Source: Paramecium tetraurelia (Eukaryota > Ciliophora > Oligohymenophorea > Peniculida > Parameciidae). Taken from it: a stretch of 64,000 nt of DNA. The notes under the pieces are model-generated. The model worked only from the letters and a program-made list of their open reading frames with translations. It had not been told where the DNA came from and searched no databases. A program made the translations under genes and the position numbers. Numbering within the stretch: position 1 is the first letter of the stretch; each line of letters begins with the position of its first letter. The DNA lies in NCBI RefSeq assembly GCF_000165425.1, contig NW_001798995.1, positions 62,001 to 126,000 on the forward strand. Direction: 5' to 3'. Positions 1 to 64,000 of the stretch are shown here, piece by piece.

Positions 1-326
1 AATTTTACATCAATTAGGAATTCCCAAACAAAAATGATGGAAACAATTGGGGAATGATTAAATTTAAATCTCTATTTCAGTCCATAGCAAAAAATGATTA
101 GTTTATATGATATAATTATCCTAAAAATTCACGTTAAACATTTAATTATTAAAACAACCACTTTATACCTAAAATAAACATTTAATTTAAATTTTGTTAC
201 TCAAATTCTCTGAATACTTTTCTTAATTGATATAAAACTGAATTGTAATTATCATAAGAAGCTAAGGAAACTATATTTCTAAAATGAACTTAATTAATGA
301 GATGTTTTTAATAATAATTATTTAAT
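1..326. other. no gene recognised
   Basis: AT-rich sequence upstream of the RING-H2 gene. I see no reading frame with protein-like composition and no RNA structure. It presumably holds the promoter and 5' leader of the gene that starts at 327 and perhaps the end of a gene outside the window. Confidence 0.5.
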
Positions 327-1847
327 ATGTATTTACTAATACTATTCGTCATTTGTAATGCATTTCATCATAAAGGAAGTTTGCAAACAAATACTACTTT
401 AAACTTAGCGTTAAATTTTACTGATTAAGCTCCTAGTATTATAATTAAGTTTTTTTTGCCAATAGCTAGATAAAATTAATAAATTGTTGGTTGCTTTGTA
501 TCATTCGAAAATTTAACACTATATACCTTTGAATTAGATTAACTTTAGTTAAAAGTCAATTCTAATATAGATTACGATGTTCACAGCATATAATCAAATA
601 GTGACACATAATTAGTTCAATATCCTTACTATTCGATGATTTATTTACTTTGCTAATCCGATTAGAATATCATTATTGATTATGAATTAACATACCTAGA
701 AGATTATTTGAATCCATTTTGCATAAATAATTGTAAGGGTTATAATGATACACGGAATGGAAATAGTTCCTATTGTTTAAATAATTATTGTGAATGTTCA
801 CTAGATAAATTAGGAGAATTTTGTTAACTTGATTCATCATATTTAATAAATAGTAATTGGGTCCGAGTAAACTTAGATTCATATCAATGGAAATATTTCT
901 ATTATTAAATAAGAAATACTAATATTGAACTTCAGTCCAACCTTGATTAGAGTGACCAAAATATAAGTAAAAATAGTTTTATTAATAAAGTATATAGTTT
1001 AACTTTAAGACAACATCCGTGGATCTCGATTCCGAATAGAAAATTTAGTTACTTTTTAACTAATTGTTCATCATTATCTGATACCCTATAAGATTTAATT
1101 AGTGAAGAAACTACCGAAACTATATTATATATAGGATTATACAATAACAATAGCATTCAAGTTAAATTTAATTTAAGTGTTGTAACAACTTCGTCAGATG
1201 ATGATGATGAAGTTTAAAGAAATAAATTGATCCTTATTATAGTGGGATCGGTTGTTGGAGTCCTTTTATTATTGTCTTTTTTTTTAAGTATTTTCAATAA
1301 CTAAAGAATGAATTAAAATGCATAACATGAAGAAAATATTGAATAGAATTTAGAGATATAATAAATTGCATTTAAATCTCCTTCAGGTATTAGATAATTC
1401 TATTAAGGTTTTACTAAGCAGTTTATTAAGGATTATTTTGATCCCATTAATGTTTAAGAGGTAATGAAATCTTATCCTGGGCTTTCATAATTTGAAGATT
1501 GTGTGATTTGTCTAGAAACTTTAAAAAATGGCATTAGCTTAGAAATGAAGCTTTGTTCGGTTACTCCATGTTTTCATATATTTCATTTTTAATGTCTAAG
1601 TTCTTGGTTGCAGAAGTAGCGAAATTGTCCGTTCTGTCGAAATGAATTTAATAGAATCTAAATTTAAAATATATATCCATGGGTAGAATTGAATAAAGAA
1701 AAAAGAAAAAGTGAGTCAGAGTAAGAATCTTAATATCTACAACGATTGAAGCATAATTAAAACACAGATTTATCACAAGACATTCAATTGAATGACAGCT
1801 AGCAAGATTTTGTGCATGGAAAAAATAGACCAACAGTTGAAGGTTGA
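327..1847 (+). CDS. membrane-anchored RING-H2 protein with EGF-like segment (probable E3 ubiquitin ligase)
   Basis: One uninterrupted frame of 506 codons ending in TGA. It opens with a short hydrophobic signal peptide (MYLLILFVICNA), which decides the start; longer ATG frames upstream run into TGA. The luminal part (about residues 15-300) has a cysteine-rich EGF-like stretch near residues 135-165 ending CECSLDKLGEFC. A run of acidic residues (SSDDDDE) precedes a single transmembrane helix (about 300-322: LILIIVGSVVGVLLLLSFFL). The cytosolic tail carries a RING-H2 finger: CVICLE, then CSVTPCFHIFHFQC, then CPFC. RING-H2 proteins of this layout are membrane-bound ubiquitin ligases, so ligase activity here is family knowledge and the substrate is unknown. 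No introns. Confidence 0.85.
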
Positions 1848-2366
1848 AAATTAACTTATATCATGTTTTATTTTAATTAGGATTTGATGAATTATTAAGA
1901 TACTCAAATAGTGTTTATTTTAATTCTAAAAGTTGATATATATTTAAAAAATTAAAGATCTTTATCTTTCTGAGTTGAGATCAAAATATAAAGTGAAAAA
2001 ATCAACATAATTTATTAGAATTTTTTTTATTTAATATATTTTGTAATTTATTATAAAACCATCATTCAAATATGACAATCATCTTTTCAATTAAATTTCA
2101 TTCTCATTTGCAAATTATTAGATATTTCAAGAGCTTAGCATTTTAAGTAAGATTTCTTTAAGATTCATCTGAGATAATAATTATTCAATATTTTATATAT
2201 TTTTCTTAATCAAATTTCACAAAAATAACATTATATAAATGAATAAACGATGTGCTTGTATAGAATTTGCATTATTTTTTTATACTCTTAAGAAAGTGGA
2301 TTGAAGTATAATCCTTATAAAATAAAAATTATGAAATTATATTAATATTTTATTCTCTAAATTTAA
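1848..2366. other. convergent intergenic region
   Basis: About 520 bp of AT-rich DNA between the 3' ends of the RING-H2 gene (+) and the giant gene (-). No frame or structure stood out; it should contain both polyadenylation regions. Confidence 0.5.
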
Positions 2367-5300
2367 TCAATCTTGTGGGGCCTCGATGGGTTATTAATCT
2401 GTAATGTTTGCTTTAAAGAACTCGTTGTCTACTTTTTGATTTCTAGCAGCCATAAGCTTAGCCAATTTAAGTTTCTTATAATAAAGGAGGGCGGCAATTA
2501 TCAATGAAACTCCGACAACAGAACAAACAACAGCTACAACGATGGTGACTGTTGCAGAACTATTTTCAGATCTCTTGATAGATTTCTAGATAGTTCCTGG
2601 ATTGGTAGAATTGTTATTTCCATTATTTGAGGTATCTTGTTGATTTACTCCTTCGTCAGTAACTAGTACAATATCATCGTCATTATTTGAGGAGTTACCA
2701 TTACCATTGTTATTGTTATTGTTATTATTGCCATTATTGTTATTGTTATTGTTATTACCACTATTGCTTCCTTATCCATTGTTATTGTTTGTATTGCCTC
2801 CTGGAACTAAAATGATTTCTAAAAGATATGAATTATAATATTACCTGATGTTTATTCAGTGCTCTTGAAATTAAGTTCTGAAATTGAAGAAATACTAGAG
2901 GATTCATGTTTGAGACCAACAACTCCTAATTGTTACAACTCTTCTGAAACTCCCAAGGATTCTAATTTGCTAGCCATTTCAGCAAGTCTTGATTAGGATT
3001 ATTTGCCATCAGTAGTACCAATATCAGCAGAATCTGCAATACCCCAATCAATAACAACCGATGAAGTTGTGGATTCGTCTAAAAATCTTCTTCTGTATTT
3101 CTTGGTTCCAATGATGAAATAGTTGTAAGGATCTCCTCCCAATTGTGCTCTTGCATATTATAGGAACTTATCTCCAAAGAATTCTGATGTTGTTATTTCA
3201 AGTCTTGTTGAAACTTAAAGAGTATTCTTCAATGCTATTCTAATCTTGCAATCCAATTTGCCTGTCAACACAAAATGAATAGTTCTATTTTCAAAGAAGT
3301 AATTATTGGCTCCACATTGATTAGTCATTGTCATGAGATCATGATGCTTATTATTAGTTGTAAGTCCAGGTTACACAACTTTATTATTGACCATGACTTA
3401 GATAATTTATGGAACAGAGAATTGCCATTTCAAGATGACCCAATCTTCTGGACTACCTGCCTCTGATCTCTTTGATAACCAATACTCAGAAGTGGTTGGG
3501 TTCATACCAGCATTTGTCATATTGATCACTGTATTCACTGACACTAAACTGACAAATTTGGATTCCCTCAAGTTTAATGGTTCAGGACCATCCCAATTCC
3601 ACTCTGCAAAACTGTTAATTTCATTAAAGAACAATCCGTCGGTCAATTTGATTGGTGAATACAATCTCTTGTTATAGTCTGCAGCAGTACTCATAAACAT
3701 CAAAATAGTAGCCTATCTGCCTGGACACCAATATCCATTCCAAGATTCTTGTCTTGAACAATAAGTGACATTTGGTCCAAAGTATGTGTTATTACCAATA
3801 CCTTGTCCGATTTATCCAAAGAAGTGGCCAGTTTAATCTTCTATCAAAAAGTTGATTTATCCTGTGCATAAAAATGATCCACACCCTCCAAACCATCCTA
3901 ATTTACCTGCATCTGGATTTCTAGATTTGTACAATAGAGCATTAAATTCACAATTAGTGCATGGAGAGTTTACTAAGTAATGTTGTCCTGTCATATCATG
4001 TGCAGCATGGTGTTATCTGAATGCAGCATTATTCTAGCATCTTGGGATGTTATCATAGGTTAATCTAAAGTTATGGAATTCAACATTTGTTAAGTAAACC
4101 TTGAGATCAACTCTTTAGACTGTACAAATTGTATCAAATGCTGAAGATGGTTTACCTGAAATAGGAGGGAAAGCTGATGAAGATAGAGAACCCATTTGAA
4201 TACCCATACTTCCCTAGCAGTTAGGATTAAGAGAAGCTGAATAGCATTTGACACAATCGGGTCTAGCCAAGGCTGAAATGAATATATTATTTAGCTTCAT
4301 CTTATTCTCTTATATGCTGTTAGGAGCAGGCTTCAAAGCTATTCCTCTGTCATTCTCCACCACAATTGATTTCTCAAGTTAAATCTATTCACTGACAACT
4401 GCATACATAATACCAACTTCACTGTGATGAGCGTATAATCCTTATATGTATGTGCACTTTCCTTCTGGGTCTTATCTGACACCAAAGCAAGCTAGTATTG
4501 TTCCTGAACAATGATTATTATAGAAGGATGATTAATATGCATCTGAACATTTACTTGCCATCACGAAGAAACCTGTATCTTATGATCCTTATCCGACATT
4601 TCCAGATACATCAACAATATCTCTTGTCATTTAAGTTGGTGATAATTCATCCATGTAAACAAAGTTACCAAATACTGCCCAATTAGCAAGGCCACCTTCG
4701 TTTAATATTCTCTTTTTAACATAGATCAATGCATTATTTTAGAATTTCACATATTAACTGTTATTAATCTAAACCAAAGCCTTGATACCAGTAAAGAATA
4801 TGTTATTCTTGATTGTAATGTATTAAGAATTTTAGATTGTCATCAACATACCTGTAGTATCATGGAATGAGCAACCAATAACTTCACTTGGAGTCTTAAT
4901 GATCTCACTATTAAGATTTCTAAAATCTAACCCACTTCTTTATGTATCATATTGACCACAATTGTTAAATTCTACACCATGTAAAACAGTGTATCCTCTT
5001 CTTGGGAATCCTAAATTAGCTTCAGGTTCTTCGAATTGATAAATCAAGACTCTACATCCTAAACCATGAACACTAGGTCCTCCTTCAATCTTAATCTTTC
5101 TAGTTAAATGTCCAACAACTGCTCTCATATCTAATTGTCCAATTCCAGGTTTATCAATAGTTACTGATGGAGCTCCATAGTGATCAAATTCAAGGGCTTG
5201 ATTTAATGTTATAACACATCCAGAAATGGCTGCTATTGATCTCTTTTCTCTTTATTCAGGGTCACTACCTGATGGACCAAATACTATTTCATCACCAACA

Positions 5301-8300
5301 GCCCAATCAGCACATTCAGCTACAGTAATAGTGGTTGCACCAGCATCAGCATATGCAGCTAATCTAGTCCATACTGTTCCAGGTGGCTTTGAGTATAATT
5401 CCATAGCTCTTGTGACAGCAAGTACTTTATTACCAACATCTAGATTAGCATCAATTACTAATGGATTATCTCCAAATTCTCCATTCAATACAATGTTAAT
5501 CTTTCCAGGGAATGGATTAGTTGAATTACCAGCCAATAATTTTCCTGATCTAACCCAGATTCTCTCTGCTTCCAATTTAGTTGATGCTCTTCTCTCATCA
5601 AAAATTAAAGATCCCAAAATAGTTAAATTAACAAGTTTAGGAGGATCTACATCCAAGATAACTTGATATGCTCCTTATACAATGGGACTATCTCCTTCAA
5701 CTGGTACTTTATTATCTATCCAAGTAGCAGGATCACTCCAATATCTATATCCATCTTCTTATGGTACATCTCCTAAACTATCGCATTCTTCTCTGCAAAT
5801 AACTCCTCTGACTTCAACATATTCATATTACTTCTTATTCTTACCAGACAAACAAAGGAAGAACAATTTGTTTGTTCTATCATTAAACCAATCACCTTAA
5901 TTACAAGTCTTAGTATTTGGAATCTATTCCAATTTTGTGTAATTTACTGGGAATTATCCTCCAATGTTTCTCATGATATCAAATGTTTCCCTATTGGCAG
6001 AGTAGTTAAATCTAAGAATAACAGCATCATCATTTTAATTGAAGTATGGAGATCCAAAGATACCCATGCTTAATGGATCACTTGCTCCAAATTTGAAATG
6101 GACATTATAAGTGAAACCAGTTGCAAATACACTTGCAAAAGAGAATTTAACGTCTTTACTCTTCTTTATAATTTTCATTGTTTCTCCTTCTATGTATTTG
6201 CTCTCGTCAATATTAGCATCCATTTTGAGTGCAATATTAGTACTGTCCAATCTATATAATTTCATATCAACTCCTGAGAAATCTTAATCTGGGGTAGGAT
6301 TATTAACCAAAACATCTCTTATTGTGACTTAATTCATAGCACAAATGATAGAATTATCCCAAAAATCTTCTGGATGGTTAACACATCCTGGAATTCCATC
6401 AATATGCTTCTTATATGGGATAATATAGGCACCTCCTGACACTCCTGAAATTGAACCATCTTAATCCCAGAAGATTTCTCTTCTATGTTTCTACCAAAAG
6501 ATACGATTAGCTGTATCAGAATGATATGCTTTGACATTAAAGAATTAGGTATTCTTACCTCCCTATACCCATAATTTCATATTCCAACATACAGAGCATG
6601 ATTCAATTAAAGCAGGTATTACTTCCATAATTATAAATTCTGATATTTTTAGCTAAAAATCCATTTGTTCTTGGAACTACCATTGCTCTTGATCCATCAT
6701 AGTAAGTATCATCTGGATTTGCATTATGATTTGATTTACCAATGATTACTGCATTATCCAAGACTGCTCCTTCAGTTGAGAAGTTACCTTTATGAGCCTA
6801 GAAACCTGCAAATTTGGAATCAGCAATCATAATGTCCTTGAAGTAGATGTTACCCAATTCTTCTCCTAAAACACCACATTCATTATTTTTCCATGTATAG
6901 AATTTTTCGAAAACTGCTTAAATACTTGGGTTATCTAAGTATGGCTAATCATTTGACCAATTAGCTGGATCGTTACAAGGGAACTTTCTTGGGGCCAATT
7001 AGAAGATACGAAGACCAAATCTACCATTTGAATGTGAAAAATTGTCCTTAAACTCAAGTATATTTAATCCTGGAGGACAAATATCTGAAGTAGCTGATGG
7101 ACCATCTGGATTGGTTTTAATTTCATACCAAAATCCATACCATTCTGAACCTCCTGATCTATTTCTTCTTACAATATTCTATGGATTTGTAACCCAAAAA
7201 GTAGCCACTGTAATATCAGTTTATAACATGATCCAACTTTATTTGGTGCTTGCAACAAGATTATCTTCAACGACATTGTTTGTTTCAATACCATCTTCAA
7301 AGAATATGGCATGTCCAAAAGTATTATAGCATACATTCTTCTAAACTTTCAAATAATGAACACCATGAATAGTCAAACAACGAGCATAACAATCATGAAT
7401 AGCATTACCAACAACATATGATTCATCTACTTCTCCATTCAAGTGGAAATGAACTGGATATCTACCAATAATTCTTGGTTAACCACCATATCTGAATTCT
7501 GCATATGATATTTTACCAACGGCTCCTTTCTCAGCTCTTCCATGAATCATCAAATGATAACCATATTTCAATTCTGATTATTCACCTTGAATAACAATAT
7601 TTCTAGTCAATAAACCAACTTCAACTTTCATAGGGAATGAATCGGTTTCAAAAGTTTCAACATCTGAATAATGTTGATAAGTAAGTGGTTAATCAAGAGT
7701 TAAAGTCTTTTTATCAGCACTAACTGCTGTAATGTATCTTTTTTCACTTTGCATGTGTTCAACTTCACTGGAAGTAATAACAATTTATTCTCCAACTTAC
7801 CAGTCTACTGCATCATCTACTGTAATTTGAGTTGCTCCAACTGATGCTGTACTTGATAATAATGTCCAAGTTGGAGTTCTTTCTTTACCATGAATAGTTA
7901 ATTAACATTGATGGCATCCCAAAACTTTGTTACCCATAGCAGGCATTTAAGTATCTTCTTCAACTCCATATAGGGTAATCTATACATTGTGTTAATGAGC
8001 CACTAATTCTGTTCCTATATTGAATTTTCCTTCTCTAATAACAATAAAATGAGCATCCAAAGATGTATCTACTTCATCAGAGAATGTAAGTGTTCCTTCA
8101 ACTAAGACTTGCATCATCTTAGGAGTTTTAACATCAACAATCAAAGTTTATCCAGCATTAACAATAACTGAATCTCCATCTCCTGGATATTCATATCCAC
8201 CCCCAAGTATTGATATCTGACCATTTGGTTGCATAAATGAATTATTTGTTATTAACTGCTAAATTTCCATTAACTCTAACTTAAAATACTCCATTTAATT

Positions 8301-11300
8301 GAGTTTATTCTAGATCTTTGACTCCAGTTTTACAGACAATTTAGGTTGTTGAAACACTCTAAATTGCACATGTGACTCCATCTATAGTTACTGTAGTTTA
8401 TCCATTTACAAATCCAGTACCAGTAATTGTAATAACTGCTTCTTCTGTAAATCTGCCTGTAGCTGGACTGACAGCATTAACAATAGGAACACTAGATGAG
8501 GAGTAACTAACAGCATTTGATACTGTACCAAGAGATTATCCATTTACTGAGATTTCTGCATTACATGAAGTTGGAACTGAATATGCATTATTACTATTTG
8601 ACAATATCCAACCTTTCAATTCAATTTCAGCTAATTAGCATGATGATCCAGTTGATCCTCTTGAATCAAACAATCTGACTGCTTTGATTCCTGAGATATC
8701 AGTTTAAGGAACATAAATGTTCCAACCTGTATGCACTGTTTAATCAACAGTTAACAAAGTCTACCAATTAGTGCCATCAGTTGTATATTAGAATACTGCA
8801 TCTTTCAATAAAATTGCTTATTTGTCAATTCTTGGCATGTATCTTAATTAATGTAATTTCAAAACTCTACTTGATCCAAAGTCAACTTAGACATAACAAT
8901 TTGAAGCAGCACTAGAAGTATAATAAGTTGATTAGAGTAAATCAAAGAATTTAGAAACTGAGGTTGTTGAATCAGCTAATAATGTGACTTCTGATGGTTT
9001 AATATATCTTGCAGGTTCTGATAAAGCAGTATATTAACTTAAAACTGAAGATGTCAATAATTTTGGAGTTTCACATGATAGTGTTGTGTATGTTGCACTT
9101 GTAATTGGGCAATCAAATCCACACAGTTTGACTGAATTTTATTCATTTACTGTATCGAAACCAGTTCCTGTAAATGTAACAGTAGCACCACCAGCATAGG
9201 ATACTTATGGATTAGTAGAAGTTGGTGCAGCAGCACTAACAATTAATTTTTATTTAGTAACATCACTGATGTATGCATATTTATTATCAACTAACAAATT
9301 AATTGAATAAACTCCTGCAGCTAAATTTGAAAAGGTAGTTGTTACTGAGGTATCAGATAAAGCTGAAGATGTTCCAGCTATCTTATGACCCATATGTTCT
9401 AATGTGACTACAATTGTAGTGCCAGTAAGTCTGCTACCAGCAAATACAAGAACAACATTTCCTGCTGTAGCTAAGTAAGCCTTTTGGGTAGAGTCATAGG
9501 AGGCACCAGTAATTGCTGTGAATAATGGAGAGCTAGTAGATGGGCTTATAGTCAAAGTAAATGTTGCTGTAATAGGAACTGCTGAATTATTTTCAGAAGG
9601 TAATTGTGAGAGTGTCACTGCTGCAGATGTGGCTGATTGTCTAGCCAGTCTACATTTAATTTAAACAGTTGAGACTACTTATAGTTCAGTACAGTCTGTT
9701 GTTCCTACTTTTACACTTGCAGATTAATCCGCATTAAATCCAACTCCGTTAATTGTCAATACTTATCCACCAATAACAGCAGTATCAATAGATGTGATTT
9801 TTAGTCCAATTACAGTAACCCAAATCTTATCTGCATAACCATTCTTAGTTAAAACATAAGTTTTAAATTATCCTTAAGGTAAATTTGGAATTGTGTAAGT
9901 GAATGATGATCCAGAAATTGTTGCAGTTACTTTTTAGGTAACTGGACCTTTGAAAACAATAAAAACTGTATCTGTTAATCCTGTTCCAGATAATGTTTCT
10001 GTATCTCCTGGGGCATAGGTCTTTTATTAACTTAAAACTAAATCAGCAGATGATAACATATCTCTTCTTGGTGATTTACCAAGGTTCAAAATATGATTGT
10101 GGCCTTATTTCTTTGATTCCTCTGTCCATAAAAATCTCTTTCTCTAGACTAATTTTTAATAATCTGGTTTTTAATGATCAGACTCTGTCAAAATTCTTGA
10201 TCCTGTGTATTAAGTGCTGGATGCTGGATAGTTTTCAATTGTTGGAGTTAATGTATTATCATAAGTAAATAAGCAATTATTTGTGGTATCAAGACATGTT
10301 GATTCAAGAGTTACTTGTACTGTTACAACAACTAACTAAGCTTATTAGTTATAGTATTCAAATTTTGGTGGAACGGTGCAATAAATGACTTCAGATGTAA
10401 ATCTAGTTTCATCAATTTCACAGAACCAATTAATAGCCTGACCAACAAATACAATGGTTTCTCCCAAAACAAAGTTGGATCCTGTTATTTTAATAACTGT
10501 TCCTCCTGCCTCTGATCCTTTTGCTTAGCTAGTACCATCTTCCAAGGTAACACTAGTGACTGGAATGATGTATTTAAATAAGTTATCATTCGAATTGGCA
10601 TATGAATTACCATAATTTTTTCTAGTAATAGTAACTCTATAGTCACCAGGCATTCCTCCTCTTAAATATACTTGAATTGAAGTATCTGTTACAGAAATAA
10701 CTTTAGCATTATAAGATTTAGATCCAACTAAGGTAACTTTGATATCATCAACAACAGTTCCGAAATTGGTTCCTGTGATTGTCATTTCACCTTTGAATAC
10801 TGGAGTTTTTGAATTGAATTCTAAGGATTACACTTAGATTCTTAAAGCATCATCGTATGAAAATAAGCTACTAGTGACTGTTTTTTCATTGAATGATAAG
10901 GAAATTGCTCCAGTTCCCCCACTTGCTTTCTTTGGTGTAACAAAAATAATCTAGGTATTAGTAATTGATAATGGATGAACATCTTAGCCATCAATTTAGA
11001 ATGTAAAATCTCTATTTAGATTTTTAGGGAATCCAGTACCAGTAATAGTAATAGTTGTGCCTCCATCTGGTGATCCTGTTGCTGGTAAAATTGAAGATAT
11101 AACCAAACCAATATTTTCTCCAGTTACTCCTGCTTCAATTTTAGAGAAACCAATTGCTTTATGATGTACAGCTGGCACTTAATTATCACCAGCTTCCTTA
11201 ATGTTTTATGAATTCAATTATTCTAAAGTACAAGTGATTGAGTAAGGTGATGTGAAGGTGGAGAATTGAATATTTGTGCAATCAGCTCCTTCAAATGAAA

Positions 11301-13881
11301 TATCTAAGTCTGTCTTAGTTATTGATAAACCAGCTCCTTGTGCTAGAGTTAATGATAATTGAGATCCGGTTACAGAGTAAGCCGTTAAGCTTTGGTGTCT
11401 TTTCATCACTTAAAGTGAAATCACATGCGTCAAATTATTCGCAACCAGCTAAAATTTATTCTGTTTCTACAACATTATTTACTTTTTATTGATATTCAAC
11501 TTCAACTTAAACTTAAGGATGTTAACTATAAGTAAAGAGTAATTTCATTGGGTATAGGTTCAAATAATAAATTAGTACTATCTGGTATGGGTTTAGTAAC
11601 AGCAGCAGTTACATCTCCATTTCCTGAAACAAGAACATGGGTTGAAACTGAAAAGTCAGTTAATTAATCGACGTTAGATCTTAAAACAATGAACCATTTC
11701 CATCCATCTTATGCTCTTCCAACTGTCCAAACAAATGGTCTTTCTCCAGTAATTCTTTCAACATTATCAGCAATTAATGATGTTGATGCATCAAAAGGTA
11801 AATCATAAACATTAGCAGACACTTAGAATAAATTGTCAATTCCATTAATAGTCATTGTTAATTAGAATGTTCCACTGATTGGATCAAGTGGTTCTTGAGT
11901 TCTTACAATATCTTTAACAGGAGTTCCTCCATTTAAAGAGGGTGATACAAACGTTGGAAGTGCTCTATAATTAGTAGAACCTCTATGAGAATCAAATGTA
12001 ATTGTATATTTATATCCAGCAAATGTTGTGGCAGCATCATCTAAAGCAGCTCCAGTATTATCTAACTTAGTAGCTATAACAGTTACTAAATAACCTGCTC
12101 CACAATTTTAGATTGCATTTTTAATAGCATTTGCATTGGCATTTGGTACAATATCTCCAGTAGTGTATGAGTAATATAAAGTAGTTTGTGGTTTAGTCTT
12201 AGTACCATAAGTGAATTAAAGTTAATACTTACCTGCTAATAAAGTATTTCCAACAGAATTATATAAAGTGATTTCAATCACTTCTTTAACTGGTGTGTAA
12301 GATGTTGAAATTTAATAGACACTATTTAATGAGTTCGATTTTCTAGTGGCACTCTCAACTTCCATAGAAAGTGTAAGATATCCAGTTGATCCTCCATTAA
12401 GATGATAAGCTTCAATATAATAAAATTCTCCTTATTATAAAGCAACAGTTTCAGATATAGATTTGATGTTATAGGAATAAGTCAAATATTCATACCAATA
12501 GTTTCTATAAGGATTCCATCCACTTGCAGCTGTTGCTGTATCTGGTCTAATTGGTTATTTAACTTAAGTTGTTTAAATAAAGAATTAAGCACAGTCATCT
12601 GAAGCAACATAGAATCTATAATTTCCAGTAAATGGTGCTTTTAAGAAACCTCTAAAGTATTATCCATAATATTCTCCAAATTAATTTTAGACATCAGGTT
12701 CTGGATAAATACCATCAAATTAAATTCTACTGTTTAATTAAGCTTTGTTAGTAATGATTTATGTTCTAAATGAAGCACAATTCAAATTTAATCCAGAAAC
12801 ATCCCATCTGGTATAATGTAATCCACTTCCTTAGATGAAAACAGAACTCTCAGTAGCATCAGCAAGAGCTGGTAAATTAGTTAGTTTTGGTATTTTGGCT
12901 TTGATTGTAGTTGGAGTTGATGATAACACTTAAATAGTTTCAGATTAGCCTGAAATTTTAACTGTGTTCTCAGATGGAATTGGACTAAATCCATATCCAG
13001 ATATTTCGATAATTTATCCTTCTGGTGATGCGAAATTTGTATTAATCTCTGTAATAATTGGAAGAACTCTGAAAAATATTAATTATATAAATACTTTGAG
13101 TCGTATGTTCTGTCAGATTAAACTCTTTTTTATTTAACTCCTACGTCATTAGTTTGATATCCACTTTATGATTTAATAGTATAATCATAGTAACCAGCTT
13201 TGATTTCAGCTGAAACTTAGCATACAACTTGATCATCCCAGAAATTGATCTCATCTGGATACTGATCTTGAACTGTGAATCTGTCACATCTGTTAGCTCC
13301 CATGAATTGTCCCTCTAGTAATTAAACAACTGAGCTAGATACTGCCCACTGGGCTCTCCAATAACTTAATGTTCTTGGATAATTTGATCTTGGAGTCACA
13401 TAAAATAATTTTGGTGTATAGTATTAAGAGTAAGTATAAAGGCATTTTGAAGCACATATTGAGTCTGGTTTATCCAATACCTTAACAACTATTTATAAGC
13501 TAGATAAGTTATTGTCATCTGGATCAGGCTTTGTTGTTTTGCAGTTCATAAACAATCCATTTACTCCCTTATCGGAGATTATGCATGGGTATTTACCAAT
13601 ATATACTGCATTATTGCTAGCAGTCTGATCTAATCCTTGAACCTAGTGGAATATTTTTTTTTCTTACTTTCATATAAATTGTTGTTCCTCCCATTACAGA
13701 ACCTTAAAGGCTCGAATTTTCTTATCCTAAAACAGTTGAGGCAGCTAAAATCACGATTGAATCAGAAGTTGAATCTGTTGAAGAATCCATCATCATGGCT
13801 ACATTAATATTTGATTTGATTACCATCAACATTATTGCTAAGTAGCAAAAGTAACATATTCGTAAAAGCAATGATAAACAT
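2367..13881 (-). CDS. giant fibrocystin-L-like (PKHD1L1-type) type I membrane protein, minus copy
   Basis: Read from 13881 down to TGA at 2367-2369. Four small introns: 13799-13823 (25 nt), 13643-13667 (25), 13069-13094 (26) and 2819-2844 (26). Removing these and one extra base near 6615-6616 leaves 3804 codons. Order: signal peptide (MFIIAFTNMLLLLL, split from the rest by intron 1), IPT/TIG-like segment, PA14-like domain (GFLKAPFTGNYRFYV, SDDCAQFF), further IPT/TIG repeats, a discoidin-like segment, a G8 domain, parallel-beta-helix (PbH1) stretch, second G8 and PbH1 stretch, Asn/Gly-rich linker (about 2690-2810), one TM helix and a short tail (KLAKLMAARNQKV). This order matches animal fibrocystin-L/TMEM2-type surface proteins; the role in a ciliate is unknown. 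The extra base breaks the frame at about 6615 as written. Partner of 38059-49572. Confidence 0.88.
4435..13430 (-). repeat. near-identical arm of a long inverted repeat (minus copy)
   Basis: This 9 kb part of the minus gene is almost identical to 38518-47520 read on the other strand. The similarity starts and stops abruptly inside the coding sequence. Outside it both copies remain homologous but clearly diverged. Edges were placed by eye and may be off by tens of bases. Confidence 0.8.
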
Positions 13882-14215
13882 GTTAATGTTTTATAAAAAA
13901 TAATGATCTTCTACAAAACTTTAGAGCACTTTAATACCCCTTAATATCTAGATTAATCTCAGTTTTAATTTATAACATACCCTAATAATTTACTGTATCT
14001 TGTCGATATATTAGGAGGAAAACAAGATTAATTGCTTATAACAGCGATTTTCTCCTTATTAGAGTTGACTTGATACTATTACAAAATTTTTAAGAAACAT
14101 AATTTAGCCCTTTTTCAATATTTGTGTCTAAAACCTTTTTTTTCTTTTTTATTAGGTTTACTAGCATACAGATGATAATCAAAGCCTGATTTAAGCAATT
14201 AAAAAAAGGAAGAGC
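13882..14215. other. upstream region of the giant minus gene
   Basis: AT-rich. It shares no visible similarity with the sequence upstream of the plus copy (before 38059), so the duplication is recognisable only within the coding regions. A short frame upstream of 14216 (about 14168-14215) stays open without an ATG and could be part of an unresolved upstream exon of the next small gene. Confidence 0.4.
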
Positions 14216-14471
14216 ATGGAAAAATAGTATGAGATTAATTGGAAATGTGGTGAATTTCTTATCAGAAAAATCATGTTAAATACAGCTACACATTTATATG
14301 ACTCATAGTATTTGTGCTCTTTCACTAATGAAATAAGCTAAGAAATTTCTGGAATAATAAAAGTATATAATGTAAACAAAATTCTTCATTTTTTTCCATT
14401 TTTAGGCTGAATAAATTTAGTCAGCTTCTCTGCAGTAAGAATAGGTGTTCAACCCGTTTTTCAAGTTATGA
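14216..14471 (+). CDS. possible small gene, unknown function (tentative)
   Basis: Model: ATG at 14216, 52 codons (MEKQYEINWKCGEFLIRK..), an intron at 14372-14405 (34 nt, long for this window), then 21 codons and TGA at 14469-14471. The joined frame has mixed, protein-like composition, and the same frame stays open upstream (..DDNQSLIQAIKKRKS), so a 5' exon may be missing. No family was recognised. With TAA and TAG coding, frames of this length also arise by chance in AT-rich DNA, so confidence is low. Confidence 0.3.
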
Positions 14472-15096
14472 ATGATTTGGAAATTTTTTTTTGTTATTTA
14501 CTAATCATATACAATTAATCAAATTTCTTTTAATGAACGAATGGAAAATGCAGCACCTGATGAAGATTAGAACTTTTGGGTTAATCAAGGTAGCTTTTAA
14601 TACTTAAGGATTTAAGGTTTAAAATTGATTATTGATATGATGAAATGATACTTTGAATATTTTAGCTATTATTGCTAGTTAAAATTTAATATATAGTAAA
14701 GAGATTTGAAACCATAATATAGTCTCATTTGTGATGATATATTAGGAATACTTAAATAAATACTAAATATTTATTAGAAGTTGATATTAGAAGGAATATC
14801 TTATTTCTCAAGTTAGATATATAAATATCATATTATTAATAAAGCTTAGATACATTTTTAGTGTTATAATTTTTCTCCCTTCAAATGGTCACCAGGAGCA
14901 CTAAAATTGGTTATCCTCAACATTTGCAAACCGATTCCCCATTTTTATCGATTATATTAAAAAGTAATTTTGAATTAATTTATTTTAATAAATAAAATCT
15001 TAGACATATATATCAACAACCTTTTCTTAATAAAGAATGAATATAATTATACAATAGTTCCTTTAATTTAAATAAATATTGTAAACAATATATTTT
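14472..15096. other. no gene recognised
   Basis: About 600 bp without a convincing frame. A slightly less AT-rich patch at about 14880-14940 (CACCAGGAGC..) has no recognisable content. Confidence 0.4.
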
Positions 15097-16491
15097 TCAT
15101 TATCTTCTATTTACTTCTTTTATCTATTCAGCAATATCTAATAATTCCTTTCTAATTTAGGCTTTTTATTTAAAATCTGATTCTTTTTAGGCTTATCTTA
15201 TTAGTTATTCATATTTATCATTTAATTACTTCAGTTTGTTTTCGATTTCACTATTTCGAACTGTTAAGGGAGGGGATAATAACTTTTTTTTAGAATGCTA
15301 CTATTGGTGATGTTATTCTTAAGGTATTATGTTGTGCTGATCTGATTTAAATGGAGTAGTTTATTTCATATCCTCTAAACAATCCTTAATGGCTTATTTT
15401 AAAACACTTGATTTGACAAAACTTTGTTCAAATCTTGGACTTGTTATTTGTGGTGATAAGAAATCTAAATTAAGTTTTGATACTTTATTATTATTATTTG
15501 GTTGCTAATTATTGTTTTAATATTAATTATTGATAAGCATTTCAAATTCAGGATCATCTGATTAGGAAATGTTCCTCATTCGTTTTTTATTTTGTTGATT
15601 ATTTTTTTCTTCATATTCTAATCTTAATTTCAATTATTAATATTTTAGAGTAATATCTTTTAATTCAATTGTTAATTGATGAATAGTGGATTAATATTCA
15701 TTACTTTTATTCAATAATTCTTAAATTCTTTTGGTTAATTAATCTTCTGTCTATTAACGTTGCATCTATAATTCTTCCATCATCCTCAAGTAGGCTTTCT
15801 CTTTTTCTTCGAGCTATGATCTATAGATTTGAATTTGCTTTTCGTACTCCTATAACTTAAATACTGGACATCGCTCCTTGTAATCTAGAATTTCGGCTTC
15901 CAGTTAGTGTTTTTCAGTTTACAATTTTTCATATTTCTTTTCTAACTTTTTTGCATATTATTCGCCTGATTCTACTCTTTATCTCAATTCCATGATTTGC
16001 TCTTATTATTTTGAGTTTTCCTCCTATTTTTGCTAATCAACCTTTTACATTAAGCCTCTTTCATTAGCTTTATAAGCCTATAATTATCTTTGCAAATATT
16101 CAATCTAATTTTGTTAATCCTGCCTATCCTTTTTTCCATCTTCAATCTTTTTTATTAAATCTGTCACTCTATCTTAGTATTCCTTTAGGTGAATTAATCT
16201 TTCTTATTGCAATTAGTCAATTTAAAGAATGTAATTATTGATGTTTTCTTTTTCATTTTGCTATCTTTGCAATTACATGGTTAATGTTTCATTCTAATTT
16301 CTCAACTCAGATATTTACTATAACAAATAATCCTCATCGTTAGATTTTGTTTTCGTTGGCAACAATGTGTCAGTTCTTTAAGTTTCCATAACCTTTATTT
16401 TCTCTTAAAGTGCTTTCATTGCCATTACATAAGCATTTGAAGAATTTCTATATCCAGAATTTGTTGTATTTCTTTATTCTCGTTAAAACAT
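15097..16491 (-). CDS. coiled-coil protein with a Cep57-like N-terminal motif
   Basis: Intronless frame of 465 codons from ATG at 16491 to TGA at 15097-15099. About 26% of the stop-like triplets are read as Gln, giving a Gln/Glu/Lys-rich protein. Residues 20-320 are strong coiled coil. An Asn-rich hinge (about 330-350) and a Ser/Pro patch follow, then a second short coil at the C-terminus (ENKLKQLNDKYEQLIRQAQ). The segment AYVMAMKALQEKIKVMETQR near the N-terminus resembles the ALKxLQEKI motif of Cep57-type centrosomal, microtubule-binding proteins. That resemblance is a recollection of the motif, not a search result. A basal-body or cortical role is therefore only inferred. It is divergent with the cold-shock gene; the two ATGs are 16 bp apart, so the promoter is shared. 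Confidence 0.82.
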
Positions 16492-16507
16492 AGTTTATTT
16501 TACAATA

Positions 16508-17095
16508 ATGATTAAATTTATTGCCAGAAAAATTGACCGGTCCTCTTCATTCAACAGAGAAGAGTGCAAAAATGAGGAGGAATATTAAATGGAATACCCT
16601 GTCAATATTCAAAAGCGCATCAACATATCAGATTAAGAATACAATGATGATTATTAATTATTGAAATAAAATCCTCCAGGAGTGAGCTTGAAACTGAATA
16701 TCGGAACACCAAAAATTGAAACACCATCGAAGTTGCCCTATGTCGTAGATGAAAGTCATCAAAGGCATTCTTATTATATTAATATATAAGGCAAAAAGGA
16801 AGAATGAAATTCTATGATGATGCCAAGAAATATGGATTCTTAGTTCTTGATGAAGATGGAACAGATGTATTCGTTCATTATGATGATCTTTAAGCCGCAG
16901 GAATTAATATTGAAAAAATGAAGCTATATAAGATTGTGCACTAGTATTGATTTTTCTAAGATTAGGAATAATCCTCAATATGTGAAATTTACAAAAAATG
17001 GAGGTCCTTATTTTGAATTCACACTTATGAACTATATGGGGAAATATAATAAGAGTAGAAAAGCCATAGATCTTTAATTATTGAATTAAATTTGA
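16508..17095 (+). CDS. cold-shock-domain protein
   Basis: Predicted 181 aa after removing introns at 16745-16764 (20 nt) and 16944-16965 (22 nt). The N-terminal 80 residues are polar. A cold-shock (OB-fold) domain follows with the RNP1-like KKYGFLVLDEDGTDVFVHYDDL, seen as KYGFLV, then DVFVHYD. Proteins with this fold bind single-stranded RNA or DNA. The first intron is the shortest in the window and needs checking: without it the frame ends at TGA two codons after GKK, just before the domain. An alternative explanation is a lost A in the A5 run at 16792-16796. The C-terminal part (QYVKFTKNGGPYFEFTLMNY) is compatible with the rest of the OB fold. Confidence 0.72.
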
Positions 17096-17241
17096 TATCA
17101 AAAAAATTTTATCTTGTATATTTATACTCTTAATTATATTACATATATCGTACTTTTATTAAATTTTGGAAAAAAATAATGCAAATAAACTGAATCATCA
17201 TTCTATTTATTCACATCCATAAAATCATTATTTTTTTCAAC

Positions 17242-17475
17242 ATGGGTTGTAAGGTTACCAAAAATAACAGATAATTAAAGGATGTAGATCATTTTATGAA
17301 CATTCTTGAAAAGAACACCACTGAGGATGAAACAAAGATTTCAGAGAAAAATAAATTATTTTAAATTAAAAAGAATCCTATATTTCAAAGGAGACTATCT
17401 TAAAAAAAAGAGAACACTCTCACCAAATAAACCTACTCTTATTTGGAAAGAAACAATTAGACTTAGAGTGGTTGA
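17242..17475 (+). CDS. small Met-Gly-Cys protein 1, unknown function
   Basis: Seventy-seven residues, no intron, ending at TGA 17473-17475. It begins MGCKVTKNN: Gly2 and Cys3 are the classical positions for N-myristoylation and palmitoylation, so membrane anchoring is inferred. The remainder is basic and polar. It shares the motif KNPI-x-QRR (here KKNPIFQRRL) with the small protein at 18408-18629, which also begins MGC. The two are probably old tandem paralogues. No known family was recognised. Confidence 0.6.
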
Positions 17476-17626
17476 CAATAGTTCTGATTCTATATATTTT
17501 GTGTTGATTATATTACGCTATTTATACACTTAATCTCCTAAGCTCTTCTCCAAAGAGAAATAGTATACCATTACAAAAAATGATAGTTAATAAACTAAAT
17601 ATCATAAAATTTTGTATCCTAGCATT

Positions 17627-18358
17627 TCAGGATATAATATAATAAACGTATATTGAGGTTAGCTTTTCTTAAATTCCTTAAATTGATGGTCTAAGTCTTA
17701 AATCTTAAGTTACATTCCAATGTTGTAAAATTTATATTAGTAATTTATGCTAATTATCTATTTTTATAAAATAGAGGTTTATTTGTTTCAAAATTAAATT
17801 GTTTTATATAATTTATTTTTAGTTAATGATTAATGTTTTAGCAAATGATTAAAGTTTTCTACTAAATTTGCATTAACCAAACACATCCATCCAAGAACAA
17901 GCTTCTACTTACCTTCTTTTAATAGTAACCCTTAAATTATAAATTTTTATAAAAATATTAAAAGTTTGATCAAAAAAGCAAATGTACCAATAAAAGTCAT
18001 TATTACATAAATAAAAATTAATAGCAGACAACATTGATAAAGAAATTATCGATAAAAAATTGTTGGTATAAAGTCTATTATCTGGTAATGTACTAATGTC
18101 TTCAAATTTAGTTCAATTTTAGATATCAATATAAATATTAGTTATTGGATTTTTAATTTAATAAATTATTGCATTATATTCTTGATTATCTCTATTTTAT
18201 TGTACTTCATAATAAATGGATTAAATTTTCAAGTAAATTCTGCAATTTAGTTGTTTATCTTGATTCTATTAATTTTCAATCTTAGAATATATCACAGTTG
18301 CTTTAGATTAATGTATTTTTAAACGATCATCAGAAACTGAATAAACTGAATAATTCAT
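17627..18358 (-). pseudogene. possible decayed or mis-modelled gene with one internal TGA
   Basis: Reading down from ATG at 18358 gives 81 protein-like codons (MNYSVYSVSDDRLKIHQSKA..) to TGA at 18113-18115. The same frame then stays open for about 160 more codons (TKFEDISTLPDNRLYTNNFL.. to TGA at 17627-17629). I found no GT..AG intron that removes the internal TGA. It could be one broken gene, two genes, or chance openness of AT-rich DNA under this code. The rest of 17476-18407 shows nothing else. Confidence 0.25.
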
Positions 18359-18407
18359 CAATTTATGATTACAACATTAATATATAATAACAATAAAAAA
18401 AATAAAA

Positions 18408-18629
18408 ATGGGATGCGCATAAATTAAGTAAAGTTAGAAAGGAGCTGCGATTTAATATGAAATTTATGAAAGAGCAGAACCTTCTGCAATATAAGCGTAG
18501 AAAAGATATGATATTCAAAAAAATCCTATAGTTTAACGAAGAGTTAAAAGTCATTCATAAACCCCTGACTTATAAAATAGAACTAAATAGTATTCTGATT
18601 TACTTCCAAGTTCCAAACCCTAATTTTGA
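18408..18629 (+). CDS. small Met-Gly-Cys protein 2, unknown function
   Basis: Seventy-three residues, no intron, TGA at 18627-18629. It begins MGCAQIKQSQKGAA, again with Gly2/Cys3 as predicted dual lipid-anchor sites, and contains IQKNPIVQRRVKSHS, matching IKKNPIFQRRL of the neighbour at 17242-17475. Gln-, Ser- and Arg-rich otherwise. Its start lies about 50 bp from the start of the doubtful minus-strand frame at 18358, so the two would be divergent. Anchoring is inferred and the function is unknown. Confidence 0.6.
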
Positions 18630-19716
18630 AAAGCCTTTATCAAAAGATAGAGTTATAAACTTTGAATCTATAAATCTATATTTCCAAATCTAAAAACAAC
18701 TTTCTCAACAAAAAGGTCTTTAGTATTTATGTATTTCAAATCTTTTTTTTATTACTCTCATATTCTTCCTAACATTACGTCAGATTTTATTTTGATCAAC
18801 AAAAATGAAGGGAATAAAAACATTTCTGACACCATCAACAATTTTAATAGATTTTATAACAATACAAAGTACAGAGACACTATTCAGCTAATTTTACTCT
18901 TTTTTGGTTGGATCAAATTTGATTATAATAAACATTAAGAATGAAAAAAATACGGTGAATGCAATAAAGGTTGTTAATGAATTGAAGAACTTTTGCATTT
19001 CCTTCCAAGCTTTACATCAATATACTAATCAACACCATATTGTTCAGCTAACAAATATTTCAATTTATTCAAACTCATAGCAGATTTATTACTAGATTAC
19101 TATGAAATCTTTTACAAAACCTTACTCCATCTCAAGGAATGAGGTGTTGTAGTCAATAATTATTTAGCTCATTATATTTAATGTCATAAATTAACTGATT
19201 CACAAAATTAATTCTGATGGTTGGAAGGTAAAATAGAAAATAAAAGAATCAGAAAATGTAATGATTGAATAATCATGTAATCAAACAAATTTCACGGTCC
19301 AAACTCTGCCTTATTTGATTTAGTAGATAAAATATTCTTGCAAATCATATATTTACGATGTCAATCATTAAAGGTGGTAAAAGGATTGCTATAATTTATG
19401 AGGTTTTTTGAATATTAATCAATAGGTTTTATGAAAAAATTACTACTGAAACTACTGAACAAGATGGGCTCAAATTTACATTAATTGAATTAGATTTTCA
19501 ACATACAAATGTACAAGTTTTGGAAATCAAAAATGATTTTATTGATAAATTAGATTAAAATACTTGTATAATTTAATTTAATAATAATAAATATATATTA
19601 TAAATATCAATTTATATATTTATTAATATTAAATTTTCATTGGATGAATAAAGTGGAATTAGAATATATATAGTAATTCAATTTTGGGGAGGGCGGGATG
19701 AAGAAATAATTAATAA
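18630..19716. other. gene-poor stretch with broken reading frames
   Basis: Several frames look partly protein-like but none closes into a gene. One runs from about 18930 to 19405 (+) and contains NTVNAIKVVNELKNF and later QHHIVQL, faintly like the N-lobe of a protein kinase. Another at about 19430-19560 (+) contains KITTETTEQDGLKFTLIELD. No conserved catalytic motif follows, and I could not join the pieces with plausible introns. It may be a decayed gene or chance openness. Confidence 0.3.
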
Positions 19717-21576
19717 ATGGATTTTGAATTCCCTCAATTGTTAAACCCAACTGACAACGAACCTTATATTCTAGTTACTGATGAGAAGGACGTTTTGAAA
19801 AGCAAATTATTGACAGCTCGTCAATTTAGTTAAGGAGCTGGTGGAAAAGCAGACCTAGTTGTAATAAAGGACTTTTTATAGTATTAAATCTCGGTTATCA
19901 TTTAAGAGACTTAACAAAAAAGTCCCCATTAGCTTATACTCCAGATGCAGAGTCTGGAGAACTGGTTAATAATTTTAATTCCCAACATAAAGCCTACAAA
20001 AACAAGGTGCAATCCTAGGTAGACTCATTTAAGCAACTTAATAAAAAATTGTAAGAAGGATATGATCATGCCTGCAACAATGTGGTTTCCCAATTAGTCG
20101 AAGGTGTTAAAGGTGAGACCTAAAATGTGGAAAAAGCATTTGAGTCTTTACAACAAGTTCTAAAGAGTGATCCTGAATAGGAGGCTTCAATCCCAAAACC
20201 AAAAGAAATTGTTAATAAAGTATTATTATTCAAATATTTCAAAGATATCCGACCTAAGAGCAGCTCCAGAATTGCCTGAGTATCTATTTTCAACCACAAA
20301 GAAATTGAGAGCTTGGAGATAGGCTCCAAATGAATTGTGTGTTTGGAACAAAACCAAGGAGCAATTTTATAGAAATAATCTAGAATCAACTCTTAATTAA
20401 GAACTCTAAGATAGATCTGAATTGGCTCTCAAATTTTGGAACCAATAAATCAAAAGTTTGGGAGATTAGTTCTTAAATATTTTATCCGAAGACTCTTCAT
20501 TACAATAATAGAATTTCGTTAGCTTAAACATTGAAACAGCAGAGGCCTTTGCCTTACTATTAAATACAATGATAACCCCTGAAACTAGGATAGTGTTACA
20601 CATAGGAGATTTCAATTAAGCTGATTCTAAATCCATTGCTGAGTCAATTTCAAGATTGACAAGTATTGTGAATCTATCAATTAAATGGAATGTCACTAAT
20701 AAGGCTTAAGGTTTGTCTCACATAGCCCAAGGTAATAGTGCTAATAATAATTAAAGCTATCGGACAAGCTGAACAATTGAAAGTATTGACTTTTGAATTC
20801 TCATCTAATGTGCAAGCTAATTAAGCAAAGGATTTTTTCGCTGAATTTAAAGAGGTCAAATTACCAAATTTGGAAGAGGTCAATGTAGTTGCTGAACAAT
20901 CAAATATAAACTCAGCAGTATAACACGTTGCAAAGGCATTAAAGTCAGTTGGTGGAGCTTAGGTCTCAAGAGTCTCTTTGAACTTCAGGTACTTTATAAT
21001 CATTCATATTATTTCTAGTTAGTCTCAAGTAGATAATAAATCAGCATAATAACTTGGCGATGCTTTGAGTACTTATAAAGGAGTGAAGAAATTATCCTTA
21101 AATTTTTCAGGATTTTCATTAAATTCCAATAATATTAAGGATGATGGATTCATCGGTTTGATTCAACATGTTCCAAATTTCTCGTCTACTTTAATTGAAT
21201 TAAATATCAATGTTGGAAGAAATCAATTAACTGATGGTTCTTTAGCAGCTTTGAATAAGCAATTCTAGAGTGTCAAATGGAGTGCTTTAAAGGCTGTGAA
21301 TATAAGTGCACATTACAATAAAATAACTGAAGAAGGGGCTAGAAAATTAGGAAAAGTAAAAATAGAAATATATCATTTTAGTTCCTTCATGGTCTCCCAA
21401 TTTTAGTAAATTTGTAATTGAATTTGAACTCAACTGAAATCAATCAAAAGGGATTGAGTTTTATTATTAATTAATTGGGTCCCCAAGTTAGTGCATCAAT
21501 TCAAGCAAAATAAACTCACGTGACTAAGGAGGAGGCAGCAGAATTGCAAGATAAGGTCGCATCATTGAGCATTTGA
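19717..21576 (+). CDS. LRR-like cytosolic protein, unknown function
   Basis: Predicted 575 aa after removing five introns: 19881-19906 (26 nt), 20220-20244 (25), 20732-20756 (25), 20989-21018 (30) and 21356-21381 (26). The total is an exact multiple of three, which supports the model. Residues 1-250 are mostly helical and polar (KLQEGYDHACNNVVSQL), with no TM segment. The C-terminal half has repeated patterns such as SISRLTSIVNLSIKWN, VKKLSLNFSGFSLNSNNI and LIELNINVGRNQLTDGSL. These resemble irregular ribonuclease-inhibitor-type leucine-rich repeats and point to protein binding. I do not recognise a named family. The gene converges on the kinesin gene; their stops are 48 bp apart. Confidence 0.82.
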
Positions 21577-21624
21577 TATGATTAATTAATTGATTGCATT
21601 ATCAAAGAAATATATAGAAGTCTA

Positions 21625-23199
21625 TCACTAGTTTGGTTTCTTTTTTAAATTGATTTAAGGAGATTCATTTCTTCTATAAACTTCGACTTCAGGAGAACTG
21701 TTTTCTTTTTGTTCTAAAAAGGAACTCTGCTCTTTCCTAAGATATTTAAAGTAATAATTACTTTCTGGTTAAGAGTTCATCATATTTCTATAGCTTTTCA
21801 GAGATAAATGTAAGTTCATGAACATATTCCTTCATCCTTGTGTTGTAGAGGTCTTTCATGGCTTCAAAGCACAATTAGGCTTCCTCTACGCTTTTAATAT
21901 CTAATTAAGAAAGGCGTTCATTTAAATAGAGTTCTACCTTTTCTGAGACTTCCTTTTGATTCAAAGACTATCCATTAGACAGAGGCAACATTTATTATTA
22001 AGTTTACAATTTCTTATTGTTCGAATTGACATTGCCACCTCTTTGATATTATTCTAATTCTCTAATAAGGAGGAGTTTTTCCTATTCCAACCTTTTGACT
22101 ACTGCCTCTAAATCCACTTTTTCGTTTCTTCTTATCTTTAATAATAATGAAATTCATAATACCTCATTTTCTAATTAACCAACTCTTTAACTAAATCTTA
22201 ATGTTGACAAGGTCTCTTCAATGTTATCATTTTCAGAACTAATTGTTGAAATCATGACTGTTTTACAATTGCCTCCCAGAGAATCTTTGAGGAGAGTAGT
22301 CATTAATGAATTCCTGTATGGTATATGTTATCTATTGGCACCCTTCATCCTTTCGTTTAGGGCTATTATGACTTATTCTAAGTAGGTTAATGAAAGATTG
22401 ATATATTTTGCTTCATTTAGGAGATTGCCTTCAACTTAAGATTTGCTGATTCTTTCAGATCCAGCCAAATCGACCAAGTGCAGTTTGCTTACGAAACATG
22501 TTTCACTAGTTGTGTCACAACCTTCAAGAGTCACAGTGAATATGCAATGGGATCTTGAACTTGATTGATTCATTGGAGTGGAACTAACTTGCCTAATAAA
22601 ATTGCCCATCATGAGTAGATCTATTCCTTCTTGCTCGTTATTACACTAATGAATTGACAAGTTTTTGAGGTGAATGTTATTTTGATCGTCCTCATATAGT
22701 GCAATCTAATAGGCTAACAGAAAGTTAATACTTTGTTCCATTACTCTAAAGGGGTTTCAAGATGTCTCTTTTCTAATAAATCGTAGGCATTTTCATTATA
22801 AATTTCCATGAAGGAGATGTAGATTTTATATTGGAACTTGGTTCGTTTATCGATTTCATCAAAAATATAGGAGAGTGCTCTTGGGATCACTCCACGTAAT
22901 TGCCAAGTTTCAGCACCACTCATGGTGTATGTTTTACCTGATCCAGTTTAACCATAAGCAAAAATGGTAGCATTATAGCCATCTAGGAAACTAAGTAAGA
23001 TTGAACAAAGTTCTTTACCTGTTAATGACTGGGATGGTGACAGTACTGAATATTTATTCTTAGGTAGACTTTTGATCGAACACATGAGTGAAATTGAATT
23101 CTAGATTATCTCTGCTATTATTGACTAATCCGAATTTGACATGTCTGGGCAATAGGACTTATAATCGCTTATTATGATACAATTGATATTGCATGGCAT
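21625..23199 (-). CDS. kinesin-9 family motor (KIF6/KIF9-like)
   Basis: Predicted 498 aa from ATG 23199 to TGA 21625-21627, with introns at 22706-22731 (26 nt), 22136-22162 (27) and 21737-21761 (25). Motor motifs are intact: P-loop GQTGSGKT, switch I NQSSSRSH, switch [10 protein letters not shown]. The segments [34 protein letters not shown] and [16 protein letters not shown] are typical of kinesin-9, the group that works in the axoneme and central-pair region of motile cilia; that role is family knowledge. The neck and tail form a short coiled coil. Oddity: the first 80 residues do not show the usual FxVRxRP-type strand or adenine-contact motif, so either the N-lobe is divergent or an upstream exon is missed. 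The ATG used has no obvious upstream extension. Confidence 0.87.
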
Positions 23200-23327
23200 T
23201 TTAAGATTGACTGCTTAAATTACAATAATTACTTATTGGATGGCTTTAATCTCAAGTATACTTCAAATTGAGATTTCATATGCAGTTAAAAATTATATAT
23301 ATTTATATATATATACATATTTAAGTA

Positions 23328-24709
23328 TCAACTAGATATTCTCGTTTTAGAGATGACTCTTTTGAGAATGCTCAAATCTTTGTCTGAAATTTCATAGATC
23401 TCCTTGATGTTTTACCTACATAAAAAGCATTCCTTATTCTTCTAGGCCATTTAAATCGCACACTAATAGCAGATTCCTCCATGACCACAAGTCATGAGGA
23501 CAGCATTTGGAGGTCTTTCGCAACAAATGATGCATTTGCAATCAGATTGTTGTTGAGGGTCTTAAGATTTTAAAACGATTTTATTATTATTCGTATTTCG
23601 TTCAGTATCAATTTCATTTTGATTAGTACATTTTAATATGACTATTTCAGGATCTTTGATCTATTTGAAATAGGCTGATGAAAATTTCTGTAAGAATATC
23701 TATGTTTTGGTTGGTTCTTTTTTGATCCTCTAATCCTGACATGGAGTATTGGGTGATGAATCTCGAGATTCCAATTGATTTAATGACAATGCAAATTCTA
23801 CGATGTCTTTAAAAAGGTATTTGGAGATTGCACTAAACATCACAATGTTAAAAGAAATCAGTATGTACATAATGCAATCTCCAATCTTCAGATCCAAGTC
23901 AACGTCTAAAATATTGAGAGTGTTGATTATCCAAGTCCCAGCGATTAGACTACTTAGAATGCTAGTGTATAGGGTCCATATCAATGTTTTAACTTGGTTT
24001 AAAATCAAACATACCTTCACTTTTATAATTGAGAATTTCTTAGCGATTATAAATGCTGAATAGTTTTGAGATGAGGATCAATAGAATTGTGATGGTCGTT
24101 CCAACTAGGCCGCTTAGAAACATCCAGTACCACCAGAAGGTTTGTGCCCATGACCAATTCACGTAGGAACTCAATTTCAAGGTGATACACAATACGGAGA
24201 CTATTAAGCAAAAGCGATAAAATATGATCGTCTAAGTTTATGCGTTTTCTAACATACCAATCTAATTATTGTGGAGTGTTCATATTAGTCTTCTGAAGTC
24301 TTGTTGCATCCTATATTAACTATGAAGGATAGAATCAAAAAGGTGTTGCAGAAGATGTAATAATTTAGCCCTAAATAATATATGGTTATGACGTAGATCT
24401 AAAAGAAGTTGATGGTTATGGGTTACTTGAAGCAGGATGTGAAATAGATGATCGAATTTCTTTTGTGTCTTTCCTTCAGTGCATTTCAACAGCATCACCA
24501 ATTCATACAGTATTGTCAATAACAGGGGCAGTGCCATGGGAGCACTTTGATACTGGAATAGAGTGAACAGAAGAACAAATATGTTGTAGTAGAGGTATTT
24601 GAAACAAAAGCACTTTAAAGTGAATTCCACAACATCTCTTTATAGGTATAAATCATTGTTTACTTTTACATATTTTCACTATTGTTAATTAATTTAAATT
24701 ATCAAACAT
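23328..24709 (-). CDS. polytopic membrane protein with C-terminal RING finger (probable E3 ligase)
   Basis: Predicted about 424 aa. Introns at 23993-24014 (22 nt), 24232-24257 (26), 24474-24498 (25) and, less certainly, 24636-24669 (34). About seven or eight hydrophobic helices come first (YYNIFVLLFTLF, FCLIVSVLCITL, WMFLSGLVGTTITILLILI, CIMYILISFNIVMF). A polar linker and a C-terminal RING-HC finger follow: CIICCERPPNAVLMTCGHGG, then CYQC, then CFLC. The CGHGG spacing resembles membrane RING ligases with multiple helices. The 5' end is unresolved. The model start at 24709 overlaps the ATG of the divergent coiled-coil gene (24708), which is unlikely to be real, and the 25-nt intron begins with an unusual GTGATG. 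The RING and TM content is firm; the start is not. Confidence 0.75.
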
Positions 24710-25541
24710 GAATTAATATGTGCGCATCAAACCTGTGTTTGCAACATTCTATCCAGACCAATGCAGGAATCATTCGAAGGAAAATAGGGTGAGTTCCGGA
24801 TATGCTCAAAGCAGAATGGAAGAGAAATCATAATCAGTCGATAAATTTAAAAATCAAGTGATCCAATTGCAAACTTAACAGAACGATTTGAACGAGCATA
24901 TGCAAATGCAAATTGGCAAACTAATGGAGAGGATGAATAATGCAGAACAACATATTGCAAGGATCTATGAGAGTGGATGGATGGATGCCATCAATATAGT
25001 TTAGGAGGACATGCACAAATTGCAAATGCAACTCCAGAGCGTCTAATAAATGATCGTTGTTGAAGAAGAGAAGTCACAGCAATTCTACCTAGAACAAATC
25101 AATCAAATGAAATACACAGTATTAGATTAAATTAATAGTATGGATTCAGAAATCAATGTCAAGATGGAAGATCTAAGAATTAAATTGGAGGAATACAACC
25201 AAGAATTCAAATTGAAATTGGTTGAAAACAATGACATTGACAAATACTAACGATTCAATGAAGAAATGTCAATATATCTAAAAAATAATAATAACTAAAA
25301 TCTCACTCTCTCACCCAAATACAAAAGCAGATCATAAAAACTATCCTTACCCTAAATAAACGAATTAGATGACTCCTAATAACTCCAATCCTTTTAATTT
25401 TTGCAGTCTCAATCCCTCCAATATTAATTAGACAATGAAGGTTACTTGTTACTAAATGGAGAATACATATACGATAGTGTTGGAAATAAACAATAGTTGT
25501 CAAATGATTAAATAAAATATCTAAATTTAATACCAAAATGA
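24708..25541 (+). CDS. coiled-coil protein, unknown function
   Basis: Intronless, 277 aa, TGA at 25539-25541. It starts MNQYVRIKPVFATFYPDQ. Residues 40-200 form a strong coiled coil rich in Gln, Met and Glu (KLMERMNNAEQHIARIYES, QINSMDSEINVKMEDLRIKL). The last 80 residues are Ser/Gln/Leu-rich and probably disordered, ending YLNLIPK. No motif identifies a family. Such proteins are common in ciliate cortical and basal-body fibres, but that assignment would be a guess. Its 3' end nearly touches that of the Ca2+-ATPase gene (16 bp, convergent). Confidence 0.8.
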
Positions 25542-25557
25542 TGCATATTAAATATAT

Positions 25558-28500
25558 TCATATCTTTTATGAACTCATCTTTTATAGACTCCCCCCCTCG
25601 ACTTTACTTCTTTAACTAGTATGCAAACGCATTGTTGACTTCCTCCTTAATCTACTCGTCAGAGTATCATCCATCTTATCTGTCTTGATCTCATCTTCCC
25701 TGAAAAGATGAATCTTTTGACATATGCTCTCAGGTATAAATTTGAATAGCAATGAAAAAACTATTCCAAATACTCCAAATCCGAAACACAGTAGATGCTA
25801 AGACGATGTCAGATGTGACACCTTCACATATCTACCACCATATTGAATTAGTAATATCTAAACTATCACTGTAATTGTTTAAACGATCCAAAACAATGGG
25901 TTATTACAAAAATTTGAAAAGGGGTTTTTTGTATGATAATCTAATTGTCTGCATGAAATCGAATTGAACACTTGCATCAAAACAAACGCTTAGAAAAATA
26001 TGCTCATTTGCACTACATTCGAAGGGTACTTATGATAAATGAGCAATTCTTACTTTCAAACCAACAAGTTCTGGTGGCATAGAACAATCTACGTAGTTTG
26101 GTAACAAGAATAGAATAAAGGAAAGTATAGTTATTTAATAGACACTAGCTCCTACGATGGTTCTGTACATAGTTGGGGAAACTATTTGATCTGTTCTTCT
26201 ATACGGTAGTCTTGACAACACTGTTATTGATGGAGGTTCTGTAGCCAAAGCCAAGGATGCAAAGGTGTCCATAATTAAATTGACCCATAGCATTTCGATT
26301 GCATTTAAGGGAGATTACTTTAATATCACAGCACCTGTAAATGACATGAATAGTGCCACCAAATTGACAGTTAATTAAAATTAAATAAACTTCCTTATGC
26401 AATCATAGATGTTTCTACCCCATATCATAGCTAATTACACTCATTAATAAATATACCTGTAAGAATTGAATTGAAGTTATCATCAATAAGGATGATATCT
26501 GCAGCATCCTTGGCAACATCAGATCCAGTAATTCCCATAGCAAATCCGACATCAGCTTTCTTTAAAGCAGGTGCATCATTAGTACCATCTCCTGTAACAG
26601 CCACAACATTGCCTTCCTCAATTAACCCAGTAACTAATAGGTATTTATCTTCCGGGGATGCTCTTGCCATAACCCTCATTTCTCTACTGATTTTGGAGAA
26701 GATCTGCATATTTTTAATTTTCTTAATTTCCTTACCTTCATCATCCTTAACAGTCATCAACCCTCCAACCAATTCTCTAAATTTTTTGCCTTCAATTACC
26801 TCAAATTCCTATTGAGCTCTGCCTTACTCCAAAATGCCACACTCCTTGGCTATGGATTATGCAGTAATGATATTATCTCCTGTAACCATTCTCACAACCA
26901 CTCCAGATTAATTGCATAATTTGATTGCATTTGGAACATCTGCTCTAATGGGATCCTTTATACCACAAATAGCAATTAATGTTAAATCCTTATCTAAATC
27001 ATCTTCTGGAATTTGATGAATATGTGCCTTCATATTTACTGTAGAACCTTTAAAACTAGAACTCTGAGGTTCAAAATCTCTGTAAGCTATGGCTATTGTT
27101 CTTAAACATTGAGAAGCATATTGTTCAATTACATTGTGTAGAATGTCATCCTTTTTTGCTTTATCAAGTAACATTTCATTTCCCCCTTTTGAAACATATT
27201 TGAAACATTATGCCAATATGATTTCTGAAGCCCCTTTTGTAAATATTCTAACAGTCTAATTCTTTTAATTGAGAACAGCAGTGCTCATCTTCTTTCTTTT
27301 GCTACTGAAAGGTATTTACCTGAGTATCTTGTCATTTTGTCTATAATTGGCATACTTGAACCCAAAGAGATCAGCTAATTCAATCAAGGCACACTCTGTT
27401 TTATTTCCAATTTGTATCCATCTATTGCTATTTTTATCTTTGGTTGGATTTGCATTCGAATTATAGCAAATAGATTCAGCCATTATTTCTACTGTTTGTT
27501 TTGATAGCAAATTATTATTCGAAGTCAATTAGTCCTTAAGAATGAAACTATTTTCACTCCAAATAGTAGTGACTGACATGACATTTTAAGTTAGTGTCCC
27601 TGTCTTATCACTACAAATATTATTGGCTCCTCCCATAGTTTCACAAGATGCAAGATTCTTTACTAGATTTTATTCATCCTTCATCTTTCCTACTGAATAG
27701 GCCAAAGCTATAGTCACAGCAAGTGGCAATCCTTCAGGCACTGCAACTACTATGATGGTTACTCCAATCATAAATGCATCGATGATAAATGAGAATGTTT
27801 TCAAGGTCAAGAAATCATGTTTATGTAATACAAAGACATCATAGATTAGATGTCCCATCAATGCTATAAATGTTAGGATGGCTACCAATGTTCCCAATTT
27901 ACCAATATCTTCAGCCACCCCCTCCAATTTTTGTTGGAGTGGTGTTGGAGGATTATCTTAGTTTAACAATAATTTCAACTGTCCTTAAACTGTATTTTAT
28001 CCAACCTACAATACTAGCATGTAACCATTCCCATCTAGACATTTAGTACCACTGATCAAAAAGGGACTACAATGATGACTGTCTAATGGTAATTTTGATT
28101 GTTGAATCATCTCACTAAAGGGTAACTTTTTTATCTCATCAGACTCGCCGGTCATTGCAGATTCATCCACTTTCACTGAAGATCCCTGGATCATTAATCC
28201 TTTAGTTATTGTTATTGTTCATACCATCCACTGCGAACATGTCTCCGATCCCAAATTAGAGAACATCGCCTACTACTATGTCCTTTATTGATATCTCCAC
28301 TATTCCTCCTCTTACTACTTATACTATTCCCTCATCCAACCTTCTACGCAATTACTAAAATTGTCTTTCTTTTAAATAATTATTACCAGCTGTTATTGAA
28401 ACTATCAAAAACACAGCAAAAAATATTGTTGCACTAAATAACTATTAACCAATTTTACATACCCCTCTGTCCATCCAGTTGCCACGCCTTCATTTACCAT

Positions 28501-28873
28501 TCCAATTATCGTACTCACAAAAGCTGCCAACAATAAAATTTAAAGCATTGTATCTCCGAAGCACTCCAAAATTAAATCACATAAGGATTCCGACTCCTTC
28601 TCAATCGGGTCATTGTTACCGTATTTCTCCCGGTTCTCTATCACTTAGGCTTCCGAATCAATCCCTTTCTGTCTTTATTAATCAATTGCGTATACCAACT
28701 AATTGGATTTCAATTGTTTTGCCAAACCTTGGTCTCCTCCCCATTTCTACACCCTCTGCAGACTGGATCCATCATTTATTGATGTCAACTAGAACTAAGT
28801 CCTTGAAGTCTTCAATCCCACGCATTTATTCGTAATCCTGGGAGTCCTACTATTTTGAATATTGGTGTTTCAT
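25558..28873 (-). CDS. plasma-membrane-type Ca2+-ATPase (P-type IIB)
   Basis: About 1069 aa from ATG 28873 to TGA 25558-25560. Introns: 28434-28462 (29 nt), 28200-28224 (25), 26431-26456 (26), 26029-26053 (25). Seen in order: N-terminal [13 protein letters not shown]-domain TGES in [17 protein letters not shown]4 [15 protein letters not shown] with the Ca2+-site Glu, phosphorylation site DKTGTLTQN (Asp about residue 404), nucleotide-domain KGASEI, hinge [17 protein letters not shown], and the TM5-6 segment [18 protein letters not shown]. The basic C-tail ([11 protein letters not shown]) is where calmodulin binds in this family. It pumps Ca2+ out of the cytosol, in Paramecium at the plasma membrane or alveolar sacs. 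One extra base (A on the coding strand, 28775-28777) shifts the frame after residue 32; removing it restores an exact frame through [14 protein letters not shown]. Confidence 0.92.
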
Positions 28874-28912
28874 ATAATAATAATAATATATTAACGAATT
28901 TTCAAATTACTC

Positions 28913-30943
28913 ATGGACTTATCATAAAAGAATCCTCCCATCCGAGAAGTCAACTCGAACAGTGCATCCAAAGGGTACTCCAGCAATAAGTCTTAATTCC
29001 AATCCACCTTCAAATATCAATATCCAATCGAGAGTTAGTATTATCCGATATATTCGAAGAAAAGAATGAGCATGAATAATCAATCAATTCTGAGCAATCT
29101 CTCTCCTCCATCCAAGAAGTAAACCCCAGAAATGATAGATCCCAATATGACGAAGAATCTTAAATGTTCAATTACAACTATGATTAGATCGTCAATCAAA
29201 ATCAAAGATTAGAAAGTCAAAATATTAGTCTTTAAGCTCCCATCAATCAACAATAGATCGATCTACAAACCATTCAAGACTAAGAACCCATCTAAAAGGG
29301 CCCAAGCCCAATCAAACAACAATAACAATAATAATAACTTTAGCCATCTCGCTCACAATCACAAGTCTTCTAGCCTTTCCAACCCTATCAACAACAACAA
29401 ATATCAGCCTCCAAAAGCAGAATAGACAGATCATTCGATGGAATCTCCGTCTTTACTAATGTCTCCAAATAGCGAACAACTCCCAATAGTCGCAATAAGG
29501 CCAATACCTTTTACTATGATAGAATAGGGAATCAAGTCAGCGAAATTATGCCCCCCATGATTGACAACTATTTAACGTATGTTCTCCTTCAAACAGCACT
29601 ACCTTTATTAATAGTGTTCATTCTATATGTCATAAATTAGTATGAGTTATCTTTAAATCAAGCTTCTTACAGCGAGCAATCGACCAATTTTGCTACCTAC
29701 CAGAATAGTATTGCACTTGCAATGGTTTCGGAGCTAAACTATGGTCCTGGGCTCGACAACTCATAGTAATTTAAATCAATATCAAATTAGATGTGGAAAT
29801 TAGGTTTGATCGTATATCGAAAGTAGTTCTTATGCAGATTGGCTATGGGCTCAAGCAATTTGAAACATAAAGAACCAGTTACAGAATACATTTTCTTGTT
29901 TTTGTTCACAATTATCTTTGATTTCATTCTCGTTATCTGGATAGAAAATAATTAGGACTATGTTTATGTGATATTAGTTTATTGCATAGGAGTTGTAGTC
30001 TTATTGAATACATTTAGAGTAAAAGATTGGGATATAGTTTTTAAAAAAGGGGCAGGAGTGTTTTTATATGACTTTGCTTTACTCATTCTAATGGTGTTCA
30101 TTTATTATGCTATTCCTAATGTTGTGGAATCACTCCAAGATCGCTAGGGTAGAATATCGGGAATGCAGAGTTTCCTATACCTTTATCCCTTATTCGATTG
30201 GATTATGGAAATGTTCATGGATTACATTTACAACTAGAGTTAGTTTGCTGAATTGTATATCTATCAACTCCAATTAATTATTCTTGGCATGAAAATAGGG
30301 TATTTTGTATAGTTTATAATAGAATTTTAAACATTGTGGATATTTGGACATTTGAGTTTTGGTACAATATTTTATTGCTTGGAATTATGAGGGCTAACAA
30401 TTCCTCCATGTTTCTTACAGTTTTTCTTAGAAGATGGGTTTTCTACTTAATTCCAGATTTACAATTCATTACTAAAATGAGTGAAACCAAGAAATCCTTG
30501 AAGGGAAAACATGGTGCTTATTTAGAACATCTATTTTGGATTGTTTTCTATTACTTTTTCTATTTAACCAATTCTAGTGTGCCTTATGTTGCTAAGAAAA
30601 CGGTTTTTATAAGCAATTGTTAATTTGACAATGAGATTTGGAACTTCACGAGAGAGTATTATTAACCAATTGTTATTTGGGGTTTGTTGCTCATTGCTGA
30701 GATTGCTGGAATCATGTTGAATAAATAGAAGTATGAAATGTTGTTTTGATTTCTTTTAGAAAATATGATAACATTAAATATGAGGGTGGTTGTAAATTCA
30801 ATTTGATAGGAAATGTGTTCATACGATTGTCAGGTTATTACTTTTTTTAGATTGCTGTAATGATCCCATTCCTCTTTAAATCATTAAATGATATTAGTTA
30901 AATAAATTAGCATCTGGAAACAAAAGATACAGAATAGTATTGA
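28913..30943 (+). CDS. polytopic membrane protein, unknown family
   Basis: Predicted 650 aa with introns at 29034-29059 (26 nt), 30300-30322 (23) and 30731-30759 (29); the coding length is then a multiple of three. Residues 1-200 are disordered and rich in Ser, Asn, Gln and Pro, with a run of glutamines (QQQQQQQ) at about 29310-29345. At least seven hydrophobic helices follow: LLQTALPLLIVFILYVI, YIFLFLFTIIFDFILVIWI, VILVYCIGVVVLLNTF, FLYDFALLILMVFIYYAI, then a re-entrant-looking region, HLFWIVFYYFFYL, PIVIWGLLLIAEIAGIML and YYFFQIAVMIPFLF. No catalytic or pore signature was recognised. It diverges from the Ca2+-ATPase gene, with starts 40 bp apart, so the promoter region is shared. Confidence 0.8.
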
Positions 30944-31692
30944 TTTTTATCGTATATATATAAGTGCCCAATTCATTTATTAAAACTAAATATTTATTTA
31001 AATAAGAATAAAAGATTAATAAAATATGGATGAAAAAATATCTTTCTGAGAGTGGAAAAGTCATATTAAAATTTGGATACATTTTGAGGGATTGTTATTT
31101 AGTATGCAACAACGAATAATAATATTTGTTGTAAATTTAAGAGAAGTTATTAGATTCATCTAATGATTGATCAATTCAAAGGGGGATTCTCGTTTTAATC
31201 GAGTGAGTTTGCGAAAGGCAAAAAAGGAATTTGTTTAAAGTTATTCGAATGGGGGGGAATGAACTTTCTGGGAGAGAAATCGTGGTTCATTACTCAAAAT
31301 AAAAATTTTTATTCTTTTATTAATTAGAAAAAACTAAAATTTATAATTTTTTATCTGTTATAAAATTTTTCAAAAATTTAAATCTCATAATCAAATAAAT
31401 GGGAAGGGCTGTGTTTCACTTAATAAAAATTAATACCCACACAGAGTACTAACCTTAAATATAGGGAATTATAATTTTTTATTGAAAATTAAAAAAATGA
31501 TAATTCATGATTATCATCAATGATCTTCTTATCATGCTTATCAATATTTATTATGTTGTATTGGGTAAAAATAGCCACCTCATCGATGCTATATGATCGC
31601 TTTTGATTTTTAAAATTCCGTGTTAATATCTAGTATGTGTTTTGAATAAATTTAATGTTATTAACAAAATTTTGTTTATTAGAGCGCCATCG
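30944..31692. other. non-coding stretch with a G-rich island
   Basis: No protein-like frame. A G-rich island with several inverted repeats lies at 31149-31291 and is annotated separately. A second short inverted repeat, CTGTGT..ACACAG at about 31410-31445, follows. Confidence 0.45.
31149..31291 (+). ncRNA. candidate structured RNA (unassigned)
   Basis: Three hairpins lie in a row within about 145 nt: ATTAGAT-TC-ATCTAAT at 31149-31164, CTCG..CGAG at 31189-31203, and AATGAAC..GTTCATT at 31258-31291, which encloses an inner TTTCT-GGGAG-AGAAA stem. The stretch has runs of five and seven G, unusual in this AT-rich gap, and is followed by T-rich DNA (TTTTTATTCTTTT at about 31307). It does not fold like a tRNA and I could not match it to snRNA, SRP, RNase P or telomerase RNA motifs. 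The strand is arbitrary. Confidence 0.28.
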
Positions 31693-32764
31693 ATGCAATA
31701 ACAAGTTATTAATTCCTTAATTTTCTAGACTCAGGAAAAATGCATTAGACAATTGTTCATTCCACACTGTGCAAGTAGAAGTGATCAAAAAAGTCAATCT
31801 GTATAAGATGACGGCTCTAAAAAAACTTTGTTAAGACTTGCAGACCAAGATGTACCGTCTTCAATAGGATTTGTGATGACAAATTTAAATAGACAGGATT
31901 CATGCTCATAGTCTTAGTTAGAATAATAAGAAAACGATTTCTAATAATAGAGTATTAACAAAAAGAAAGGTAAAAAATTTGCCATATTTTATTATTATTT
32001 CTGTAGAAAGAAAAAAACATCACAGCCTCAAATATTTAAGTCGCTAGGTTCACAGTCTTGTCGGATCGCAAAGAGAAACCACCTATAAACAGATGGCAGA
32101 CTTGCTTGCTTCAGAAATAAGTAAATCAAGTTTATCTGTAAATATATTAATTAAATTTTTATATTTTCTAGTCAGAAAGTAAAAACCTCAAACGCAGAGT
32201 TTATGATTCCATTAATGTAATGGTTGCTCTAGGAGTCCTAGAAAAGCAGAAAAAGATCATCACAAAAGGATCGATGTTTCAATAGAATCATATGACGAGT
32301 AGATACGCCAGAGATACCAGAGACAGATATGAAATTTTGAGAGTACACTTTATCAATATACATTAGCAATAACAATTTGATGAACTCAAGAGAAAGAAGA
32401 TCTTATTTTAAAAATTGACCGATTAGGCAAAAAGAATAAATGCCTTAATCGATCAAAACAAGTATCATACTTAAACAATATCCACATTAGACGTCTCTAA
32501 AAAGACGAGTCAGACTTCCTACAAGGTCAATAACTTAAAATATATCAATTCCCGATTATGATATTCAAGTTACCTTAAAATGCAAAAGTATTAGAATTAA
32601 TTATACAATAGCTTAATATCATACCTACAGAAGGGAAATCTTAGGTCTAAATTTTGTCAGATCATGAAATTAAAATTGTTGGGGATTATGATATTTTGCC
32701 TTTAATCAAAAGAATTGAAGAAGCAAAAGATAACATAATTCCTGGACCAATGTTGAATTTATGA
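31693..32764 (+). CDS. DP-like transcription factor (E2F partner)
   Basis: Predicted 323 aa; introns 31970-32006 (37 nt), 32138-32171 (34) and 32462-32490 (29), all longer than the local norm, give an exact frame. The DNA-binding winged-helix core spans the first two introns: SLKYLSRQVHSLVG, TTYKQMADLLASEIS, then NLKRRVYDSINVMVALGVLE. The RRVYDxxNVxxA pattern is that of DP proteins; E2F proteins have RRIYDxxNVLEG. A dimerisation coil (about 190-250) and a DP-type C-terminal domain (FPIMIFKLPQ, then HEIKIVGDYDILPLI) follow. DP factors pair with E2F to control S-phase genes; that role is family knowledge. The start is the first ATG after upstream stops in this frame and lies close behind a non-coding stretch. 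Confidence 0.88.
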
Positions 32765-33265
32765 TAAACTAATAAAGAAAATTTTGCCATCATTTTCTTA
32801 CTAAAACCATAATTGTCCATTTATTAGGACTATTAGCACAACTATATGTTTTTTTTTTAAATTTTAATTAAGCGGGAAAATTTTATTTTAAAAAAAAGTG
32901 CAATAATTATTATTAATCAATCATTATGTTACATATTAGGTAGTTCTTTAATGAATTCATTATAGAGATAGACCTCTTGAATTATTTTCAATATCTTTAA
33001 TCTATTGATCAAATAGAATAGAAAAACAACCCCTTTCATAATAACTTAAGCAAAACAGTGATTCCAATATTATTTCAAGTATATAAACTTCAATCAAATT
33101 TTTAAATACTTTCTATTAAATAATAAAATTTCGTTTATATTTTCTTAATGTTTTTCAATATAACTTAAAGCATTTAATTCTTTTCAGGTCTCTCTTAAGG
33201 TCTTTATTTTTTATATAAATGAATTTGAGGAGATTTTGTGATATTAATTTTTATATAATAATCAC
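32765..33265. other. intergenic region
   Basis: About 500 bp, AT-rich, with the long poly-T tract at 32849-32856. No coding frame or structure was noticed. Confidence 0.5.
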
Positions 33266-34851
33266 ATGTAAAAATAATTTGAAGGATAAAATGACATAGA
33301 AGATTACTTCATAGAAATTGAACAGGTTTAAAGCGATGTAAATTTTAATAATAAAATGCATCAGAATGTCAATCCATACGACATTAAATGTCCAATTTGT
33401 TTAAATGTATATTTGGATCCAATATCATGTGACTCGTGTATGAATCATTTTTGCAAGAGATGCCACTAATAGAAATAAGTAAGTATATAATGATAATGAG
33501 AAAGAGTATGAAATGCCCTTTATGCAATCGGCAAGTTGAAACAAGAAAAGCATTTCCTCTATTGAGATAATTGTTGAGTTAGTTAAAAATTAAATGTCAT
33601 CATTTTGAATAAGGTTAGATATTAATTCTGATTTTAGGTTGTCGAGAAATAACTGATTATGATTCTTATGATAAGCATGTGAAATAGTGTGATTTTAGTG
33701 AGGAAATTTGTGGATTGATGGATGGTAAATTATAATGTAATGTGGTCAAATTTAAGAAGGATATATAAAGACATAGAATTTATGAATGTAGTTATCGATA
33801 ATGTGAATGTTGTCACTGCCATAAATTAGTAATTTATACATATTAAGAATTCTATTAGTTTAGCAATTTTAAATTATAGACACATGAGCTCAAATGTGAT
33901 GAGGCTCTTACCAGATGTCCAAAATGTCATATATAAATTAAGATAAAGGATCAATCTAGCCATCTTCAGATATGTGATCAGAACATAGATAATTGCACTC
34001 ATTGCAGAGGAGAATATTCATTATAGCAATTGTTAATACACTAAAATGAATGTCCATTAAGACCAATTTGTTGTGTTGGATGTTCATAAAGTTTTACTCT
34101 CAGTGTTTACTACATTCATTAAACAAAATGTCCAAAATTTCCATAAATATGTCCTAATTGTAATAAAAAAATTATCAGGGAACAATTTTAGAATCACACA
34201 TTCAATGATTGTTTGATCTACATCAAAACATCGCATGAGAAAGATATATAAAATCTAATTAAAAAGCAATAAATGCTCGAAATTGAATTAACCAAAAATG
34301 ATAAAATAATAAAGTAAAGAAAAATTGGATTTTAGGTTCTCCAATCGATTTAAAGATCCGGAAATCTTTCTAAATTTAAATAAGACAGTTGCTTTTGTTA
34401 AGAACATAGCAACTAAAAAGAGAGATAGATTTGTTCTATTTAAAAATCCCATTTCAGAATTAAGAAAACAATGGAAATTCAAGTATTTATTTAATTTATA
34501 GCTAGATGCAAACAAGTCAAAAGTTCATGGTATGCTGTCGGTATAACAGAATTATCCACTTTGCATTCTCTAAAAAGATATTAAGATATAGGACATGGAT
34601 CCTATCTAGTGTCTTCAAATGGAACAATGTATAATAATCACAAGGATGATCAGAATTCAAAAGAAAGTGATTTTTCAATCAATACAAATGATATTATTGT
34701 TATAAATGTCGATTTCGAGGCAGGTCTATTGGAAATAATTAATACAACTTAAAATTTATCACTTGAAATAGAGGCAGATTTTGAAGGAAAAGAATTTTTT
34801 GGATGTGCTTGTTTAAGAACTGCAGGAGATGAGATTTAAATAATTTAATGA
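33266..34851 (+). CDS. RING, TRAF-type zinc-finger and SPRY-like protein
   Basis: Predicted 511 aa; introns 33479-33504 (26 nt) and 33614-33637 (24). Residues 40-95 are a RING finger: CPICLNVYLDP, CDSCMNHFCKRCH, CPLCNRQV. TRAF-type zinc fingers follow to about residue 320 (CPKCHIQIKIKDQSSHLQIC, CTHCRGEYSLQQLLIHQNEC, CPNCNKKIIREQFQNH). The last 120 residues look like a SPRY/B30.2 fold (SSWYAVGITEL, GHGSYLVSSNGTMYNNH, DIIVINVDFEAGLLEIIN). The combination suggests an adaptor or ubiquitin ligase whose SPRY domain binds a target; catalysis is inferred from the family. RING plus TRAF fingers are abundant in ciliates. It is followed 89 bp downstream by the PH-like gene on the same strand. Confidence 0.85.
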
Positions 34852-34940
34852 TTTTATATTATAGAATTAAGCTAAAATTTTAGTCAGAATAGTTAAAACA
34901 ATTATAATTTAAATGAATCCATTAAGAAATAACTAAATTG

Positions 34941-36020
34941 ATGTAGGTTCAAAGCCAATAAAATTCGAGATAATCTAGGAAGAGAATTTTTGATTCTCCC
35001 ATTTCAGAATCAGTATCCTTATCAAGAAATCAATCTACTAATTTTACTCCTGTGCAATTTGATGAAAATGAAAGAATACTAATCAAAACATCACAATTTT
35101 TTACGATCACTCCAGTTGATTAATCAATCCAAGAAGCATAGTTTTAGTAGCCAATTTAAGCAGAAATTGCTTTTACAATATAAAATACTCCTTAATTTTT
35201 TAAGCAAAACAAATTTATTAGAAGAGAACTAGGAAAATATATAAATGAAAGTGGGTAATTAAAAATTGATGAGGGATAGTCAGAGGACATGTAATCAAGT
35301 GAAGAAAGCCTAAACTCCTTTCCTTAAAAATTTATTAGTAAATTCGAAAAAAATGACAGTATAAAATAATAGTCCTTAGTTACAAATCATTAGAACTAAT
35401 AGGATTACTCATTAAAAATTTCAGATTTAAAGTCAGAACAAATTTTAAAAGATATTTAGATACAAGAAAATCAACTAGATAGTAATAATAACTCATAAAG
35501 GATGACACAAGTTATTTTTAGTATTTAAAAATCCTAAATAGATTAGCAGAGCGCAAAATCAATAGAATCTGTAAAAAATGAAAACTAAGACTCAATTATA
35601 TCTAATGCTTAATTAAGCTAATAATTTAATTAACAATAATCTTTTGATTAATCAAATATTAGTTAATGGTCAGTTGAGTAAATCGAAATTTTAATTTAAG
35701 GAATTTAAGTTACAAAATATAGTCGCAAAACATTATTTGGTAAAAAGAGAAGAATATTGTAAGTTTCTCCAGATCTAAAATTATTAATCTTTAGAAATTT
35801 AGAACATAAAATTACAAAAACATACTCGATTAACAAAATTACTAAAATAGAAAAAGGAGCAAATACAGAAACATTCAGATTGTATAAACCAAAATCCGAT
35901 ATTTTATGGTTATGCTTTTCAATATTTCTTGATGAACGAACAGTTGATCTAAGTGTAAAAACATAAGAATAATTAAGATAAATTTTAGATTGCCTTTATG
36001 GATTAATCTAAAAGAATTGA
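34941..36020 (+). CDS. disordered protein with C-terminal PH-like domain
   Basis: Intronless, 359 aa, TGA at 36018-36020. The start (MQVQSQQNSRQSRKRIFDSP) was chosen because the upstream ATG frame at 34904 ends in TGA. Residues 1-250 are Ser/Gln/Asn-rich and probably unstructured, with short acidic-Ser patches. Residues 255-359 have the strand pattern of a PH-like domain: GKKRRILQVSPDLKLLIFRN, SINKITKIEKG, LWLCFSIFLDERTVDLSV, and a closing helix QLRQILDCLYGLI. The FSIxxDERTVDL strand and final helix are the best evidence. It may bind phosphoinositides or a protein partner. No family name is certain. Confidence 0.75.
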
Positions 36021-36583
36021 ATACATATATATATATAATTATATCCTTAAAATTAATTGTTATTACGAGTATGAATTTATAAAGTAAATTAAAGTTTCAA
36101 AATAGAATATAAGAAGGTATTATATGAATATCCAAAAATAATATGTATTTTTTAAATATTTCATACTCCTTTTATAGAGACTTAACATTTTTGTTAAATT
36201 TATTCCTGAAATGTAATTGAACTATTGGGGTAAATATTTCATGAGAAAATCCAAATTCAAATAATTAAAATTATTACACAAATCTATTATATTAATACTT
36301 CTAAGATTATTTTTAAACTTCATCAAAACAATTATATGATTTATTTTTAGATTATATAAAAATAAAATTATTCATATTTTTTAATTCTTTTATACTTAGG
36401 ACAGTCTTTTAAAAAGTTTATTAATATTAGGAAATTCTAGAATTTTTAATGAGTATTTGACCAACTTTAGCTAAACCAAAATGATTACCATTAACAAATG
36501 CTTAGATTTAAGAGTTAAGATTTGATATAAAAAGAACAAAGAATTTTTATAATGTATTAATTATCTATTCTAATTTAATAAAA
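36021..36583. other. intergenic region
   Basis: About 560 bp, strongly AT-rich (TATATATATAT at 36026-36037). No gene recognised. Confidence 0.5.
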
Positions 36584-37357
36584 ATGATAGTAGGCAAATA
36601 ACAACTTCTCAATTAGTAAAATCCTTAATTTCAACACTCAGAAGGAACATGTCTTTGTGGTGTTTGCTTATGTGGAAATTGTTTATGTAAAGCATAACCA
36701 ATAAAACAAACTTACCTTAATAAATTAAAGAGTGTTTATGAAACTGATTTCTAATAAAGATACTCTGTCCTACCTAAAGCCAGACCTATTATAATAGAAG
36801 AGCCAAAGAGAAGAAGGGCTTTCTCATAAAATTCAGTTTATGATGAGGACTTTACACCAAAATAAATATCTCAAGGCCATGCTGATGAAAGACAGCATTT
36901 ACCTTAATTAAAAATTCCTTTTGCAGGCTGTAATTCATATGCTTTATAATATCCTAACAAATGTACAGATCCTCCTTAATAGCTAAGACCAGTGAATCAA
37001 ATATAATTGCTTCCTGCAAAAATGGATAATATTTCTTAATATTAAAGAGAATATAAATTACGACAAAAATAAAGAGAGCATGAATTCTCAAACTTCTCGA
37101 AAATTATGAATAAAAGATTGCACATCAATAGTAAGGACAAATTAGTCTACTCAAATTCGAGTTATTAGGAGTAATTTAAGGCAAGATAATCTATCCCTCT
37201 AATAAAATTACCTATACAATAATCAAGTTTACCATTTGGAATAAGCAACATAGGAATTAATCCATTTGTAAGTCAATCCAAATTCGAATTTGCTTCAAAA
37301 CCTTAGGAATAATGCGAAGCTAATAGAAGAATCCAAGAAATCTGCAGCAAGAGTTGA
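36584..37357 (+). CDS. SAXO/MAP6-like axonemal microtubule-associated protein
   Basis: Intronless, 257 aa, TGA at 37355-37357. Near the N-terminus is the cysteine motif CLCGVCLCGNCLC, the hallmark of SAXO (stabiliser of axonemal microtubules) proteins. Spaced Tyr-centred repeats resembling Mn modules follow: TYLNKLKSVYETDF, NSVYDEDFTPKQ, YQREYKLRQKQREHEF and SYQEQFKARQSIPLIKLP. SAXO proteins bind along ciliary and basal-body microtubules and protect them; that is family knowledge. The sequence is basic with no TM or coiled coil, as expected. This is one of several cilia-related genes in the window. Confidence 0.82.
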
Positions 37358-38058
37358 AAAATTACAATTTATTTTTATAAGAAGAATATCATATCATATA
37401 TTTAATACACTATAAATAATTCTTACTAGAGTATATCAAAAACAATAAATGATTCATGAATGAAGGTAATTCATAAATATTTATGGAAATATTGACATAC
37501 TAACTTAAATTAATGTAAACATTTCAGTTATTATGCTAGATATAGAATTTTTTTATAATGCAGTTAGAAAACTTAAAGTGTATTTTAAAATGATTTATTA
37601 ATAAATATTTTTTATTTTATAAAAATTAATATAAATTAATATAAATTTATTTAACCGCAATTTTTCTATTTTATACTACAATGGGATAATTATTACAAAA
37701 ATATTAAAATTTTCCATGCTTAGATGATTTAAAATATGGATATTATATGCTCTAGTTTTCTCTTTGAAAGAATGGAACAGCAATTATTGATTTCTAGAAA
37801 ATTTAGGGTGGATTAAAAATGGGTACATCAAAAATAATTTAGTAATGATATAACAGTAAAGAAGTGTTACGATGAGCTGATAATTGAATCAAAATTAGCC
37901 TAGCATTATTTAATTTTACACCTACCTTCAAACTGTTATTAATTTATATTTATACTTTAAATTTTTGATATTTTTAATTTAGATATTTTCTGGGGGTAAT
38001 AAAGGCTCTTTAGATATTATGAAAAAGACTTAATAATTTTATTTCCAAAAAAAAAAAT
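37358..38058. other. upstream region of the giant plus gene
   Basis: About 700 bp, AT-rich. No gene recognised, and no similarity seen to the region upstream of the minus copy (13882 onward). Confidence 0.5.
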
Positions 38059-41000
38059 ATGTTTATCAGCACTCTATCGACTATGCTATTAATGCTTTTG
38101 ACCAATTCATCAGAAGGTTAAAAATGAGTAGTATATTTTAGCAATGATGGATGCAACAATGGATTCAACAACCGATGCAGTTGTAATTCTTGCTGTTTCT
38201 ACAGTTTTAGGTAAAGAAAACTCTACTCCTACAGGTTCCATAGTGGGAGGCACAACATTATACATGAAAGTAATAATATCATATAAGAATTATAGGTTTA
38301 AGGATTAGATTAAACAGCTAGTAACAATGCTGTATATATTGGAAAGTATCCTTGTATTATTTCCGATAAGGGAGTCAACGGATTGTTCATGAACTGTAAA
38401 ACAACAAAACCAGATCCAGATGACAATAACTTATCTAGCTTAGAAATTGTTGTTAAGGTATCAGGTAAACCAGACTCTGTTTGTACATTTAGTGGTCCAT
38501 AATGTCATTTCACATACTCTTAATACTATACACCAAAATTATTTTATGTGACTCCAAGGATCAAATTATCCAAGAACATTAAGTTATTGGAGGAGCCCAA
38601 GTGGGCTGTATCTAGCTCAGTTGTTTAATTACTAGAGGGACAATTCATGGGAGCTAACAGATGTGACAGATTCACAGTTCAAGATCAAGTATCCAGATGA
38701 GATCAATTTCTGGGATGATCAAGTTGTATGTCAGGTTTCAGCTGAAATCAAAGCTGGTTACTATGATTATACTATTAAATCATAAAGTGGATATCAAACT
38801 AATGACGTAGGAGTTAAATAAAAAAGAGTTTAATCTGACAGAACATACGACTCAAAGTATTTATATAATTAATATTTTTCAGAGTTCTTCCAATTATTAC
38901 AGAGATTAATACAAATTTCGCATCGCCAGAAGGATAAATTATCGAAATATCTGGATATGGATTTAGTCCAATCCCATCTGAGAACACAGTTAAAATTTCA
39001 GGCTAAGCTGAAACTATTTAAGTGTTATCATCAACCCCAACTACAATCAATGCCAAAATACCAAAACTAACTAATTTACCTACTCTTGCTGATGCTACTG
39101 AGAGTTCTGTTTTCATCTAAGGAAGTGGATTACATTATACTAGATGGGATGTTTCTGGATTAAATTTGAATTGTGCTTCATTTAGAACATAAATCATTAC
39201 TAACAAAGCTTAATTAAACAGTAGAATTTAATTTGATGGTATTTATCCAGAACCTGATGTCTAAAATTAATTTGGAGAATATTATGGATAATACTTTAGA
39301 GGTTTCTTAAAAGCACCATTCACTGGAAATTATAGATTCTATGTTGCTTCAGATGACTGTGCTTAATTCTTTATTTAAACAGCTTAAGTTAAATAACCAA
39401 TTAGACCAGATACTGCAACAGCTGCAAGTGGATGGAATCCTTATAGAAACTATTGGTATGAATATTTGACTTATTCCTATAACATCAAATCTATATCTGA
39501 AACTGTTGCTTTATAATAAGGAGAATTTTATTACATTGAAGCTTATGATCTCAAATGGAGCATCAGGCGGATATCTTACACTTTCTATGGAAGTTGAGAG
39601 TGCTACTAGAAAATCGAACTCACTAAATAGTGTCTATGAAATTTCAACATCTTACACACCAGTTAAAGAAGTGATTGAAATCACTTTATATAATTCTGTT
39701 GGAAATACTTTATTAGCAGGTAAGTATTAACTTTAATTCACTTATGGCACTAAGACTACACCACAAACTACTTTATTTTACTCATACACTACTGGAGATA
39801 TTGTACCAAATGCCAATGCAAATGCTATTAAGAATGCAATCTAAAATTGTGGAGCAGGTTATTTAGTAACTGTTATAGCTACTAAGTTAGATAATACTGG
39901 AGTTGCTTTAGATGACACTGCAACAACGTTTGCTGGATATAAATATACAATTACATTTGATTCTCATAGAGGTACGACCAATTATAGAGCACTTCCAAAG
40001 TTTGTATCATTCTCTTTAAATGGAGGAACTCCTGTTAAAGATATTGTAAGAACTCAAGAACCACTTGATCCAATCAGTGGAACATTCTAGTTAACAATGA
40101 CTATTAATGGAATTGACAATTTATTCTAAGTGTCTGCTAATGTTTATGATTTACCTTTTGATGCATCAACATCATTGATTGCTGATAATGTTGAAAGAAT
40201 TACTGGAGAAAGACCATTTGTTTGGACAGTTGGAAGAGCATAAGATGGATGGAAATGGTTCGTTGTTTTAAGATCTAATGTTGATTAATTAACTGATTTT
40301 TCAGTTTCAACCAATGTTCTTGTTTCAGGAAATGGAGATGTAACTGCTGCTGTTACTAAACCCATACCAGATAGTACTAATTTATTATTTGAACCTATAC
40401 CAAATGAAATACTCTTTACTTATAGTTAACACCCTTAAGTTTAAGTTGAAGTTTAATACCAAATAAAAGAAAATAATGTTGTTGTAGAAACAGAATAAAT
40501 TTTAGCTGGTTGCGAATAATTTGAAGCATGTGATTTCACTTTAAGTGATGAAAAGACACCAACATTAACAGCTTACTCTGTTAGCGGATCTCAATTATCA
40601 TTAACTCTAGCACAAGGAGCTGGTTTATCAATAACTAAGACAGACTTAGATATTTCATTTGAAGGAGCTGATTGCACAAATATTCAATTCTCCACCTTCA
40701 CATCACCTTACTCAATCACTTGTACTTTAGAATAATTGAATTCATAAAACATTAAGGAAACTGGTGATAATTAAGTGCCAGCTATACATCATAAAGCTAT
40801 TGGTTTCTCTAAAGTTGAAGCAGGAGTAACTGGAGAAAATGTTGGTTTGGTTATATCTTCAATTTTACCAGCAACAGGTTCACCAGATGGAGGTACAACT
40901 ATTACTATTACTGGTACTGGATTCCCTAAAAATCTAAATAGAGATTTTACATTCTAAATTGATGGCTAAGATGTTCATCCATTATCAATTACTAATACCT

Positions 41001-44000
41001 AGATTATTTTTGTTACACCAAAGAAAGCAAGTGGGGGAACTGGAGCAATTTCTTTCTCATACAATTAAAAAACAGTCACTAGTAGCTTATTTTCATACGA
41101 TGATGCTTTAAGAATCTAAGTGTAATCCTTAGAATTCAATTCAAAAACTCCAGTATTCAAAGGTGAAATGACAATCACAGGAACCAATTTCGGAACTGTT
41201 GTTGATGATATCAAAGTTACTTTAGTTGGATCTAAATCTTATAATGCTAAAGTTATTTCTGTGACAGATACTTCAATTCAAGTATATTTAAGAGGAGGAA
41301 TGCCCTGGTGACTATAGAAGTTACTATTACTAGAAAAAATTATGGTAATTCATATGCCAATTCGAATGATAACTTATTTAAATATATCATTCCAGTCACT
41401 AGTGTTACCTTGGAAGATGGCACTAGCTAAGCAAAAGGATCAGAGGCAGGAGGAACAGTTATTAAAATAACAGGATCTAACTTTGTTTTGGGAGAAACTA
41501 TTGTATTTGTTGGTTAAGCTGTTAATTGGATCTGTGAAATTGATGAAACTAGATTCACAAGTGAAGTCATTTATTGCTCTGTTCCACCAAAATGTGAATA
41601 CTATAACTAATAAGCTTAGTTAGTTGTTGTAACAGTACAAGTAACTCTTGAATCAACATGTCTTGATACCACAAATAATTGCTTATTTACTTATGATAAT
41701 ACATTAAATCCAACAATTGAAAACTATCCAGAATCCAGCACTTAATATACAGGATCAAGAATTTTGACAGAGTCTGATCATTAAAAACCAGATTATTAAA
41801 AATTAGTCTAAAGAAAGAGATTTTTATGGACAGATGAATCAAAGAAATAAGGCATCAATCACATTTTAAACCTTGGTAAATCACCAAGAAGAGATATGTT
41901 GTCATCTGCTGATTTAGTTTTAAGTTAATAAAAGACTTATGCCCCAGGAGATACAGAAACCTTAACTGGAACAGGATTAACAGATACAGTTTTTATTGTT
42001 TTCAAAGGTCCAGTTACCTAAAAAGTAACTGCAACAATTTCTGGATCATCATTCACTTACACAATTCCAAATTTACCTTAGGGCTAATATAAAACTTATG
42101 TTTTAACTAAGAATGGTTATGCAGATAAGATTTGGGTTACTGTAATTGGATTAAGCATAACATCCATTGATACTGCTGTTATTGGTGGATAAATATTGAC
42201 AATTAACGGAGTTGGATTTAATGCGGATTAATCTGCAAGTGTAAAAGTAGGAACAACAGACTGTACTGAACTATAAGTAGTCTCAACTGTTTAAATTAAA
42301 TGTAGACTGGCTAGACAATCAGCCACATCTGCAGCAGTAACACTCTCACAATTACCTTCTGAAAATAATTCAGCAGTTCCTATTACAGCAACATTTACTT
42401 TGACTATAAGCCCATCTACTAGCTCTCCATTATTCACAGCAATTACCGGTGCCTCCTATGACTCTACCCAAAAGGCTTACTTAGCTACAGCAGGAAATGT
42501 TGTTCTTGTATTCGCTGGTAGTAGACTTACCGGCACTACACTTGTAGTCACATTAGAACATATGGGTCATAAGATAGCTGGAACTTCTTCAGCTTTATCT
42601 GATACCTCAGTAACAGCTACCTTTTCAAATTTAGCTGCAGGAGTTTATTCAATTAATTTATTAGTTGATAATAAATATGCATACATCAGTGATGTTACTA
42701 AATAAAAATTAATTGTTAGTGCTGCTGCACCAACTTCTACTAATCCATAAGTATCCTATGCTGGTGGTGCAACTGTTACATTTACAGGAACCGGTTTCGA
42801 TACAGTAAATGAATAAAATTCAGTCAAACTGTGCGGATTTGATTGCCCAATTACAAGTGCAACATACACAACACTTTCATGCGAAACTCCAAAATTATTG
42901 ACATCATCAGTTTTAAGTTAATATACTGCTTTATCAGAACCTGCAAGATATATTAAACCATCAGAAGTCACATTATTAGCTGATTCAACAACCTCAGTTT
43001 CTAAATTCTTTGATTTACTCTAATCAACTTATTATACTTCTAGTGCTGCTTCAAATTGTTATGTCTAAGTTGACTTTGGATCAAGTAGAATTTTGAAATT
43101 ACATTAATTAAGATACATGCCAAGAATAGACAAATAAGCAATTTTATTGAAAGATGCAGTGTTCTAATATACAACTGATGGCACTAATTGGTAGACTTTG
43201 TTAACTGTTGATTAAACAGTGCATACAGGTTGGAACATTTACGTTCCTTAAACTGATATCTCAGGAATCAAAGCAGTTAGATTGTTTGATTCAAGAGGAT
43301 CAACTGGATCATCATGCTAATTAGCTGAAATTGAATTGAAAGGTTGGATATTGTCAAATAGTAATAATGCATACTCAGTTCCAACTTCATGTAATGCAGA
43401 AATCTCAGTAAATGGTTAATCTCTTGGTACAGTATCAAATGCTGTTAGTTACTCCTCATCTAGTGTTCCTATTGTTAATGCTGTCAGTCCAGCTACAGGT
43501 AGATTTACAGAAGAAGCAGTTATTACAATTACTGGTACTGGATTTGTAAATGGATAAACTAACAGTAACCATAGATGGAGTCACATGTGCAATTTAGAGT
43601 GTTTCAACAACCTAAATTGTCTGTAAAACTGGAGTCAAAGATCTAGAATAAACTCAATTAAATGGAGTATTTTAAGTTAGAGTTAATGGAAATTTAGCAG
43701 TTAATAACAAATAATTCATTTATGCAACCAAATGGTCAGATATCAATACTTGGGGTGGGTATGAATATCCAGGTGATGGAGATTCAGTTATTGTTAATGC
43801 TGGATAAACTTTGATTGTTGATGTTAAAACTCCTAAGATGATGCAAGTCTTAGTTGAAGGAACACTTACATTCTCTGATGAAGTAGATACATCTTTGGAT
43901 GCTCATTTTATTGTTATTAGAGAAGGAAAATTCAATATAGGAACAGAATTAGTGGCTCATTAACACAATGTATAGATTACCCTATATGGAGTTGAAGAAG

Positions 44001-47000
44001 ATACTTAAATGCCTGCTATGGGTAACAAAGTTTTGGGATGCCATCAATGTTAATTAACTATTCATGGTAAAGAAAGAACTCCAACTTGGACATTATTATC
44101 AAGTACAGCATCAGTTGGAGCAACTCAAATTACAGTAGATGATGCAGTAGACTGGTAAGTTGGAGAATAAATTGTTATTACTTCCAGTGAAGTTGAACAC
44201 ATGCAAAGTGAAAAAAGATACATTACAGCAGTTAGTGCTGATAAAAAGACTTTAACTCTTGATTAACCACTTACTTATAAACATTATTCAGATGTTGAAA
44301 CATTTGAAACAGATTCATTCCCTATGAAGGTTGAAGTTGGTTTATTGACTAGAAATATTGTTATTCAAGGTGAATAATCAGAATTGAAATATGGTTATCA
44401 TTTGATGATTCATGGAAGAGCTGAGAAAGGATCAGTTGGTAAAATATCATATGCAGAATTCAGATATGGTGGTTAACCAAGAATTATTGGTAGATATCCT
44501 GTCCATTTCCACTTGAATGGAGAAGTAGATGAATCATATGTTGTTGGTAATGCTATTCATGATTGTTATGCTCGTTGTTTGACTATTCATGGTGTTCATT
44601 ATTTGAAGGTTTAGAAGAATGTATGCTATAATACTTTTGGACATGCCATATTTCTTTGAAGATGGTATTGAAACAAATAATGTTGTTGAAGATAATCTTG
44701 TTGCAAGTACCAAATAAAGTTGGATCATGTTACAAACAGATATTACTGTGGCTACTTATTGGGTTACAAATCCATAAAATATTTTAAGAAGAAATAGATC
44801 TGGAGGTTCAGAATGGTATGGATTTTGGTATGAAATTAAAACCAATCCAGATGGTCCATCAGCTACTTCAGATATTTGTCCTCCAGGATTAAACATCCTT
44901 GAGTTTAAGGATAATTGGTCACATTCAAATGGTAGATTTGGTCTTCGTATCTTCTAAATGGCACCAAGAAAGTTCCCTTGTAACGATCCTGCTAATTGGG
45001 TCAATGATTAACCATACATTGATAATCCAAGTCTTTAAGCCGTTTTTGAAAAATTCTATACATGGAAAAATAATGAATGTGGTATTTTAGGGGAAGAATT
45101 GGGTAACATCTACTTCAAGGACATTATGATTGCTGATTCCAAATTTGCCGGTTTCTAAGCTCATAAAGGTAACTTCTCAACTGAAGGAGCAGTCTTGGAT
45201 AATGCAGTAATCATTGGTAAATCAAATCATAATGCAAATCCAGATGATACTTACTATGATGGATCAAGAGCAATGGTAGTTCCAAGAACAAATGGATTTT
45301 TAGCTAAAAATATCAGAATTTATAATTATGGAAGTAATACTGCTTTAATTGAATCATGCTCTGTATGTTGGAATGTTAAATTATGGGTATAAGGAGGCAA
45401 AAATACATAATTCTTTAATGTCAAAGCATATCATTCTGATACAGCTAATCGTATCTTTTGGTAGAAACATAGAAGAGAAATCTTCTGGGATTAAGATGGT
45501 TCAATTTCAGGAGTGTCAGGAGGTGCCTATATTATCCCATATAAGAAGCATATTGATGGAATTCCAGGATGTGTTAATCATCCAGAAGATTTTTGGGATA
45601 ATTCTATCATTTGTGCTATGAATTAAGTCACAATAAGAGATGTTTTGGTTAATAATCCTACTCCAGAACAAGATTTCACAGGAGTTGATATGAAATTATA
45701 TAGATTGGACAGTACTAATATTGCACTCAAAATGGATGCTAATATTGACGAGAGCAAATTCATAGAAGGAGAAACAATGAAAATTATAAAGAAAAGTCAT
45801 GATGTTAAATAATCATTTGCAAGTATATTTGCAACTGGTTTCACTTATAATGTCCATTTCAAATTTGGAGCAAGTGATCCATTAAGCATGGGTATCTTTG
45901 CGTCTCCATACTTCAACTAAAATGATGATGCTGTTATTCTTAGATTTAATTACTCTGCCAATAGGGAAACATTTGATATCATGAGAAACATTGGAGGAAA
46001 ATTCCCAGTAAATTACACAAAATTGGAATAGATTCCAAATACTAAGACTTGTAATTAAGGTGATTGGTTTAATGATAGAACAAACAAACTATTCTTCCTT
46101 TGCTTGTCTGGTAAGAATAAGAAGTAATATGAATATGTTGAAGTCAGAGGAGTTATTTGCAGAGAAGAATGCGATAGTTTAGGAGATGTACCATAAGAAG
46201 ATGGATATAGATATTGGAGTGATCCTGCTACTTGGATAGATAACAAAGTACCAGTTGAAGGAGATAGTCCAATTGTATAAGCAGCATATTAAGTTATCTT
46301 AGATGTTGATCCTCCTAAACTTGTTAATTTAACTATTTTGGGATCTTTAATTTTTGATGAGAAAAGAGCATCAACTAAGTTAGAAGCAGAGAGAATCTGG
46401 GTTAGATCAGGAAAATTATTGGCTGGTAATTCAACTAATCCATTCCCTGGAAAGATTAACATTGTATTGAATGGAGAATTTGGAGATAATCCATTAGTAA
46501 TTGATGCTAATCTTGATGTTGGTAATAAAGTACTTGCTGTAACAAGAGCTATGGAATTATACTCAAAGCCACCTGGAACAGTATGGACTAGATTAGCTGC
46601 ATATGCTGATGCTGGTGCAACCACTATTACTGTAGCTGAATGTGCTGATTGGGCCGTTGGTGATGAAATAGTATTTGGTCCATCAGGTAGTGACCCTGAA
46701 TAAAGAGAGAAGAGATCAATAGCAGCCATTTCTGGATGTGTTATAACATTAAATCAAGCCCTTGAATTTGATCACTATGGAGCTCCATCAGTAACTATTG
46801 ATAAACCTGGAATTGGACAATTAGATATGAGAGCAGTTGTTGGACATTTAACTAGAAAGATTAAGATTGAAGGAGGACCTAGTGTTCATGGTTTAGGATG
46901 TAGAGTCTTGATTTATCAATTCGAAGAACCAGAAGCTAATTTAGGATTCCCAAGAAGAGGATACACTGTTTTACATGGTGTAGAATTTAACAATTGTGGT

Positions 47001-49572
47001 CAATATGATACTTAAAGAAGTGGGTTAGATTTTAGAAATCTTAATAGTGAGATCATTAAGACTCCAAGTGAAGTTATTGGTTGCTCATTCCATGATACTA
47101 CAGGTATGTTGATGACAATCTAAAATTCTTAATACATTACAATCAAGAATAACATATTCTTTACTGGTATCAAGGCTTTGGTTTAGATCAATAACAGTTA
47201 ATATGTGAAATTCTAAAATAATGCTTTGATTTATGTCAAAAAGAGAATATTAAACGAAGGAGGTATTGCAAATTGGGCAGTATTTGGTAACTTTGTTTAC
47301 ATGGATGAATTAGTACCAACTTAAATGACAAGAGATGTTGTTGATGTATCTGGAAATGTCGGATAAGGATCATAAGATACAGGTTTCTTCGTGATGGCAA
47401 GTAGATGTTCAGATGCATATTAATCATCATTCTATAATAATCATTGTTCAGGATCTGTGTTGGCTTGTTTTGGAGTCAGATAAGACCCAGAAGGAAAGTG
47501 CACATACATATAAGGATTATCTGCATATCATAGTGGAGTAGGTATAATGTACGCAGTTTTTGCAGAGGAATTACGTTTGGAGAAAGCATTGGCTGCTGAA
47601 AACGACGTAGGTATTGTCTTAAGAGGTGCTCCTTAAAGCATTTAAGACAATTAGATGAAGTTTTCAAATAGTTTTGTGAGTGCATTTGTGAGACCAGAAT
47701 GTCCTAAGTGTTATTCTGCAACTTTGAATCCTTATTGCAGTAATGTCTATGGAGTTAAGATGGGTACATTATCTTCAACTGCTTTCCCTCCTATTTCGAC
47801 TAAACCTTCAGACAATTTTGATTCTCTTTGCACCATTCAAAGAGTTGATCTAAGAGTTTATGTCAATAATGTAGAATTCAATAATTTCAGATTATCTCAT
47901 GACTCTGCTCCTAGATGTGGTAAAAATGCAGTATTCAAGACAAATCACAAGGCACATGATTCTACAGGATAGCACTATTTGGTTAATTCACCTTGTACCA
48001 ACTGTGAATTTGATTCCATTCTTTATTAGATGAGAGATTCTGATTGGTCTAAATTAGGATGGTTCGGAGGATGTGGTTCATTTGAATGCACAGGTCAGAA
48101 AAATGTCTTGGTTGAAGATCAAACAGGTCACTTCTTTGGACAAATTGGGTAGGCCATAACCAATAATACATACTTTGGACCAAACGTAACTCATTGTATT
48201 AGAAAGAACACTTGGAATGGATATTGGTGCCCTGATAGAAAGATTACAGTTTTGAGTTTTATGAGTGTCGCAGCTGATTACAACAAGAGACTGTATTCTC
48301 CAATCAAGTTGACTGATGGATTATTCTTCAATGAGATTAATAGTTTCTTTGAATGGAATTGGGATGGACCGGAACCTTTGAATTTGAGAGAATCTAAATT
48401 CGTAGCCTTGGTGTCAGCCAATACAGTTATTAATATGAGCAATGCAGGTATGAACCCAACTGCATCTGAATATTGGCTATCAAAAAGAAGTGAGGCTGGA
48501 AGTCCTGAAGATTACGTAATTTTGAAATGGCAGTTTTCAGTGCCTTAAATTGTTCAGGTATAGGTTGGCAATAAAGTCATATTGCCTGGATTGACCACAA
48601 ATTCTAAACATCATGATTTATTGACTATGACTGACTAATGTGGAGCCAATAACTACTTCTTTGAAAATAGAACTATTCATTTTGTAGTCAATGCAAAACT
48701 TGGATGCAAAGTTAAGATTTCACTTAAGAATACACTCCAAGTTTCAACAAGACTAGAAATAACAACAGATGAATTCTTTGGTGATAAATTCTTGCAATAC
48801 GCAAAAGCTCAATTAGGCGGAGATCCTTATAATTACTTTATTATTGGAACCAAGAAATCAACTAGAAGATTTTTGGATGAAAGCGTCAGCTAATAAGTTA
48901 CCGTTGATTGGGGAATAGTTGATAGTGCTGAAATTGGAACAGAAGCATCCTCTAATTCTTAGTAGGTTCTTTCAGAATTAGCCAGCAAATTAGAATCCTT
49001 CAATCCTCCCCCTGAAATTGGTACAGTGTTAGAACAATCAACCACAATCACTGCTATTAACAAATTAAACTTCGCAAGCACTGAAGTTACATCATGTATT
49101 TTTATTAATCATAATTTTATTAGTGACTCCAACCTCTCCTAGTGATGGTACCAATACAAACAATGGAAGCAATAATAATAATGGAAATAGTGACAATAGC
49201 AACAACAATGGTAACACTGGATCAACAGGTGGAAATACTAACAATAACTCCACTTAATCTGATAATACAGAAATTGTATTGACTACTGATGAAGGTGTTA
49301 ATCAATAGGATCTTAGCGATAATATCGATAGCAATACATCAGGAACAATTCAAAAAGCTATCAAAAAGACTGAATCATCATCTTCCACAGTGATCATTGT
49401 TGTTTCAGTAATCTGTTCAGTAATTGGCGTTTCACTCCTTATCTCAGGATTGTTATATTACAAGAAGGTTAAATTAGCCAAATTGATGGCTGCTAGAGCC
49501 CAAAAGGTAGATAATGAATTCTTCAAAGTGAACATCACTGAACAATAACTACAACACTAACAACAAGAATGA
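38059..49572 (+). CDS. giant fibrocystin-L-like membrane protein, plus copy (frame broken by single-base insertions)
   Basis: Second copy of the gene at 2367-13881. Introns at the same four places: 38117-38141 (25 nt), 38270-38295 (26), 38857-38882 (26), 49096-49123 (28). Domains match: signal peptide (MFISTLSTMLLMLLT), PA14-like at about 39220-39540, IPT/TIG repeats to about 42890, a discoidin-like segment at about 42960-43350, G8 at about 43730-44050 with PbH1 to about 45700, second G8 at about 46200-46700 with PbH1 beyond, Asn-rich linker at about 49140-49260, TM helix at about 49390-49460. Compared with the minus copy there are nine extra single bases: 38558-9, about 38591, 38599-600, 38687-8, 39553-5, 41303-5, 41317-8, 43561-2 and 44651-3. 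As written, translation stops at TGA 38698-38700. Removing them restores 3800 codons. Pseudogene and consensus error are both possible. Confidence 0.85.
38518..47520 (+). repeat. near-identical arm of a long inverted repeat (plus copy)
   Basis: Mate of 4435-13430. Left edge: identity begins at CTCTTAATACTATACACC; before it the copies differ at many positions. Right edge: identity ends after AAGGATTAT at 47520. The intron inside the tract (38857-38882) is identical to its partner at 13069-13094, while the three introns outside differ. Confidence 0.8.
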
Positions 49573-49661
49573 GGAATGATAAAATATGTTTAGAAAATAT
49601 TAAAATTTAATTTATAAAATCATAAATACTAATTTATTTGGTTTTTCTTTAATATATAATT

Positions 49662-52600
49662 TCATTTTGCGTGTTTATTACACCAAGGACATGTAGGATA
49701 TGCTTGTAAATATGTATTCCATGCATCTTTGAGTGCTCCTTTTCCACAGGATTAACAATTAATTGTTTAATTCTTAAGAAGTGGCATACCAGTTATAATG
49801 CAAGGTTCCCATGTTTACTTACATTTGAAACATCTAAAATATTATAACTATATATCCTTACCTCAATGAAGCATCATAGATTTAATATCCACAATCACAT
49901 TGTCTAGTTGGAAGTACTGGATCTTAATTTTGATTTACACTTAATTAGAGTAACCAGTCCCTTATTTCTTCTTTCTCTTTGTCATTTATCAAATTCTTTT
50001 CTGGCATTGGTACATCATAAGGTGAGGGTAAATCACTATTTTAGAATTCAGCTCCATCTCCTAATCCATTATTGTTATCAGGATCTTCAATAACTTCGTA
50101 TATATCCAAATATCTATTCAATAGAACAAATGCTAATCCTAACTAATTGATCTTCTTAGCAACTCTTCCAGCATCCAAATACAATTAATCAATTCTAACT
50201 AAATCACAGTATCTCAACAATGAAATGCAAGTTTGAGCATGCAATTTGACAATACCATCCTAAGCATATTAATTTCTTAGATTGAGTAAATGAGCAACAA
50301 TGCCAAATTTTAAAAATTTCTTACCAGTTTCACTTTTAATTTCATGAGCAGCTTCCAATCCTTAGATAAATCCAAACAAAGCTTATCTAAGTAATTTCAA
50401 CTCTTTAGGATCACATTCAACAAAGATTTCTATTGCGAGATTCTCATAGATTGGATAATTTTATTAAATAATTGGCATTCCATAAGTCGCCAATGATTGA
50501 ATAGTTTCACTGAATCTTCCTTATTACATAGTGATTTTAACATATCTCATCAGATATTTGTTTAAGTATTCAACTCCATGTTTATCTGCTAATTGTAAGC
50601 ATTGTCCCCAATCATTTTTTTAAGCTAGCATTTCCATGGCAGCTGCAACATCTCCAGTTTCAATCATTACATTGGCTTATCCTGTTGATGCTCCGTATTT
50701 ACGTTACTCTTTGGTGATGTAATCCATCAATTTAGTATTCAATTCTTTATTATTAATCATTTGTGCAACTTACTTTGCTTTTTCAAATTCTCTACCTTAA
50801 ACATACGTAGTAACTGCTTCTTAATATTATCCAACTTATTCATAAAGAAATGCTGCTGTCTCTAATTTCTTGATTTCGATTAATCTCTTGCAAACTATCT
50901 ATACAATTCTTGGATACTTATCTTTATCATAATTGGCAGCTATTTGAATAGCTCTCTCCCATGCTCTTGTCATCACATCTTCACTTTAAGTATTTTAAGG
51001 GGTGACTTCCAAGTAGATCTCAATAGCCTTTAAGTAATCTCTTTGTTCTTCCCAAGTCTAAGCACTTTAATATAAGTCCTCTCCTGTCATGTTATAAGTA
51101 TTGGCTACATTGCCATATTTGTTATTTAATTCTGCAACCATATGAGGAGCATGACTCTTAGCAATTTTCAAAGCCAAGGGGTAATTGCCTTAATCAACAT
51201 ACATTTTAATTGCCAATTCTGGCCTCTTACCTTGAATATAAGCTTGTTCTGCTTTTTGAAGATCTTTCTTCTCAATGTAGAACTTGGCTTAGCTAATTAA
51301 GATTTAAGTGACAGATTATGGTTCATATTGACGAGCAATTCTTATAGCATGCACTGGTATAATCTCCAAGATGCTCGTACATGTTTATTGCTTCAGATGC
51401 TTTACCTGCTTTAATGAAGTTCTCTTCAGCTTCTTTGTATCTTCTTTCATCTTCCAAATGACAAGCATATTTGAAATGAACATCTTATAATTTATGTTTA
51501 GCATGCAAATTAGCCAATTTGAATGCTTCTTCAAATTCATGTCTGTCTGATTGATATTCAATCAAAGCATCAACCAGATTTAATCTTTGAAGCATCTTCA
51601 ATCCAGCATCTGGACCTAGAGATTCTGCCCATAATTTAGCCTATTAACATGTCTCTTTCTCAGATCCATACATTTTACAACATCTTATTGCTTCTTCCCA
51701 TTGATTATGAGTCTTGTACATCTACATAGCTAAATGCCATGAACCAGCTTCAATATAGTGTTGTTCAGCTCTCTTGAGGACATTTTCTCTTTCTAATTTC
51801 TTTGCAATTCCCAAATGAATGTCTTTTAATTTTTAAGGAGTGAATTTGCTAGCAATTCTTATAACACTCTCATATTATGATAGGTTTTGGTACATCAAAA
51901 TAGCAGTGTCATATTCTTAGACTGTTAAATATAACTTTTCAGCCTCTTTGTATTTACCAGCTTATTCAAATTTCTTACCCTAATTTAAATATAATTAAAC
52001 GATTTCTTCAGGTAAATATTCTCTAGCTATTGAGAGAGCTTTATCCCATTTGCTAGCCTTTACATACATCTCGAAGGCCTCAATAGGAGAATTAGCCTTA
52101 ATATAGTATTTTTCAGCAAAATCATATTATCTAACATCCTCGTAATGTTTAGCCACTTGTCTGTAATAGGGTCTTGAAACCTCAGCTGATTAATTTTATA
52201 ATAATTAAATGGCCTTAGTCCAAGATCTACTGTAGACTGCTGCTTCAATAGCCTTCTAAAACTTGCCTGCCTCGACATAATGGTTAATGGCACTTTCTGT
52301 TTCTTTGTTTTCAACTAAATAATTAGCCCAACTTTCCTCCAATTGCTTGACCAATTTAGGATCTTTTCTTTTAGCCAATTCGACTGCCTTTTTGAATACA
52401 TTACCTTTAATGTAACAATTCAAGGCTTGTTGATCGTCTTCCATCTATTCATAGAATTCTCCACCTTTCTCATACATACCACTTTAGGCTAAAGATGAGG
52501 CAATCTTTTCTAATAAGTCTTATGGGAAAGACATATTGCAATTAAATACAATATTGGCAGCTTTGGCTGGTAATCCACCTTACAAATAAAGATTAATAGC

Positions 52601-54950
52601 ATTAATAAAATCGCCTTCATTTTCCTTTAATTCAGCAGCCTTGGATTCTTATCCAGTTTCAATTAACCATTAATAGTAATTATCTTTGAGCACTTTAACT
52701 TATTCATGACCTCTCTTTTCAGCAATTTTAATAGCTTCATCCCATTTATGTAAGTCTTAATACATTCCCATAGCCTCATTCACTTCATTATGATTAAGCA
52801 ACAATTCTTCAGCCTTAGTAAACTATTTATCTAAGATAGCCAATTTAGACTAGACTTTGTAATATGATATTCCATCCTTCTTACCAGTCTCTTCATAATA
52901 TTTAGAAATGAGTCTATTAATACCTCTCAAATAAGATGCTCTAGCAACATCTCCCAAAGCAGCATAACAGTGTTCAGATACTGATAAATTTTACTCTTCC
53001 AAAGATAACTATGCTAACACTTTCCAATTGGCTTCAGTATCAGATGTCAATTCTAATTTATCTAAGATTGAAGCTGCCTTTTCAAGGTCTCTTCCTTCAA
53101 TTGCAAATCCAAATTCAATTAAGGCTTAATCCAATTTATAAGCAACTTTATTTTAACCTTCACTCACAATGACAGAGGTAGAACCAGCTTAAGTAGGTGT
53201 ACTAGAAATTCTTTCGATTTCTTCAACATCGCCTTTAATTGTATAAAGTGTAACTTTGTCAGGGTTTTCAATTGAATACCAAACACACAAATTGTTTCTG
53301 TTTTAAGCAACAATAACTTCACTTTCAGGAACCCATTATGCATAATTACAAAATGATAGAAGAGTGTGTTTGAAGGCATTTTTAATTGAATATAAATACA
53401 ATTATCTTCTCTTATCTCTAAATATTAATCTGTTGGCATGAGAATTCAATTCTAAGAAATCAATCTTAGTATCATGTGCAATTGTAGCAATAATACTCTT
53501 AGTGGTTAAATCTTATATCTATAAGGTTTGTAGATCCAATAAAAAGGCAATCACTTTAGTCTTGTTCTACCCAGTATAACTAACCTTAGCACTGATAAGT
53601 GAATTCTTCATATGTTCAGTTCTGCAAGTACCCAAAATACGATCACTTCCATATTCAATCAAAGTCAATTCTCCTGCATTGAATACCATACAAATATTTT
53701 CATTTGTAAAATCAAACTTTTCGTTTCCACTTCCTCTCCAACTGACTTCTGATGTCTTCCCTGTAGCCAAATCTCCCACAATCAAAGTCTCATGTGTTTT
53801 AGCAACTACAAATCTCTCTTTCTTTATATCAATCTTTGATATTTCAGCCTATGATGATCTAATGACTGCTTATTAATTAGTCGATAACACTTAAATGACA
53901 ATTTATGATGGACCAATATAATTCAAATCATATTTCCCCTTAAATCTAATCTTTTTCATAGAAATATCCCATGCATCTACTGATCCACATAGAGATCCAG
54001 TAATCAATTTTGATGAGTCATTCTTCCAACACCAATGCTGTAATTGTGTAATAATTCTCAATATGTTTTACTCCTATTTCTTCCCATTGAGATCTCTTTT
54101 GATTGTATGTGTAAAGATAAAATCTATTAAAATTACCCAATACTATGATATCTCCATTAGGACTACAAGCTCCAACTGAGAAATCCTTGCATCTTTCATC
54201 TTAAGTGTAATCAAATCTTTGAACCAGATTACCATAATTATCATAGAATGAGACCTTTTGATCATTACCAGCTGCTGCCACATGTTATCCATAAGCCAAA
54301 GCATAAGGTATTGAATGATGAACTACTAACTTCTATGATTATTGGGTGTCTAAGTTGTAACTGTACACTGATCCATCAAGATGGCCGGATACAACCACAT
54401 CTCCATCCCTATTGGTTGCCATACTTACTACGTAGGATTCTGTTGTGAATGCTATTTGAGACTAATAACATTGGTAAACTTGATTACTTTATTATTTTTC
54501 AAAAATCCAATCTTTACCTTTCCTTCTGCCAATCCGAATATGATATCATTCTCTCGTTATGCTGGCCATATCAATGTTGTAATTGAGGAAGAGGCTGGGA
54601 ATTTATTACAGATTGTCTTTTTCTCTTTAAATTTTGCTCCAATCTTATATACATACACTATATTATCAGATTGAGCAACAGCTATCTTGGTTGAATCTGG
54701 AGAAAATTCAACTGCCCTCACTACATATGATTTCTATTATGTCTTGTCTGAAGGCTTGGTTGGGAAATTGTCCTCCTTACCCAATTGATCATTAAATAAT
54801 AATATTTTCTAATTATACATCAACATCTCTTACCCTATCAGCCGTACAAACCCCGAAGTCTTTTAGACCGTTGTATGACCATGCTAGCCCACTCACTTTT
54901 TGCATGCCATCCAATGCTGGCATAATATTAGAGGAATACTTAAGTTGCAT
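49662..54950 (-). CDS. IFT172: intraflagellar transport protein IFT172
   Basis: About 1735 aa from ATG 54950 to TGA 49662-49664, close to the usual 1750. Introns: 54809-54833 (25 nt), 54462-54487 (26), 49834-49861 (28). N-terminal WD40 propeller: [70 protein letters not shown] long helical TPR-like solenoid follows, and a C-terminal zinc-type segment ([40 protein letters not shown]) closes the protein. IFT172 is the largest IFT-B subunit; it carries cargo in the cilium and acts at the tip in turnaround. Two extra single bases break the frame as written: about 54028-54029 (before WKNDSSKL) and about 51347-51356 (after LGDYTSA). An essential single-function cilia gene with such defects points to sequence errors. 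Confidence 0.93.
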
Positions 54951-57233
54951 AATTTTTAAAATATTAATGTTACTAATATCAAATCAATTATCGATTTAAA
55001 AATATTCAATCACCCTTATATTAACACTATTTCAAATTTAAATATATTTAAGCATATTCATGAATTATTATTCTTTCAAACTTTCATATCTCAATGTTAT
55101 AAAGATGAGAACAAAAGTAAGTTAGATAGAATAAATATATGTATATAAAGTAATAATATATCAATATCTTCTTGCAGGGGAAAAAGAAATTCTTTAAGAA
55201 AAGTTCATTCTCTAAGGTGACATCAAGTATATTCTTGCTTCTCTTTGTAAACTGTATCTTAAAATCTATGGCGGTCTTCCAGAGGAATAAACTCTCATTT
55301 ATTCTAGGCGAGGTTGCTTCTTAATTGAACTCCTGATTAGTGGATCAAATTTTAATGGACCTATCTGGAACCTTAAAAAGGGGCTTTAGTTTTTTGAATT
55401 GATGACATTAGTTTGATACTTATTTATTTTTATCAACAAAATTCAATTATGAAAATGCTAATTATCATGTTATGATACACTTTTCTTCATTTTCATGAGA
55501 TACTTTTTAAGGAGATTGCTCATCTTCCTAAGTCCTAAAATGCGCAGTACTATTTGATTCCTAGATATCTGCATGATAGTTGCTTAAGTCTTAAGATAAG
55601 GATAACAATTTATCTTTAATTTTAAAAATCTGTTCTCTTAATGATTATTGCTCGTTTGCATACAAAAGGGACATTAACGAATAATTTTATTTATAATATT
55701 AAATATTTTAACTAAATTTGTTATTTCAGAAAATAGATAAACTCCAACTTCTCAATTTAATATTGCGCTATGCCCTTTTACATATATCAAATTTTGATTA
55801 AACTCAACAAATTAGATAATTAATTAGTCTTTATAGAATGTCAATTGTAATTTGAATTTAAAGCTGTAAAATTGAAAATTACTATATTTATGCTTAAATA
55901 ACATCAATTAAATTAAGACTTTCTTTTCAAATTAATCTATAGATAATGGTATTCAAACAGCTAACTTATTATTTTATCTTTTAAAGAGTTCAGAATATTA
56001 AAGATAATATGTAATTTATGAGTATCAACAGGAATATTGATTTGAAACATTATTTTCTCTTTATTCTGCACTCAAATGCCATTCAATGAGAGGAGATATC
56101 AAAATCCCATATTCATTAGAAAATAGAATGAATCACTTCAATAGGTTAAAAATATTTTACAAACAATTAAAAAAAGTTCTTAAATATTTTTAATTACTAC
56201 TTTTATTATTTATTACAATCTAAAATCAAGGACATATTTATAGCTGATTTATTTACCCAAATTCAAATAATTTAAATCTGTGGTGGTGGTCATAAGAATT
56301 AGGTAAAATCAATAGATTAGTTTATTATGAAATTATTTATGAATTCATAGTCTAGAGCATTATTACTGTATTTTTGAATACACAAGCTCATATTATTCTA
56401 TCATAATCGTAATTGGATAGACCTAAAGAATCTTAATAAATATATTCCTTTATCCTATCATACGCCTGCTCTCTTAATAATCAGCTTGCCATCAATTTAC
56501 CATTATATTATTACCAAACTTTTATATTATTTATCAATTCTTTTTGTTTAATATATGAAAGCGATTAATATTATTAAAATATATTAACAAAAAATTGAGT
56601 ATATTTTTAACCTTGCAATAATTACTATTATTATTCTAATAAATTGTTTATAACAATCTCAATTCACTAATTCGATATCTGTTGTTTAATTTATGGTCTT
56701 TAAAATATCTCCAATGTTATCTTATTTCATCCCAATTCATTAATCGTTTCTTTTTATAATTTTATATTAATTATTTAAATTTCAGTGTAAGGATACTTTT
56801 AGATATTAGTCTACAATAACCAATCAATCTTGTTCGAAATTTTTTTACAATCAAATTCATCTATCCCTTTTATGATTCATTTAATATTATCGTTCAAATA
56901 ATTGCAATGAGCTTATATAGATAAATAATTATTAAATGATATCTTGAGATATTAATTGAGATATAATACAGATATTTCTTATCTCAAAAAATAGTAATAA
57001 TTTGATAATTTAAAAATTTTATGCCTGTTATATAATTTAAGCAAGCAAACATTCTCAAAATTTCGAGATTGATTGAACAAAATATTAATGAATTTATGAA
57101 TAAAGGGGATTCAAGGAATAAATTAATACGATTGAGATCAAATGTTAATTGGAATAGGATTGAGATGCTAAATTAAAGAGGATGAGAATTGACGAGAAAG
57201 TTCTGGTAGGATTTGAAGTGGAGAACAACAATA
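54951..57233. other. gene-poor region
   Basis: About 2.3 kb, AT-rich. Apart from short candidate frames on both strands at about 55105-55410 (listed separately), I see no convincing gene. The last 170 bp before 57234 stay open in the frame of the next gene back to a TGA, so a missed 5' exon of that gene may lie here. Confidence 0.4.
55105..55408. other. overlapping short candidate ORFs on both strands
   Basis: Plus: ATG 55105, intron 55150-55177 (28 nt, ending TTGCAG), TGA 55334-55336, 67 aa with a hydrophobic segment (SSIFLLLFVNCILKSMAVF). Minus: ATG 55408 reads MSSIQKTKAPFQGSRQVHQN.. and later LEDRHRFQDTVYKEKQEY in the same frame, but a TGA lies between unless a 39-nt intron is assumed. 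At most one is likely real. The minus frame has the more protein-like composition. Neither was matched to a family. Confidence 0.25.
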
Positions 57234-59216
57234 ATGCATTGGTAGAAAAGGAATTTAATAGGAAATGTAAGTTGTGAAAAATTTGAAAATAAATTTACTA
57301 ACAAAATTTATATTTTTCATTCAAATTAATACAATTACATGAAATAGAAGCATTGTGTGGAGGAGTGTTGCGACAAAGGTATAATGATTGATGACAAGTG
57401 TAAGTGCGACATAGGATCGTTTGGAGATGATTGTTTTCTAAATTTGTAGGACATTTATATTGCCCCTTATTATACTTTTGTTGGGATCTATTGCGTCGCA
57501 TTCTTTTTGATATTCTTCATAACTATAAGACAATTTTAAACTTCTTTAAAGACTCAAAGAATTCCATCTTATTATACGTAATCTGATGTATGATATTTTA
57601 GTTGCTATTAATATGCATCTGCGTTGATTGGGTCCCCTCAGAATTACATCCTTGTGTTGACGATGGTGCTATCAACATGCAAACTGATCTGGTTGATTCT
57701 GGATCCTTTCGAAGTCTATGTAACTAAATTTAGTCATAAGACAAATAGAAAGGGAATACAACAGTCATTGAAAGACTATTAGCTGAAATCGTCTACACGA
57801 TACTGTTCTATATCTACGGTTGCCTATTGATTGTGTGGTATACGATGTATGATGAGATTTCCTTTAACATCTATCAAGGAGAATTAAAGAAGGAGAGGAA
57901 ATGGATTTTTACATACTACAAGGAGGCGCTGAAGATGCGATTGTTTATAGTGCTTTTGGTGTAGATAACCGTAAGCACGTTAAATGGTAAATTAGATAAT
58001 AATGAAAGGTTTGAGGAAAGGAGTGTAGTATCCAATCTTCTTAATGATATGTTACATATTTTTGATGGCCAACTTCTTTTTGTTCATAATCGAATTCATA
58101 ATCTACGGATCTTCATTGCAGACTTGCATAAAGGACTAGATCCTTATATGTCGATAGTAGTTTCGAATGCAATTGCAAGGATTGGATCAAGCTATGCCAT
58201 AACATGTGTAAAAGGATGAGAGCTTAAGTAAGTCTCCCGAGTCGGTTCAAAGAATTGTGAGAATGTCTAAGTAGGTGAGTATTGAAGAACAAAAGAATGA
58301 AATATAGGATGAAGTGAAATAGTTGGAGGAACCTAAATTAAAGATAGGGCAAACAAAAATAAAGTCAGTGTCGTTTGCACGTACATTTGTCAAAGGAATC
58401 AGGGGATCTTCGTTTTTCAGATAGGAGAGTTAGAAATAATTGAAATCCAACAAATCCAATAAGCCCAATCAATAGAATCAGGATTCAAATAGTGATTAAT
58501 CTGCAAAGGATTTGGATAATTAGTTTAATGAGGAGCCTGCTGATGCCGAAATTAATAGTTGTTGTTTGAATGAGAATTAGACCAATTCTATAATTTGGGA
58601 GAATAAGGAGGATAGACAAGCGTATCAGGAGACAGTGAAAATGTAAATCAAGGCAGTTAAGGAGACCAAGGATTCAGCTGATAAAAGAAGGGAAGCTTTA
58701 CAATAATAATATCATTTTTAAAGATAAAAAGAACGACATGATCAAAAAAAGTTGAGTTACTTAGGTAGTGGTAGTCAATTGGATTACAGAACATCAATTT
58801 ATTAGTAATCTGATGAGGATTAGGAGAAGTTTAATTTGAAATCAACTAATTTAGCCATTGATAGAAAAATATTGTATAAGATTTAGTTGCTGGTTTACTT
58901 TGGCATATTGTTGGAAATTCTATTTGGGGGGTTGAGTATAGCTGTGTTGATCACAGACTTAATTCGAGATCCCATTGGAGTGTTGGGTTACTTGTATGCA
59001 TCATCAACTTTGTAGTTCTTTTCCTTGATTACTGTGTTGAAATTGTTTGGAGACATCAAGAACCAAGAAATCAAGAATTTAATTTGGATTCAGAAGGTGG
59101 GAAATCAGAAGAACAAAATCAATTAGCAATATGTGTTTTCAATTCCTTAGGAGTAGAAGGATGATGCACAGAAACTGAAATTCGAACAAAGAATTAATAT
59201 GAATACTTTATATTGA
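57234..59216 (+). CDS. EGF-like and polytopic membrane protein with charged cytosolic loop
   Basis: Predicted 635 aa after introns 57578-57601 (24 nt), 57720-57748 (29) and 57987-58008 (22). A cysteine-rich EGF-like module near residues 40-65 (HCVEECCDKGIM.. KCKCDIGSFGDDC) precedes membrane helices: APYYTFVGIYCVAFFLIFFI, NYILVLTMVLSTCKLIWLIL, IVYTILFYIYGCLLIVWY, MRLFIVLLVQITV, YPIFLMICYIFLMANFFLFII. A roughly 250-residue charged, Gln/Lys-rich loop follows, then two or three more helices (LLVYFGILLEILFGGLSIAVLI, YLYASSTLQFFSLITVL). The layout recalls GPCR-like EGF/TM proteins of ciliates, but no family is certain. The start is provisional: the frame is open upstream to TGA at 57183-57185, no signal peptide is visible, and an upstream exon is likely. 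Confidence 0.72.
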
Positions 59217-59223
59217 TATTATT

Positions 59224-59883
59224 ATGAAATAAGTGTATCTCTCATCTGATCAAATCATTTAACTTTTTTTTTGGGTCTGGAACACTGAAATACACAGAAG
59301 AAAATGAAGAGACCGAATCTGAGAGTGTAGTTCTGAGTAAGTTGCTGTTTTTCATTACATTTTTAGTCTCTTAATAAGAATACTAAATGTTACAAAAGCA
59401 ATTAGAAAGGAAAGTGGATATGAAAGAGCATTACAATGAGTAGATAAGCAATTTGAATGGGGAAATGCAAAAAGTATAGGAGGAAATGGATTTAATGAAT
59501 CAGTAAAGAGAATTGAGAATTTCTAGAGATTGTATGAGTTGATTAAATTAAAAGCTGTAATTCACAGTTTGAGATAACAGTTGCAAGAAGCCAATCAAGG
59601 AGAACACAGAACGATATTGGAATTGCCTAAATAAAATGAGTAGCAATTGTAATTAAAATAATAATTTCATTTCATATAGGAACAATCTAATGATCTAAAG
59701 AAGCTAAGCAAATTTGAATTAGACAAAAAAGATAAATAGATCGAATAACTTAAATAATCCATATATTTGTTGAATGTGGAAAATGATAAAATTAAACAAA
59801 ATAGGCTTGTTAAAAAAGAGATTACTTAAATATCATTGAAAAGTAATTGCAACGTCGTACTTAGAAAAAGAATTAATTAATGA
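59224..59883 (+). CDS. small coiled-coil protein, unknown function
   Basis: Model of 201 aa: ATG 59224, introns 59337-59366 (30 nt) and 59532-59554 (23), TGA 59881-59883. It needs one T fewer in the T9 run at 59264-59272; as written the frame shifts there. After the run come GTLKYTEENEETESE and then a continuous coiled coil (QLERKVDMKEHYNEQI, SLRQQLQEANQ, KKDKQIEQLKQSIYLL). It begins only 7 bp after the stop of the membrane-protein gene, so it could be an extra 3' exon set of that gene that I failed to join. It converges on the antiporter gene with a 25-bp gap. No family was recognised. Confidence 0.55.
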
Positions 59884-59908
59884 TTACATAATTTATCAAT
59901 GTTTAGAA

Positions 59909-62900
59909 TCATTTATGTCCTAATTTGCTTTAGAAGGCCTCAAAAGATAAGAAAATCCAAACGATTACCTATATATAAAAAAAAGCACATTACTTATTCA
60001 CTCCAGAAGCACTAAAACGTAGATCAGTCTAAAGACGAGTTCTTCTTCGTTCTGAGCTTCTTTCAGTCTAAATAAGTTATATTATTTCCTCTTTCTTAGT
60101 TTCATCAAACAAAAAGAATGAACAAACACTTTCTGTTTAATAGGTATATGTCTAATTGATAAATGGAAATAGCAAAGGACCCTATATACCATCATTACAA
60201 TTAATATCAAATTAATCTTCATCCATTCTGATTTTCTTTTCCTATTTCACATCTGTCAGTCTTCCTTACAAAAGAATGCCTGCTTAAAAGGATACACTAG
60301 TATAGGATTAATACTTCTTGAATACAACAAAGGTTAGGATATTTTCAATGATCTCCCTATCAACAAGTGAGAATATCTGTAACTCTTTTGGATAGAACCT
60401 ACTTAAACTGAAAATGCTATCCCTCCATACAAAATCTTGCATGTACAGACTCTGTTTATAGAGAGATACCATCAGTTCAATTTCTATTTGAATAACTTCA
60501 ACCAAAGATGCTGCAACTACTGAGGAGATATACAAAGTTGATTCTAACACTATGTGATGGCATGATAGTAATTAACTGATATCTTTAGAAATTATATAGG
60601 TATTGCTTTGTGAACTTGTTTCGTTTACTCTACCTCTTGTTATGATATAGAAATATCTAGCCAAATCACCTTCTCTAAAGATGCATTCATCTTTATCAAA
60701 CAGGAGTTCTTTTGATTGTAATGCTAATTATTTAAGCAAGTCATCGTTAAATTCACTAAATAATGGGAGAACTTTTAGTTTACTATGAATGGATATTTAT
60801 GGCCAAATTGGTCTTACGTCTTCAACGTTACACACAAAATTATTTAATTGCAACTTCAGTTTCTAATATTACTGGAACTAAGAATATTAAGTATTTATTT
60901 CATTACATCTAACTCTCCCAATTCATATTTTCTCAATAGATACTTCCCTTAACTTGCCAGACACCCTTGGGCTGAGTTCTTGGTTTGAATCAATTTGATG
61001 ATTTCTGGAAAACTAACGTAAAAATATCCTTCTATAAAATTTTCAGCATTTACTCTATTTTCTTTGGATTCTTTGGACAATTTCTACTTCAAAACGGCAT
61101 TAATTGGAAATTCCTCTATCATATTTTCCATTTCTATTCTAATAGTTTAAAATTTACCTTCATGTGCTCTAGCATATGTCGAAATGACCTCATATCCAAT
61201 GGCAACCCAATCAAATAATAGATCACCAGAGAAGCTGCGAATAATTGGGAACTTGTTCAAATTATACAAGAATCTCATGTAGATGGGTGAATAGAAGACA
61301 TTATAAATGAAATCCCAAGAACACATCCTACCTTCAACAGTATCTAAATCCCATCGGACAGATTCAATTAATAAATTGTAAGCTTTACCTCCACATTAGT
61401 TTTATGAATACAGATCCCAATAGGTCTGTTTCAATGCCATCAAGAATCTATCCCTTGTTTCAATAATATCATCAGCATCAACATCATCGTCATTGAGGTT
61501 ATCGTGCAACCCTTTGCTCTTGAGTAACTTTTAAAAGCGTCCAATGATACTGGATTCCTTCTCTTTTTTATGCTTACTTTCTTCATCTAATTGTTTCTTA
61601 CTGAGTTTATCATCTTTTTATTGAATTTAAGCATCGGTTTCTGCTAATCCTGAAAAGTATTCCACCTTATTCCAATCTATGTTTTTATATTTATAATCCT
61701 CCTTCATCTGAGTTAATTTGAATTCGATCTACTCCTTCATCTCCTATAAAAAGTTCAATCTCACTTTGGCTCTATACTAAGCAGTAGTGCACAACCCAGT
61801 AAACTTGATGTACAACGGTATGGTTGAACCATTGATCAACATAGTTAGTATTACAATAAAAGTAGTATGAAATAGAAAAATGTCACTCCATTAATCACTG
61901 AAGGACGGTTCTTTGACTACGAGCAACGCTAACATCAATTGCACAGCACCTCTAGTACCACTATATGAAAATAGAATAGCCTCACTCATTTTGACTTATT
62001 ATCCATATAAATTGATAGTAGGTAAGAGTAGCAACACACTTATGAATTTGGATAAGAGTATGTATAAGTAAAGCAGGAGAGTATTAATGTAATCTTGTCT
62101 TCTTATATATGGACTGTTTTGATCGAATATCCTATATCCACAAGTTACTCCTGTAATGATAAAGATGATGGTCTCATTTGCAAATTGAGTGTATTACCAG
62201 AAGATTTGCAATGGATGTTCTACTTCTGTTCTTATTCTGATTTTTGAAAACGCAGACATAAACAACCCTAAGGATATGACTGCAACCAATCCATTTTTTT
62301 TAAATCCCAAATCTACAGATTCAGCCACAAAGTATGTTACATAGGCTGATACTATTGTGAGATTGATAGTTAATATAGAATTGTGGTTCACTCTTCTTAT
62401 CCACCAAACAGTAAAGAGTCCAAACATGACACCAACAAATGCTCCCCCCAATAGTAAAGATAACCCATATGACAATTCTACTGTAAGCAAATCACAATCG
62501 CCACTTGCACAATTCACTGCAATCAACATCAATACCATGGAGGCACAATTGTTGATTAGACTCTCACCCTGAACCAAAGATATGAATCTTTTTGGAGCTT
62601 CAGCGTTACTTAATAGTTTTACTACCTGAAGTGTGTCAGTGCATGTTACCACCACTCCAAATACAAATGCAAATCCCCAACTGTAGTATTCATCACTATA
62701 ATCCAGGAGCAATTTCAATCCCAAGCAAATTAGAGATGCTGAGATGAGGAGAGTGGGAATTGAGAGCATCAAGATTTGCATAATCTATTGCTTCATGATA
62801 TAAATATCTGCATTGAAGGCACTGCTGAACACTAAGGCTGGCAGCAACAATGCCATGTTAGAATTAGCATCTATATCAAAGGCTGCTTGAACAGTCCTAT

Positions 62901-63084
62901 GCAGTAAATGATTCTCTATTGAATTAAATTGAGATCCAATCAATATACCCACCACAAATACTGCAGCAGGATATGGAATCATAATCTTCTTTGTTATCTC
63001 ACTCACCAATCCTCCTATTGTTAAGGCGACGAAGATGAAAAAAATAACTATTGCTATCTATGCCACTTCCAAATGTTCTGACAT
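59909..63084 (-). CDS. SOS1/NHX7-like Na+/H+ antiporter with cyclic-nucleotide-binding domain
   Basis: Predicted 1048 aa from ATG 63084 to TGA 59909-59911 with one intron, 60878-60906 (29 nt). Residues 1-420 form a cation/proton antiporter core: IPYPAAVFVVGILIG, FGVVVTCTDTLQVVKLL, GESLINNCASMVLM, NETIIFIITGV, SYSGTRGAVQLMLALLV. The cytosolic half follows plant SOS1 order: RFLMALKQTYWDLYSQ, ENRVNAENFIEGYFYVSFPE, YELGELDFQQYQ, then a cyclic-nucleotide-binding fold at about 765-880 (DDLLKQLALQSKELLFDKDE, CIFREGDLARYFYIITRG). Such proteins export Na+ across the plasma membrane in exchange for H+. Oddity: the conserved Asn-Asp of the transport site reads Asn-Asn at about residues 180-181. There is no voltage-sensor block as in sperm NHE. 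Its start lies 47 bp downstream of the SEL1-like stop. Confidence 0.88.
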
Positions 63085-63131
63085 CTAATTTTAAGAAATA
63101 TTATTGTTTAAATTTAATATACACATTTATA

Positions 63132-64000
63132 TCAGTTTTATTAATTAATTAATTTCAAACGCCATCCAAAAAGAATCACTATTAATGACCCCGCAGCTAC
63201 ATTTGCAATCCCCTTACAATTCTCCATAACCCACATTTCAATTCCTTATATCATGCTATTCGCAAATTCCCAATAATTCACATCCAAAAACTATTCAATT
63301 CCATTTTGATCTATCTGCCTATATACGTTAACCCAAAAATCGATTATTTAAACTTAAACAATTGCAGGCACTATCGGAATTAACGAATAAGTATTAATTG
63401 ACATCTCAAATATTTCTCTAGACCTCGTTCTATTCATATTAACCCCCTAACCCAAAGCGTACATCAATCCTAAATTAAAGTACACATGACCCTTCATTGC
63501 ATCTAACAATTAGCCATCCAATGCTTTTTTGTAATGCCGAAATGACTTTATGAAATCCACATCCTCATATTTTCCAATGTAATAATAATCACCAAGCTTC
63601 ATATGACAAATTGCTTCCCTCTCTTTAGCGCATTGTGTAAGGAACCTATATTATAATGCTCCATTTAATTAAAAACTATCTAGTTGTAATAAATCATAAA
63701 GAGTGGAGTAACTCACAAACTGTAAATAATCCGAATACAAATATTCAAATGCATCCTTGTTAGCAACACCTCTAATTTAATAAACAGGATCTTTATCGAG
63801 TCTACTTTGAACTTCACTAAAGTGTAGAGTATCATAATAAAAGGCATCATTCTATTCCATCACAACAGCTGCATTCTCTAAAAAGTATTAATTTGCATTT
63901 ACATATAGCCACATTAAATCCACTATATCCAGCTTCAAAATATTTAGACAATGATTAAACATATTATTCCTGTTAGAACAGATAGTTAGCTGTTTTTAGA
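63132..64000 (-). CDS. SEL1-repeat membrane protein (Hrd3/SEL1L-like), 5' end outside window
   Basis: C-terminal part only, about 289 codons, TGA at 63132-63134. It has SEL1-type tetratricopeptide repeats (HMKLGDYYYIGKYEDVDFIK, SFRHYKKALDGQLLDAMK, VYFNLGLMYALGQGV), followed by a polar stretch and a C-terminal hydrophobic helix (IANVAAGSLIVILFGW) with a short basic tail. Luminal SEL1 repeats plus one C-terminal TM helix is the layout of Hrd3/SEL1L, the adaptor that feeds misfolded ER proteins to the Hrd1 ligase. The length and the missing N-terminus keep that assignment tentative. No intron is seen in the visible part. Confidence 0.72.

What the first reader, a model, noticed from the sequence alone, without database searches (positions are those of the whole stretch)
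38518..47520. Sharp-edged homogenised tract between two inverted giant genes
Seen: the two fibrocystin-L-like genes are almost identical from 38518 to 47520 (mate 4435-13430). Over 121 codons at 46338-46703 I find a single amino-acid difference. Outside the tract, a 98-residue segment at 48252-48548 differs from 3407-3703 at eight positions. The intron inside the tract is identical in both copies; the three outside differ in sequence. Inference: gene conversion or a recent partial replacement overwrote the middle of an older duplicate pair.
Basis: partly seen in the sequence, partly recalled or inferred. Interest (0 to 1): 0.75.

Follow-up and report, generated by a model that had tools for sequence, protein, structure and literature searches.

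The report
Gene conversion between two giant paralogs
In a Paramecium-like ciliate, a 9,000-base stretch of one giant gene was copied over the matching stretch of an older, inverted sister gene about 24,000 bases away, leaving both ends of the recipient gene as they were; the process is already known, and this is a clear, directional example of it.

Summary
Gene B (38059-49572, +) and gene A (2367-13881, -) differ by 2.9% over about 9.1 kb and by 33-47% outside; the 5' outside value includes non-coding sequence. The drop is at silent sites (pS 0.077 in the tract, 0.71 in the 3' flank), so selection on the protein does not explain it. A collinear copy of A on contig C165 (C2) gives direction: A-C2 divergence has no step at the edges, B-C2 does. 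So A was donor, B recipient. Trees conflict between tract and 3' flank. The spacer is collinear with C165, so there was no net inversion. Since then A and B have diverged under constraint (dN/dS 0.16). Small patches and shoulders of intermediate divergence suggest, without proving, more than one episode. B keeps its own two ends but carries A's TIG/G8 region. Gene conversion between duplicates is reported as widespread in Paramecium, so this is a new case of a known kind. Unresolved: A, B and C2 carry single-base insertions and no single-base deletion in the main frame, most likely consensus errors; they weaken trust in fine detail, less so in the tract.

The parts
2367..13881 (-). Gene A (donor): giant TIG/G8/beta-helix gene with four short introns
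   Evidence: script gene model 2367-13787; ATG placed by eye from the translation; introns read; Pfam TIG, G8, CEMIP_beta-hel
38059..49572 (+). Gene B (recipient): inverted paralog of A, same architecture
   Evidence: script gene model 38150-49572; ATG placed by eye; Pfam
38518..47520 (+). Converted tract in B
   Evidence: 2.9% mismatch to A inside against 33-47% outside; AU tests
4435..13430 (-). Donor stretch in A
   Evidence: same alignments; A-C2 divergence has no step at the edges
38857..38882 (+). 26-nt intron inside the tract, identical to A 13069-13094, different in C2 and C1
38349..38478 (+). 5' shoulder: A-B 16/129 mismatches, B-C2 13/129, A-C1 19/129; weak sign of an older conversion layer
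38478..38516 (+). Patch at the 5' edge where B keeps C1-like states (A-B 11/29 plus a 9-base gap)
44912..45084 (+). Internal patch with 8 of the tract's 37 sites where B=C1 and A=C2: probably unconverted B
47225..47270 (+). Patch near the 3' edge with 5 of the same 37 sites: probably unconverted B
47454..47523 (+). 3' shoulder: A-B 10/69, B-C2 11/69, each of the three to C1 19-25/66
47524..49572 (+). Unconverted 3' part of B, ending with one hydrophobic segment and a short tail
   Evidence: pS A-B 0.71; hydrophobic segment read by eye
16232..34884 (.). Spacer between A and B: five blocks collinear and same-strand with C165:322015-332606 (no net inversion)

Best explanation
A and B are old inverted paralogs of a fibrocystin-L-like family. 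About 9 kb of A was copied, without net crossover, over the matching part of B (ectopic, non-reciprocal gene conversion). SHOWN by sequence: local silent-site homogenisation, topology switch, A as donor and B as recipient, no net inversion, constrained divergence of both copies since. INFERRED: that it happened in the micronuclear germline; that it was synthesis-dependent repair of a break in B using A as template; that an earlier conversion near the A/C2 duplication had homogenised a slightly longer tract (shoulders and patches); and that the edges fall where A-B similarity collapses. The product is a chimeric B with A's TIG/G8 region and its own two ends.
For: Silent sites: A-B pS is 0.077 in the tract and 0.71 in the 3' flank, whereas A-C2 is 0.416 and 0.315, so the tract's silent sites are free to change. 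Direction: B-C2 pS is 0.408 in the tract and 0.716 outside; A-C2 shows no such change. Topology: the tract supports (A,B), four alternatives are 117-202 lnL worse, p-AU at most 2.3e-4; the 3' flank rejects (A,B), p-AU 0.002. Scan: A-B fragment score 1832 against null maximum 242. One intron identical inside, three different outside. Spacer collinear with C165. Two real loci: about 150 silent and 87 amino-acid changes between the A and B tracts, dN/dS 0.16; of 236 differing sites, the 108 that both outgroups polarise fall 60 to A and 48 to B.
Against: No reads, germline sequence or sister-species orthologue could be examined. Frames of A, B and C2 are broken by single-base insertions, which suggests imperfect consensus in just these genes; fine mosaic detail and one stretch without mismatch at polymorphic sites (B 43777-44278) could be cross-filled. 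Evidence for an older layer is uneven: the Fisher test gives p 0.04 at the 5' shoulder and 0.15 at the 3' shoulder, with shoulder limits chosen after looking. The yardstick is not clean: A-C2 is uneven too, with a scan p of about 0.001 and a drop to 3.3% some 400 columns beyond the 3' edge. All six pairs pass the permissive scan. B's place against C1 in the flank is not resolved. Codon and tree tests cover the 3' flank only.
Confidence: 0.87

Rival explanations
1. Assembly artefact: B's true middle is missing and reads or a consensus of A, or of an allele of A, were placed there.
For: Insertion-only frame breaks in A, B and C2, a stretch without mismatch at polymorphic sites, a run of N and a repeated stretch elsewhere in the assembly.
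Against: The two middles differ by about 237 coding changes with dN/dS 0.16, split 60 to 48 between lineages among 108 polarised sites. A 601-base piece of the tract finds only two copies at 96% or more in the genome. Joins would have to be in register at both ends, where A-B divergence rises steeply, and the edges are mosaic.
Confidence: 0.07
2. Purifying selection alone keeps the middle similar.
For: The TIG and G8 matches found lie in the middle.
Against: Silent sites and an intron are alike too; over the same codons A-C2 pS is 0.416 and A-C1 0.616.
Confidence: 0.01
3. Reciprocal exchange, or conversion from B to A.
For: None found; inverted repeats can recombine reciprocally.
Against: Either would make A jump away from C2 inside the tract; it does not. 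The spacer is not inverted relative to C165.
Confidence: 0.02
4. Recurrent concerted evolution rather than one event: the core has been converted repeatedly with nearly the same end points. This is a refinement of the best explanation, not exclusive of it.
For: Shoulders at 12-14% A-B divergence, between core and flank: pooled 26/198 against 81/251 in the flanks, p 2e-6; against the core p 8e-11, the core count being entered as a rounded 230 of 8640. This is about the A-C2 level. Probable unconverted patches. Slightly uneven third-position divergence along the core, p 0.044.
Against: Shoulders are short (129 and 69 columns), their limits were set after looking, and the 5' one lies where all copies are alike. 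Patches were picked because they diverge. Fisher tests on informative sites give only p 0.04 and 0.15.
Confidence: 0.45

Closest known systems
Gene conversion between whole-genome-duplication paralogs in Paramecium (PMC10195154, PMC11334263, PMC5485702; passages seen)
   Same: Silent-site homogenisation between duplicates in the same kind of genome; the passages call it common, widespread or frequent
   Different: Here donor and recipient are old inverted paralogs on one contig about 24 kb apart, not the collinear pair, and the tract lies inside one gene with both ends spared. GC3 of the tract is not raised (0.173 in A and B, 0.216 in C2, 0.233 in C1), unlike the GC rise described in PMC5485702
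Ectopic gene conversion between paralogs in animals (PMC3966223, PMC3924832; search listing only)
   Same: Non-reciprocal transfer between duplicated genes
   Different: Ciliate genome; tract lengths not compared
Fibrocystin-L (PKHD1L1) family (PMC13424714; passages seen)
   Same: TIG repeats, two G8 domains, beta-helix region; one hydrophobic segment near the end and a short tail, by eye. That this set marks fibrocystin-L is recalled
   Different: Six genes in this genome; orthology to the animal gene not tested

Membership tests
Ectopic gene conversion tract | Locally raised identity at silent sites beyond chance | tested here: met
   pS 0.077 against 0.71; scan score 1832 against null maximum 242, though all six pairs pass the permissive scan
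Ectopic gene conversion tract | Conflicting trees inside and outside the tract | tested here: met
   AU tests for tract and 3' flank; 5' flank not tested
Ectopic gene conversion tract | Non-reciprocal: donor unchanged | tested here: met
   A-C2 has no step at the edges, B-C2 does
Ectopic gene conversion tract | No net crossover (no inversion of the spacer) | tested here: met
   five blocks between A and B collinear with C165
Ectopic gene conversion tract | Joins present in single molecules and in the germline | not testable with these tools
   no reads or micronuclear sequence
Conversion between Paramecium WGD paralogs | Partners are the two members of a duplicated collinear pair | tested here: not met
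   A's collinear partner is C2 on C165, not B; that the pair stems from a whole-genome duplication is inferred
Fibrocystin-L (PKHD1L1)-like protein | TIG repeats plus two G8 domains plus beta-helix | tested here: met
Fibrocystin-L (PKHD1L1)-like protein | Signal peptide and single transmembrane segment | tested here: inconclusive
   hydrophobic ends read by eye from translations; no predictor run
Fibrocystin-L (PKHD1L1)-like protein | Orthology to animal PKHD1L1 | not tested
   no animal sequences compared
Paramecium nuclear genome | TAA/TAG read as Gln, introns of about 25 nt, mixed TTTGGG/TTGGGG telomere ends | tested here: met
   introns of 23-28 bp are in PMC11334263; the telomere type and that the set points to Paramecium are recalled

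The most novel reading that the evidence does not exclude
The single-base insertions that break the frames of A, B and C2 are real and tolerated: ribosomes shift +1, perhaps at the TGA that soon follows, so that these giant genes still make full proteins in a ciliate with TGA as its only stop. Fitting facts: 21 insertions counted and no single-base deletion in the main frame; no aligned-frame TGA before the last intron; dN/dS 0.16 between A and B; 8 of 21 insertions within three codons of the next TGA, 15% expected, p 0.008, a threshold chosen after looking and driven by six neighbouring cases in C2. Against: three long paralog frames have none, insertions cluster, some lie tens of codons from any TGA, none is shared between copies, and of six frame breaks read in other genes one is a deletion and one complex.
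Probability: 0.03. Interest if true: 0.85.

Novelty: new member of a known kind. Interest (0 to 1): 0.38.

Why it matters
[quoted passage not shown] This pair gives a readable case: a 9 kb tract, a direction, no net crossover, mosaic edges, and a yardstick copy in the same genome. It also shows how conversion can build a chimeric gene whose middle is shared and whose ends are private, and it warns that dS-based dating of such paralogs is unreliable.

Tried and rejected
Selection alone was rejected (silent sites and an intron are alike). Reciprocal exchange and B-to-A transfer were rejected. Long-standing pseudogenes were considered: dN/dS is 0.16 in the tract and no aligned-frame TGA was listed before the last intron in A, B or C2; the few listed beyond it lie where the reference frame no longer applies. 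So neither copy has been free of constraint for long; recent loss of function is not excluded. Per lineage, codons with one difference give 64 silent and 19 amino-acid changes for A, 52 and 28 for B.

A gene-finder script with frame-shift states called only nine genes and could not measure the genome-wide rate of frame breaks. Its own directions (10 of +1, 4 of -1 in all; three and three in C2) disagree with the alignment, which I trust more. Searches for HSP70 (46 matches) and a dynein motor domain (59 matches) showed some split frames. I fetched seven such loci and one intact one and read six by eye, mostly against recalled conserved motifs: four look like insertions, one a deletion, one complex. 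One dynein break seemed shared by two contigs, but these are identical over the 400 columns printed and count as one.

No sister-species comparison was possible: the genome is stated to have no relatives in the collection. The rows listed by six paper searches (12 to 20 rows each, of up to 1,019 papers) showed nothing on conversion in ciliate G8/TIG genes. McGrath et al. 2014 (PMC4125410) is not held. For PMC10195154, PMC13059789, PMC9788069, PMC13424714, PMC11334263, PMC6027866, PMC3464196 and PMC5485702 I saw passages; no paper was read whole.
Full report
WHAT IT IS. The window is C42:62001-126000 of a 69 Mb genome in 231 contigs. Reading TAA and TAG as glutamine opens long frames, introns are about 25 nt and one contig end carries mixed TTTGGG/TTGGGG repeats. 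Together these point to Paramecium (partly recalled). A whole-genome search lists 12 G8 domains, two in each of six genes: A and B here, C1 and C2 on contig C165, one on C11, one on C203.

THE OBSERVATION. A and B form one long inverted match. A fit with two breakpoints, sought in limited ranges around those edges, gives 2.9% inside and 46.9% and 32.6% outside, 1263 log units better than an even rate; the 5' figure includes non-coding sequence. A GENECONV-type scan gives a fragment at B 38521-47453 with score 1832 against a null maximum of 242. All six pairs among A, B, C1 and C2 pass that scan when mismatches are allowed, at 1.2 to 2.6 times the null maximum for the other five, so the size of the A-B signal matters and not its p value.

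WHY CONVERSION. The identity is at silent sites: A-B pS is 0.077 in the tract and 0.71 in the 3' flank. The same silent sites are not frozen: A-C2 pS is 0.416 in the tract. Protein trees differ. Of five topologies tested on each part, the tract supports (A,B) and the other four are 117-202 log units worse; in the 3' flank (A,B) and (B,C2) are rejected and A pairs with C2. B's exact place in the flank, beside C1 or outside it, is not resolved. The 5' flank was compared by mismatch counts only.

DIRECTION. C42 and C165:300-342k are collinear where compared, and C2 is the partner of A by position; that this is a whole-genome-duplication pair is inferred. In 300-column bins A-C2 mismatch is about 6-20% along the tract and 3-16% through most of the 3' flank. 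It has no step at the edge, though it falls to 3.3% in the bin some 400 columns further on. B-C2 is 20-46% in the 3' flank and equals A-C2 inside the tract. So A's tract is original and B's was replaced. The five blocks found between A and B lie in the same order and orientation as on C165, so there was no net inversion, which a single crossover between inverted copies would have caused. B has no counterpart at the collinear place on C165: 14.7 kb here against 2.8 kb there.

AFTERWARDS. Over sites worth 2,865 codons A and B now differ by about 150 silent and 87 amino-acid changes (dN/dS 0.16). Of 236 differing sites, 108 can be polarised with C2 and C1 agreeing: 60 changed in A, 48 in B. dS 0.081 is about 13% of the A-C2 value 0.606. 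With published rates of 1.94 to 2.44e-11 per site per division (passages) this is of the order of 2e9 cell divisions: recent only relative to the duplication.

MOSAIC STRUCTURE. Within the tract there are 37 sites where B agrees with C1 and A with C2, against 28 of the opposite kind; 8 of the 37 lie in B 44912-45084 and 5 in B 47225-47270. These look like patches left unconverted. Just outside the core, B 38349-38478 and 47454-47523 show A-B divergence of 12-14%, between core and flank and about the A-C2 level (pooled tests, limits set after looking and core count rounded). The simplest reading is an older, slightly longer conversion near the time of the A/C2 split, overlain by the main one. 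Support is moderate: informative-site tests give p 0.04 (5') and 0.15 (3'). One stretch without mismatch at polymorphic sites (B 43777-44278) may be a later small conversion or cross-filling in assembly; third-position divergence along the core is only weakly uneven (p 0.044).

WHAT THE GENE BECAME. The TIG and G8 matches found lie in the tract; the first part of B, 38059-39505, was not scanned with Pfam. The start of B, with a hydrophobic stretch, and roughly its last 670 codons, with a single hydrophobic segment and a short tail, were not converted (hydrophobic stretches judged by eye). So B is a chimera with A's TIG/G8 region.

A CAVEAT THAT MATTERS. In the main frame up to the last intron, A has 4, B 5 and C2 11 single-base insertions; one more in B near the 5' edge makes the 21 examined, and B has further small insertions there. 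None is shared and no single-base deletion is listed; C2 also has one four-base deletion. The main frames of C1 (3533 codons), the C11 copy (3452) and the C203 copy (3371) are open. Of the 21 inserted bases, 15 equal a neighbour; none falls in the 3' flank, although A and C2 are most alike there. I think consensus errors the most likely cause, but the last point does not fit a simple look-alike explanation. They do not create the tract, which rests on about 237 coding differences and on silent-site contrasts, but they lower confidence in fine detail.

KNOWN OR NEW. Conversion between duplicates in Paramecium is described as common, widespread or frequent (PMC10195154, PMC11334263, PMC5485702; passages). 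Here the partners are inverted old paralogs on one contig rather than the collinear pair, and the tract is within a gene. GC3 is not raised in the tract, although polarised changes since conversion run 48 to 19 toward GC in A and B together. I file it as a new member of a known kind.

Noticed in passing
window 4435-13430 and 38518-47520; C165:308-320k: Main frames of A, B and C2 broken by single-base insertions (21 examined) with no single-base deletion listed, while long frames of C1 and the C11 and C203 copies are open; 8 of 21 within three codons of the next TGA (15% expected, p 0.008, post hoc).
   Followed up: partly
window 49662-54793 (-): A gene with IFT122/IFT140/IFT172-type TPR and beta-propeller Pfam hits next to B is 94% identical to its C165 partner, against 69-89% for the other collinear blocks, with internal peaks of divergence: probably a second, mosaic conversion between the two contigs.
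   Followed up: partly
window 34884-49613 against C165:332606-335453: Gene B has no counterpart at the collinear position on C165: 14.7 kb here against 2.8 kb there, with only short weak matches.
   Followed up: partly
L029 and L030 (C131, C225): Identical over the 400 columns printed, on two contigs, and a run of N in C225: the assembly holds redundant pieces and gaps.
   Followed up: no
L029 and L032-L036 (C131, C25, C157, C201, C167, C217): Split frames in some dynein and HSP70 genes; of six loci read by eye, four look like insertions, one a deletion, one complex with an in-frame TGA.
   Followed up: partly
window 2695-2765: Low-complexity, Asn-rich stretch before the last hydrophobic segment of A matches a repeat at C165:347748-347933.
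   Followed up: no
A 2553-6276 against C165:308828-312559: A and C2 are more alike in the 3' third of the gene than elsewhere (permutation p about 0.001): perhaps partial conversion between the two contigs.
   Followed up: no
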